The position numbers and the translations under genes are program-made. A stretch of DNA of 64,000 nt from contig CM037595.1 in NCBI GenBank assembly GCA_021018995.1, positions 78,245,159 through 78,309,158 on the forward strand. The letters are read 5' to 3'. Within the stretch, counting starts at the first letter, position 1; each line of letters opens with the position of its first letter. This document shows, piece by piece, positions 1 to 64,000 of this stretch. This DNA comes from Chloranthus sessilifolius. Taxonomy: Eukaryota > Streptophyta > Magnoliopsida > Chloranthales > Chloranthaceae. The notes under the pieces were generated by a model, which saw only the letters and a list, made by a program, of their open reading frames with translations, searched no databases and had not been told where the DNA came from.

Positions 1-385
1 ACAATTCGACTAGTCGAAAGGGAAATCGACTAATCGAATTGGACATAAAAAGGGAAAATCGATTAGTCGAAAATTTGCATTCGACTAATCGAGTTATGGA
101 GGGAATTGTAGAAGTTTAAAAGGGGCACTGCGATTTGACTAGTCGAATTATATTTCGACTAGTCGGTTAAAATTCGACTAATCGAAATGATTTCGACTAG
201 TCATTGAGTCCTTCGATGGGCTCCAAAGTTAGAATTTGAACCCTAAACATTTCGACTGATCGAAATGGGATTTCGACTAGTCGAAATCGAAGCCGACTAG
301 TCGAATTAGGAAAATCGACTAATCGAATTCGGGGAGTTCCTTTAAGTTTGGAATTCGACTAGTCGAACTGAGAAATTTGACTAGT
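1..385. repeat. Array of CG palindromes, core TTCGACTAGTCGAA
   Basis: About 14 copies of a 14-base motif, TTCGACTAGTCGAA (a perfect palindrome) or one-base variants such as TTCGACTAATCGAA, spaced 10-40 bases apart. The array ends just before a TATA box at 398 that precedes a coding region. The same motif recurs about 20 times in the 3' LTR of the same element (3048-3565). It is internal sequence rather than a copy of the LTR, because the bases after the two arrays differ. Function unknown; a protein-binding or methylation-attracting array is inference. Confidence 0.9.
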
Positions 386-397
386 CGAGCCAACCAC

Positions 398-404
398 TAT
401 ATAT
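398..404 (+). promoter_or_regulatory. Candidate TATA box upstream of the transposon-protein ORF
   Basis: TATATAT lies just 3' of the palindrome array and about 225 bases before the ATG at 627. The stretch between is pyrimidine-rich like a plant 5' leader. This suggests a promoter internal to the element, which is inference. Confidence 0.45.
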
Positions 405-626
405 ATGAGAAAGGGGGGGTTTTCAACCCATTCGATTTTTGAGTTTTTGGGCACCCGATTCCTCTTCTTCTCCGGCGATTCAACTAGCTAGGGTTTGCAC
501 CATTTCCGGCCATTCTCGACCGGATTTGACTTCACACACCTTCTCAAGATTGGGTAAACCCTAATCTTTGTTCTTTTTCATATTTTTTTCATATAAGAAA
601 CCCTATTTCCTTGCGTTTTAGCAAGA

Positions 627-2167
627 ATGCCGCCTAAAACGCGATTATCATCGAAGCAACGCAAAAAACGCACCACCACTCAACCCTTCGCGTGAGGACA
701 CCTCACCATCGACATCGGACACTACGTCCGGTCGACTAGCGGCTCTTCACATGACGCAAGCCCTATTCCACCACCACCGTCAACTCGAGCAACCCACTGA
801 ATGGTGGGCAGCCAAGGTCTTTGAGGTCGAACACATTTTCGACAAAACTCTTTTTGACAAGGATGTGGTCCAAGGTGAGACCATATGGGCCCTAAACTAC
901 CTCAACAACGCCGGTCTCACCTTCCTCCTCAAACCAATCCGAAAGTTCTACTATCCGCGATTGGTTCGGTTATTTTACCAGGGCCTCAAGGATGGCCCTA
1001 CTGACGACGTGGCGAAGACCACGATTGAGGGTCGTGAATACCTCATCACACGCCGTCATGTCCAAGAAGCGATCAGTGCTACTTGGACTATGTACCGAGA
1101 CCACACTACTCCCACCGTCCCAAGAGCCGGCCAATGTCGAAGATATCCTTGCCGACATGACCAAGGGGAAAAAGGGATCGGGCACCTCGTCTAAGAGGGT
1201 TGACCTTCCACATTACATATGGATGCTCGATTCTATTTTTCACGCCAACCTCTACCCCATGCGCCACAAAGACCGAAAGCGTGTTGAGTTGGTGCAACAG
1301 TCTATGCGGCCTATAACGGCCGATGGTTTGATGTTACCTTAGTCATCCTTGAAGGATGAGGTACATCAAGGAAAGCTCATGAAGGGCAACCTTGAACTAG
1401 GGATGGGATGCCCACGCATCATCTCTAGCATTCTAGAGGCATATTCATCCGACCCCTATGCCAGTCTCACCCACGAGGCGACGGCCACCGATCCGGTGAA
1501 ACCATTCTCCCACACAGAATGGAGCAGAGTTACAATCTCTGAAGAAGACTTTACCACCACCGGTGGCGCAGGGACCTGACTAATCCCACCACCACCCCCT
1601 CCACCACGGCCCACACCACAAGTACCTATAGAGGCATACCACCCCAGTCGTTCCACCCTGCCATGACCAATCATTCCACTACCACCACCAGTGACTACAC
1701 CACCACCACCTCGACCTACACCGCGACCCCTCTACTTCACGTCGGCCGACCACCACCACCACCACCACCATTGAGGAGACTCTCGCCCGCTTGAGGCCGA
1801 GAATGGAAGCGAATAACGAGAGGATGAGCAGAGAATTGATTTCCTCATGTTTCACACCTCAAGTTTATCTACCCTCACACCTACCTGGACATGCTGGCCC
1901 GCGAAGAGGAATGGACCGCCGGCACCACAGCCTTCCATCAGGGTCCGGTCTTTCGGACGCAATTACATGATGCGGTGCTTCTACTTCCACTGCACCCCCA
2001 CCACCGACAACGACGCAGACCACCATCTACTTCCACTACCATCGAGATTCCACGCCCGCCGACAGGGGACTTCTCATCCGCCACCGCCACAGCCATCCGA
2101 CCACCCGTGGCAGATCCATGACTCCGTCGACCCTCGACTCAGCCCGATCCACCGGTCAAGGGGCTGA
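627..2167 (+). pseudogene. Broken 'putative plant transposon protein' coding region
   Basis: A start (MPPKTR) at 627 is followed by a stop at 693-695. The main homology is in 751-1100 and, after a frame change, 1124-1342 and 1349-1579. Recognisable blocks are FDKTLFDKDVVQGETIWAL, then a region containing NVEDILADMTKGKKG, then DLPHYIWMLDSIFHANLYP. These resemble the protein often annotated 'putative plant transposon protein' (Transposase_32 type) in plant LTR elements. It has no recognisable catalytic motif, and its role is not established. A low-complexity Thr/Pro-rich tail with CACCAC runs follows to about 2100. At least two frameshifts and several stops make it a pseudogene. It is the only coding region seen inside this element, so the element is non-autonomous as far as it can be seen. 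Confidence 0.65.
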
Positions 2168-2462
2168 CTGCCGTAGTTTTGTTTTGTTTTTGTGTATTGT
2201 ACATCTTTTTGTATAGGGGCGAACCATTTTTGTTTTCTGTTGTGGTCCCCATTTCAGTAACTATTGTAACTTTTGATATTTTTTTTTATACAATTTTTTT
2301 TTGTTACTGTCATGTACGGTTCATTGATTGCCTATGTCCATGTACTTGCGTGTGTGCTAAGTGTTAGACCACCTCACCTCCGAGTGTGCGGGGGGGGGGG
2401 GAGTGCAGACCACCACACCTTTGGGTGATTTTCGTGGACGAAAATTCCCAAGGTGGGGAGGA
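2168..2462 (+). other. 3' untranslated region and polypurine tract of the left element
   Basis: T-rich noncoding sequence with a run of ten G at 2391-2400. It ends in a purine-rich tract (AAGGTGGGGAGGA, 2450-2462) directly before the LTR start TGTAATAACC. This is the expected plus-strand primer position for an LTR retrotransposon. Confidence 0.7.
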
Positions 2463-5040
2463 TGTAATAACCCGAAAAATCACGTCAAACGAGGACCTCG
2501 GGATCCGTGTCCGTTCGGTCTTAGGTTTGACCATGAGATAGTTCATTGATGAACTTAAGATGAGATGAGCGGATGTGATGTGTGAACCAGTGTAGAAGAG
2601 TGGAGAGATAGAGGGGTGTGTAGAGTAACACACACCGATGGGTGTGTATGTGCTCCACACCGAGAAAAGAGATAAGATAAAAAAGGGTTGAAAACCCTAA
2701 TTTTCATATTTTGGTTGTTGAGAGGAGCAAAGAAGAGAGAGAGAGAGAAAGAGAGGAGTAAAGGAGCTAGTGAGGAGTTATTGCAAGTTGTTGGAAGGGG
2801 ATTTCTTGCGATCAAAGCGCCGGATTCGACGTGGGGGGATCTGTTCAAACAAAAGGCTGGAAACCCAAACCTTCCAACCCTACATTTAAATCAATTTGAG
2901 GTTGATTTAAGGTGAGATTCTTGTGAATAAATGGTGTAGATTTATAGAATAAATTGGGGTTTAAATAGGTGGAAATTGTAGGAATATTGCTTAGAAAATA
3001 ACTGAGAAAAGATTGGGGAAGAACAGCCAAAGAAGGCTGAATCTGGGGATTTCGACTAATCGAAATTGGGATTCGATTAATCGAAATTCACCAAGAAGTT
3101 GAAAAGTCAGATGACCACGAATTCGACTAATCGAATTGAATTTCGATTAGTCGACTTTGAATCTCGACTAGTCGAGTTGGGTGTCGACTAGTCGACTGAG
3201 AGCCTCCAGTGGGGAGTAAAAATGGGTGGAGGAAAATCGACCAGTCGAAATTGGATTTCGACTAGTCGAGTAAGGATTTCGACTAGTCGAATTGGACTCG
3301 ATTAGTCGATTTTGTATGTTCAATTATTTAAGGGAAAATTGGACAGTTAGAACAGGGGATTTCGACTAATCGAGTTGGAGAATCGATTAATCGAAATTGG
3401 ACCTCGACTAATCGATTTTGAGAATCGACTAGTCGAGTTGGATTTCGACTAATCGATTTTGAGAATCGATTAATCGAAATTGGACCTCGACTAATCGATT
3501 TTGAGAATCGACTAGTCGAGTTGGATTTCGACTAGTCGAACCAGGAACTCGACTAGTCGACTGACTTAGTTTTTGTTGACTTTTGAATTCTTACTTCAAG
3601 ACTCTAGGGGGGTCTTGAGACTTATTCATTACATCTTTTGTGATGTTTCGAATGTGTTTAATGGTATCATAGGTGATACGTATGGAAATGGGCACAAGGA
3701 GCCGAGTGGGACCTTGATGCATTGAATCGATAGAGACCTAAGGTAGGGAACACCTTGAACATGTACCTTATTTTACAAGAGCATGTATGTAGTGATATAA
3801 ATTTCCACTCAATTATTTTTACTGCTTAAAGAATTGTGAAAAGTGTGTGTGTGATATTCATAAGAGTAATTAATGAGCCATCCCGTGGGATGAAGAAGTA
3901 AAGAGATAAGAGCATCAGGTGTGATGCAAGTAAATGGATACATCCCAGGGATGTATCCAAAGATTGAATCATGTTTGATAGGGCCTAACTGATATAAGAT
4001 AGCACACTTACACGGTGAATAACTATATGTAAGGCACCGATATTTTTGTTATTTGAGGTTTGATAGGTTACCCCACCGACGTGGCGGGATATCCACGACT
4101 GACACGGCAGGATATCCGTGACCGATACGGCGGCGAAACCGTAGGCCAGTGCGGAGGCTTATCCGTACATAGTAAGCACACCCCAGGGGTGTTGATTGAG
4201 ACAAGTGAAACCCCGCCACCAATCCCCAGGGGAAAGGGGCTTGGGTACTATATGGTATTCCCAGGGAATACATTAAAACTGTCTATATAGATGACGATGA
4301 AGGGTATCTCATCGGGGCTCGATGCTATATTGCTCGGGGATTACTTAAGTTGAAAGTTTAAGTTTTGCTTTAGGCCTTTTCAGCATTTTTCATGAGTAAA
4401 TGAAAACATAAGAAATCAACAGTAAAACGAATGCTTCTAACTGTTTCATTAACAATTGCATAGATACATCATGCATGGCATATCATAGAATATATGTGAG
4501 TTATAACTTATATGTTCAACAGTGTTTGTTCCCTATTGAGCTAGGATGTAGCTCACCCTATAGACTATACGTCGCAGGTCCACTATTAGCAGCTGCCGCG
4601 GCTTCAGGAGACGCTGATCCCGGCGAGTCGGACCTTGCGGCCGGCGAAGAGTTGGAGCCACCTCCAGAGGACTTCTTCTAGAGGACTCCGTTGCGCCACT
4701 TTGAGGGATTGTTAACAGAGAGTTTTGTACGGCTTGGTATGTCAAGCCTTTATTTTGTTGAAAACATGTATATAAGGAGTCTGGATTATTCTTTTGGGAC
4801 GAACCATCCGTGATGATTGCTATCATCGATGGTTCGGATCGGTTCTCCATTCATGCAGAGGCATGAGGGTAGAACTGTCTTTTGGGAAGTAATTAATATA
4901 GATTTAAAAATTTCGCAATTTCATTTATAGTACTTTTTGGATGCTTGACATACAAATATTCCGTGCTTAGCTAGAGGGCACGGTCAAGATGATCGTGCTG
5001 ATGGCACGGGTTTCGGGGTGCTGAAATTCGGGCTGTCACA
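2463..5040 (+). mobile_element. 3' LTR of a Ty3/gypsy-type non-autonomous element
   Basis: Begins TGTAATAACCCG after a polypurine tract and ends GGGCTGTCACA, giving the TG...CA termini of an LTR, about 2.58 kb long. The ends resemble those of plant chromovirus (Del/Tekay-like) LTRs; lineage is inferred from the ends only. It contains the second CG-palindrome array at 3048-3565. The right junction at 5040/5041 cuts straight into the AT-rich part of Tat LTR A, so this element inserted into that LTR. The 5' LTR and the other target-site copy lie left of the window. Confidence 0.8.
3048..3565. repeat. CG-palindrome array inside the 3' LTR
   Basis: About 20 copies of the TCGACTAGTCGA/TCGATTAATCGA motif, with flanks varying from TT/AA to CT/AG and GT/AC so that most stay palindromic. 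A segment near 3379-3540 is itself a local tandem duplication. Same motif as at 1-385. No TATA box is obvious just downstream of this copy. Confidence 0.9.
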
Positions 5041-5620
5041 GACCTAGTCTAATATTCATATCCTATTAGGAGTCTAATTAGTTTTAGGTGTTGTAGTGTT
5101 GTTAGAAGTCTAATTAATTAGTTTCCTAATCCTACTAGAAGTCTAATTAATACTAGTCTCCTAATTATACTAGGAATGCAAATGTATTAGTTCTAATGAA
5201 ACTCTAATTAAATCAAGTATGCTAATTATACTAGAATTCTAATGGGAGGCAAACATACTACTTTTACTGCAACTCTAATTAAAGCAAGTATACTAATCTT
5301 ACTAACATTCTACTTAAGCAAGCATAATATTCCTGCTGGAATTCTAATAAAAATAGAAGATTGATTTAACTAAAACTCCAATTAAATCAAAAGAACTGAT
5401 TTGATTACGATTTCAATTAAAGCAAATAAATTAATTTTCCCAAAATTCTAATTAAACCAACGAATTAACTACATCAAGAATATAATTAAATTAATGAATT
5501 AATTATACTAAAATTCTGATAAGAGCAATAGATTAATTATACTAAGATTCAAGGAAAATCATAGAACTGATTTTCTAATTCTAATTAAAGTAATGAATTA
5601 ATTCCACTAAAATTCTAAAA
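5041..5620 (-). repeat. AT-rich minisatellite in LTR A
   Basis: Degenerate tandem units of about 35 bases built around TCTAATTAA and TTTAATTAGAATTT. It corresponds to the minisatellite of LTR B and is missing from LTR C. Confidence 0.75.
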
Positions 5621-6769
5621 AAAAAAGATTTGGGTTCGCTATGCTCAGGAGGATTGGCCTCATTCCCGAGTACCCTTCGTAAGCTCCCTTGGGTAAATCG
5701 GGTGGCTGAGATCAAAGACAATTTGGTTTTAGATTATAATATTATTTTTTTGGGATTTTTAGGGTCGATTTTGAGTTATAATTATGAATTAAATTACGAG
5801 AGTAGAGTTTTAGAAAACTAAATTAATAATTGGGATTTTAAAAATATTAAATTAAGAAATTAAAATTAGAATTTTAAAATTTAAGGATTGAATTCGAGTC
5901 TGAAATCAGAAAATCAAACCATATGATTAAGGACTAGTTCTAGAAACTAAGAGCTAGAACTAGAGATTAATGATAGGACTGAAAATTAAGATTTTAGAAT
6001 GGAATTAAAGTCGGTGAATTAGACCGTGAGATTAAGGACTGGTTCTAGAAACAAAGAACTAGATATTAAAATTACGGTCTAAAAAGGAGTGTTACGGTCT
6101 AAGATTGAATAATTAAAACTAATTATTAAGAAAACCTAAGGCCAAGAACAAAAAAAACTAACGGTCGAGGCTAAAGGTCAGATTTTTACCTATGGTCGGG
6201 GTTGCGGAGAGAATCTCGAAAATTCAAAGCTTGAATCTCGAAATCATGGCTAGGTTTCTCTGGGTGTTTGTTCTCAGAGTTCTCTGGTCTCAAAATTTTC
6301 AGCCTCTCTTCTCAAAATTCACAGCCTCTCTTGGGACGAAAAAAAAAAAACTTTATAGGTTTTTCTTCAATTAAATCGGTGCTTAATCGCTTTGAGTTCA
6401 CCATGAGCCGGTGGCAATTTACTGACTTACTTAGCGAGTTTTCTAGTTCTAACAATGTTAAGACTAATTGCGTGCTTCTTGTAGAGTGCGCAATCCAATT
6501 AAGCGTCTCTTTTGAAGCGCTTGATTAAGGAAGCTTGGGGGTCAAGGACTAGAAGACTAGGTCAGGCGTAGGCCAATTGCGCGCAGGTGGTGGGACGCCC
6601 AATCTGATTGTGCGTCTCACGTCAAGCGCGTGATCGAGTCTCGAGGTGGTATGGAAAAGAGAGTCTGGTCTAGAAGGGGGACTGATTGCACGTGTGTGAT
6701 TTAGCATGCGATCAAATTGAGCGCGTGGTTGTAGGCGCGTAATTTAGGGCTGTCCGAGTTCGGGTCGGG

Positions 6770-7170
6770 TCCGAAATGCCAGACTATTGTTTCAACCTGC
6801 ATTTCGACTATATACTATTATTTCAGTATATAGTCTCCCTACGGTTGGGACCTAATCCACAGAGCTATTGTTTCAGCCTGTGTTCAACCATGCACTATTA
6901 TTTTAGTGCATGGTTCCTACGTTAGGGTTAGGGGGTTTGAAATGCAAGACTACTATTTCAGTCTGCATTTGACTATATACTATTATTTCAGTACATAGTC
7001 TCCCTAAGTCGGGATTTGAGCCACAGAGTTATTGTTTCAACCTGTGTTCAGCCATGTACTATTATTTCAGTGCATGATTCCCAATTTAGGGTCATGGAGC
7101 CTGAGCCACAGAGCTATTGTTTCAGCCTGTGTCTAGCCAAATACTATTGCTTCAGTATATGGTCCTAATT
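6770..7170 (-). repeat. Array of ten hairpins with a conserved 8-base loop
   Basis: Ten short inverted repeats enclose ATTATTTC or close variants (GAAATAAT in LTR sense). Two have perfect 11-bp stems: GACTATATACT/AGTATATAGTC with the loop at 6817-6824, and AACCATGCACT/AGTGCATGGTT with the loop at 6897-6904. Other stems are built on CACAG...CTGTG and AATGC...GCATT. Four stem types recur in fixed order with a higher-order period of about 165 bases. Stems vary yet stay paired while the loop hardly changes. Confidence 0.85.
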
Positions 7171-7363
7171 AGGGTTATGAGGTCAAAGGTTGACTGAACA
7201 AATTTGTATATTTCGAGAGGGCAAAATGGGGGTGTCTAGAGGTGGGACACTTTCGCCAAACTTTTTTTTTAAATAGTTAGGTTTCATTTTATTTTTTTGT
7301 TATTATTTCTCGCACATTATTTCGAACCCTTTTATATATATGAGTCTTCGTCAAAGACTCGAG

Positions 7364-9340
7364 ATGTCCGGCATACGAAGAGTGAGTTTAGGAGGCCCAC
7401 CATTGTGGGGATATCATGACAACCCCATGTACGAAGAAGAACCGCCTTACAATTCCAGTCTATGAGAATCTGAGATTAACAGAGCTTGCGAACAAGAAAA
7501 TCCCTTCTCTATCCCACACACCGGTAATAATCATAATAGGAGAGATGGTAACACTGGATAAAACCTTACTGCTCAACAATATAGAGCTCAGTATTCACCG
7601 AATATAAAGAGGAGATGATGACTCTGAGGAATTGCTTCGAGGATTGGCTGCTGCATACGAGACTATTAGGTCACGACAATATTCAGAAGAACAAGAGCGA
7701 TAGGAAAGGCCACCGCCTACCCCGAGCACGGTGTCAGCCCGCGCCTCACCATTGAGACAACCTGCTCACACACTCTTCAATGATGACTCTCTTGACAAGG
7801 TTGGCTCACGGGTCGCTCCAAAAGACAGCACTGTCAAAATTAAAGATCTCCCTAAAATTCTCGATGAATACATGGCCAAGAGGTAATGCCCTGGTCATTC
7901 ATTCAGATTCTACAAATTTTGTCGGGACGTTGAATTTAACTTACCAATAGGATTTAAATCGCCAAAATTTATCAAATACAACGGCAAGGGAAATCCAAAC
8001 CATCACTTGGCCCTCTTCTACAATGATTGTCGACCCATACATGATAATCAAGGACTTCTCATCCATTATTTCCAACGCTCATTAGAAGGAGAAGCTCTAG
8101 ATTGGTTTGCGAGACTCCTGCTTTAGAAGATAGAAACATTCGACGATTTAGTCGGTCAATTCCTAGACCAATACAAACACTTGATCCAAGAGACAGTCAG
8201 TCTCAGCGATCTAATAGTAGCAAAGCAAGGACCCGATGAAGAGTTCGCCGACTTCGTCGCCAGATAGAGGAAACTCGCTGCCAGGACCGACACTTCAATG
8301 AAAGAGAAATACTCCATTGACATTATCATCGACAATACTAGAGAACTATTAAAGAGCACACTTGTCATAAGTGACTGCCCCGATTTCACTACACTCCACT
8401 CCCGGGCATACCTACTAGCGCGACATATCAAAGGCATAGACCTCGCCCTATCCATAGTCATGTTGAAAGTGGGCTCTTCTAGTGAATCAAAGTAAAAAAT
8501 TAACAAGAAAGCCTCAGGAACCGAACAGGTCAACACCGTTGTCAACCAAGGACAGAGCGTCGGGAACGAAAACTTTCAACCGAGAAACTTTGGGCAAAAT
8601 TAAAATCAGCAACGGTACACGAACCAAAAATAAGGCAGTAATCAACAAAGATATGCAAACTAAGACCAAGGCCAAAACCATAATCAGGGCCAATACCAGG
8701 ACAGGAACCAATATCCTAACACCTACTAGAACCAAAATACGGCACATAATCGATTAGCCCACGTGCCGAACTACAATAATGTATCCCCACCACAAAACTT
8801 CAACCCAGCTAGAGCCCCCTACCAGCCGAGGCGAGAACACTATCCCCCTTTGCCCGATACGATTCCCAACATTTTTCGTCTCCTTAACACTTAGAGTCTC
8901 CTCCGATTCCCATAGGAAAGTCCTCGACCATGGCCGACAAACCTAGACTATAGTAAATACTGCACATTCCATTGATACACGAGACACAACCTAAAAGATT
9001 GCTGAGTCCTCCGGGATGTGATCTATGACATGAATGACCGGAACCAAATCGTCTGGGAGGCGCTTAGGAGTCCTAACCCTAACAATAACCAACCCCAACA
9101 AAACTTAGGGATCATTAATAACCCCATGCCTAACCACGACCAAGCAACACCGGCTCAGGTATCCATCGTAGATCTCTCCGATCAATCCTCCTTCCGGCCC
9201 TCCACCTTAATCACTCGCATCCAACCCTCCAACACTTTTTCTACCCCTGTGAGAGTTCCTTCACCCCCACACCCCTCGGACTTGATCACTCGCGTCGCCC
9301 CGTCGAGCTCACCTCCTTATCCAAAATTCACCTAGATACG
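7364..9340 (+). pseudogene. gag: Tat gag, broken
   Basis: The start at 7364 (MSGIRRVSLGG) matches the start of the second gag at 28920. The capsid-like core is at about 7900-8500, with FKSPKF, the NPNHHLALFYNDC block and EGEALDWFARL, typical of plant retrotransposon gag. An Asn/Gln-rich stretch (8500-8830) follows, then a zinc-knuckle-like segment CTFH....H....C near 8955-9005 and a further Asn/Pro-rich tail. In-frame stops lie in the N-terminal part, after the capsid core (about 8124 and 8264) and in the NQ-rich part. Would form the capsid and bind RNA; not functional here. Confidence 0.75.
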
Positions 9341-9685
9341 AGTCCACTCTTTTAGGGCTCGGAGACCATTCCTCCATAGTCACCCACCAGAACCTTTAAC
9401 CCCTTCAAATCCTGAACCAACAAACCAACACCAATGTCGATCCCATCGTCTGATTCTGAGCCTGAATATGGAGATCATATTCTTCAAACTGCAGCCCAAA
9501 TTGTCACATGGGTAGATAGTGTCACTTGAAAGACTCCAAGCCAAGAAAACGGAATAACAATTGAGTGTTCGTTAAACATAGAAGAAAGCAAGTGAGAAGA
9601 ACATCCTGACCCGTGTGAGACACTAGTCTCTGCTTTCTTAGAAGAAGAGGATTACACACAGTACCTCCCACCTTGGAGCGGCACC

Positions 9686-10471
9686 GTGCGAGTACGTGTC
9701 CCAACCTTGAATTTCACTCACTTTACAAGCACATTAATGTCGAATAGCACCGAGTTCGGTCAACAACCGACTTACCCAATTCTTAAATCAGAAACCAATT
9801 ATCCACCTCCACCCTTCCCTCGAAATAAGGATTTCACGAATACACAACCACCAGAGGGGAACATGAGAGAAAGAGAAGTTAACTTGTCGCCCCTACCTCA
9901 CATTATCCCTCCACCAATCCCTGCACCTCAACCACTCCAACCACCTGCACCCAAGGCTCATCAGCCAGGCAAAGAAATGACACTCAAGCCAGGGCAAGAA
10001 TATGACCTTCTGTGGTATCTTTAAAAGATCCCAGACCAGATATTAATATTGGAACTCATCAAGAAATTGCCTGACCATCATCGATTATTGATAAAGACAC
10101 TTGAAGACACACAAGTGGATGAAGATATAACATTAGACGAGCTTCATCAAATTGTCCCAGTCATGGCGCAACCTCCATCACTCATTTTCACAGACGCAGA
10201 CATGCCTAAGGAGTCACTCCGCGGAAGCGCAACTCTCATATACCTTACGATCATAATCAGAGGATTCTCCGTACCCCATGCGTTTGCCGATATAGGAGCA
10301 GGACTCAATATCTGCCCTATCACAATGTTAAAGATGCTTGAATACACAGAGCAGGATGTCAAACCTTCAGCACTATCTCATATAGCTTATGACGGCTCGC
10401 GTCATTTCATCAAAGGAACTATCAAACTACAAGTTCACCTCGGACCTATAACGAAAGACTCGAATCCATGA
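9686..10471 (+). pseudogene. Tat retropepsin-like protease region
   Basis: A Pro-rich linker (9690-10020) is followed by a stop and then an ORF with SLIFTDADMP and, at about 10286-10318, ADIGAGLNICP. This is the aspartic-protease active-site region of Tat/Athila-like polyproteins. The catalytic Asp (codon at 10289) is kept, but the usual D-x-G-(S/A)-(A/S) is D-I-G-A-G. Homology ends near 10455, where the frame changes. Confidence 0.65.
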
Positions 10472-10541
10472 TGAGGCAACCATTGTGAAAGTCCGTCTCC
10501 CTGCCCCTCCTAGTTCTCTCCCAACACATCAATAAAAATTA

Positions 10542-10823
10542 ATGAGAAGAGAGATTCGCCCAGACCTCGCCAAACTCTACGGCATCAACCCAACCGTGTC
10601 AAAAGGGTGGGACCTTATGTATCAGCTCAGGTACATCCCCCACACCGGACTTGGTAAAAACAAACAAGGTCGTGTCAAACCCGTTATCCCAACGAAAATA
10701 CACAAGCATATAGGGTTAGGTTACCAATCGGATGCCTGCAAGCCGACTTGTTCCCTACCTCATCGAAATGGTCTCTATATGACCACTTCGTCTATGAGAC
10801 CACTGAGAAAGCAGATATACTAA
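10542..10823 (+). pseudogene. G-patch-like segment of the polyprotein
   Basis: WDLMYQLRYIPHTGLGKNKQ matches the G-patch consensus (hydrophobic-x-x-M/L-G-x-x-P-G-x-G-L-G-K). Such a segment between protease and RT is known in Tat-like plant elements, where it may bind RNA. Reading frames before and after differ. Confidence 0.55.
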
Positions 10824-10873
10824 GGCAGAAGGAAGTGTCCTTCACTATATCCCAAGAAGTAAAAATTAAATGA

Positions 10874-12490
10874 ATGGCTAAAGCATTCAATGATTTAACC
10901 ACTCTGAATGACGATATTGATGAATCACTCGAGGGAGTCAAACCCTTGTTTGACACTAAGGAGCTTACAGAAGAGAGAAAGAAAGAACCTCCAGAACTCG
11001 AGCCGCAAGTGGGAGATTGGGAATCCACTGACGACAAAGATTTTCACATAGCTGCCTTACAAGATGATGAAGAGCACTTACACTCAACATGGGAAGAAGA
11101 TGACACCCTACAAGAAAATCTTAACTCGTATAACATCCGCCTCGGCCTCGGCCTTGGGGGATGGGAATACCCATGGGACTCCCCTTGTATCGCTCACCCA
11201 TACCAACCTCGTTGCAGAGCATGCACCAGTATATTAGAACATTTACTAGTTGGATCCGACACTCCGCGATAGTGGGATAAAATGATTCTGACCCCGTAAC
11301 AACATAAACAAGTAATGACCTACCAACTCAGCTACCGACACAAGAAGAAAAACCCGATAGCCATTTGGTTGATCCCAAAGAAGATAATCACATGACTCCC
11401 ATTGAGTTTGAAGAGAAATTCGAACTAGATGCTCCTCCATCCCCAAACATGCCACAACTCTAAATATTCTGGAAATCTCTCGAGAAAGAGTGGCAACCCC
11501 CTCCTAGCGATGATGAGAACTACTGGATAGACCTTCCTGCACTCGAGTTAGCAGAGCAAGCTAACCTAGGACTTCAAGCACTGTCAGATCAAGAAGACAA
11601 GTTTGATACCAGCCTTAACTCTGGCTCGGAAGGATGGGAATGCCCTTGGGGATCTCCCTGCATTTCTCACCATTATCAGCCTCGCTGCCGAGCATGCGTG
11701 CTTATCCTAACATTCTATGAAATTCAAGGGAAAGAGCTCACCACCCCTGAGGACCCCTTAGGAGGTCACTCTCGATAGGAAGAACAACCATATTATACCT
11801 CAGACGAGGATAGTTCGATCGATTACGATCTCCAGAGCTTCTTCGAAAATGAGGCAATCAATGTGATAGAGGAAATTCGAACGTCAATACAATTGTTACC
11901 TGCATCACTTACTCAAAAGGTCTCATTAGTTGAGCGCTCAAAAAAAAAATGCCAAATTCAAGACAAGTCCACATTTCTTGAAGAATCACCTGAACGGCTC
12001 CAACAGTCGTCTCGCTCCCTCAGCTAGGAAAGCAACTCTCTCGACGCCTCTTGAGGCGATCGACCATGTACTATATCTACTATCAAAAATCAAAAAATAG
12101 AAAAAGTAAAAAACTCTAAAAATTTATAAATACAAAATCTAAAAAAATCAGAAAACCTCAGAAAGGAAAGGGAACCCTTCGTCCTGAATCAAGTTTGCGA
12201 CCAACAAGGAGACTTTTCTCCTAAGACTACTATCCCATCTCCCATACAAAGACGCAAGGCGTCCAGGCTAAATAACAAGCCATTGATCATACCAGATGAG
12301 ATACTTTGTGACTTTGAGAAAAGGATTAATAGTCTTGACCTTCACCTTATCAAAGATCTCTCAGTCATAAATTATACTGATGAACGATTACCTTTCGCAA
12401 AATCGAATCCTCGGTATAGAAATTTTACAGTATATGAGCTTACCGAAGATGAAGAAGAAACACTGATCGCCGAAGAGACGCCAGACTTCT
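10874..12490 (+). pseudogene. Protease-RT spacer with duplicated Trp/Cys/His module
   Basis: Acidic sequence (10874-11150), then a module at 11158-11225 reading G-W-E-Y-P-W-D-S-P-C-I-A-H-P-Y-Q-P-R-C-R-A-C. A second copy lies at 11632-11700 with Cys/Gly/Ser/His changes but the same W, C, H, Y, PRCRxC positions. The two are 474 bases apart. Further Glu-rich sequence runs to 12490. I do not recognise a named domain; the C-x2-H and C-x2-C spacing suggests metal binding, which is inference. Stops occur between the modules. Confidence 0.55.
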
Positions 12491-12539
12491 AACGGGTTAT
12501 TAAGCATTTTGATGAGCAAACCCAAGCTGTCGCAAAACC

Positions 12540-13900
12540 TACAGAAGAAATCAACTTTGGCACTGAAGAGAAACCCAAGAAACTACTAATTAGCGCAACG
12601 CTCAACTCCAAGGAACATCAACAAATCGTACAAGTCCTACAAGAACACCTTGACTCCTTTGCATGGTCCTATGAAGATATGCTTGATTTAGACCCAAGCT
12701 TAGTAGAACACCGTCTTCTCTTGGAACCTGATGGAAAACCTGTTAAGCAAAAACTTCGTAGGATGCACCCGCAAACCGCCCTTCAAGTTAAAGAGGAAGT
12801 TGACAAATTACACAAAGCCAAGTTCATTCGAGTCGTCCTCTACCCTAATGGGTCGCCAACATAGTATTTGTCGCTAAGAAAGACGGTAGAGTACGGGTTT
12901 GTATTGACTTCCGAAACCTCAATCAGGCATGCCCAAAAGACGACTTTCCACTTTCATACATTGACACTCTAGTCAATAGCACCGCTAGATATGAGATGCT
13001 ATCCTTTATGGACGGTTTCTCTTGCTATAATCAAATCAAATTAGCAAAGTTTGACTAAGAGAAGACTTCTCTCACAACAACATGGGGAACTTACTGCTAT
13101 GTCGTCATGCCTTTTGGGCTCAAGAACGCAGGAGCCATGTATCAATGTGCCATGATGGCTATTTTTCATGACATGATGCATAAATGTATAGAAGTCTATA
13201 TTGATGATATATTAGTGAAGTCCCAAATGCAGGCAGGACATATTGAAGCACTTCGATTGATGCTACAAAGAGCTAAGAAATATCAACTAAAAATGAACTA
13301 AAAAAAATGTGTCTTCGAAGTCACTTCTGAAAAATTACTCGGTTTCATAGTCAGCAAGTGAGGAATTGAAGCGGACCCCACAAAAGTTAGAGCTATCCTT
13401 GAGATGCCACCTCCCAGTAATATCAAAGAATTACGAGGCCTAATAGGAAGATTACAATTCATTAGGAGATTTATCTTCCAACATTCAGACAGATGCGATC
13501 CTTTCTACAGACTACTTAAAGAAGGAACTGAGTACAAATGGGATGACTAGTGTCAGCAAGCCTTCGATAACATCAAAAAGTACCTCCTTAACCAGCCAAT
13601 ACTATCACCGCCAGTTCCCGAAAGACCCCTAATCCTATACCTCTCAGAGAACGACAAAGCAATAAGAGTAATTCTGGAACAATATGAAGAAGATGATGAG
13701 AAAGAGAAGGTTATCTACTACCTCAGTAGGACAATGGTCGAGTACAAACAAAATTACACTCTAATAGAGAAGACTTGTCTTGCGCTGGTATGGGCCTCAA
13801 CCAAATTATGGTACTACTTCAGAGTACATAAGATACTAGTACTAGCCCGAATGATCCTCTGAAGTATGTATTCGAAAAGCCCGTAATATCAGGAAAGATT
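12540..13900 (+). pseudogene. pol: Tat reverse transcriptase and first RNase H
   Basis: RT N-terminal part at 12679-12864, then a frame change into VRVCIDFRNLNQACPKDDFP (about 12890-12950), MPFGLKNAGAMYQ at 13107, and the catalytic box YIDD at 13197-13208. The connection domain (LRGLIGRLQFIRRF) follows at about 13430, then an RNase H segment with YYLSRTMVEYKQNYTLIEK at about 13720-13770. Catalytic Asp residues are present, but stops at several points (e.g. 13057-13059, 13360-13362) and a frameshift near 12860 break the frame. Confidence 0.85.
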
Positions 13901-14039
13901 GCTCGCTGGCATATGCTCTTGTAAGAATTCGATATCACTTACATCACGCAAAAGTCGATCAAAGGACAAGCAATCACTGATTACCTCACAGATCTCCCAC
14001 TGAAGAGTGATGAGCCCGTACATGCGGGTTTTCCTGATG

Positions 14040-14704
14040 AAGACCTACTCACAATTCATAACGAAGAGCCCGACAAGATGTCATGGACCCTTTACTTTGA
14101 CGATACTCTAAATCACAAAGGAAAAGGTATCGAGATAGTCCTCCTACGCTCGGAAGGAGTTATCATGCCTAAGGCTTTTCAACTAGATTTCCCTGTCACT
14201 AATAATGCTATAGAACATGAAGCTTTCATGGCTAGACTACGAGCAACACTACAATTAGGTGTTAAATAATTAAAAACCATCGGTGATTCCAAGCTAGTAA
14301 TCATGTAAGTTATAGGAGAATGGAAAACTAAGGAAAAAAGACTAATGACATGCCTAGATACCGCTCAATATTTAGTAAAAAAATTTGAAAGAATCTCTTT
14401 CACGCACACCCCTAGATTAGAAAACGAGTTAGTAGACTCCCTCGCCACACTAGCCTCAATCATTCAAATACCCATTGGACAAAATACCAAGACCTTCTTT
14501 ATAAAAAAGCTGACAGTACTCGCTCACGAGGTAGTATGGACCGTCAAGAGAGAACTACCAATCCTCCCCACCGGCACAGGACCAAATGAAGCAATTGCTC
14601 TAAAAAATCATGTCAAGGCAGAAACTGAAGTCGCTATGTTCAGATTTGAGAAATCACCAACCGACGACGGGCAACCATGGTATTCGACGTTTGAAACTTC
14701 TTGA
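14040..14704 (+). pseudogene. Second (archaeal-type) RNase H
   Basis: WTLYFDDTLNHKGKGIEIVL and NNAIEHEAFMARLRATLQLG form the start of the additional RNase H domain of Tat elements. After a stop near 14268 it resumes with GDSKLVI and YLVKKFERISFTHTPRLENE at about 14370-14430. This second RNase H is what separates the Tat lineage from other plant Ty3/gypsy groups. Confidence 0.8.
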
Positions 14705-14769
14705 AGCATCAACATGTCCCTCCATACACCACGACGATCGAATGAAAGACTATAAAGAGCCGATGCGCC

Positions 14770-15733
14770 CGATTCTATATACTCGATAAAATATTATATA
14801 AAGAAGTCTTCACCAAAGGAGTACTGCTACGATGCGTCACAACTCTCGAAGGACAATACATCATCCGAGAAGCACATGCCAGTGCTTGCGGTGCCCACGC
14901 CGGTGACAGAGACTCGCCGATCAAATTACACGAAAAAGCTACTTCTGGCTGACAATGATCAGAGATTGCCACCTCTACGTCCAATTCTGTAAGCAATGCC
15001 AAGAACACGCCGCACTTATCAAAGCTCCATCAGTTGCATTAAACACTATGAGCGCATTGTGAGCATTTTCGATGTGGGCCTTCGACGTTATCGGACCTTT
15101 CACAGGCACAGTTGGGAACACTCACAAGCACGCATTCATACTTACAACAACCGAATACTATACCAAATGGATAGAAGTTGAATCCTATGTCAGAATCACC
15201 ACTTTAACACTCGTAAGGTTTATCGTTCAAAATATCATCATCAGGTTTGGAGTACCCAGAATGTTTGTTACCGACAATGGTCTGCAGTTCATCACAGAGA
15301 AGATGAAGAAACTATACAAGAAGTTCGACATCGATCTACGTCATTCATCACCGTTCTACGTCATTCAAGATGAAGAAACTCAATGATGAGCTATCTTTAG
15401 ACGAGAGGAGAATCGCCCTACTCACGTAGCTAGAGCAACTTGATGAAACATGTCTAAGGGCAACTGATCACGCTCAGGTATATCAGAGGAGAGTGGCCAG
15501 GGCTTACGATAAGAAAGTCCTTGAACGAACCTTTAATATTGGAGAATTAGTCTTGAAGAAAATCATGCCTTCCAAGCACGCCCACCCGAAAGGAAAACTG
15601 AAACCGAAATAGGTTGGCCCTTATGTTATAACAGCCGCATACACTGGAAATAAATACAAACTGGCGAACCGAGACGGGGAAGAACTCCCTAGCCCTTGGA
15701 ACACCATGTATTTTAGAAAATGCTACCCTTAAC
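14770..15733 (+). pseudogene. Tat integrase with internal deletion
   Basis: The zinc-binding region is at about 14790-14950 (EAHASACGAHAGDR). The core starts at 15072 (FDVIGPF, first Asp), and the second Asp lies in VTDNGLQ (codon 15273). The core breaks off after LRHSSPFY at about 15355 and jumps to the C-terminal part (NDELSLDERR at 15391, then YDKKVLERTFNIGELVLKK) with a frame change. The segment carrying the catalytic Glu is missing. A 12-base direct repeat, CTACGTCATTCA, sits at the joint (about 15335-15367). The chain ends at 15733. Confidence 0.8.
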
Positions 15734-17339
15734 TCTATGATCGTCACATCCCGTGGTTAAATACTTATACTTATCGCCCCCGTAGTCGTCACGACCCATT
15801 CATTGGTAGTACGTCATCAATTCTCAGAATATCCTTAAGACTTTTAATTTATTACCTACTTTCTCACTCGGGCAATCTGATCGAAGGACTAGTGACATAC
15901 CTAACCTCTTTCAAAAGCATAAGTAACACCCGAACCTCATTTCCCCTTCCCCCGCCATTGGAAGAGACATTAGAACAAAAAAAAAAGATGTTAGGTTCAA
16001 TCAAAACTCATTATTCTTGCGCTAGTAGGATGCTTTCAAAAATACATCTAAAAAAAATGAGTGAGAGCATTACGACGAATGAACAAGTCAATGAGCTCAG
16101 GGAAGCATAAGCAGGCTGTGAGGACGTCCCTGATAACTTTACTAGAAATGTATAAGCAAGCTGTGAGGGCATCCCTGATGTTCCCATACTACTAGATATC
16201 GTTGCAAGGTGGCGGGAGGAGGATAAACTCCTACTAACCATAGAATGTGAGATTTTGATGGTACCGAAACACGACGAAGAGCTCAATTATGGCACCCCAT
16301 ATCTCCTCTGAAAAAAAGATTGTTACTCATCCCTTTTGCAAAGTGTTAGATACAAACTATTCCCCACATCACTGGGCCTTATCCCCTCTTCTACTTAGTT
16401 TATTTTCGGATGATAAATCGAAAGCCTTACATGATACTCCTAAGAATGAAACCAAAAACTGATGAATGACAACTAATGTAATCACTTACTATACCTACCA
16501 TACTTCTCCCTAATAACCACGGGATAGGATGACCGACACCTTAAGGTAGACCCCTATACACAACTGACCTAATCAAAGAAACCTCCCCCAATTCGATGAC
16601 AGTACTAATAAACTCTTCTTCAAAACTAACTCAAATACCCATGACCGCTCATAGAGTTGAAAGTGCTCATCTCAAACCCAGAAAAGCTCTATTGCATCTA
16701 CACACTGGGGCTTTTTTTTTTTCTTTTGGATCAGAATGAGAATCACCTTGGAAGTGCCAACTCGTCCACCAAGGAATATGAGGAATAATGAAGTTACCAT
16801 CCGAAGAATGCTACCAAAGACACTATACTGCCGATCCTACCACGCTCCTACACTGGGGCATTTTTTTTCTTTTTTTTTTTTATTATTATTCTAGTTATTT
16901 TCTTTCCCTGTTGTATTATTTTTACTCAAAAAAAAAAAAAAAAAAAAAATGAAATAGAACAACATATCCATCCTTTACTACCAGACCTCGGTTTGAGATA
17001 TTCGCCCCCCTTGACAACTAGTAAGGGGGAAACAAAAATTATTGATAGCGTTACCTTTATATGTGCAAATATGAAGCAACCTTCAAACCATCACTAGGAC
17101 AGCTCAGGAAGCATCCAAGTCCCGATGACGGTTGATGGCGCTAAAGAAACTAAAAAGGCGACTGACAAATGCGAGAGGTAACTAAATGAAAAGGAGCCAA
17201 TCAGGTACATCTAAACCAAAAAAATCTATATATATATATATATAATTTTCTTTTCTTTCTTTACACTTGTCACCGGGGGCATACCCCTTGTATATACAAC
17301 ACACACACAATGAACAAAACGGAAAATACACATGCACCC
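15734..17339 (+). other. Noncoding 3' part of Tat element 1 before the antisense genes
   Basis: No convincing coding region. Blocks match element 2 at 32290-33300: a segment at 16090-16290 with the duplicated phrase GTGAGGGCATCCCTGAT, and CACTGGGGC followed by a long T run at about 16705 and 16852. There is an A run at 16929-16949 and a (TA)n run at 17226-17244. The block just before 17290 (GGGGGCATACCCCTTG, then TATATACAAC) is shared with the tails of the other antisense modules and probably lies in the 3' end of the antisense transcript. Confidence 0.6.
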
Positions 17340-20300
17340 CTATTCCCTACGCTGCCGCTGGGATGGCCGATCACCGCTGTCCCCGGTATCATCAACTCGA
17401 AGGTCTGTAGACTGATCCTCCGAAAACACAATCCCAACACCTGGAGTTTGCGAAAACTCTAGACGACGTGGCCCCACTATAGAATCCCCCTCACTGGTCT
17501 GACTAACAGACCGCCTCGATCGAGAACGAGGAGGGTACCTCATGATAACCTCACGAATGATAGAATCCTCACGAGCATCACTCCTAACACGATCACGTGA
17601 CGTGTGACGAGACTGCCCAACCGAGGAACCCGTGGCCCTCGACTCCGACCCATCAAGCTTGCCAGCCAACCTGCGCACTCCCCGCTCACTCCTTATCAGA
17701 CGATATTGCAGCCCATCTAGAGATGCCTGCATCTCTGCCAGTGTCGTCCGGCGCGCCGCCTCCAATGCCTCATCTAAGTCTTTTGTGCGACCATCATCTC
17801 AACGAACAGGTCATCGAGACTTGGAGTGTCTCCAAGGATCCGTCTTGCCTCAGGAGTGGCGCGCACTTGTGTCACCTCTAGACGCACCTCCTCAAGTTGA
17901 CGAACCTACGTAACCAGACCAAGTCAAAGAAAGCCAATGCACATATATACGAATATAGAAAAACTTGGAAAAGGAAAGAGTCATACCAGATCCGTCCTCT
18001 CCCCCAGAAGTCACTCAACCGTCACAAAGGTCACTGGATCGACAGACGGCACGAAAGGAACAACAAACGTAGGTGGCTGCAATGTGAAAATAAACAAATA
18101 CATCAGATAATGCTACGATAATAAATAAGCTACGAACGCAATGATTAAAACATACCTGGGAAGGAAAAGGAGCGGACCCCTGAGGGGGAGCCTCAGGAGC
18201 GGAGTCCGGAATAGCCTGCACACAAAATCAAACAAAACAACACAAAATATGTCAGAACAAAATAAAATAAAATAAATCTAAACTAAATTACGCCAAATCA
18301 GAAATTATACCTGACTCTCAGGGCGCAGAGAGGCAGCAGTCGCCTCCGTCATCTGGAAGTCATCGACAATCTGGCACTAAAAGACCAACACAATGTTAAT
18401 AAACTATTAAGAAAGAGAAACAACAACACCCAACGAACTACTACAATTATACAAACAAGTCGAAGGATTGAGGAAACTTACCCAGTGCTCTAGCTCGGTC
18501 GGAAGCTAAGCCATCGCTGGATCCTCCCGATTAGAGGAAGCAACTGAAGATGGATCAAATGCCGGAGTGGGATCTCCAGCAGTAAGCTCGGCTCTCTACG
18601 AATAACAACAAACACATCAGTTGGTAAGCTCACAATGCTAACAATTAACAAAATCATATTTGTATAGACACTTACCAATTGATCGATCTCAAATCATAGG
18701 CTGGCCTCCACCTCCCGGCCGGCCTGCTGCTGACTGCGTAGTAACCCGATCATCACCACATGACTAGCGACCTCAGCCTCCCTCTCAGACTGACCAAAAG
18801 AAAATGAGACACAACAATTACATCAGAAAGACTAGAAGACTAAGTCAATGTAATACATAGACAATTAAACCAATAAGCTAACTCACCAGGAGCCGCTGAG
18901 TCTCTGCTAGCCGAGCCCCCAACTCATCCTCCGCTCCCCTAGCCCGGGCAACCGAGGTGGCTAGGGAGCGCAACATCTCCTCATCAGGACGAGGAGCACA
19001 CCCCATCTGCTCCATCGCCCGATGAAGGGCATCTAATGCCCCCCTCACACTCGTGAGATGGCCCTACTCCAACATGGCCAGTCTCTCCCTTAATGCCGAC
19101 GCCAACTCCGGCCCGCCTACCGCAAAAGAGCCACTCCCGTGGAAGGGACGTGTGAAGAGGTGCCCACCTTCCAAAGCACTAAACCACCTCACATACTCTC
19201 GAACATCTGCCTCGTCACGCACCCCTGTAACCCTAGTCCCCCCAGCTCTAAAATCAGCCATCTGAAGCGCCATCCACTCCGCAAAGTTTCGGCCAAGAGG
19301 GTCGGTCATCCTCTTCGCCACCTTGTGGCGATTCTCTGGAGGGACTCCCTGAGCGAGCCCCAGCTGCTACGCCACTCGAGATAGGTGGTTCCTCTCCACC
19401 TTCTCAAAACAATGGACTCATATGTCCACGTCAAAGAAAGGCTGACCAGACTGAATCACCAACACAATAGCATCCTCCCCATCCTCGTAGGGCCTCCAGA
19501 TCACCTACAACCAAACAAGCAAGCCAACCCGTCAATGAAACCTTAGACTTCAAAAGCCCAAACAGAACGAAACAAAATGTGAAAACAATGATATATACCT
19601 GCCCCGCATACATGTCCTCAAAAATTCCTTGTGTAGTTTGAAGATCAGAAGACCGGCGACGACACCTCAGCACTGCCCTCCACACATGCATCCACAGAAA
19701 TGTGAACCTCACCTCCAACGGAACCCCCGAACAAAGAAAAGCAAAATGATCATACGCCCAAAACTTAAACAAAAAAAACAATACAGAAAAATTTTGAATA
19801 GCTACTACGACCAAAAGACAAAGAAAAATAAAGACGCCATGACACTGATTAACTAAAACTCACCTGGAGGAAGGGGAGGAAACCTCCGATCGTCGCGATG
19901 CCCCGTCCCTGACGATAAAGCTGCTCATAGAGATGTGCCAATGCAGCCGCACCCCACGCATAGGTAGGGACCCGATCCAAATCCTTGAGAACCATAAAAA
20001 ATAATCGGATGAAACATCCCCGAGTCGAAGAAGAAAAGAGTACTGCACCGAGGAAGTGTATTAAGAATGCTCAAAGCACTCTATCCGCAACCATCCCTTG
20101 CTCAACCACGGGCTCTCGACCCGCCACCACCACACAACACGCCTCATAAGATGTTCTCCCCTCCGAATGATGCCTTGGAGGGACGAAGCCACTAGCAAAT
20201 GTATCAAAGAACCAAGTGACTCAAACTACACTCGGCCCCGACCCACTTGATCTATACGGCACACCCAAAATCTCCTCACACACCTCCAAATACGCTCCCG

Positions 20301-21219
20301 CCATTCACCTCGTGATCGGCTCTCCCTTAAAATAAAGACCAGTGATGCGGACCCAGTCCTCTGGAGTCGGCAGCAACATACCCACTGGAAAGAGAAGCAC
20401 TTGATGCTCCTCCCTCCACCTCTCCAAAATCACCGCAATCAAACCACGATCAACCTGAAAGGGCTCCAGCTCTAGGATCGGCTCGAAGCCGAAAGACACC
20501 AGTTGCGCTCGTTGAAACTCCAACAAGGCATGGTACCAAGTATGAGACTCGGTCCATGCCGAGTTGATAGCCAGTTGGCTCCTATTGAATGGAACAATGA
20601 CCAACAAAAAATAATAATCATGATAACAAGACTAACACACATGCCTATGGCGAGAGACAGACAAAATCTACCAAGAAGCCAATGAAATGTACCAAGACAC
20701 ACAATGACAATTCATAATAAACACGCAAAACATGATAAGAACATTAAAACAAAAATGTGACCTACCTCTCAATGCGGTCATGATGCATGAGTGAGCACAT
20801 AATCAAAGATCAATGATTAATGCAGGTTCGACATGAATTAGAAGGGTTTCCAGATCCTAATAAGTCTATGTCATAACCTAAATGCCTAAAAAAATGAAAG
20901 AACTCTTGCTCACTGGTACTTACCTGGCCTTGAGGAAGAAATCCTCCAGCAGGAAGTGTCTGCGAGCCTGACACTCTTCGCCTTGGTGCTCCTCAACCTC
21001 ATCCTTAGCTCTCTCCTCCTCGTCTCTCTCACCCTCAGCTCTCTCACCCTCAACCCTCTCGCCCTCATCCTCAGCTACACCCTGCTTAATCTTGAGTACC
21101 TCCTCCCTGACCTCCACCTGATCACCCTCCGGTACCTCCTCTCTAGCCACCTTCTCGACATACACCTCCCCGACAACAGCATTGGTTCGAGCCTCGAAGG
21201 TCTCACCTATCTCCTCCAT
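17340..21219 (-). pseudogene. Antisense 11-exon plant mobile domain (PMD) gene
   Basis: Minus-strand gene opposite to gag-pol. Exons (plus coordinates): 20924-21219, 20766-20885, 19864-20581, 19599-19763, 18887-19504, 18676-18789, 18482-18595, 18311-18376, 18156-18215, 17987-18076, 17340-17905. All introns have GT and AG ends, many with full donors (GTAAGT, GTGAGT, GTATAT), and the phase is continuous through exon 10; exon 11 has a one-base frameshift. Exons 2-5 carry PMD features: LEFQRAQLVSFGFEPIL, ILERWREEHQVLLFPVGM, AFLIHFLGAVLF, WGAAALAHLYEQLYRQGRG, and MHVWRAVLRCRRRS. Exon 1 is acidic, and exons 6-11 look coiled-coil and low-complexity. Nine stops in exons 2-10, six of them TGA, plus the frameshift mark decay. 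PMD proteins (MAIN family and transposon-borne copies) are plant-specific; the molecular role inside elements is unclear. Length is about 975 codons. The start at 21219 is the first in-frame ATG of an ORF open to 21351. Confidence 0.8.
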
Positions 21220-21447
21220 CGTGATCCTCTCCAACTCAGAAATAGTAAGATCGTGTCTACCACCACCCTCAACCTCTATCCTAGAAGAAAGAGTTCGAAA
21301 AACTAACGAGAATGGAAGAAACGATGTCTGAAACGGACGGCCGGATCGCAAGATATTGCGAAAACACGAAAACTAGAGTGCAAGGAAACAAGGAAACTAA
21401 AGAATCGAAGACAAAAATGGATAGCGTGAAAATGAAAACTCTTGAGC

Positions 21448-21455
21448 TATTTATA
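21448..21455 (-). promoter_or_regulatory. TATA box of the antisense PMD gene
   Basis: TATAAATA on the minus strand, about 230 bases before the ATG at 21219. A pyrimidine-rich leader lies between. Upstream (21465-21840) are ACGCGC/GCGCAATT motifs like those upstream of the LTR TATA boxes. Confidence 0.65.
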
Positions 21456-21459
21456 GGAC

Positions 21460-22260
21460 ATGGCTAAATCACGCGCTTGAATTCACGCGCTCGATCGAAT
21501 CATGCACCACCGTCCCTGCTTTTAATTCAAATCACACGCCCATCCTTGAGGGCATAAATAGATTGTCGCCCGTTCAAACTAACCCGACGCACTAGTTGGG
21601 CACACCTATCAGACGCGTAATCATCCTGTGTGCCCACACAATGGCGCATAAATCCTAAAGGTCACCCGCACAGTGACCAGCCACCACCCTAATCTTACAC
21701 CCTATACCGTGCATTTAACTTGGTTAAACAACTAGACACCAGAGCTTAATGGCCTTCCGACTCTCGGAATCGCACACGTCCTTGCCGAGCGCAATTTGTT
21801 CCTACACCGGGAGTGAAGCGCGCAATTCCTCAAAAACACAAAAAATATATACCCCATAATAGGTTCACAGGACCAAATTAGGAGACTTCCGACATTAATT
21901 ACCAACCTAAACTATGCCCTTGTTAAAACCAATCCAAAAACACTTATAAAAGAAATAACTTAAAAATATACACCCCAAACTAAATTGAAAAAAATGCTCC
22001 CCAACATCATTTACACACATCAACTAAGACCAAAACGAAAGAAAATGTCCCCCATCACTTACACACTCCAACTAAGCCCTAACTAAACTAAACTAAAAAA
22101 AATGCCCCCAACATGCCCCGATCCAAAATAAATACCCCAAATCAAACCAAGCTTAAATAAATAAACCTCATACCCGACACAAACAAACTAAACTATAAAG
22201 TAAACCAAACCAAATTTACTAAATAACCACAAGATGGAATTAAAAACGTAATTACTTCAT
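21460..22260 (-). other. Upstream region of the antisense gene
   Basis: 21465-21850 holds scattered CACGCGC and GCGCAATT motifs. 21840-22260 is AT-rich and repeats short phrases of the type AAATGCCCCCAACA, which recur in 22810-23230. No coding sequence seen. Confidence 0.5.
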
Positions 22261-22810
22261 AAATGAATAAAATCATTACAAAATACACCGAGGGCATACC
22301 CTCTGAATATACAACTTAAAATAAGAAATTTAAAATCCGCACGTTCAGGAAATGCCCGAATCCGAATTTATTCAGAAAATTAGAAATCTGGAAGAAACCC
22401 GGAGGAGGAATGCACCCTGAACGAATTCTGACAATGATAACCTTTCCCCACCCCGAGCCGACAAAAAAGAAAGAGTGGCTCACGGAAAGCCATCCAGGAT
22501 TTGCGGGATCCACCTTTGGCAGCTCACCTTGGAAAGCATAATAAGGAGGAACAACTAACACTGAATTAGCAGAGCCTAGCGAGAAAAAATAGATATCGTT
22601 CACGAGAATTCTGATCTGACCTTATCCTTGGGATTCCTTTCTACCACCTTTTTCTCCTACAACTCTTCCCTTAGCATGGTAGCAATTCGGCTGCTACCTC
22701 GTATTCCCAATCCCGTCCATTCCCAATAATCTGATCAATGAATATAACTCTTCGGGTTCAATACCCGAGATACAAAAGAGAAAGGAAGAAAAGACATTAA
22801 TAAACGGAAA
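22261..22810 (-). pseudogene. Antisense module II, truncated relative of the PMD unit ends
   Basis: A tail-like block at about 22285 (GAGGGCATACCCTCTG, then AATATACAAC) matches the tails of modules I, III and IV. A leader-like block at about 22765-22800 (GGAAGAAAAGACATT) matches the leaders of the others. Between them is a minus-strand ORF (22316-22603) with GWGKVIIVRIRSGCIPPP, weakly similar to the module III ORF. No PMD exons remain and no TATA box is evident. Function unknown. Confidence 0.45.
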
Positions 22811-23429
22811 AAAATGCCCAAAATTACAAACAAAAAATATGCCCTAAAACTTTTAATTCTAAACTTGAAATAAAAATTCAAAACAAAAAACCCAAAGCCT
22901 TTGGCTTACACATATAAACTATACCTCATAAATTATAAAATAGCAAGTGTCACACCTTTAAACCCTTTCAATCTAATTAAATCTAAACTAAACACATACC
23001 TCTTGAAAGACCACAATCCATGACAACCTAGATAAACCAATAATCATGCAACACTTAAACCCTAAATTCATACATTTCTAACAAGTGTCATCTCAAATCA
23101 AATAAAAGGACTAAAACAAAACACCTTAAACTTTAAACAAAACAAAAATTCCCTGCAAAAGAAAACTCTGAAAGTAAGACCCTGACTTGTTGGAACCTAA
23201 TAAAAAAAATGCCCCCAACAAACCCATCAAAACCAAGTGAACTCTCTAAACAAAACTCAATAAAGAAAACTAATCTTGGGATAAACCTTGAATAAATCCG
23301 GAATGAATCCCAAAACTCTAAGCTAAGTCAAATCCTAAATAAATTCAAACTAAGTCAAACAAATCAAATAACTAATCCATTAAATAGGTTTAAACAAATA
23401 AATAAGTACAATAAACAAAAAAAATACCA

Positions 23430-23851
23430 CTTCATTTATAACTTAAAAACTTTACAAGTATCACCAGAGGCATACCTCCTGAATATACAACCCAAAACAA
23501 AAACTTAGAACCTAACTTACAACCCAAAATGAAAACTGGAAACCCAAAATCAACATAAAGCGAGGAGCAGAATGCCCAATCGGAGGCTTTAGGAAGGATT
23601 GGTTGGGGAACGCATCCCTCCACTTGTAGCACCTTCTCTCCCGCCATTTTCACCTCCTCCGCCGTCGCCTCCTCTACGCTGCCTTCACTGCTCCCTAAAA
23701 GGGATCGATGTGAAGACTAGTGTCCTTATTCCTAATACCACCCATTTCCAAAATAATGTCGCCCCCGAGCATCACCTCAGGAAGAAGATCACAGATACAA
23801 AATAAAAAGGAAGAAACGACATCTCAATCGGAAGGTTAGATCATCCGATAT
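23430..23851 (-). pseudogene. Antisense module III, short relative of the PMD unit ends
   Basis: The tail block at about 23463 (CAGAGGCATACCTCCTG) and leader block at 23805-23840 (GGAAGAAACGACATCTC) are shared with modules I and IV. The minus-strand ORF 23432-23653 (MAGEKVLQVEGCVPQPILPK...) has a counterpart in module IV at 35100-35175. Upstream is a TATA box (23951-23945). The module keeps the ends of the PMD transcription unit but none of its recognisable exons. Confidence 0.5.
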
Positions 23852-23944
23852 CACTAAAGAACGAATTTTAGAATATAAGAGATCCAGAAAAAGTAAAACT
23901 CAAGACTAAACCAGAGAATGAGAAATAAATGAAGGATCCCTCGC

Positions 23945-23951
23945 TTATATA
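23945..23951 (-). promoter_or_regulatory. TATA box of antisense module III
   Basis: CTCTATATAAGC on the minus strand, about 100 bases upstream of the leader block. Beyond it (23960-24420) are GGCGCGCAAT-type motifs, as in the LTR promoters. Confidence 0.55.
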
Positions 23952-24479
23952 GAGTACGGACTTAATCACGCTCCTAGACACGTGCACTTAAATCCGATCA
24001 CATGCAACGCACACTGCGCACAATCCAAAACACACGCTCTGACTAGAACACGTGATGAAATCATCGCCCACGCTAATGGCGCGACGCTTCGATCACCCGC
24101 CTATTATAAATCGCTCAAACTTTTCAAACGACACTCCAGTCGTGCAATACAAAAGGTCGCTCGTACACTGACCTGGCGACGCTTCGATCCCGCGCTAACT
24201 ATAAACCGTGCAACCTTATTAAACGACTACCTCGCACTACGCAATACGAAAAGGTCGTTCACACAGTGACCTAGTGACACCTCAATCACACACAATGATT
24301 AGAGCGCATAATTCATTCACGTGCACACTCAGACACGAGTAAACAGCCCTTCGAACTTGTGATCGCACGCCTGAAAATAGGCGCGCAATCATATTGAGCG
24401 ACCTAAACCAGGCGCGCAATGCCTGACTTTGGACAAAATCTATACCTTCACATCTTTCTACCTCACCTTGATCAAAACT

Positions 24480-25160
24480 CTCATGTCCCATCGTGTAGCC
24501 TCACAAGCTGTTCATAGAGAAAGAAGGAGAGAGGGGCAGCCGCTCACACACATCCCACCACGATAACATGCACACACATGATACCACCTCAATGTCCAGT
24601 CCTATTGTAATAAATTAGGCATGCCCTCATGTCCCATCGTGAAAACCGAAAAGCAAATCTCACAAAAATGTAGGCACACCGCAAAAAAAAAAACTAAGCC
24701 AATCGCGACGCAACCACAACATGATTTGTTTCATAACCTTAGATTTGTCAAATAAAGAAACAAGACACACTTATCGCGCAAATATCCTACAAGCATCCCA
24801 TCGCTAACTATGCTCAGCTAATATCCCATTGCAAACATCACTACCCGAAAAGCTTAAGCAACACCTGCCATGCCATATGATGAAAAGGGAGACAGCTCGA
24901 TCGTATCTTATCACTAAAGCAAAGAGCTCTCTCCCGAATTGCTCGCTACGTAACAGTCGCTAGGACTCATCCAGCACACAACCAAAGAAAGAAAAATTCC
25001 TCAAGTCCCATCGCGACATCACTTCTCCCAAGACGTTTCATCACATTGGCGACTGCCAAGCTCTGCCACAGCGGACATGAAGAAAAAAGAAGAAATCTCC
25101 AAAGTCTCATAGCAGGATCACCCCGACAACCCATCAGTCCCATCACGGACTACACAAGCT
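24480..25160 (+). repeat. Dispersed GTCCCATCGCGA motif array (element 1)
   Basis: At least seven variants of GTCCCATCGYGA lie 30-150 bases apart, for example near 24484, 24631, 24796, 25006 and 25133. The homologous position of element 2 (35830-36700) has a denser set. No ORF overlaps it convincingly. Confidence 0.65.
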
Positions 25161-25895
25161 ACCCATAATTCAGGTAAGTATCATCCCCAGATAAGTACTA
25201 CCCACTTTTCAATTACTCGATATTCCTTGTAAATATATAGTTAGCTATAATTAAATCAAAATATTTTCAAAGCCCATCTCTCTCGACTCGCGAATCACTG
25301 TAGTCCTCCCATAAGAGACAATCATTAGTATTCGCTGAGAAGGTTAGATGGAGTATCCGACATACCAGGTGTCGTCTTGACAACCATATAAAATGTCGAG
25401 TCCACAAATCCCGTACCGGTGGATCTACTCAGCGACGTCTCGAAAGCCACATTTTTCACCGATTTTCCACCGAATTGATCTTAAGTTAAATTCCCAAAAC
25501 TTTCAAAAAAAAAAAAAACTCTTACTTCCAAAACCTTAAAAAAAAAACAAAAAATCAAACTAAAAAAAAAAATCAAACTAATAAAAAAAAAACTAGCAAA
25601 AAATAATAATAAACAGAAAGACCTCTTACCCATCAAATTTCACTTCAATCATCAGCCTAAACCAGCCATTTCCCTGGAAAATCGAACAATGAATATATTT
25701 AATCTAAGAACTTATAAATGCCTATTGAAAAAGGAACGCCTGACGTAGATTGATGTGAGCAATGACGCGCCCGGTCCGACATGACTTGTGAAAGCCTTCG
25801 ACATTATATTGAACTTTTATTATCGGTCCCTAGACCTTATTTATGGACATTTGTATGACGCCTCTCGGTACCTCGACTGCGTCATATCCCTCTAA
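25161..25895 (+). other. Noncoding segment conserved between Tat elements 1 and 2
   Basis: Clear similarity to 36720-37280, including GAATCACTGTAGTCCT (25302 and 36814), the TAAGAGACAATCA block and the TCTTGACAACCA block. A-rich tracts fill 25500-25620. No coding region is conserved between the two copies. Confidence 0.6.
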
Positions 25896-26130
25896 TTGAC
25901 TGCCCCTTGCAGCAGGTCACCACATGCGACGGGATACCCCTTGCACTCACAGATTAGGATATGGTGATTCTCCTTTCTGTTTGACTATCACTCACAACAG
26001 GTCACGCCATGCGACAGGATGCCACTTGCACTCGCGAAATAGGATACATTGACTTCCCCCGTCGACTGTCTATGACAGCGGGTTGCGATATGCGATGGGA
26101 TCGCCCCTGGGCATCCACGGCATGGAACAC
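25896..26130 (+). repeat. Three-copy tandem repeat, period about 84
   Basis: Units starting near 25896, 25980 and 26063 share CAGGTCAC, CATGCGACGGGAT, CCCTTGCACTC and AGGATA. The matching place in element 2 (about 37290-37365) has one unit only. Confidence 0.7.
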
Positions 26131-26401
26131 GCCTTTCGACAGCTACCACTGGGACCCCGAATGCTCCATCTTAGCTTGCGTTGATAGATAAGAAAGCCAA
26201 GCATGTCATGTCAGCATCCCTAGTTCACATTTGTGATTTCCCAAGAGAAACGAGAAAACACCTCAGATGAGGGGTGTCTACTTCTTCGACGCATTCTTAC
26301 TTCACAAGAGCGCGCCGAAGAGGGGCATCCGTAGACACCCCTATTTTGTCCTCTTGAAATATACAAATATATTTGGTCAACCTCAAACCCCCTAACCCTA
26401 A

Positions 26402-26545
26402 CGCGGGAACCATGCATTGAAACAATAGTACATGGTTGGACTCAGGCTGAAATAATAGCTCTGTGGCTCAGACCCCAATGTAGGGATACTATATACTGAA
26501 ATAATAGTATATAGTCGGAATGCAGACTAAAATAATAGTCTCACA
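26402..26545 (+). repeat. Four-hairpin array in LTR B
   Basis: Loops GAAACAAT, GAAATAAT, GAAATAAT and AAAATAAT sit between paired arms: CCATG/CATGG, a CAG...CTG stem, a perfect ACTATATACT/AGTATATAGT (26488-26497 and 26506-26515), and an AATG...CATT stem. This is one full set of the four stem types seen in LTR A. Confidence 0.85.
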
Positions 26546-27774
26546 TTTCAGACCCGACCCGAACCTAGATAGCCCCGAATTACATGCCTACAACCACACA
26601 TGTAATTCGATTGCACGCAAAACCACAAACGTGAAATCAATCCCCCTTTCAGACCAGACTTCCTTTCACATACCACTTCGAGACTTGATCACGCGCCCAC
26701 CATGAGATGCACAATCGGATTGAGCGCCCTACCACCGTCGCGCAATTGGCCTACGCCCGATCTAGTCTTACAGTCCTTGACCCCCAAGCTTCCTTGATTA
26801 AGCGACCTGAAAGAGACACTTAACCGGATTGCGCACCCCACAGTAAGTGAGCAATTAGTCCTAACATTGTTAAACCTAGGAAATTCACTGAGCAAGTCAG
26901 TCAGTCGCTCGCTGAGTCGGTGACTGACTCAAAGCGATTAAGCATCGGGAAACCGGAGCGCAATTCAGCTAAATGCCTGAAACAAGGCGTTTAATTAAAA
27001 AAAACCTATAAAATACTTTTTTTTTTTAATTCAACCAGGAGGATGGACGAAAGAGGCTAAAAATTTCACAGAGAAAGAACGACAAATACAGAGAATTTCG
27101 AGAACAAACCTATAGAGAACATAGCTATGATTTCGAGATTCAAGCTCCGAAATTTTAAGATTCCTCCCCAAGGCCCTAACCTCAGGTAAGAATTTAGTTT
27201 TAGTTTTCGATCGTAGTCTTTTAGTCTTTAGATTTAGGATTCCTTAGTCTTAATTATTAACATCAAATATTTTTAATCTTAGACCGTAGCACCTTTTTTA
27301 GACCATAATTTTAATCTCTGGTTCTAGTCCCCTGTTTCTAAAACCAGTCCTTTAATTTGACGACCTAATTCACCGACCATAGACTTTAATTTTATTCTAA
27401 AATCTTAATCTCCAGTCCTATCATTAATCTCTGGTTCTAGTTTTTAGTTTCTAGAACTAGTCCTTAATCATACGGTCTGATTTTCTGATTTCAGATTCAA
27501 ATTCAGCCCTTAAAATTTTAAATTCTAGTTTTAATTCCTTAGTTTAATATTTTTAAAACCCCAAATATTGATTTAGTTTCCTATAATTCTAGTTTCATAA
27601 TTTAATTCACCATTATAATCTCGAAAATGACTCTAAAAATTCAAAAATACTATTTTATAATCCAAAATTCAATTTGCTCTAATCTCAGCCACCCGATTTA
27701 TTCAAGAGAGCTTACGGATGGTACTCGGGAACGAGGCCAATCCTCCTTAGCATAGTGGGCCCAAAACCCCTTTT

Positions 27775-28560
27775 CTTAAATTTTTAGTAGGATTAATTGA
27801 TTGCTTTAATTAGAATCTTAGTAAAATTAATTCATTACTTCAGTTAGAATTTTAGTATAATATAATTAATTGCTTTAATCAAAATTAGTAAAAGGTAGTT
27901 CCTTTATCTCAATTAAAATTTAGTATAGTTAATTCATTATTTTAAATCATATTTTTTTAATATAGTTAATTCCTCGACCTGATTAGAAAATTTGATAAAA
28001 TTAGTTACTTTATTTTAATTAGATTTTTAGTATAGTTAATTCATTGCTTTAATCAGAATTTTAATAAAATTAGTTCATTTGTTTTAATTAGATTTTAATA
28101 AAATTAGTTTATTTATTTTAATTAGATTTTAATAAAATTAATTCCTTTGTTTTAATTAGTGTTCTAATAAAATTAGTTCTCTATTTCAATTAGAATTTCA
28201 GTAGAACCAGTGTATTTGCTTTAATTAAAGTTCTAGTAAAATTAGTTCTCTATTTCAATCAGAGTTGCAGTAGAACTAGTATACTTGCTTTACTTAGAAT
28301 TTCAGTATAATTAGCATGCTTGATTCAATTAGAACTCCATTAGAATTAACATACTTGCATTCCTAGTACAAGTAGGAGACTGATATTAATTGGATTTCCA
28401 GTAGTATTAGGATATTAAATTAGTTAAACTTCTAATAAAAGCAAAACATTTAAATTAATTAGACTCCTAACACAATTAGGAGACTAATATTAATTGGACT
28501 TTTAGTAGTATTAGGACACTAAATTAATTAGACTCAAAATAAGACTACAACTAGACTCAT
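27775..28560 (+). repeat. AT-rich minisatellite in LTR B
   Basis: About 20 degenerate units of 34-36 bases, consensus like TTTTAATAAAATTAGTT followed by a T-rich half. It accounts for most of the length difference between LTR B (2.56 kb) and LTR C (1.5 kb). Confidence 0.8.
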
Positions 28561-28919
28561 AATAGAATTAGGAAATCTAAACCAATCAGAATTACATTAA
28601 TAACAGGGAAAGAAAAGGAAAACTAAACTATTTAGATTATAAGAAGAGCCAGTGTTGCTGACGTTCGCAGGCAGATGATTTAGTAAAGAAGTAACCCACG
28701 CCTGCTCTAAAGTGTGATCACTGACGTGTTGCAGCGTCGTTAAATATTCGCAACCAACTAGGAATCTTCCTAGAAACCACCCCCCCTTTATTTTCAACAT
28801 TCAAAACACTGCATTGGCAGAGTCCACTTGGACAGAAATGGGCCACTAATTCAACGGGGACCGAGAAGAACCCAAAAAAAGCGCGCACCAATAGGCCCTC
28901 CCTAACAGTCCCGAGTATA

Positions 28920-29905
28920 ATGTCAGGCCGTCATGCCCGAATAAACACAATCAGTGAAGGCAAAAAATACCCGTTCGCTCCACAAAATACAAATCGTGGT
29001 GACAACAACGGAGAGGATAGCAAGCCAAGATACACCGCCAACCAAATTACGGATCTCTCGACCCAAAAGTTGATGAAGGGAGGAGAAAGGACGCCGACTC
29101 CCCTGACACATAACACACACCCTTTGCTCCTCCTACAACAATAACTGCCAAAGACAACCCTCCCCCAAGACACCTAAACAAGACACCACCGTAAATATGA
29201 ACTACCTCCACGATTTTTAGACAATTATATGGCTAACAGAGAGCATTCTAAACGATCTTTCGGAATCAAAAATTTCTGTCGAGACCTCAACTTCGATGTA
29301 CCCACAGGCTTTAAACCCCCGAAATTCAACGGTACAGGGAACCCAAATCACCACTTGTCCTTATTTTGCAACGATTGTCAACCAATATGTGACAATCATG
29401 GGCTCCTTATCCATTACTTTCAATTATCCCTAGAAAGAGAAGCCCTCGATTGGTGCGCCACCCTACCTCTAACAGAAATTGAGATATTTGAAGACTTAGC
29501 CAATAGATTCCTAAACCAATATCAACACCTGACTCATGAAGAAATCAGTTTCACCGACTTAACGAACACAAAATAAGAGGATAATGAAGACTTCACGATG
29601 TTTTCCAACCATTGGAGAAGGCTCGCCGCCCAAACAAGGAACCAGAAAAAGAAAGTGATGCGATAGATATCGTAATCAACAATACCCAAGAACCCCTTCA
29701 AAGCACTCTTATCTTAAGCGACCCTTGTGAGTTCACAAGCTTCTATCAATGTGCTTCACGCATAGAACGTCGCCTGAAGAATGGGGACCTCAGTCTGTCT
29801 ACACTAACATCCGAAGGATCCTCTTCCAACAGCCCTAAGACAAACACTCTAAACAAAACTCCAAGCCCCAAACAAATCAGCGCAAACCAAATAAACTATC
29901 AATAA
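28920..29905 (+). pseudogene. gag: Tat gag, second copy, broken
   Basis: The start MSGRHARINTISEGKKYPFA at 28920 parallels gag 1. The core at 29229-29576 has FKPPKFNGTGNPNHHLSLF and LEREALDWCATLPLTEIEIF, co-linear with gag 1 (7900-8260). A stop near 29574 and a frame change follow, then a segment to 29905 matching the end of gag 1. The N-terminal ORF ends near 29144. Only 30 bases separate the start codon from the inferred end of LTR B, an unusually short leader. Confidence 0.75.
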
Positions 29906-31857
29906 GCGGACCTGCGCCCTAACCAAAGCCAATGTCTATACCCTAACCAATACGCGAACCCACACTATGACCAAGACCAATACCCTGATCAAACCCAACA
30001 CTTATATCCTAATCACAAACCACATCAATACCCTAACCAGACCAAAACCAATACCCCAACACCACGCAGACTAACATCACCTATCACGACCCATTGTTTG
30101 ATCAAATCCAACCTGCATACGATGTTGTATACTCATTCACCCATGCTTCAGTGCATCTGACTAGCTTGATTCGTAAGTGTGAAATCACCTTTCACCCTAA
30201 ATCGGTCACCAAGATCACTAAAATCCAACCTATCACCGAATTCACCCCTAAACTAACTCCACTAATCACCAAAATTGACACATTCACCCTCGAACCAACT
30301 CAACCCACCCTCAAACTCGAAAACTTACTCACGAACTAATCAATCCACACGCTCCCTCAACAAATACCCAAACCAACTCCACGATCGACCACTAAACAAG
30401 CTCACCTATCGGTTCCGAAAGCAATTCCCAAATCAATCTATCCACATACTACAATGTCATTCAAACTTAAACCGATCACAAAGATAAACTTCGAACCTAA
30501 ACCCACGATCGAATCCATTCCTAAAATCACTGACCTTCTCACCCCCAAACCAACTCTCGGATCGATCACCCACCAATTCTGAAACTAAACGTTGAACCTA
30601 AAACTGCAACCGAGCCTCTCCTCAAATTGCCAACCCCCTTACACCTAAGCCAACATCGAAACTCGAACTCCCTACCAAACACATGATTGAAAACCTCGCC
30701 TCATGAACTTTAGAATCAACCCTCGAATCAACTTATATGCCCACCTCGAAACCCAAACTCACTACTGAACTTATCATCTCCTCGACTTTGAAACAAAAAC
30801 CCGTCATTGGGCCTACCACCTTGCCAACTACAAAACTGAACCTCGAACCTATACTTTTCACTAAACCTAAACCAATCATCGAACTTGGACCTACCATCAA
30901 ACCTAAACCGATCACAAAACACATTGAAGCTAAAACTATCGTCGAATCTAAATCTATCCCCAAACCTGAACTTATCACCGAGATTGAACCTATCATCAAA
31001 CTTACCTCATCAAACGGGAACCCGTTATTGAAGCTAAACCTGTCATTGAGCCCGAACCTATCGTCGAACCTGTTCCTGCAACACCAGCTTCACTTGCCCT
31101 TGAGCCAACCACCGAACCTGATAACAAACAAACCCAAAAAGCTATCACCTCCCCCACTCTCGAAATCATACCAGACTTAAATTTTACGACCCCCGTCAAC
31201 ATCCAAATCAACATACCACCTAATCCTCAAATCCCACGACAACATGAAATCAACATCACAACTAAAATCACTTCTAATCTCCAGATCTAGTTTTTCATAG
31301 ACCTCACAATCAAAACGTTCACAGAACACCAACCGACAATAAAATCGCTACATCAAACAGTTGACACTGAGCTTCCCCGAAAAATTATAAATAAAACTCT
31401 AAAACAACTTGGCGATAAGCCCAAAGTACGCACCAAATGAAACAAGCAGAACTAAACGACACTAAACCTCCCCACACCGAGGAAAGGTCCACCTTGGCCC
31501 ACCCCCTCATGTCTCCTTCTCCTACTTTACCTTTGCCTCATCCTATCATTACCTTTATAACACTACCTTCCCTCACAACGGACTCCACTCCAACTTCACC
31601 CGCAAACAACTTTCTAACAACCCATAAATAACCTTGACGACTCTATGCTCCAACTTGACGAGACGTCTCACCCTATCGAAAAACCAAAGAAGGTCCCTCC
31701 CGACAAGGAGGCCCCAACCATAAAAGATTTATCAAAAGGAGAAATTAAACAACTCCACACATATTTCAACAAATCTCATATCATCCAAAACACAAACCTA
31801 AATAAAATTCCCCTTTCATCCCAGACCAATCAGATTAAGAGGGATCGAGGACCCTGA
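29906..31857 (+). pseudogene. Pro/Lys/Ile/Glu repeat ORF replacing pol
   Basis: Short degenerate units encode phrases such as KPKPIIE, EPKPT, PKPELITE and IEPEPIVEP; at DNA level CCTAAACC and ATCATCGAA recur every 12-24 bases. The open stretches are 30094-30339, 30737-31180 and 31645-31857, in different frames. At 29930-30060 a Tyr-Pro-Asn-Gln repeat continues the gag tail. I recognise no family. It may be an overgrown gag tail or linker; the region is a low-complexity expansion with several frameshifts. Confidence 0.5.
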
Positions 31858-33372
31858 AGCAAATTATCTAATTGTCGCTCCGTCCATTTAACATAGCTCA
31901 CTAATCGACTTTCTGAGGCAGTCTCTGCTTAAGGAACTGAGGTTGTATCATAACATAAAAATACATAAAGCTAATATATATATATATATATATATATATG
32001 AAAACCAAAAAATATATACAAAAAAATATATCATTTACCCAGCAGTGTCTCTAACCTCATATTTCATGCCCTTCGAACTCATACTCGACCGAGAACTCGA
32101 AGTCGAGGAACTAGTGCTAAGAAACAATGCCCACACAACCGTCTTGCATGGAAGGAAATCGAACCCTACGCGGGAAGTACTTATATTATTTCGACAACAT
32201 GCCCAGGAAACAACAACAGGGGAAGGACTTCCTAAACCCCAGAATGCTACCCCTAGCTCGATCATCATGTCTCATAGCCTAAACAAGCGTACTTATTTAC
32301 TTATCAACCTCGTAGTCATCGCAAGACATTCGCCAGTCGTAGGTCATTATCTTCGAAATTATTTTGGGAATCATCTGACTCATTGACTACCTCCCTATTC
32401 GGGCAAGTTGATCAAAACCTCTAGTGGATCATAAAACTCTCTTCTTGAAATATAGAAAACTCTGAATTCTCATACACCTCTTCAGCCATTGGAATCAATA
32501 TTAGAGCATAAAAAATAAAAATACAAGGTCCCATCAAATCTCATAATTCTTGCGTTAGCAGGTTGTTCTGAAAATATATAGAAAAGAAACACAATCGAGC
32601 GAGAGCATGTGACGAATGAACAAGTCAATCAGCCCAGGGAAACATAAGCAAACTGTGAGGGCATCCCTGATATTTTCATTAGAGAAGTATAAGCAAATTG
32701 TGAGGGCCTCTCCGGTGTCTTCACACTTCTAGATGTCATCATACGGTGGTGGGAGGAGGATAAAACTCCAGCTAATCATAGAATTTGATGATTTGATGAT
32801 GTTGGACCATGACGGAGAGTTCAATTATGGCACCGCATTACCTACTCGAGAAGAAAGTAGTTGACTACTATTTCAGAAAGTGGTTGAATAAGAAACTATC
32901 CCCAGATCAATAAACCTTACCTCCTCTTCACCCTTTATTTTCTTTTCAGACAATGAGTCAAATGACTTCCTTCAGAATAAAATCGAAAACTTTCGAATGA
33001 CGAGTGATGCAATCACCCATTATCTATCCTTCACCCCATCCTTGTTAAAAGTCACGATACATGATGATTGTTCAGAACTTACAAAATCAAGCCTGACATG
33101 CGACCGAAATGATCAAACTACTTCCCAACATGGGATCATTATATATAAACACACTCTAGGATATCTGCGAGGTCGATAAAAGTCCCGCCGTCACTTGACA
33201 CTGGGATATTTTTTTTAAGCACTAGCATCTTGGTAGCAATGATCAGGTCACGAGACCGACACCCTAAACTGGGACATTTTTTTTTTAATTTTTACCTTAG
33301 TTCTTACTTTTCCGTCATAAGACCCCAAAAATAAACATGTCAAAACATAAAAAATAAGACAAAAAGGATACG
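31858..33372 (+). other. Noncoding part of Tat element 2 matching the element 1 region after integrase
   Basis: A (TA)n run at 31973-31999, then similarity to element 1 at 15750-16320, including GGGCAAGTTGATC near 32400 and the GTGAGGGC phrases near 32660-32710. CACTGGGATA plus a T run recurs near 33200, with a variant near 33268. The ORF at 31943-32386 is not conserved in element 1 and is doubtful. Confidence 0.6.
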
Positions 33373-33377
33373 CGTAA

Positions 33378-34802
33378 TGGTGTATTTTAAATGTAACCCT
33401 TGCAAGTGCACAAGATCTATTGCAGTATGGCAAGAACAAAGGTGTCGAACCCACAGGGAAATCTTGAATTTTAATTAATTCTTTCAGAGATTTAAAAACG
33501 TCCCCAAGGAAGTACCAAAGGACAGATTCAATTTTACCAAAATTTTATCCCTTTTTTTTAAATGCAAGAAAAATAAATTAATCTAAACAACTAATTACTG
33601 ATGAATCTAAGAATAATATTTAAATAAGATCAAGAAATATGCTACCCCAGATTTGTACCCCCCTTTCATTAAAGAATCATTCACACCATCACCATCATTC
33701 ATTCATAAAAATGATTTGAAATAAAGTATGATCATCAATCTGGCATACCCTATCTAAAAACAATGACTCAACCTATCATTGCGGTATGAGTCATGTAAGA
33801 AGCATAGCGTATCTCGTGATGTGTAGATCAAAACAATAAAAACATTAGACTATGGTATTAATCATAAATATGGGTACTTATCTGGGGATCGCATCTTTCC
33901 CGATCTACTGATTTAGCCGCTCATCTTTGGTGTATGATCTCCTTGTTCATTCAAAGTCATTCCTCTTTTTATTTCTTCCAAAAATCTTTGGTTACAATGT
34001 CTTTTCCTAAATACAATCTATGAATGTAAAAGAAAGACAGTGCAAATCCTAAGTACAATCTACCCAAATCAATCCCTAGAAGAAGGAGAAAAGAAGAACT
34101 TTTAAAAAGATGCTCAGAGGAGTCTAAAACTAAAAATAATAATGAATAAATAATCCTCTCCAAAAACTCTAAAAAAAGAAAAGCTAAAACTAACTCTCTA
34201 ATTATCTATCTCTAATTCCTATCTCTAATTCTTGCTCCTAATCTTTGCTCTCATTCTTCTATCTCTAATTCTTGCTCTAATTCTTGCTCTAATTCTTGCT
34301 CTCCTTTCGAAGTGTTTGATCCGCTTTAAATAGAGCCGAAGTTTCTCAGCCACAGAGGTGTTCCAACTCGAAAATTTAGGGTCGATTAATTGACCCAATA
34401 GGGTCGATGCATCGACCTCCCAGATTTTCGTGAATTCCCGCCGAACTTTACATCAGACACTACTTCCGTATTTTGGCCATACCTTTCTGTCCCAAACTCG
34501 GATTGAGGCGATTCTCGCGCCGTTGGAAAGCTGATAGAAAGATCTACAACTTTTGTGTTTTAACAATTTCATAATTCGGCCTTCTGGAATGTCCAAATTG
34601 AGCTACAAGTCACACCAAGTTCTCGATGACCCAAAGTTGCAGTGTTTTGCCATTATTTTCAGAATTCTTGGGCTGTTTTCTGCACTTGGCTTGTATTTAC
34701 CTGAAACACTTCAAATCTAATAATTCTTATCAGATAGCCTTCATCGGATAGCTAAATATAGGTATCTAGGGGTGAAATATCATCATATTTCACTACTCAT
34801 CA
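33378..34802 (-). mobile_element. Solo LTR with perfect 5-bp target duplication
   Basis: TG...CA ends (TGGTGTATTTT and CTACTCATCA) are flanked on both sides by CGTAA (33373-33377 and 34803-34807). No internal coding region, 1425 bases. Minus-strand reading fits a promoter: CG palindromes GGTCGATTAATTGACC (34379-34394) and GGTCGATGCATCGACC (34402-34417), then a TATA-like TATTTAAA (34332-34325). The parent family is not identified. It interrupts element 2, so it is younger than that element. Confidence 0.75.
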
Positions 34803-34939
34803 CGTAACATATACAAAAAAAAAACATATACCCCGCACTACTCTAACACTACCCATTGGCCCTCGACATAATCCAAGAAATTCACAACAATAACTACGAA
34901 CAAACACAAATAAAACAAACACAATAAACAAAAAACATC

Positions 34940-35404
34940 ATTTTATTTATAATAAAAATTCACTGGAGGCATACCTCTTGAATATACAATCTAAAACGAA
35001 AACATGAAACTTAATCTACAAGCCGAAACTAAAACATAAAACCCAAGACGAACACAAAGCCCAACACGCGATACACGGGAGGTCCAATCAGAAGCAATAG
35101 AAAAACGGGAGGAATGGTTGGGTAACACCCTTTCCATCCATTTGTAAGACTTCTCCCCAGTCGTCTTCACCTCCTAACAGTAGGGATGGATGTATATCGT
35201 CTCTCGATCCCAACACCCCCTAAGCCACAATGAAATCTCCAATCACGCCATTAGGGATCTCCTCGGAACGAAGATCGAAAGAAATGTCGTCGCAATCGGA
35301 CGGGTGGATCACACATTATCACTGAAACACGGTAATCGGGACACTCTGAACTCGGGTCGAACATAAAACAAAATAAAATAGAAAAGAATGAAGAAAACCC
35401 AGAC
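34940..35404 (-). pseudogene. Antisense module IV of Tat element 2
   Basis: The tail block at about 34967 (GAGGCATACCTCTTG) and leader block at about 35280-35330 match module III. Between them, 35100-35175 reads on the minus strand like the module III ORF (GGTGAAGACGACTGGGG..., Lys-Trp-Met-Glu region) but out of frame. A TATA box is at 35412-35405. Confidence 0.5.
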
Positions 35405-35412
35405 ATATATAG
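35405..35412 (-). promoter_or_regulatory. TATA box of antisense module IV
   Basis: CTATATAT on the minus strand. 35415-35780 upstream carries CACGCGC, TGCGTAATT and GATTGCGCG motifs like the LTR promoters. Confidence 0.5.
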
Positions 35413-35829
35413 GTGCTCATCGGGTTGCGCGTGGGGAACTCGACGCATAACTCAATTGTGTACTCCTGCACCAATGCATATTCTGAATTCAGCGTCGGAT
35501 TTGGTGCGCTTAACTCGGCTTCGGTCAGCTCAAAAGGCACGGCGAACCAATCTCGTGCGCACTAAGCCGTGCGTAATTAGAATCACACGCTTATATTGAT
35601 CTGCGGAATTAGAAAAGTCACCTGCACACTTCGTCCTTGTGACCCGCTGACTCTTCGATTGCGCGATGTCTACCCAGCGCAGAATCTGATTAAACGCAAA
35701 GACCTTGACGAGTAATCGACCCACCGACTACCCAATCACACACGCCTTGAATGCCGTGCGTAATTGGATTATATGCCACGAAAGATCCGCGCAACTCCTA
35801 AAACACCCACGGAAGAATGATAACCAAAC

Positions 35830-36700
35830 CCATTGTCTCATCACGTAGCCTCGTATACCGACATCCTCGCCACACACTCACAAGTATACAAGACAACAGG
35901 TCCCATCACCATAAACGCAACTCGGGGTTTGGAATTACTCCCCCCACAGTCCCATCACCATAAACACAACTCGGGGTTTGGAATTACTCCCCCCACAGTC
36001 CCATCGCGACTCAAAAATTCAAATCACTCCTTGGTAACCACCACTCGCACCACGACAACAAAGGAACCATGAAATAACAAAATAAATGGGCCATCAAAGC
36101 CCCATGAACAAAAATAAACAAGAAAAACAAGAAACGGATAACAGACCAAAATAACAAAGTCCCATCGCGATAAAGACAGGACAATAAGGACAAGTCACAC
36201 ATACCATCCCGCCGCAATCAGAGAGCGAACTATCTCCCCCTTGTCCCATCGCATTACCCCGCACGCCGACTAAAGAAAGGACTACCAAAGTCCCATCGCA
36301 TAAAAACATGTCCCATCGCGACAAAATTCACACATAATCACCATCACCCGACTCCCGAACCCTAATCAAACCATTCTCCACAACCTTGTCATGACAACCA
36401 CACAACCCAAGATCTGCCAAAGAAGAAATAAATCACCATCTATCACATCACAGCATCAATCCAACCATCCCATCACCATCTACCATAGTATACAACCAGA
36501 AGAGAAGCCTTCCAATGTCCCACCGTGAAGAAGCAGGCAACAAGCTCAGACCTCCCAAAGGTCCCATCACACCAACAACCATCAGGCCCCGCCACCACAG
36601 AAACGAAAGAGAGAAAATTATCCGATGTCCCATCGCAACAAGCCTCTCAAAAAATTCCATCACACAATCGTCACGTCCCATCATGAGCAATACAAGGGTC
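35830..36700 (+). repeat. Dense GTCCCATCGCGA motif array (element 2)
   Basis: About 14 variants of GTCCCATCRCGA. It includes a perfect-register duplication of a 49-base unit at 35900-35948 and 35949-35997 that carries the motif at its start, with a third start at 35998. Same location relative to the following LTR as 24480-25160 in element 1. Confidence 0.75.
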
Positions 36701-37562
36701 TTCCAACAATAAATCAAGTAAGTACCACCCCCTCTCTCTACTTGATACTTTTCGTAAATATAAGTTAATTATAATTAAGTCAAACATTTTCAAAACTAGT
36801 CCCTCCTTATTCGTGAATCACTGTAGTCCTCTCATAAGAGACAATCACAGTATTCATCAGAAGGTCAGATGGAGCATTCGGCATATCGAGGGTTGTCTTG
36901 ACAACCAAACAAAGGTCGGGTCCCCAAATACCGTACCAATGGATCTGCTTAGCGGCGTCTCTGTATCCACATTTCCCGCCAATTTTACCATATGATCTTA
37001 AGTTAAAAAACCTAAATTTTCAAAAAACCCCTATCTATCAAAACTTTTTCATCACCCCAATCCGTTCTTTCCCCTGTTAAACTGAACGCCGAGTATACTC
37101 AATTTTGAGAAATCACAAATGTCCACTAGAAAGGGACTCCTTACGCATCGTTGGTGTGAGCAATGACACACCCGACCTGACATGATTTGCAAAAGCCTTC
37201 ATCATCATATTACATCATATTATCTTATCACTTGGCCTTCTCTCTGGACATTCATAAGACACCACCCCGTACCTCGATTGAGTCAAATTCCCTCTGTTTG
37301 ACTGCGATATATGGCAGGTCGCGATATGCGACGGGATGCCACTTGCACCCGCAGTTGAGGATACACCATTCGACAGCTACACTCTGGCCCGCGAATGACT
37401 CCTTCTAACTTGCGCTAAAAGATAAGAAAGCTAAGCACTTCATGTCAACTTTATTATTTACACTTGTGATCTCTCAAAGAAACGAGAAGGCACCTTGAAA
37501 AGGGGGGTGTCTACTTTTTCGACGCGTCGTTGTTTCACAAGAACGCACCGTAGAGGGGCATC
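36701..37562 (+). other. Segment before LTR C
   Basis: Matches 25170-26329 of element 1: the GAATCACTGTAGTCCT block, one unit of the 84-base repeat (37290-37365), the GTGTCTACTTTTTCGACGCG block, and the polypurine tract. No coding region is conserved between copies. Confidence 0.6.
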
Positions 37563-39069
37563 TGTAAACACCCCATTTTCATCCTCTCAGAGTATACAAA
37601 CACGTTCGGTCAACCCTTGGCCTTGCCTCCAACTCTCGGAAAGGGACTGTCCCTCTCCAAAGGTTTCAAAACTCCTAAAGCCCATGACACAAGGATCATA
37701 TATTGAAATAATAGTATATGGCTAAATCCTAGGCTAAAATAATAGCTCTGTGGCTCAGACCCTACTCTGCCCGGGTCGATCCCGAATTACGCGTCGGCAC
37801 ACGGGAGCGCAATTCGATTGTGCACACCATTTGAGGTGCGCAATTGATCCCACACTTGGACCAGGTTTTAACTTCCGACGGACCTCCCTAAAACCTAAAT
37901 TATGCGCCTTCTCCAGGACGCGCAATTCAATTGCGTACATCACTTGAGGCGCGCAATTGGTCCCACTTGGACCAGGTTCCTACCTTCCGTAGACTGCCTG
38001 AAGACCCGATTACGCCCCTGTAATAGGGTGCGCAATCGATTGCACGCGCCATCACCGGCGCGTAATTGGTCCCCAGTTGGCCTGGAGCTCTAACCCTAAG
38101 ACCACCCATATTCCTTGATTGCGCACTTATCACAGAGTGCACAATTAGCTCCAAGCGAATTGGAACTAGGACACCGATTGAGCCAGTCATCCGGTCATTC
38201 TTTTAGTCTGTGACCGACTCAAATTGGATTAAGCTCCCCGGGCAGGGCCCGCAATCCAATTAAACGCGCAGTACAGGGCGCACAATTGAAACCGATCCAC
38301 CAATTGCGCACTTGCCCCAAGGCGCGTAATTAGCTCGACACCTATAAAAAAAACCCCTACCTCACCATTTCAATAATAATTTTTATAGCAATTTCTTCTC
38401 TCTTAAGCTTAGCTCTTCTTAGAAATTTTGAGGTTCTCTCTGGGGCTCTCAAAGAAAGGAGTTGAGTTGCTTCCTAGGCTTCTACAATTGCAGACTCTTC
38501 TTTAGGATCCCCAAGTAGTCAAGCTAGCGACATTAGCTAGCTAGCCCTAACTCTTGAAGGAGTACAAGAGAAATAAGCGCCCTTAGCCTTAGATCCTGCC
38601 CAAATTCTCAGCCTAGAGCCCCATTAGATCCCTAATCTTCTCCAATTTTCTCAATCTTAGCCACCTGATTTGCCTAAGGGAGCTTACGGAGGGTACTCGA
38701 GAATGAGGTCGAACCTCCTTAGTATAGTGGGCCAAAACCCCTTTTTAGAGCAGACTCTCAGTAGGAATAGAAAATCAAACTAGTTAAACCTTAGGCAACC
38801 CATAGCTGCTGGAGTCTGCCGGCCGACGTTCAGTTAAAGAGTTCGACCCATACCTGCTCATCCCCGTGCGCGATCAGTGATGTGTTCTAACGTCGATAAA
38901 TATCTGCAGCTGGTGATCGCATCAATTAATGTATTCTTCATTCACCTTTTCCTTTCAACATTTAATATTTCGCGGTTTATTATTCTATCTCCTTCCGCTA
39001 GACTTCACGTGGACCGAATTGGGCCACTTCTTTTGGGGACCGAAAGGACCCTAGAAAAAGCGCGTACCA
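37563..39069 (+). mobile_element. Tat LTR C (3' LTR of element 2)
   Basis: Starts TGTAAACACCCC after GAGGGGCATC. It has two hairpins (37697-37745), a dense set of GCGCAATT/GATTGCGC motifs (37795-38330), TATA box (38343-38350), leader, and the conserved block (38646-38740). It lacks the AT minisatellite. It ends near GCGCGTACCA at 39069, where similarity to LTR B stops. Total about 1.5 kb. Confidence 0.8.
37697..37745 (+). repeat. Two-hairpin array in LTR C
   Basis: CATATATT/AGTATATG around GAAATAAT (37705-37712), and a second stem (AGGCT/AGCTCT region) around AAAATAAT. Confidence 0.75.
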
Positions 39070-40960
39070 GCACTAATATGCTTAGATTATCATATTATTT
39101 TTAATGAAAAAATAACAAAAATTTAATACTACACTAGATTTAGCCTAAATTCCTATAATGCATCTATAATCACTCATTTACATCATCATCCAACCAATAT
39201 TCACAAGTAAATTTTTCTAAGAAATCAGATCAGAATTTCAACAAATCTCAGTCATGATCATACTAATTACTAATATTTAGTTATTTTATTCTAAAAAATA
39301 TGGGAAGGTTCAAGACTACACTACACAGTCTTAAATTATCATCATACATCTATAACCATTCATTCACATATATAAAACAGTGATTAAAAATTTTTAATTA
39401 TGTAATTTAAACCATGCATTCTAATCATCATAACCATCATATGTCATATATGGGATCTATCCTAACAAAAATAAGATCGAAATTCCAAGCTTGATTTTCC
39501 AAAGACTGCTAAAGCAAATAGATTTTTAATCGAAGATCATTCATTTTCTTTCCAAAATCTGATCAAGTGCCATTGTTTTTCCTCATTCCTGAGATCACAT
39601 GGTCATCATGGTGATATCATATGGAGGAGGAGTCATGCTAAGCTTTAATGGCACATGATCTCTACTCAAACTCTAATTTTTACCACGATTGCTCCAAAAG
39701 TAACTATAGAGCATTTGATCATCAAAAGAGCAATGTGTGATCGTGAGAATCACACACATCACTTCTCATCTCAGGCCACACAATATAAACAAAAAATCAG
39801 AACCGAAAATTTTAGAAAAACTCCATAAAAATTCAATTTTTAAATAGTTGTGCTAGTTCTAGACCAATGATAAACATAGTCCAAGTTTGATCGATTTGGA
39901 CTATTGGATGGCCTTGCATGATCATCAAAATCACATGCATGACATCCTATGGTTCTGGTCTTGCTATGTTCCAAAATGGGTGCCCTATGGGTGCCACTAG
40001 AAATAGGTGATATTTCATCATTCTAAGGTGGCTGCTTAACAATTTTGGATGGACCTGGTCTTAAGTAGTTGCCTGACATAGTCAGGTTTCAGTCAATAAG
40101 ATGACCAACACAGACTTCGAGGGGCAGATGTTACACAACAAAATTGATTATATTGAGAAATCGTTGTCTTACTACATGGATACGAGGGAACAAGATAACA
40201 ATAGCCTAACAAATATTAGCTTCTCTTCGATTTGGGTCAAGTCAGGCAAAAGTTTGGTGACCCGACTCGATATTATATATATAATTACGAATTTTTGTAA
40301 TTATATAATGAAACCCTTGAGTTGTCCGGTCAGGTCGAGTGCACCACCTAATCGGGTCAGGCATATACCATTTTCCCATTAGGCAGCCAAATTTTTTTCC
40401 CTATCCAACCCGTTGACAGACCTCCCTCAAGGTGTCGGATCTATATGAATAATGAAACTTTGAGCAATCACCAATTTGCCTTCACATTTATTTTGGGTGT
40501 AGAGTTATGTCTGCATCCTTAGGTTTAATCGTGCAGGGGTATGTGTACAGCTGGCCAACACATATATACATGTATAAATTTTAAAAACTCTTGAAATCGA
40601 CTTAGATAATTTGATTCAGATGTGATATTTGAGTTATGAGCAACGACCTACTTTTCTTCCTTGCCATGTATTGTGCAAAATTAGAGACATTTAATAAACT
40701 TTATGATGCATTTAGCAATGCTCATCGAGAGTTAGGAGCGGCTCCTAAGCCATAGAGAGCAGGCCCCTTACGTGGGAGCTTATTTGGTAAATTCTTGCTT
40801 GTAGTTCTAAGGTGGAGAGGGAGACTTTAAATATGGGGCCACGCTGGAGCAGGATTTAGCCGCTCTTCAATTTTCACAATTGTGGGAAGCATGCATGAGA
40901 TAGATGAAATTTTTTGTGTGAGTGATATTGGCTGTGTACGGCATAGCTCTCTGTTAGCCC
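39070..40960 (+). other. AT-rich spacer, no gene recognised
   Basis: Two loosely similar segments at about 39120-39260 and 39310-39480. A small AT hairpin at about 40268-40312 (ATAATTAC/GTAATTAT arms). The phrase CCCGTTGACAGACC near 40405 resembles the MITE ends at 57860-58115. Nothing else is supported. Confidence 0.5.
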
Positions 40961-40961
40961 T

Positions 40962-41275
40962 TGCCATAACAGAGTTCACCTGCTTTAGTTGGTCCCTATT
41001 CTCCTTTCTAACTCCCTGCAAAGGTGGATTTACCTGCTCTAGCAGTAACCTCCCCGCCTCTTATTAACTCCCTATCCGAGCAAATAAAATCTGCTCTAAC
41101 AAAGAGTGAGTAGAAAGGATGGTAGAATTGCTTAATAGGTAAATGCTGCATAAAATCATGCTATGCAAGGAGTTATTAAGGAGAAGGGGTACCTGCTAAA
41201 ACAGGTAGCGTGATGTTATCAAAGAGGATGGGAACCTACTAAAGCAGGTGAACTTTGCTGTGAGAGGGTGTGACG
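40962..41275. mobile_element. MITE-like element with long modular inverted repeats
   Basis: The left arm (GTTCACCTGCTTTAG near 40974, ACCTGCTCTAGCAG near 41031) is mirrored by the right arm (TACCTGCTAAAACAGG near 41190, CTAAAGCAGGTGAAC near 41236). Each arm is about 100 bases with CACCTGCTTTAG-type submotifs. No coding capacity. Target duplication not found. Confidence 0.6.
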
Positions 41276-42310
41276 GGGGCATGCGGCGTGGCTAGCTGCA
41301 GGGCCATTTGTCTCGCTTGAGCTCCGCGTGAGGGCATGAGGCATGGTGGAGAAGTATACTGGTCGTGGGACATGGGTTCGCGACATCTTCCAGGAGGGCA
41401 TGCGACGCGGTCGAGACACGGTCGCATGGGGAGACGACGTAGAACATTGGGGCGTATTGGTATGGAGCATGACACTGTGTGCCACGAAAGGAGTCTGTGT
41501 GTCATGGTAGTTTGACAAACTAATACCTTTAATGTCCTTCTGTTATTTACCCATTGATGGAGTTTGAACCATCTATGTGGGAGAGGTGCTGAAGAGAGTC
41601 TTCCACACACACGGGGCCTTACGACACTGAAGGGTGTGCAAGTGTCTCCTAGGCCTGAAAGGGTGGGCCTAGGACGTTGCTTCGACAATGTCGTGTGTCA
41701 CCCAAAGCGAGGTTGCCATGTACGTCGGATTATGCGTCGTGGTGTATGTGGGTCGGGCAAGAGGGAGACATTCGAAGACTGCGTGGGACATCGTAGTGCA
41801 CGTTGCCAGAGGGTCATAATATAATGTGTGTTGGTCACCGAGGCCACACACGATGGTGGGCTTGGTTTAGTATGACGGCAAAATATGTTGGTATGGGACG
41901 GTATGAGAAGCTAACATGCTAGTACTGTCGTAAGTGAAGTACTAATACAGGACGCAAAGGTGAAGCTTGAGCAGGCCAAACAAGGCACGGATGTGCGAGT
42001 AGGTGTGTCATAAGTGGGGCGATCCATCGATATTGTTGCCTTGGAAATAAGGTAACCATAAAAGAGAGTTCCCGTCCTCTAGGCGAGTGGTATCAGAGCT
42101 GATATTAGTTAAGCTTGCTTCGTTGCATTGGGTATCGAGGAGTCGCACGGGCGTATTAATCGGCATAAGTTTACGCCCCCGTGAAAGTTGATATCAGACA
42201 TAGACTGGCCTAGCTTGGGAAGCTAGACGCCTCACGCAAGGGCATGTCGAAAGGGGTGACTCCTTGACAAGGGGCTAGCAGAAAGCTATGCCATACGCAT
42301 CCATTATCCC
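41276..42310 (+). mobile_element. LTR-retrotransposon remnant with primer-binding site
   Basis: GC-richer than its surroundings. It contains TGGTATCAGAGC (42088-42099), the standard primer-binding site complementary to the 3' end of initiator Met tRNA, so 41276-42087 is probably LTR and 42088-42310 the leader. No gag-pol follows. The overlapping ORFs on both strands (41239-41824) show no family features. Confidence 0.55.
42088..42099 (+). other. Primer-binding site (initiator Met tRNA type)
   Basis: TGGTATCAGAGC followed by TGATATTAG, the form widespread in plant LTR retrotransposons. Confidence 0.7.
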
Positions 42311-42326
42311 TTTCATAATAGCCATA

Positions 42327-42460
42327 CACTACAAAAATAAGACTCTTAGTGGCAGTCAAAAACTGCCGCTATTAACAAAAAACTGATGCTATTAGTCCTG
42401 TTACTACAAAAAACTGTCATAACAGTAAGTGCCGCTAAAACATCTTATTTTTTAGTAATA
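42327..42460 (+). mobile_element. Possible CACTA-type terminus
   Basis: Begins CACTACAAAAATAAGAC. An internal GTGGCAGT...ACTGCCGC inverted repeat and a second ACTACAAAAAACTG at about 42404 follow. CACTACAAAAA is the usual end of plant CACTA transposons. No matching opposite end was found with confidence. Confidence 0.4.
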
Positions 42461-43434
42461 ATGCCTTCAATTAAATCTAAGACGTTTTCACACAAGTGCA
42501 AAATCCTTAACTCAACTTCAATTATTTTTTTTATACAGAAATGTTTAATATAAATTCGCTTAATAAGCATGCTTTAGACACAAGTAGACCTAGCTTCAAG
42601 TACCCAACTACAACTTCAACTATTATTTACATTAAATATGTTAACATATTCAATGTAAATAAGGTTATATTTCCTCTGGAATCTAATTAAAAATGTTTCA
42701 AGCTGAATTTTCAAAAGAATAAAAAATTAACTTTCCAATTCTAATATAAAATTTAGTTTTTGGTTACTTGATTAAAATGTAACTTTTAAATGTCAAATAC
42801 TTTTTCAAATCTTTGAAGCTCATAAATTTTATCTTATTAGAACATTGTTAAACACATAATTGTCGAAAAATATCTCACATCTTAATTTTCAAAAAAAAAA
42901 TTCATATATTTATTGTAATGTCCCAAAATTCATACACAAGTTTCGAGTTATTACATGGAAGGACCTGACAACAAAGAATTGGAAAAGAAGTAAAAGATAA
43001 AATTAATAAAAAAGTTTAAAAGACATGCTTATAAGATATGTTTACTAGCTTGGAAACAAGTGGAGTCCACTATTGTCTTTAAATATGATCACCAAGTATT
43101 TTTCATCACATAAAAAATCAAAAAATAATGCACACATTTTTTTGTAGTTTTTTATTTTTATTTTTATTTATAGCTATCTAACATACACAAATATTTCATG
43201 AATATTCACATCATTCCACATGTTTTATGATTCTTTTCAGACTCAATCTTGCGATGTTCAACAGGTTTTATCTCATGGTAATCGGAACTTATTTTATGGT
43301 AATTGAAAATCATCTCACAATAACCTAAACTTATTTCACGATAATCGAAACTTTATTTTATGATTTCCTTTTATACTCTCCCCGACTTAAGGTACTACTA
43401 TAAGGAAACCTGGAGTTCATGTCCAAAACAAGTT
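42461..43434 (+). other. AT-rich stretch without recognisable features
   Basis: No ORF of interest, no clear repeats. ATTTTTTTGTAGT at about 43138 could be an opposite CACTA end but lacks the terminal G. Confidence 0.5.
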
Positions 43435-43442
43435 ATTAGAAG

Positions 43443-43602
43443 TAAGGATTAAAATTTCGGATTTTGTTTCGGTTATGGTGTTTTCAAGATCATACAAAAA
43501 GACCGAAAATTTGGGATTTCATTTCGGTTTTGGTGGGGACCAAAACCGAAAATTCAGTCATTTCGGTCATTTCGGTCATTTCGGCCGAAATTTTGATCCT
43601 TG
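43443..43602. mobile_element. hAT-like MITE, copy 1
   Basis: Ends TAAGGATTAAAATTTCGG and CCGAAATTTTGATCCTTG are inverted repeats, flanked by a perfect 8-bp duplication ATTAGAAG (43435-43442 and 43603-43610). An 8-bp duplication and CAAGG-type ends fit the hAT superfamily. 160 bases, internal TTTCGG repeats, no coding capacity. Confidence 0.8.
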
Positions 43603-44211
43603 ATTAGAAGAAGTGATGCAGGCATATAATATATACTTTCATGAAGCCTATGAAATTTCATAGTAAAGCTAAGATTTATCATCATAGTTATAGAAAATCA
43701 ACAGTAAGTAAATCACATATACAACTTCAGTGTCATATATGATATATCAAAGAGATGATGGTATGGATTTACTATAATAATGGATACCTTTATGATTTGT
43801 TACAATGTAGGTCTTAAGCACTTTTTCACTCCCTTTAGAAAAAAAAATATTTTTCAGTCTCTTTCTAGTAATTTAGATCATAGTACGAATTATAAGTACT
43901 CTTGCAAGATGATCTTTATCTTCGCAAATTACTTAGGCCTTGTTTGGCATGGCCGAACTTTTTAAAAAGTGATTCCAGCAAAACTCTACTGTCAAAAGCA
44001 GCATTTTTTTGAAGTACTGTTGCGAAAAGTTGTTTGTCTAAGACAACTTTCTCGTCTCGAGAATTAGAAGTAAGAGTTGTTTTTGTTTGGTAAAACCAAC
44101 TCATCTCTTTCATATTATGGGTATATGATTAAATTGCCTCTGAAACGGCACACATGTTATACTTAAGATGTCTCTCATATATTTTCAAAGTAGAAGTGTT
44201 GACTGCTATGA

Positions 44212-44490
44212 ATTGGCCCATCTCCATCGTTTTTCATTCCAATCTTTCACACAACTAATCTTGAGGCCATGGTTTTCTCAGAAGAAAAGTTTTTTATACC
44301 ACACGACACACATCATAAAAAGTGACCCAAAGATCACGCGGCACATATAATGTTCATAGTTAACCTTTTGGATATATGCCACGTAAAATTCAAAATTGAT
44401 TGTTTGATGATATTTCTATGATCTCAAGAGCAGTTGTGTGAAAGATTGGAAAGAAAAATTATCTCTATCCTCTGATTCAAATCAATCAAT
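44212..44490. repeat. Inverted repeat inside the 2-kb TIR element
   Basis: CCAATCTTTCACACAACT (about 44239) is mirrored by AGTTGTGTGAAAGATTGG (about 44433), with degenerate extension of both arms to about 70 bases. The phrase ATCTTGAG...CATG recurs elsewhere in the element and at 56420, so these belong to a wider MITE family. Confidence 0.6.
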
Positions 44491-45028
44491 GGTTTTCATT
44501 TGTACTTAATGGGGCCGTATTTAGTATTTGGTGAGGGATTAGTAACGAACCCCTCAACAATGGGTAGCTTTATTAACACCTGCAGAATCTTGGATGACAC
44601 CTATGCCAAAAATCATTGACTACTTTGAACCATACAATGGAGAAAGCTTTTCGCTCTAATCTTAGAGAAAAGGGATTTTGAGATCATGGGTGTCCTATCA
44701 TGCGGGCAATTTTGTATTCCACATGGCCTACATCCCAAAAAAATGATAAAAGAATCACGTAACATACATCATGCTGAAACCTTATTTTCATATCACTTGT
44801 TTGAGATGTGTGGCACATGGAATGACCGTCTGACGGTACGCTTACGATATCAAGATCCCTCGTGTTCAAGAAGGGAGGCAAAAAATGATCACCATCATCT
44901 GATTCAAAGATGTCAATGGTGTTGGCATGGTGCCTTCCAAGATTCCTTGGGTGTTAATGAAGCTACCGGAGAAAAAATAGTGTACAGCTGTAAACGAAGA
45001 ATTAGTTTCTCAAATTGATGGTTTCCAC

Positions 45029-45227
45029 CAAGGATCAAAATATCGGTTTCGTTTTCAAGCATGACCAAAACCGAAATTTTGACAGAAATTTTCGGCTAGA
45101 ATTTTGAAATGCGGCCGAAAATTACCCTTCCATACATCATTTGACTAAAATTTCAGGTCAAATTTTCATTTCGATGTGGACCGAAACCGAAAAGATTCGA
45201 AATTATTGGCCGAAATTTTGAACCATG
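45029..45227. mobile_element. hAT-like MITE, copy 2, nested
   Basis: Ends CAAGGATCAAAATATCGG and GGCCGAAATTTTGAACCATG pair as inverted repeats and match copy 1. Flanked by GTTTCCAC (45021-45028) and GTTTCCAT (45228-45235), an 8-bp duplication with one mismatch. 199 bases. Confidence 0.75.
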
Positions 45228-45569
45228 GTTTCCATGGTTAATAACGTTGACTACCTTGAATGAGGTGATGGAGACCACTTTTTGTCCCAATCTTCATACA
45301 ACAAATCTTGAGATCATGTCCCACCTATTAGATGGTTGATATTGATTTTACATTTCACAAATTCCCAAATTGACCTAAGAACCCTTCTCATTGTATGCTA
45401 TGATCACGATAACTATTGAGGATGGGATGTGTCATGTGGAATCAATATATGACCGATTGAAAGGTGAGCCATGATCTCCATCATCTGGTTCAAGGCAATC
45501 AAACAATGGAAACTATAGGTTGTGGGGATTGAATCTTTAGTTTCAAATACTCATTCCCAAAAGAGAGAA

Positions 45570-45840
45570 AAAAAAGAGATGCGAAGAGAGGATGTAGAGA
45601 GAGAGAGAGAGAGAGATGGACAAAGAGCAAGATGTGCAGAGAGATGCGCATAGAGAGTGAGATGCACAGAGGAAGAGAGAGAGGACAAATAGAGAGATGT
45701 GCACTGAGAGAGAGAGAGACAGATAGAGAGATGAGAGAGGGATAGAGTTCGTGCATACAGATAGAGAGAGAGGAAGGGTGATCACAGGGAGGGCGAAGCT
45801 CGAGAGAGAGGGAGGGTGATTGCAGAGAGAGAGAGAAACA
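45570..45840 (+). repeat. Degenerate GA-rich microsatellite
   Basis: GAGA runs with interspersed GATGCACAG/GATGTGCAG phrases. The Ser/Leu-rich minus-strand ORFs over it are an artefact of the repeat. Confidence 0.9.
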
Positions 45841-45999
45841 AAGGAGACATGATGGTTTTTTTTTTTGTTAAAATAATTTCATCCGCAAATTAGATTCCTT
45901 CAAAAACTAAAACTAAACGTGGGTTTATGCGCTTTTGAAATAAAGATTATTTTTAGCTTATTCGAGTAAACAATACTTTTATCCACGCCAAACAGGGCC

Positions 46000-46388
46000 G
46001 TAGTATTTTTATCTTAGTAAAAATTAATGTATACTTTTATCCACTCTTAAAAGTAACAAAATATTCTCTCTTATTAAAAAAATATATTTATTATTATTAC
46101 CAAGTCGAGTGTAAAAGAATAACAATTTCCTCCATCTCATTTCTCTCATAAGTTTATGTCCTTCATGGATCCTTTCACACACACTTCTTATCTTCCTCAA
46201 TAACTATTTTTTTTCTCACTTTTTTTGTTTGACCTTGCTTGTAATGTTGAAGGCGTTTATGATATCAGATTTTATCATCCAATCTAATCTTAATAATTAA
46301 AATTCTCTCATTCTTTCTCTTGATTTTGTTATTTTTTCATTCAAATTTAATTGATTGAAATGTTTACCAAAAGTTTAGAATCACTTTT
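46000..46388 (+). other. AT-rich flank, no gene recognised
   Basis: T-rich and A-rich sequence between the TIR element and the next repeat array. No features supported. Confidence 0.5.
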
Positions 46389-47110
46389 TCTTTAATATAG
46401 TGGTTTATGCCCGTGACAACCCATAAACACATGCCACAGTATTGTCCAATTATGGGCATAGGTCCCTAGTCCGATTTTATTTCTGACATGGGCTTAAGCC
46501 CACACCCAAAAAGCTTTATGACATGTAGTTGCCCCAAGTTTTATTTCTAGCATGGGCTTAAGTATCCACCCAGAACATGTCATGACATATAGCACAAGGT
46601 CAAAACTTTTCTCTATCCGATGTGGGACTATCACAATCCCCCTGCCTTATAGAAGAGTCATCCTCGGCTCTAATACCATTTTCTGACAACTCAGACTCAC
46701 ATGCCATAATATTGTTCGGTTCTACATTTACGCCCCCTCTCCGATTTTGTCTCTGGCATGGGCTTAAGTCTCCACCCAAAACGCATCATCTGTGTATCAG
46801 AGTACACAACAGAAGATATTATCAGGTTTTGGGCTTAAGTTCCCCACCTAGAACTCGTCTCCCATGTATCAGAGTGCACAACAAAAGATAGTGTCTGACT
46901 CTAGGCTTAAGTCTCCTTCCCGATTTTGTTTATACTGTGGGCTTAAGTCCTCACCTAGAACAAGAAATTTGTGTATCAGAATGCACAACGAAAGATATTG
47001 TCCGATTATGGGCTTAAGTCACCTCCCTAATTTTACTTTTGGCATGGGCTTAAGTCCTCACCCAAAACGTGCCTCGACATGTAGCATCATAATCACAAGT
47101 GAAACTTCGA
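46389..47110 (+). repeat. Degenerate array built on TGGGCTTAAGTC units
   Basis: GGGCTTAAG recurs eight times (about 46489, 46554, 46757, 46829, 46904, 46939, 47009, 47045). It is joined to CACCCAGAAC-like phrases and to TGTATCAGAGTGCACAAC followed by AAAGATATTGTCC. Unit length is irregular (35-110 bases). The small ORFs here follow the repeat and show no family. Confidence 0.75.
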
Positions 47111-47275
47111 TTAATGTGGGTGCCCTCTTATCCACTACAGTCTAATCTTTACATACTTCAATCCTTTTTAAATAGATTGAGTTGATGCACTATTTTGATT
47201 CGACTTCATTCATCATATTAATATAAATTAGAAAATTTATGATCTTCTCATATTCCAAGCCTATCTAATTGATAA

Positions 47276-47283
47276 ACTCTCTC

Positions 47284-47349
<66 letters not shown>

Positions 47350-47350
47350 C
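47276..47350 (+). repeat. (CT)n then (TA)n microsatellite
   Basis: About 26 CT units with one interruption, followed by about 11 TA units. Confidence 0.95.
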
Positions 47351-47541
47351 ACTAGCGGACTATGTTCGTGCGATAAAGCTTTTTAATTGGAGAGTGAATT
47401 GCTACAATGTAAATTTCAAAAATATTTTTTGCATTTCATTTTAAATTGAGCAAACTACAATTTAAAACTATATGTATTAAATTTATTAAAGTAATCTTAT
47501 CAATTTTTTTTATATTTATGAAAGTACCCTTTTATCATAAG

Positions 47542-47610
47542 TGCATTAGTTCACGCACCTGATACCAACTCATAGAAGAGAGTTGCATTAGTTCACGCAC
47601 CTGATACCAA
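47542..47610 (+). repeat. Short tandem duplication, period 42
   Basis: GCATTAGTTCACGCACCTGA and the following TACCAA occur at 47543 and again at 47585. Confidence 0.85.
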
Positions 47611-48382
47611 ACTTGCACGCATAGAGGATTCACTACTGGCCCAGCATGCTGTTGGTTTAGTTTTTACCCCAACACATATTGGTTGGGTCGCTCGAGCAAG
47701 AACCAAACCCACTCCAGCGAAATAAGCACCCAACTAGAGTAATCTTTCGAGAAAAAGTCGCTCGAGTGACTTTGGTTCTCGCTCGAGCGACCTACGCACC
47801 ATTGTGAAGGATTTTTCTCGGGTTCTAGTCGCTCGAGCGACTTTGGTTGGCGCTCTAGTGACCGGTGACATTAAGTTGCATATCGACTCTGCTTTTTGGA
47901 TAGTTTCTCTTGGAATAGAAGTAGGATTTGGGACTTCTATAAAAGGGAAAAGTTTATGGACGAGAAGATGACTTTTGAGAGAGTTTTTAAGAGAGAAAAC
48001 TTGGGTGAATACTTTGGAGAGGCAAGGTATTAAAGAATTGCTTGGGAATTGAAGATCCGATTGAAGATGTTCTTGTGCCAGAATCGTCGCTGTATTTCGG
48101 CAAATCTCTTCTCTTATTTTTTTAAGAACAACGTCCTTGGTTTAACAAAGTATGTTGTTGAAGATCGTGTTTGATCTTGTTTGAGATTGCACTAGAGAGA
48201 AGAGAGTGTGTGCGTTGTAAACGTTCATAAATAGTGCGTATACTCCCATGGACGTAGCCCTCGATTGAGTGAACCACGTAAATCTTTTGTGTTGTGTGTG
48301 TAATTATTTTTACTCGCATCTTCTTAATTTTCCGCATTCATCATGATAAGGGAGTTCGGTAGAGTGGGTTGAATTCCTAACA

Positions 48383-48400
48383 AGCGATATCAGAGTCAGG
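48383..48400 (+). other. Copia primer-binding site, degenerate
   Basis: AGCGATATCAGAGTCAGG directly follows the 5' LTR. It corresponds to the usual TGGTATCAGAGC site with two changes. Confidence 0.6.
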
Positions 48401-48418
48401 TTCCAGGTTTACGCTATA

Positions 48419-49183
48419 ATGGCGATGAAGGGCTCGAATGCACGATTCGAGATGGAGAAGTTTTCATAGAAGAATAAATTTGCTTTGTAACAAGTCAAGG
48501 TCACAGATCTCCTTGTCCAACAAGGTATTGATGATACTCTACTTGGGAAGGAGATGGGAAAAAAAGCAAAGACGTCCGATGAAGAGTGGAACTCTATTGA
48601 TAAGAGAGCCATAAGCACTATTCAATTATGCTTGTCCGATGAAGTTCTGTATAACGTTCTTCACGAGAAAACGATCGTGGATCTGTGGATAAAGATGAAA
48701 TCTCTCTACATGAAAAAGTCATTATCCAAAAGACTCTTCATGAAGAAACAACTCTACACCATTCGTATGAAGGCTGATATGTGTATTCATGACCATTTAA
48801 ATTTATTTAATAAAATAGTTAGTGAACTATTGAGCATTGAGGTGAAACTTGAAGATGAAGATCTTACACTTCTCTTGCTTACCTCATTGCCACCATCTTA
48901 TGAGCATCTTATTACCACATTAATTTATGGTAAAAATACTATTACCGTCGAAGAAGTGACTGATGCACTTCTTTCCGACGAATTGAGAAAATAACCTGAA
49001 TATAACTCCGAAGGGATTAGTCTCTTAAGTGAAAGGGATCGAAACCATGATCGCAAAAAAGACAAGTCCAGAGGGGATAATAAATCAACGAAAAGAAACA
49101 ACAGGTCCAAGTATAAGGGTGACAGAAGGATATTATTTGTTACTTTTGTAAGCAATCTAAACATATTCGCAAATATTGTAAGC
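48419..49183 (+). pseudogene. gag: Copia gag
   Basis: ATG at 48419 (MAMKGSNARFEMEKFS), early stops at about 48467 and 48488, then an open stretch 48554-48994 with EWNSIDKRAISTIQLCLSDE and LFNKIVSELLSIEVKLEDED, typical of copia gag (UBN2-type). A zinc-knuckle remnant CYFCKQSKHIRKYC lies at about 49143-49182 in another frame. Capsid role in the family; broken here. Confidence 0.8.
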
Positions 49184-49188
49184 AGAGA

Positions 49189-50613
49189 TTGAATAAAGAT
49201 AAGAGTGATGTAGGGACTGGGACTTCACAACATGCCAGTGTTGCCAAGTCAGATTTCGGAAAAGACTTATTGTGTGTATTGTTAAGCTCCAGTCAATTTG
49301 ATGGTAGACAGATCCTAGATTCAGGGGCATCGTATCACATGTGTCTATACAGGGATTGGTTTGACCAGTATAAAGAAGCCAATGACAGGATGATAATGAT
49401 GGGGAATGACAGTGTATGTGAAGTAGTGGATATCGGTTCTATCAGAATCAAGATGTTTGATGACTGTGTTCACACTCTTACTGAGGTTAGGCATGTGCCT
49501 GATCTGAAGAAAAATCTGATCTCGTTGGAGGCATTAAATGAGATAGAATGTCGAGTAATCCTATAATCCAAAAAAGTAAAGGTCGTACGTGGTGCTATGA
49601 GCTTGATGAAAGGTAAAACTATGATGAATCTGTATACTTTAGTAGGAAACACAATCAACGGCAATGGTGTTGCGATTGTGAAAGATTTCAAGGATCTCTC
49701 TGATATTTGGCATAAGAAGCTTAGTCACACGAGTAAATGTGGACTGACAGAGCCCATAAAGAATAAGGTTGAAATTCTAACATTCAAACTTGTAAGCTAA
49801 GTTTCTGTGAAGCTTGCATCTTTGGGAAGCAGGAGAGTTTCTCCACAAGAAAGCATACTTCGAAGGGGTTGATTGATTACATACATTCAAATGTATAGGG
49901 ACCGGCTAAAGTCACTTCCGTGGGTGGAGCCAACTACTTTGTGTCATTCATAGATGACTACTCTAGGAAAGTTTGGGTGTATCCGATTAGAAACAAATCG
50001 AATGTATTTCAGAAATTCAGGTAGTGGTAGAGTATGGTTGAAAAGTAAGCAGACAGACAGGAAGGTAAAAATTCTCATATCAGATAATGATGGAGAATAC
50101 CTGTCATCAGAGTTCAAAGCTTACGATGAAGATCAGGGAATTGTTAGACACTTAACAGTTCCTGAAAATTTTCAATAAAATGGTGTGGCAGAGAGGATGA
50201 TAAAATACTATTAAAAAAAGCGTGGTGTATGTTGAATCATTCCGGCTTGAGTCATGGGTTCTGGGCAGAGGCAGTGAATACGACATGTTATTTGGTCAAT
50301 TGGTCGCCTTCAGCGACATTGAACTCAAAAGCTGCAGATGAGGTTTGGTATGGAAGACACGAGAATTACTCACTTGAGGGTGTTTGGCTGTGCAACATAT
50401 GCATTACTTCAGGAAAGTGAACGATCTAAGTTGGATCCAAAATCCAAAAAGTGTGTCTTGATTGGCTATGGCGAAGGAGTCAAGAGTTATCATTTGTGGG
50501 ATACACAATCTCACAAAGTGATAGTTGAAAGAGATGTTATTTTCAACAAAGATGAGTTTTCGATGAAAAAGACCCAAGAGAAACCTCAGTCATCTGATAA
50601 ACCTCAGGTATAA
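49189..50613 (+). pseudogene. Copia protease and integrase
   Basis: The protease active site DSGASYHM (Asp codon 49318) lies in an open stretch 49189-49566. The integrase zinc-binding region DIWHKKLSHTSKCGL follows at about 49707, then the core with FVSFIDDYSRKVWV (about 49940) and ILISDNDGEYLSSEF (about 50069). After frame changes come GFWAEAVNTTCYLVN at 50248 and HLRVFGCATYALL at about 50366. Stops near 49563, 49797 and 50176 interrupt it. The core around 50010-50045 is shortened or out of frame. Confidence 0.8.
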
Positions 50614-50749
50614 GTTGATGTTGAAAGGCATGAGCAAGATGAGAAAGATAATAAAGACTCTGAGACTCTGAGATAGAGTTTGATGACATAATTTCTCAAG
50701 ATTTGCAGCCTCAGGTACCGATTTAGGTTCATATTACCTTGAGAAGGTC

Positions 50750-52334
50750 AGAAAGGACGAAGAAGCGCCCTGAAAAGTTTAAGGATATGATTCCTTTAAC
50801 ACTTCAACTGATCACAGAGAATGGAGAACCAAACATAATTCGAGAAGCTCGGGTGGATACAGATACAGTAAAGTGACAGTTAGCTATAAAAGAAAAATGA
50901 CAGTCACTTTTGAAGAATGAGACTTGAGACCTCATAGAACTTCCTAAAGGGTAAAGAGTCATCGATTGTAAATGGGTCTTTCGAAAGAAAGAAGGTGATA
51001 AGAGTGAAAATCCGAAGTTCAAAGCAAGGCTAGTTGCAAGGGGGTTTTCTCAGAAAGAGAGAATTGATTACAATGAGATATTTTCTCCGGTTGCAAAACA
51101 TACTTCAATTCGCACGTTGTTGGTCATCGTTGCTCGGAAAGATCTCAAACTAGAGCAGATGGACGTGAAAATAACTTTCTTCCATGGAGATATTTAGGAA
51201 GATATTTATATGAGACAACCAAAAAGATTTAAAGCAGAGAGGGTCAAAATCACTCGTTTGCAGATTGAAGAAATCCTTATGCGGTCTCAAGCAGGCACCC
51301 AGGCAGTGATATAGGAAGTTTGATTCATATATGTTGAGCATAGGATATCACAGGGGACATTGTATCTACTAGAAATAGTATGGTAAAGGAAAGAGAATCT
51401 TTCTAATTCTCTATGTAGATGATATGTTGATAGCAGCAAGAAGTAAAGTTGAAATCAATAAGCTGAAGCAATCATTGAGCGAGAGGTTTGAGATGAAAAA
51501 TCATGATTCCGTAAAGAAGATCCTAGGTATGGAAATCACGAGGAATCGTGAGAAGAAGAGGCTTTGACTAACTCAAAAGACTTTTATCTAAAAGCTCCTT
51601 GAGAGGTATAATATGAGTGATGCAAAGCCTGTATCAACTCCTCTTGTAGAACATTTTAAGATCACAAAGAAGATGAGTCCGTTCACACAAGCAGAAAGGG
51701 AACACATGAAAAATATTTTGTATGCAAATATTGTTGGGAGTTTGATGTATGCTGTGGTGAGTACACGTTCAGATTTAACACAGGCCTTGAGTCTGATTTG
51801 CAAGTATATGTCTAATCCGAGAAGGGAACATTGACTTACAATGAAATGGATATTGAGATATCTGAAAGGTACAACTGAACATGGGTTGATGTTTGAAGGT
51901 GGAGATGCATGCGAATTAGATCTCTACGATTATGTCGATTCCAACTATGCTAGTGAACTTGATAAGAGAAGGTCAACCACGAGATACGTGTTCATCTTGG
52001 CAGGTGGAGCAATTAGTTGGAAGTCTATGCTCCAAGGGATAGCTGTGTTGTCAACTACAGAAGCCGAGTATATAATGGCTACAAAAACAGCTAAGGAAGC
52101 CTTATGTCTTAATCAGTGAATTTGGTGAAGTTGATGAGAGTACTGAAATCTTCCGCGATAATGAGTATCATTCACCTAACAAAGAATCACGTCTTTCATG
52201 TTAGAACGAAACTTATAGATGTTCAATATCACTTTATCAGAGATGTGATAGAAGATGGAGAAATATCGATTGAGAAGATTGATACAAAAGAGAACACATC
52301 GGACATGTTGACCAATCCAATTATACAGAATTAA
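50750..52334 (+). pseudogene. pol: Copia reverse transcriptase and RNase H
   Basis: RT starts near 50930 (RVIDCKWVFRKKEGDKSE, KARLVARGFSQKERIDY) and keeps the catalytic YVDDM at 51412-51426, in a region with several stops and frame changes (51190-51410). ILRYLKGTTEHGL (about 51850), YVDSNYASELDKRRST and STTEAEYIMATKTAKEA are the RNase H signature; the domain ends near 52334. Confidence 0.85.
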
Positions 52335-53184
52335 TTTAGGCATTGCCTAAACTTGATTAACACTTGTCGAAGATGTTGATGCATGTTGGGGCGGTGACGT
52401 GGTTGGGAATAAAACCTAGGTGGATATTGTTGGTTTAGTTTTTACCCCAACACGTATTGGTTGGGTCGCTCGAGCAGGAACCAAATCTGCTCAAGCGAAA
52501 TGAGCACCCAACTAGAGCAATCTTTTGGGAAAAAGTCGCTCGAGCGACTTTGGTTCTCGCACGAGCGACTTTGATTATCGCTCAAGCGACTTGCGCACCA
52601 TTGTGAAGGGTTTTTTTCGGGTTCTAGTCGCTTGAGCGATTTTGGTTATTGCTTGAGCGACCGGTAACGTTAAGTTACGTGTCGACTCCGATATTTGGAC
52701 AGTTTCTCTTAGAATAGAAGTAGGATTTGAGACTTCTATAAAAGGGGAAAGTTTATGGACGAGAAGAGGACTTTTGAGAGAGAGTTTTCAAGAGAGAAAA
52801 CTTAGGTGAATACTTTAGAGAGGTAAGGTATTGAAGAATTACTTGGGGATTAAAGATCCAATTGAAGCCATTCTTGTGTCGGAATCGTCACTATATTTTG
52901 GCAGATCTCTTCTCTGATTTTTTGAAGGATAACGTCATTGGTTTAACAACGGGTTTGTTGTTGAAGATCCTGTTTAATCTTGTTTGAGAGTGCACTAGAG
53001 AGAAGAAAGTGTGTATTGCAAACGTTCATAAATAGTGCGTATACTCCCGTGGACATAGCCCTCGATTGGGTGAATCACGTAAATATTTTGTATTGTGTGT
53101 GATTGCTTTTGCTTACATCTTTTTAATTTTTCGCATTCATCACAATAAGGGAGTTCGGTAGTGGGTTGAATTCCTAACACACGC

Positions 53185-53300
53185 TGGGAGGGGACCTGCA
53201 CAAAGGGCAAGAGCAGGCGTGTGGACTACAATCTACGACCTGTGCTTTCACAAGGGAAGAGTATACCAGTTGAGCTATTGCTCAACCGGTGCACAGATAT
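53185..53300 (-). mobile_element. tRNA-like (SINE-type) sequence, degenerate
   Basis: On the minus strand TAGCTCAACTGGTAT resembles a pol III A box, and GTAGATTGTAGTCC about 40 bases on resembles a decayed B box. No cloverleaf with intact B box. Directly right of the copia insertion. Confidence 0.35.
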
Positions 53301-53789
53301 TGTTGAACACCAGATAAGTGTTGAGTGCTTACATAGATCAATGAATTAATTAACACTTATTATGTTAAAAAAAATCTCTTTTGTTAAATATTCTGCTTCT
53401 CAATAGATCTATTATATCTATTTTGACACAAATAACCAAAATAGATCTATTATGCCTCTATATTTCATTCTGAACAGATAAACAAAATGCAACTCAAGCT
53501 TAAGCAAAATGCATGTGCTTAGAACCTATAAGATGATGATAATACGACTTAAAGCGGTAAATCGTAAGCAAAATGCATAAGCTTAAAGCTGGTTCAGCTG
53601 GTTTGAACACCCTTAAATTGGATAAAGGTTGTGTGACATTACTGACATGAAAAATATTAATACTATAGTTTTAAACAATTATATCTATATTCCATTCTAA
53701 ATAAAAAGCATAAACGATGAATCTAGATGCTGGAAAACGGATGAGAAGGAGGTGGTATCAATAATTGCATAATAGTATTCAAAACTCTT
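53301..53789 (+). other. AT-rich spacer before the LINE
   Basis: No coding region. Repeats the phrase AAGCAAAATGCAT (about 53502 and 53569). The LINE sequence becomes recognisable from about 53790. Confidence 0.5.
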
Positions 53790-54279
53790 TACTTTGGAGA
53801 TACCAGACATAATGGAGAACGTGCTGGAGTGCGTGTCTAGCACAATTACACTTGATCAGAACAATGCCCTTGCCGCAGATTTTATATCTGCGGAGGTCCA
53901 TCGAGTTGAAGGCCCCGTCCCAACTCTTTTCTTTCAACATTTCTAGCATGTTACAGGTGACTCGGAAACATCTACTGTTCTTTCATATTTAAATGGGGAT
54001 GCAAATCTTGGGGATTTAAACAAAACCTTCATGGTCTTGATTCCAAAGTCAAAAAGCCAAAAACACCTCCGATTTTCAGCTTATTAGTTTATGCAATGTA
54101 ATTTTTGAAATCATAGCCACATATCTTGGCAATCGGTCTAAAATTCTCCTACCTTCAATCGTCTCAGACAACGAAAGCTCTTTTATGCCGCGTAGATCTA
54201 TCATTGCTAATGTCCTTGTGGGATTTGAAATTGCACATTATTTTAAAAGTAAAAAGAGGAGAAAAATAGATATGTTTTA

Positions 54280-54427
54280 GAGTACCTTTATTTCTACCCA
54301 TATATTATTTTCATCCACCCACATAAGATTATTATTGTCTCATCTTATTTCTATCAACATATTCTTTCCATCCACCCACTTATGAGGATGAATAGAAAGA
54401 ATCTGTGAATAAAAATAAAGGTACTCT
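54280..54427. mobile_element. MITE inserted in the LINE RT
   Basis: GAGTACCTTTATTT at the left end is mirrored by AATAAAGGTACTC at the right. Flanks ATGTTTTA (54272-54279) and ATGCTTTA (54428-54435) form an 8-bp duplication with one mismatch. The duplicated bases fall in the LINE coding block just before LDMSKAYD, so the insertion site is confirmed by the host protein. 148 bases, with a repeated CATCCACCCAC inside. Confidence 0.8.
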
Positions 54428-55779
54428 ATGCTTTAAAGCTTGATATGAGCAAAGCCTATGATAAAGTATAAGGATTTTCTAAGAAATGAACTCATCAAAA
54501 TGAGTTTTTGTAATCGTTTTGTTGAACTTATTATGGGTTGTGTGCTCTCAGTTTCCTTTTCTATTCTTATTAATGGAAGAGAAAAGAGCTTCATCAAACC
54601 TAGCAGAGGCATGACATTAAGCGAGGACGTTCTTTCTTCTCTCTTGAAATAGGTGGAAATTGAAGGAAGAATATTAAGAATCAAAATTTGTCAAGAGAGA
54701 GGCCCCACCATCTCACAAGTGTCTTTTGGGGGACGACAGCCTTATTTTACACAGGCTACCACTACAGAAATTGGGGAAATCAATCACTCTAAGTTGTATG
54801 AAGCGGTATTTGGGTAAAAAGTGAAAGTTCAGAAATCGGCGATTTCACATTTTGAGCATCCATCTCAACCGAAAGATATTTGGGGCTCCCATCGACCATT
54901 GAAAAATCAAAATCACAAATTTTTTAACTCGATAAAGGACCGGGATGGAAGGAAAAGCTACTTTCTAATGCGGGCAAAGAGATTCTAATCAAGGCTGCTG
55001 ACACAACAATTCCAATTTTTGCCATATGAGTTATTTTTGGTTCCCTAGAGCTTTCCTTCATGAGATATCAATGATGCTGGGAAGATTTTAGTGGGGCAAT
55101 CATAAAAAGGACAAAGGCTTACATTGGATGGCGTGAGATAAACTCGTGAAAGCTAAAGAGAAGGGTGGAATTGGATTCAAAGATCTTGAAACTTTCAACA
55201 CAACCATGAACCTTGTTAGCTAAACTAAGGATGGAAACTCATGCAAGATCTGAATTCACTAGCTTCTTCCGTACTAAAAGCAAAATACTTTCCAGATCGA
55301 ACTTAATTTCGACAGTGCAAAATTGGGAGCGCAAGCATCATACACGTGGAGAAGTATTTTAAAAAGGCGACATATGGAGAGTAGATAATTCAAATATGAA
55401 GGAGTTAGATGGATCCCCAAACCACCCACTTTCAAAGAGAGAACCACAAATCAAAATGGATACCAAGCGCACGTCGCGGACCTCTTAAAGCAAAACTCTA
55501 AAAGCTGGAATATGAGCATATCTTATGGAAAAGTTATTTGTAAAAGATGAAGCAGAGGCTATTCTAAGCATTCCACTTTCACTGTCAAACCATGAAGGTC
55601 TAATAGCAATGGCAAAATCAAGGTTTTTCTGTAGAAGAAAAAGCTTCATGACCGAATAATTGGAGCTGTGGTATCATTCTGTGGGCAGTAGGTGGATGAA
55701 AGCGTGATTCATGCCTACTTCATTGTCAATGGGCTGCACGCTGCAGGTTTGCTAGTCCAATGGCTATCCAAACCCACCT

Positions 55780-55960
55780 GCTTCATGTGCATTCTTTTAT
55801 TTTTATTTTTATTATTTATTTTTTGAAAGGATGTGCATTCTTTTATTTTCATTATTTATTATTTATTTTTTGAAAGGATGTGAATTCTTTTATTTTTATT
55901 TTTATTTTTATTTTTGATTTTTTTAAAGGATGTGCAATTGTGCATTCTTTTATTAATTAG
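55780..55960 (+). repeat. ATTTT-rich imperfect tandem repeat
   Basis: Three imperfect copies of a unit made of TTTATTTT runs plus GAAAGGATGTGCATTCTTT. It interrupts the LINE reading frame. Confidence 0.75.
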
Positions 55961-56316
55961 GCAGAGAAGTTTTTAATTCCTAATGGAGGGGGCAAACCTA
56001 AGTTAATTTCTGAATGGATTTGGAATGAAAGAAACAATTTTATATATGAGAGCAAACGGGTCTATCCAGTCAAGAGAGCATCCTTTGCAAGCAACTACGC
56101 TTCTGAAGCTAAGATGGGCCTTAATTCGGAAAATTGTTCTACGTGGGTTCAAAACCTTGGTCTGGCTGATAAGTGTTTCTTCTAGTAAGTATTATTAGAA
56201 TTTTAGTGAATGAAACTGTTTTTTCTTCTCTTCAAAAAACAGTAATGAGATAAGTGTTCAATAGACAGTTTAGCCTAAATTCTTACCCATTCTTTTGATG
56301 AAAATGCCTATAATAC

Positions 56317-56690
56317 TTACTAGCACATCACTTTATGTTACAGCCACTAACTTAAACAAAAGAAAATTTCATTAGTTGTTTTCAATTAGAAGATAAAGAT
56401 AATTTTTCGTCTGAATCTTCCACACAAATGATCTTGAGGTGTGACATACATCGCAAAAAGTGAGCATGATCAAAGTGTGCCATCAAATATGATTCACATT
56501 CACTTTTTGAGATGTGTGCCACATGAAATCAATATCTAACTGTCTGATCGTATGATTCATGATTTCAATATCTATTGTGTAGAAGATTGAGACGAAAAAC
56601 AATCTCGAACAGTCAACGGATCGTTCTTTTGTTTAAGTGAAATGGCCATAACATAAAGTGGTCTGATAGTATAGCAGCCATAATAATAGG
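56317..56690. mobile_element. TIR element with long inverted repeats
   Basis: CACTTTATGTTACAGCC (about 56329) and its inverted partner GGCCATAACATAAAGTG (about 56644), with further pairing through ACTTAAACAAAAGAA. An inner pair is TTTTTCGTCTGAATCTTCC/GAAGATTGAGACGAAAAA. Arms exceed 35 bases and together cover much of the element. Internal phrases match the 2-kb element at 43936-45999. Target duplication not identified. Confidence 0.65.
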
Positions 56691-57047
56691 ACGTCCATGT
56701 TTCAACCCTTAAATGTTTGATACATTCACACTATGACCGGACCTAGACCTAACCCTAAACCAAAAAGGTAAGGTCTGGGTCTCAATTCTGGACCTGAATC
56801 CTTTATGGATTGGGTATAGTGAATCCCCACCTAAGCCCGAACCATGACCACTCTTACGTAATTAGGTCCATTTTTATAATGACCAAAACATCCTTATGAT
56901 TTAAAAAAACCGCAGTAAATTGAGTTACTACTTGATGACAAATATATAGTTACTTAAAATTTACTAGAGGTAAGTAAGGTATCTCAAAATCTATAAAATC
57001 TCTATGGTAGTTTATTCTATCAGGAGCTACAGGAGTGAGGTCGACAG

Positions 57048-57362
57048 TATTTGTCAGCTCTTTTGGGAGAGTAGATAAGAGCAGCAACTGCTCTTTGTTA
57101 TTGCAAAGAAATATGGGGAGAGAGAAGGCTTGGCAGAAGATAAAAGAGCAGCTACTCTTTGAAATAGGACACACATCCCTCTTTAAAATAGTATGATTTT
57201 TCATGCTCTTTTAAATAAGGATATTTTTCATGTTTCAAAGAGCAGCTTTTCCTTTTTTCTTCCCCCAATTCCTCTCTTCCCATATTCATTTGCACCAACA
57301 AAGAGCAGCAGCAGCAGCAGCTCTTTTCTACCCTTCAAAAGAGCAATGCCAAACACAACTCA
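57048..57362. repeat. Near-complete foldback, arms about 150 bases
   Basis: The left arm (57048-57190) and right arm (57208-57362) are reverse complements over most of their length: AAAGAGCAGC, CTCTCTCCCCATAT/CCTCTCTTCCCATAT-type blocks and TTTCAAAGAG appear on both sides of a loop of about 18 bases. A (GCA)n run lies in the right arm. The two ORFs here (57204-56950 minus, 57193-57447 plus) look alike only because the arms are complementary. A MITE, or a hairpin transcript source. Confidence 0.75.
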
Positions 57363-57629
57363 AGTAACCAGAACATCAGAGCATTACAAGCTTCTCTTCC
57401 CCGTGCCACCTACTAGTATGCATAAGATCATATTGACGTGCAAATAAAATAATTCAAACGCATTTCGACAGCATATTTGAAGAACCAGTGTTGGGAAAGA
57501 AAGAAATCAATGAAATCTTTTCTTCAGCATATCCACTCTTTTACTGTCCAAATACTGTCCAAATCAAGCAATTGGCTGCAGCATCATATGATCATTGACG
57601 TATAGTAACTCATTAATTGGCTAGAAGCC

Positions 57630-57755
57630 ATTGCTTGGTGCGATGGTAAAAGCCTTGAGTTTTCAAGCATGTAAACACGGGTTCAATTCCCGAGAGCAGC
57701 AACTTTATATATAAAATGGCAAACCTTAATTTTTTGTAAAAAAAAATAAAATATA
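57630..57755 (+). mobile_element. SINE with tRNA-like pol III boxes
   Basis: A-box-like TGGTGCGATGGTAA (57636-57649) and B-box-like GGGTTCAATTCCC (57679-57691), followed by TTTATATATAAAA and a poly(A)-like tail ending near 57755. This organisation resembles the plant Au-type SINE. No target duplication seen. Confidence 0.65.
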
Positions 57756-57857
57756 ACGAGCTCCTGCGTCAATAGACACGATAATAATTCTTTTGGAACT
57801 AGGAATTGCTTGAAAAATAAACCCTTTTCAGTAAAAACCAAAGATATCATGCATAGC

Positions 57858-58115
57858 GGTTGTCAACTGGTCTGGTCAGCCCCTTACCCTATCCACTTAA
57901 TAAACTTGACCCATTCAAGTTTGATATAAGGTCGGGTTGCACAAAGTTTTTGCCCAACCCAACCTTCTGTTTTAGATGTAATGTAAAGGGTTTAAGGGGA
58001 GGGTCTTAAGGGATATTGAACGATAAGTATAAATACCCTTGACCTGCTGGGTCGGGTCATGCGAAAAGAGTCGGGCAGCCAAAATTTTGACCTCGTCTAT
58101 CCCGACCAGTTGACA
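57858..58115. mobile_element. MITE-like element with GTCAACTGGTC ends
   Basis: GTTGTCAACTGGTCTGG at the left and CCCGACCAGTTGACAGCC at the right form inverted ends about 255 bases apart. Inside are GGGTCGGGT/ACCCGACC-type phrases. A similar end-like phrase is at 40405. Target duplication not identified. Confidence 0.55.
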
Positions 58116-59600
58116 GCCCCAATCAAGCAGTACGATAAATGAGTTTACAAATCAACGGCATCTGATGCACAAACCTGCTCCATCTCTATGGCGGCAATGG
58201 GCTGGGCCTGCCTAAGCCCCTCCTCACAAGAGCTTGCATAGCTCACCAGTCCGCGAGCTGGGCTTGGGCCAGCAATTTGGCTCTTAAAAGCTGGCCCAAG
58301 ACACCCCCGTTGAACTTCTAAGTTCCTAACCACTACATATGTAATTGAAATACTTAAAAAGGGATTGATTCTCACCGACAAAATTGATAGTGTTTTTCAG
58401 AAGCACCTTTTGGTGAAGATATACTAGCAAAAGTGACCTGCACATATTTTCGGGGGCCTAACATCAATAAATTTCAGCTTTTGATGGAATTCTCCCACCA
58501 AAACACACTAATAAGCACCACTATTTATTGATGTCGGTGATGCCATCCCATCGATCCAGAATTAGGTCTTCAAAATAGAATAATTTCGTCAGCAATCAGT
58601 GCGTTATTAGAATACGATCCTATAGGATGCTGTGTCACTACTATGGATGATGCAACTAGATTACAAGCATAAATGATGCAAACACAACAACAAAACTGAA
58701 ATTATATGAGCTTTGAAAAAAGAGCCCTCTGCAAATCATGGGTCCCAAAACTCTCTATCAAACATAGATGGCTAATCCATATTTTTATCAGAAAAAAAAA
58801 TAATAATAAATAAAATAAAATAAATACTAAAACTTAAACAAACGGGCATTTCCATCAATATCGTTGCATAATTATCTTGAAATTTCCCAATATTCGGTGC
58901 ATCCTAGGTTTAACAGAGCCCTCCTTTCTAACTAAAGGAGCATCAATCATTAACCTGATATAAATTTCTGATATGAGCTATACAATTATGAAACAATCTT
59001 CCAAATGGCCCATTTTGTTTTCAAAACTGATCAAGGCCTTACCTTAATTTCTTGGATCACTGTTCGGCATTTGCAGGGGTGATCTTTAGCGTAAGACAGC
59101 AACATCTAATAAACAAAAGGAAGAATGGATCGTCGAGAACGCGGATAATTATCGAACTTATGAAGATACCACCTGTGTGTTTCTCCTGATACAAGGAAGA
59201 GATTGGATACCTGCACCCAGTATAAGAGTTTTGATCAAAATGGGCTAAAGTCTCCAAAGAGCATGCTAATAAAACACGGCAATGTCAGAAAATTTTCAAG
59301 TGTGTTATGAGTTCAGGGTGGGGAAAGATACCACAAATACAAAAAGCAGCCATACTGTGATATCGAATCCTCCGCTGACAAGCAAAAGACCAGCATATAT
59401 AACCTACGTGATTACAGAAAAGTCAACATCAAGATGAAAGTCATTTAAGTATGACCAACAACAAAATGTTCGCGAGGAGTAGAATAAAACTTGCAACTGC
59501 TCCAAGTCTGTACTTGAAATTTTATAGAGATCCGCTTATTAAGAATGAGTCAAAATTAATCCTGAAAATATTTTCATCATTTTTTTTTGGAAGGCATTAA
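58116..59600 (+). other. Spacer without a supported gene
   Basis: 58180-58310 is GC-rich with GGGCTGGGC/GGCCCA-type inverted phrases. The rest is unremarkable AT-rich DNA with an (A/T)n run near 58790. Minus-strand ORFs at 58145-58381 and 59057-59257 show no family signature. Confidence 0.5.
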
Positions 59601-59782
59601 TGATATGGCCTGAAACTGATAGTTACTAACTCTAGAAAATGAGGCAATTGGAAGAGAGTTGTTTTGGTCTGAGGCAGTCTAGACCCCTGATTTTCGTGAG
59701 TTCTTTGTTTTTCGTGCATGTTGGAAGTGTTTCCGTGTTGATCTTCCTCTATGCTCTTTTTCATTTCTCTTTAAGAGTTCTA

Positions 59783-61194
59783 ATGGCAGCTAATTCTTCT
59801 AGAACCTCTTGGAAAAAAAAATTTGACGGTGGGGACAAAGCTTCAAATCGCAAGCTTTCATTCTTTCCATCGTGTAGTAATTGTTTTTCTGTTAAACTTC
59901 CTAATGGCTTGATTGAAAGGAATGTAAAAGACGGTCAAATAATCTTATAGGGTACGTACTTGGGAAAAGACCGTACTTTAATGGGTTGAAAAATGCCATT
60001 AATACTATATGGAAGATCTGTGGACAAGTTGAGATTATGTCGATTGATAATGGTTTCTTCCTATTCCGTTTCTCTATGGAGGACTGTGAAAAAATCCTCA
60101 ATTCTGCTATCTGGACGGTGGGAGGTCGACCTTTAATTCTTTGGAAGTGGTCCCCGGAGGAAAAACCTGTTCGTGAACTGATCAAGTCCATTCCTATATG
60201 GATTAGGCCACCTCATTTGCCTCTACAATTCTGGTCCTTAGAGTCTCGGTATGATAGGAAGCACCATTGGAAATCTTATCCATGCCGTTGAAGCTATTTC
60301 TCGGAGATCTCGCTTAGCATATGTGAGAATATGTATTGAGGTAGATAGCACTTGTGGCTATCCACCAACCATCACGCTGGAGACAGAGAATGGAGATACC
60401 ATCACACAGGATATCAAGTATGAATGGAAGCCTGTTGCATGCTCTACATACCACACTTTTAACATAAAGATGAACAGTGTCCCAAGAAGGTTACAGTCCC
60501 AATTCAAACTTGAAAACCGAAGGAGCCTGAGAAAAACAAAGAATCGGACCAACCAAAGACTTGTGGGGAAGATGATAATCCCACCGTTGATCATCAAATG
60601 AAACACGGATTCCAATGTCAACAATCAATGTAGGTGTTGATGGTGCACATGAAGTCCAGCACTTGTCCAAATCCACATGCAGAGAAAGTCAATTCACATG
60701 AGCAGGTGGCTCAAGATAATAATTCGGATTTGCAAAGAGAGGTGTCCCAAAGATTGCGCACAGATCAGTCCAAAAATCCCAAGATTTCAAATCCGAATGA
60801 GAAGACACCATCCAGTTGGCAGGAGGTTTCATCAAAACGGAAAGTTTCTCCAAAGAATAAGGAGAGGAACCAGCTAGCCCACAATTCTATCAATCAATCT
60901 CATGATAGCAGTAATCCAAATCAGTTTGAAAAGCAGCTAAATGAGGTAACTCTTGATACTGTTACTGAGGGAAATAAATTTTCTATCCTAAATAATTGTG
61001 AGGAAATCCAAGATTTGGGCCCTTCATTAAACCAGAAACAGCATAATCATCCCGATGTTGACCTTGATCAGATTCCTACTGAATCTATTAAGACTAATTC
61101 GAGAGATACCCTAGTTGAATCGGGCCAGCCCAAATATATCAGAAAAAAGCCCCGAAAAAGCCCGTTACGAATGGTCAGCCCTCACAGATACTGA
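59783..61194 (+). pseudogene. LINE ORF1 (DUF4283-type)
   Basis: Start MAANSSRTSWKKKFDGG at 59783. The DUF4283 core spans about 59900-60250 in two frames: GLIERNVKDGQIIL, then after a stop at 59948-59950 and a frame change NTIWKICGQVEIMSIDNGFFLFRFSMEDCEKIL, GGRPLILWKWSP and IPIWIRPPHLPLQFW (described in part; shifts at about 59960 and 60240). 60251-60601 continues with RLAYVRICIEVD. A hydrophilic tail runs 60634-61194. In plant L1 elements such ORF1 proteins bind RNA. Confidence 0.75.
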
Positions 61195-61265
61195 CTAGAG
61201 CACAGAGTACTCCCTCTAATGGAGGGGGACATAACTTAAAATCCTAATTTATTTATTTTTTTAAG

Positions 61266-64000
61266 TCCATTGCTGCTTGGAATATACATGGTCTTAACCA
61301 TCCTAACAAAAAAAATGGCTGTTAGGGACTTAAATTGGGAGAAAAAAATCGGTCTTTTGGGTTTATGTGAAACCAAAGTTTGTGAATAGCATGCTACTAG
61401 AATCAGAAGAAAAATTCAAAACTCTTGGTTTTTCTTAGATAATTATAATTCTAATAATTATGGGTGTATTTGGATTGGCTGGAATCCTAGAAAATTTAAT
61501 GTTTCTAAAATATGTGAAAGTACTCAATTCATTGTGATGTGGTTAGAAGAAGAGATGATTTTGCTTTTAAAGCTATGTTCATCTACGCTTCAAATCTGGT
61601 AATTGATCGGAATGATTGTGGGATGATTTGATCAATATTGCCAGTAATAATGATCCTTGGATTGTAATTGTTGATTTCAATATTGTTCGATTTCAGCACG
61701 AGAAAGTAGGTGGAAGAGTTGTGTCTACTAGAACTCTTGAACCTTTCAATCGTTGTATTGATCAATGTTCACTTCAAGATATGAAGACCTCTTCATCCTT
61801 GTACACTTGGAGCAATCGATCTCAGGGATTAAATCGTACATTGTGCTGCCTGGACCGTGTTCTTGTAAACTCAGTTTGGATTAACTTGTTTCCTCAAGGA
61901 GAGATAAATTACCTCAGTGCTGAGATATCTGATCATACTCCTATTTTTATTGATGCTAATAGCAAATATCCTGAAGGTCCGAAAGGGTTTAAGTTGATGC
62001 GGGACAAACTCTAAACCTTAAATGATGAGAATTTGGGATTAATCACAAATTAAATTGAATAATGGAAATATTTGAAATCAAACAAACACAAAATAATTTA
62101 ATGAATATAATTAAAACAATTAGAATAATTCCTTTAGCGTTTGCATGCATTAATTTCCCGATCTAGAAAAATGGATCCGATAAAGGACTCGAGTTTCAAT
62201 CTAGTTTAGGGCACCAAGCGACAGTTATGGTATCGTCTCTCGACTCCTCTACGGTTGAATAAATAAGGTTCGAAGGATTAGGGCAAATAAAAGGGGAGGA
62301 TCAAAGATATAAATTAAAAGATTTGAGGTTTTAGATTTTATCAAAGCAAATAGGGAAGATATCACCAGACAATAATGAGAGAAAAGATAGAATAGAAGGA
62401 TAAGATCCAAGGTTGTATGTCGGTCTCGCACCAAGTCGCACGAGAAATGAAGATTCACTCAGGATTTGAAAAATTCGCTCTTTCGGGTGAAAACTCTTCA
62501 CAGGTCTTCTAGGGTTTGCACAAAGCAAGCTCTCAAATTTTCATTCAATAATCAATCATTATTATAAAGTTATAAGGATCTTATATAGTGGCCTCAAGAA
62601 AAGAAAACCCTAAAACAAATAAATGCTTAAAAAAGACAAGTTTGCCCAAAATAACTAAAGTCGCTTTTTTGGCAGATCTGGCCACGCGACAAATCGATCG
62701 ATCAATTTATAACTTTATAAATCGCTCGAAGTCATAGACCACAATCGATCGATCAAAAATTCGGAATCAATCGATCGACTAAGAAATGAAATTCGCCAAA
62801 AGTTCAAAGCACACTGCCCTTAATTGATCAATCGAGGCCATGGCGTCGATCGATCAACTAAGTCACTTCCCAACTCTTCAATTTCTTTTCGGTTCTTCCA
62901 TTCCGGCTCCCTTTTCGTTCTACTGCTGGATAATCTTTTCGGCCCACATCCAATGCCCTTGATCTTGATGTTCCCATCATAACTTCTTTCTGGCCTGGTT
63001 GTGGCAACCAAGCCTAAGGGAGACTGCTATAGAGGCTTGGAATACAAAAGTTAAGGCAATCCAATGTTTGTTGTTACCCAAAAACTTCGTATTGCAAAAA
63101 TCTCATTAGAAAATGGATCTAAGAGAGCTTTGGCCAGATTCATGAGAGGAAAGACAAGGCGGTTGAAAATTTGAACTTTATTCAAAATTTGATTCAATCT
63201 GATCCCTTGAATGAGGATTTAGCTGGAAAAGAAAAAGAAGCTATCAAGTTAGTTCATGAGGAGATGGGGATTGAAGATAATTTTGCTATAGACAAAAGGC
63301 TCGTACTAGATGGTTGGAAGAATGGAGATAGAAATACAAAATTTTTTTATGCGACCATCTCTTCTAATATTGCTTGCAATAGTATAAATGTTCTCGAGGA
63401 TGAAAGTAGTAATTTGGTTAGAGATTATAAGGATATCGGGAATATGGCTGCCTCTTACTTTTAGAATATTTTTAAGAACCAAAACAACTTTGTTCATCAA
63501 GATATTCTATTTAAAACTAGATTATCTGAAAATCAGACTCAGGCACTTACTCTTCTTGTTTCTTTAGAAGAGATTAGGAAGGTCATCTTTGAGGGTCCAA
63601 ATAGCAAAGCTCTTGGCTCAGATGGATTTCCTGCTGAATTCTTAACAACTTTTTGGGATGTGGTGGGTGATAATATAAATTAAAGCCGTTCAAAATTTTT
63701 TCAAAAGTGGAAAGCTTTTGCGGGAGGTTAATGCCACAAATATTACTTTGATTCCCAAGGAAGTGCGTGCTAACACTTTTGATAAATTTTGCCCTGTATC
63801 GCTTTGTAATTTTATTTATAAGGTGATTTCAAAGATTATGGCTAACCGATTCTCTAAATGTCTTCCCTCTATTATTAGCCATAACCAGTAGGCTTCCATC
63901 ATGGGAAGAAGAATAAATGAAAATATTCTTCTTGCTCATGAGATGGTGTGGAAGTTTCATCTTCAATCTAGACCCTCCTATTTTTGCTCCAAAATTGATA
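61266..64000 (+). pseudogene. LINE ORF2 (endonuclease and RT start), runs off the window
   Basis: Endonuclease: AAWNIHGLNHPNKKNG at about 61272, VDFNIVRFQHEKVGGR at about 61670, and the catalytic SDHTP at 61928-61942. A 1-kb insertion follows at about 61990-63010. Beyond it: TAIEAWNTKVKAIQ (about 63026), LVLDGWKNGDRNTKFFY (about 63303) and the RT beginning (GPNSKALGSDGFPAEF near 63597, TLIPKE near 63749, CPVSLCNFIYKVISKIMANR near 63792). Frameshifts and stops at many points. Cut by the window end before the catalytic RT box. Confidence 0.8.
61990..63010 (-). mobile_element. 1-kb insertion in LINE ORF2, probably a solo LTR
   Basis: Noncoding block splitting the ORF2 homology. On the minus strand it shows CGATCGATCGAT palindromes (62690-62850), then TATATAA (62587-62581), then a pyrimidine-rich leader, the layout of an LTR promoter. 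Candidate ends are TGATGCGGG on the left and GTTGTGGCA on the right, but no matching target duplication was found; edges are good to about 20 bases. Confidence 0.55.

Follow-up and report, generated by a model that had tools for sequence, protein, structure and literature searches.

An intron-containing plant mobile domain gene carried in reverse by a Tat-type retrotransposon family of Chloranthus sessilifolius

Background

Plant LTR retrotransposons are generally without introns, Ogre and EVADE being given as exceptions (PMC12786077). The plant mobile domain (PMD, PF10536) was found in 57% of Ogre elements (PMC6317226), and PMD-A1 and PMD-A2 are reported to be encoded by Gypsy elements only (PMC5418596). 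Here and below, statements on published work refer to excerpts of the papers cited. Neither the presence of PMD genes in Tat/Ogre elements nor that of promoter-bearing antisense accessory genes is new as such; both have been published. The REXdb survey considered ORFs with a minimum length of 250 codons (PMC6317226) and PMC5418596 relied on gene prediction. Because surveys such as REXdb seek long uninterrupted ORFs, a reversed gene with nine introns can be missed by them.

Domain organization of the host element

The window, a stretch of 64,000 nucleotides of C. sessilifolius DNA (contig CM037595.1), contains an element that its domains mark as a Tat-type Ty3/gypsy retrotransposon, in a copy that is now dead; downstream of pol and ahead of the 3' LTR it has a PMD gene in antisense orientation. 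Based on Pfam searches, reverse transcriptase (RT), RNase H and integrase were all located on the plus strand and the PF10536 pieces on the minus strand, in agreement with the initial annotation, which had placed a PMD protein on the strand opposite to gag-pol. A second RNase H was identified between RNase H and integrase (Table 1), the feature by which the Tat (Ogre/Retand) branch is recognized (PMC6317226); the earlier assignment of the host to Tat is thereby supported. The neighbouring piece, 13925-14266, gave no RVT_3-type match in Pfam and nothing useful in a PDB search. The G-patch domain between gag and RT scored 23.5 bits (cut-off 22, E 5.3e-5), and piece 10025-10468, which had no Pfam match, is presumably the protease.

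Both ends of the 3' LTR were set by eye. In this copy, which need not represent the family, the only plus-strand LTR is that on the 3' side, with an inverted LTR fragment, and no matching 5' LTR, on the 5' side. The PMD pieces matched element B (28.9-39.1 kb of the window) only at E 0.4 or worse, and Rfam gave no match across 15-29 kb.

Table 1. Location of the features of the host element and of the predicted antisense PMD gene in the window
Feature	Position	Strand	Remarks
Stretch between gag and RT	10025..10820	+	G-patch domain at 10536-10820
Reverse transcriptase piece	13059..13298	+	RVT_1, 51.9 bits
RNase H	13551..13859	+	RT_RNaseH_2, 79 bits
Second RNase H-like piece	14309..14701	+	RVT_3, 26.8 bits (cut-off 21.6)
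Integrase core	15063..15383	+	rve, 36.7 bits (cut-off 32.6)
3' LTR	26331..28889	+	preceded by purine-rich tract; read from sequence, compared with related LTR 37568-39065
TATA box of PMD gene	21447..21455	-	TATAAATAG; kept in aligned rows
Exon 1	20924..21279	-	acidic; conserved start codon 21279, lost in window copy
Exon 2	19864..20581	-	N-terminal half of PMD domain; three in-frame stops in window copy
Exon 3	19599..19712	-	114 nt; splice sites kept across copies
Exon 4	18887..19504	-	618 nt; three in-frame stops in window copy
Exon 5	18676..18789	-	114 nt; one stop in window copy
Exon 6	18482..18595	-	114 nt; one stop in window copy
Exon 7	18311..18376	-	66 nt; upstream acceptor is conserved (AG in 28/30 rows)
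Exon 8	18156..18215	-	60 nt
Exon 9	17987..18076	-	90 nt; one stop in window copy
Exon 10 and stop codon	17340..17905	-	frame broken near 17.8 kb in window copy
3'-end hairpin motif of PMD unit	17271..17298	-	
Hairpin motif, second copy	22286..22313	-	
Hairpin motif, third copy	23462..23489	-	ends short antisense unit; TATA-like site at 23951

Structure of the PMD gene

The predicted PMD gene consists of ten exons and nine introns on the minus strand, antisense to gag-pol. The PF10536 profile search that had been recommended was run on seven antisense pieces and returned two collinear minus-strand matches. Positions 4-62 of the profile matched piece 20583-20308 (28.2 bits, E 1.4e-6), under the 34.9-bit cut-off, and positions 111-180 matched piece 20070-19864 (42.2 bits, E 7.7e-11), over it; the remaining five pieces showed no PMD match. 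The nine introns have GT/AG borders and are in phase, exons 3 to 9 are all multiples of three, and a TATA box is present upstream, so that the borders and TATA box first described were both recovered. Across the 30 aligned rows (window copy and 29 sisters, see below) the TATA box reads TATAAATAG in 13/30 and TATATATAG in 13/30; TATA-like sites are common, 13 being found on the minus strand within 17000-26330.

Eleven exons had been proposed originally. This model was rejected, the "eleventh exon" being a part of exon 10 that is one base out of frame in the window. When the stretch near 17.8 kb was compared with the window, a net difference of one base was found in 23 of the 29 sister copies, a one-base difference in the opposite direction in L014 and no net difference in L024, while L032, L036, L037 and L038 are without all or part of this stretch. 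The one-base shift of the window copy is thus not strictly private, with L014 being ambiguous. The acceptor of exon 7 first picked by eye (AG in 14/30 rows) was dropped for the one 6 bases upstream. At exon 3, among copies ungapped there, the acceptor AG is kept in 27/28 and the donor GT in 29/29, and the start of exon 4 matches PMD locus L001 at 38%. The start codon is ATG in 24/30 rows; for the window copy the next in-frame ATG, at 21219, was used.

The product of an intact gene would be about 940 residues long; its plant mobile domain would be N-terminal, and the long C-terminal part yielded no domain match. The window copy itself is a pseudogene with nine in-frame stops, one frameshift and a lost start codon, and stops are present in all 30 rows (3 to 14 each; intact copies 0/30), so nothing points to a working gene today. 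Hence the unit cannot be called complete from promoter to tail, as it had been; what stands of the initial annotation is an antisense, spliced PMD gene in a Tat element, without its exon count and completeness.

Occurrence in sister copies

The top PF10536 matches, L005 to L008, were found to be of another kind, with no Tat pol piece within about 6 kb on the 3' side (4/4). On the 5' side, fetched for three of them, a single RT-like match (32-35% identity) was present in two and a Tat-like RT and RNase H in the third. From their ORFs, we take L005 to L008 to be probable MULE-type PMD loci.

The alignment combined the window cassette with 29 sister cassettes found in the same genome (2.17 Gb). 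Element sequence lies on both sides of 26 of the 29 and on the promoter side only of the other three, which are cut-short cassettes, and the PMD cassette is consequently not one-off cargo. Behind the cassette, integrase and the second RNase H were identified on the opposite strand in 4/5 flanks fetched; in the fifth, that of L046, pol was not found. Relative to the window copy, exons (mean identity 0.79-0.86) and introns (0.78-0.90) are similarly conserved.

These flanks bear on the idea that a host or MULE-borne PMD gene landed by chance in one retrotransposon copy, useless to the element. PMD genes are known in MULEs (PMC5418596), and two intron positions of the gene seem to recur in the MULE-type PMD loci of this genome. 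Such a landing is nevertheless very improbable given the flanking element sequence of the sisters and the 195 exact sites of the exon 3/intron 3 boundary genome-wide, and no transposase match was obtained in 13 antisense pieces scanned with Pfam. A single event of this sort is refuted; the gene may owe its origin, but not its present state, to an ancient capture. On the sequence comparisons made here, the PMD gene is an old resident of the retrotransposon family.

Signs of protein-level selection

In the model frame a row contains 9.3 stops on average, versus 30 and 46 in the shifted frames. Shared transversions at codon positions 1/2/3 number 12/15/35 in exons (P 4e-4) and 18/17/19 in introns (P 0.94). 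With private transversions added, the exon counts become 240/253/275 (P 0.16), a fading which is expected if selection preceded insertion and was absent after it. At a sharing threshold of 8 rows the codon signal has P 0.06, and the second half of exon 10 gives none (3/1/3, few sites). Shared indels are multiples of three in 5/8 cases in exons versus 6/36 in introns (Fisher P 0.016); for all distinct indels of up to 60 nt no difference was seen (30/108 versus 29/133, P 0.36). Apparently, the PMD gene was selected as a protein while the family was active.

Two other readings were considered. One holds that the exons are chance ORFs between spurious GT/AG sites, as might be suggested by a window copy full of stops, without a long ORF, and by a PMD-matching piece scoring under the cut-off. 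It has next to no probability in the face of the collinear PMD matches, and is refuted by the stop counts, the codon bias and the conservation of donors (below). The other holds that the antisense unit acts as RNA, pairing with the genomic RNA and feeding small-RNA silencing or limiting copy number. Complementarity of its exons to the genomic RNA follows from the antisense arrangement, and an RNA role has been proposed for antisense transcripts (PMC7264820); we consider it unlikely, as an RNA-only function needs no codons, whereas shared variants show third-position bias in exons and none in introns and shared exon indels are mostly multiples of three. RNA and protein roles could coexist.

Intron retention

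The exon borders, which had been singled out for comparison in related elements, were scored in the 29 sisters, all from the same genome. The splice donor GT is kept in 242/254 ungapped cells versus a mean of 0.68 at 333 other GT sites (P 5e-5). The acceptor AG is kept in 228/252 versus 0.786 at 301 other AG sites, which is not significant (P 0.075). Introns are kept in 256/256 scorable cases and, against the 195 unspliced boundary sites given above, the spliced exon 3/4 junction has 0 sites genome-wide. Intron loss is expected in retroelements; the reversed PMD gene keeps nine. The introns would survive because the genomic RNA of the element is the complement of the PMD gene, and the original suggestion that they were spared by this backward reading is supported.

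Proposed explanation

The hairpin motif at the 3' end of the PMD unit has 4 matches in the window versus 0 expected. We give a probability of about 80% to the whole explanation that the window holds a dead Tat-type copy from a family carrying a resident reversed gene with a TATA promoter, ten exons and a hairpin-marked 3' end. Of this, the anatomy, the occurrence throughout the family, the codon bias among shared variants and the retention of introns are demonstrated. Host polymerase II would have transcribed the PMD gene from its own promoter, and the antisense transcript would have been spliced and translated, the hairpin-marked ends stopping such transcripts ahead of gag-pol. The genomic RNA of the element, as the complement of the gene, would have remained unspliced through reverse transcription, so that the introns were copied. 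The protein presumably acted in trans for the element. Its most likely role would be in the nucleus, where it would oppose or make use of the host PMD (MAIN/MAIL1-PP7L) machinery, a proposal which we regard as doubtful.

A broader reading, tentative and with somewhat less than an even chance, is that the family passed on a whole gene (promoter, nine introns and hairpin 3' end) in reverse over many cycles of retrotransposition, the introns shared with MULE PMD genes being ancestral and the hairpins insulating gag-pol. An intron-rich accessory gene would then be possible in a retroelement because of its reverse orientation.

Comparison with known systems

Within the open-access literature searched, the nine-intron structure, the two introns that it apparently shares with MULE-type PMD loci and the repeated 3'-end hairpin look new; a search of one open-access literature collection did not find the intron structure of a reversed PMD gene in print. 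Counts of accessory genes in plant LTR elements may be too low, and this family, in which a transposon carries a relative of the silencing proteins of its host (MAIN/MAIL1), lends itself to testing.

The antisense ORFs Grande gene23 and Retand TRP28 (aORF-3R, PMC11963269) have a TRP28 domain or none, in contrast to the PMD here; the excerpt describes them as ORFs and leaves introns unmentioned, as against nine introns here. Transposase_28 (PF04195), the domain of the Retand TRP28 genes, had no match in 7 + 6 antisense pieces at E up to 1. The PMD genes of MULEs are homologous, with two introns at seemingly the same places and phase when read by eye, and exon 3 of the MULE-type loci is longer, about 58 residues versus 38 in the Tat cassette. 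MULEs are DNA transposons without a retrotransposon polymerase, whereas the PMD gene of the window resides in a retrotransposon.

Ogre-lineage and PMD-A Ty3/gypsy elements likewise carry PMD as an additional gene on a Tat-lineage background; their descriptions, in the excerpts of PMC6317226 and PMC5418596, are without a nine-intron structure, a 3'-end hairpin or the orientation of the PMD ORF. The gag-pol intron of Ogre (PMC6317226), another spliceosomal intron of an LTR element of the Tat lineage, lies on the sense strand and is spliced from a subset of transcripts, whereas the nine introns of the present gene are antisense.

Host element and antisense PMD gene

The window occupies C12:78245159-78309158 of the genome. 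The Ty3/gypsy polyprotein remnants of the host retrotransposon (element A) span ~7.4-15.7 kb on the plus strand. A second RNase H-like domain was identified between the first RNase H and the integrase, an arrangement which, in a passage of PMC6317226, marks the angiosperm branches (Ogre, Retand) of the Tat clade. A G-patch domain was also found, as reported for plant Gypsy elements in part of PMC9289625. This copy is truncated or rearranged, since its 5' side holds an inverted LTR fragment only. An apparent LTR of a different element type (2464-5040, by eye) abuts the start of that fragment.

Features of elements A and B in the window
Feature	Position	Strand	Remark
LTR fragment, element A, where 5' LTR expected	5041-7235		inverted versus 3' LTR; 74% over 1.87 kb
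G-patch domain, element A	10536-10820	+	between gag and RT; 23.5 bits
Reverse transcriptase, element A	13059-13298	+	
RNase H, element A	13551-13859	+	
Second RNase H-like domain (RVT_3), element A	14309-14701	+	
Integrase, element A	15063-15383	+	
Hairpin motif, end of PMD unit	17271-17298	-	
Hairpin motif, element A	22286-22313	-	
Hairpin motif, element A	23462-23489	-	
3' LTR, element A	~26.3-28.9 kb	+	downstream of purine-rich tract; ends by eye
Hairpin motif, element B	34961-34988	-	

A spliced plant mobile domain (PMD) gene was located on the minus strand, from 21455 to 17271. Two pieces of its exon 2 gave collinear matches to PF10536 (profile 4-62, 28.2 bits; 111-180, 42.2 bits; cut-off 34.9). 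The gene has ten exons and phase is kept across its GT/AG introns: the combined length of exons 1 and 2 (296 nt, counted from the ATG at 21219, plus 718 nt) is divisible by three, as is that of each of exons 3 to 9 (114, 618, 114, 114, 66, 60 and 90 nt). GC content is 51-65% in exons and 24-37% in introns. The eleventh exon of the initial annotation proved to be the second part of exon 10, frame-shifted in the window copy; a simple one-base difference was found there in 23 of the 25 sister copies spanning the stretch, L014 and L024 departing from it. The window copy carries nine in-frame stops, each present in 2-9 of the 30 aligned rows, and has lost a start codon at 21279 that is kept in 24 of 30 rows.

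3'-end hairpin and short antisense units

At the end of the PMD unit lies a 28-base motif that consists of UGUAUAUA or UGUAUAUU plus a stem (at most five pairs) with a UAUG loop. The window holds four matches against none expected, all four on the antisense strand; one degenerate form has 1356 exact matches in the genome and its reversed control 0. UGUA and AAUAAA-like sequences near the hairpin resemble plant poly(A) signals and suggest, by analogy, a role in mRNA 3'-end formation. Among 48 instances from the window and other loci, gathered with a motif-like pattern that favours paired forms, two stem pairs swap G-C for A-U (40 and 5 of 48; 21 and 20 of 48); these are paired in 47/48 and 45/48, and the outermost pair in 39/48.

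The units ending at 17271, 23462 and 34961 each have a TATA-like site at their head (21455, 23951 and 35411, respectively), such sites being frequent (13 in 17000-26330). The hairpin at 22286 is without a clear TATA-like partner. A short TATA-to-hairpin antisense unit (23462-23951 and 34961-35411, minus strand) is common to element A and the neighbouring element B; the ORFs scanned in element A gave no Pfam match. Element B (28890-39065) retains gag-like remains (Retrotrans_gag, 17.5 bits, under the cut-off) and has no PMD match, and its LTR (37568-39065) resembles the 3' LTR of element A in parts only. At another locus (L051, C1:85331900-85337300), tandem units of ~1.5 kb consist of both hairpin-bearing PMD gene ends with the gene body missing; this array may be a satellite formed from a Tat 3' region.

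Sister copies and intron retention

The genome (2.17 Gb, 32 contigs) was searched at the DNA level with the cassette as query, giving at least 45 matching pieces (37 of 6332 first-look candidates scored). From all 30 loci returned, the window copy (L009) was aligned with 29 others, 79-86% identical over their matches, of which L029, L031, L032 and L035-L038 are among the incomplete ones. Donor GT was kept in 242 of 254 ungapped cells; for 333 GT sites elsewhere the mean is 0.68 (P 5e-5, from drawing nine sites). Acceptor AG was kept in 228 of 252, and 301 AG sites elsewhere average 0.786 (P 0.075). None of the 30 aligned rows was stop-free over exons 1-9; with indels ignored, in-frame stops averaged 9.3 per row (range 3 to 14), as compared to 30 and 46 in the shifted frames.

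Introns, counted as kept if at least 60% of their letters were present, were retained in all 256 scorable cells; the other five of the 261 intron-by-copy cells fall within larger deletions. Because the aligned sample had been picked by DNA similarity, a genome-wide search with 25-base patterns was added. The exon 3/intron 3 boundary was matched exactly at 195 sites (reversed control 0), versus 0 sites genome-wide for the spliced exon 3/exon 4 junction, the sole junction tested. Promoter-side element sequence adjoins the cassette in 29/29 copies (~0.1 kb only in L025, 0.3 kb in L020) and pol-side sequence in 26/29, L035, L036 and L037 ending early there. A second RNase H and integrase were identified within the next 1.7 kb, on the strand opposite the PMD gene, in four of five copies fetched; the fifth, L046, had neither within that distance.

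Intron retention, the boundary and junction counts and the opposite-strand pol therefore bear out the proposal of the initial annotation that introns are spared by the wrong-sense RNA of the element. The genomic RNA is complementary to the PMD gene and would present no introns to the spliceosome, and reverse transcription would copy them.

Probable coding selection

Shared variants were defined as positions with a transversion difference and each state in at least 4 rows; these should be mostly inherited from active lineages. In exons they numbered 12/15/35 at codon positions 1/2/3 (771 sites each; P 4e-4), and the same count in introns was 18/17/19 (P 0.94). With private differences included, exon counts were 240/253/275 (P 0.16). 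The exon bias was stable at sharing thresholds of 2 to 6 and weaker at 8 (P 0.06); the second half of exon 10, with few sites, gave 3/1/3. Indels common to at least three copies were multiples of three in 5/8 cases in exons versus 6/36 in introns (Fisher P 0.016), while all distinct indels showed no difference (30/108 versus 29/133; P 0.36). From the codon-position counts we read coding selection on the PMD gene as having probably preceded insertion of the copies and been absent afterwards.

Introns possibly common with other PMD loci

Three PMD loci from the PF10536 search (L005, L006 and L008) are, judging from neighbouring ORFs, presumably of the MULE-borne type. Compared by eye, and all three being decayed, they have introns that look homologous in place to Tat introns 2 and 3, both phase 0. 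At intron 2, two of the three loci have the donor GT and all three the acceptor AG; at intron 3, all three have the donor and two the acceptor. The intervening exon 3 is longer in these loci than in the Tat PMD gene. If the introns are truly shared, the gene would have been taken up by the element in the form of genomic DNA, its source being a PMD ancestor that already had introns. Three full-length open PMD frames, L001-L003, have no intron within the domain (117 of 20,277 PF10536 first-look candidates scored). At L007 with L045 (C9:87849278-87858900), a PMD frame lies downstream of a Tat-like RT and RNase H, with an integrase-like ORF (by eye), all in one orientation; this is either a nested insertion or a fusion.

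Proposed function and comparison with known elements

The PMD gene's own TATA promoter would drive transcription by host polymerase II; the transcript, presumably spliced, would end near the hairpin, ~1.5 kb before pol, and be translated into a protein that could serve the element in trans. As a guess by analogy with MAIN and MAIL1, PMD proteins of the host with a role in transposon silencing according to passages of PMC5418596 and PMC7156037, its target might be the host PMD machinery.

According to part of PMC9289625, PMD ranks first in frequency among the atypical domains of plant LTR elements, and a passage of PMC6317226 reports it for 57% of Ogre elements. A section of PMC7264820 urges that antisense and spliced transcripts be looked for. 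In the open-access literature searched, no description of an antisense many-intron PMD gene was found.
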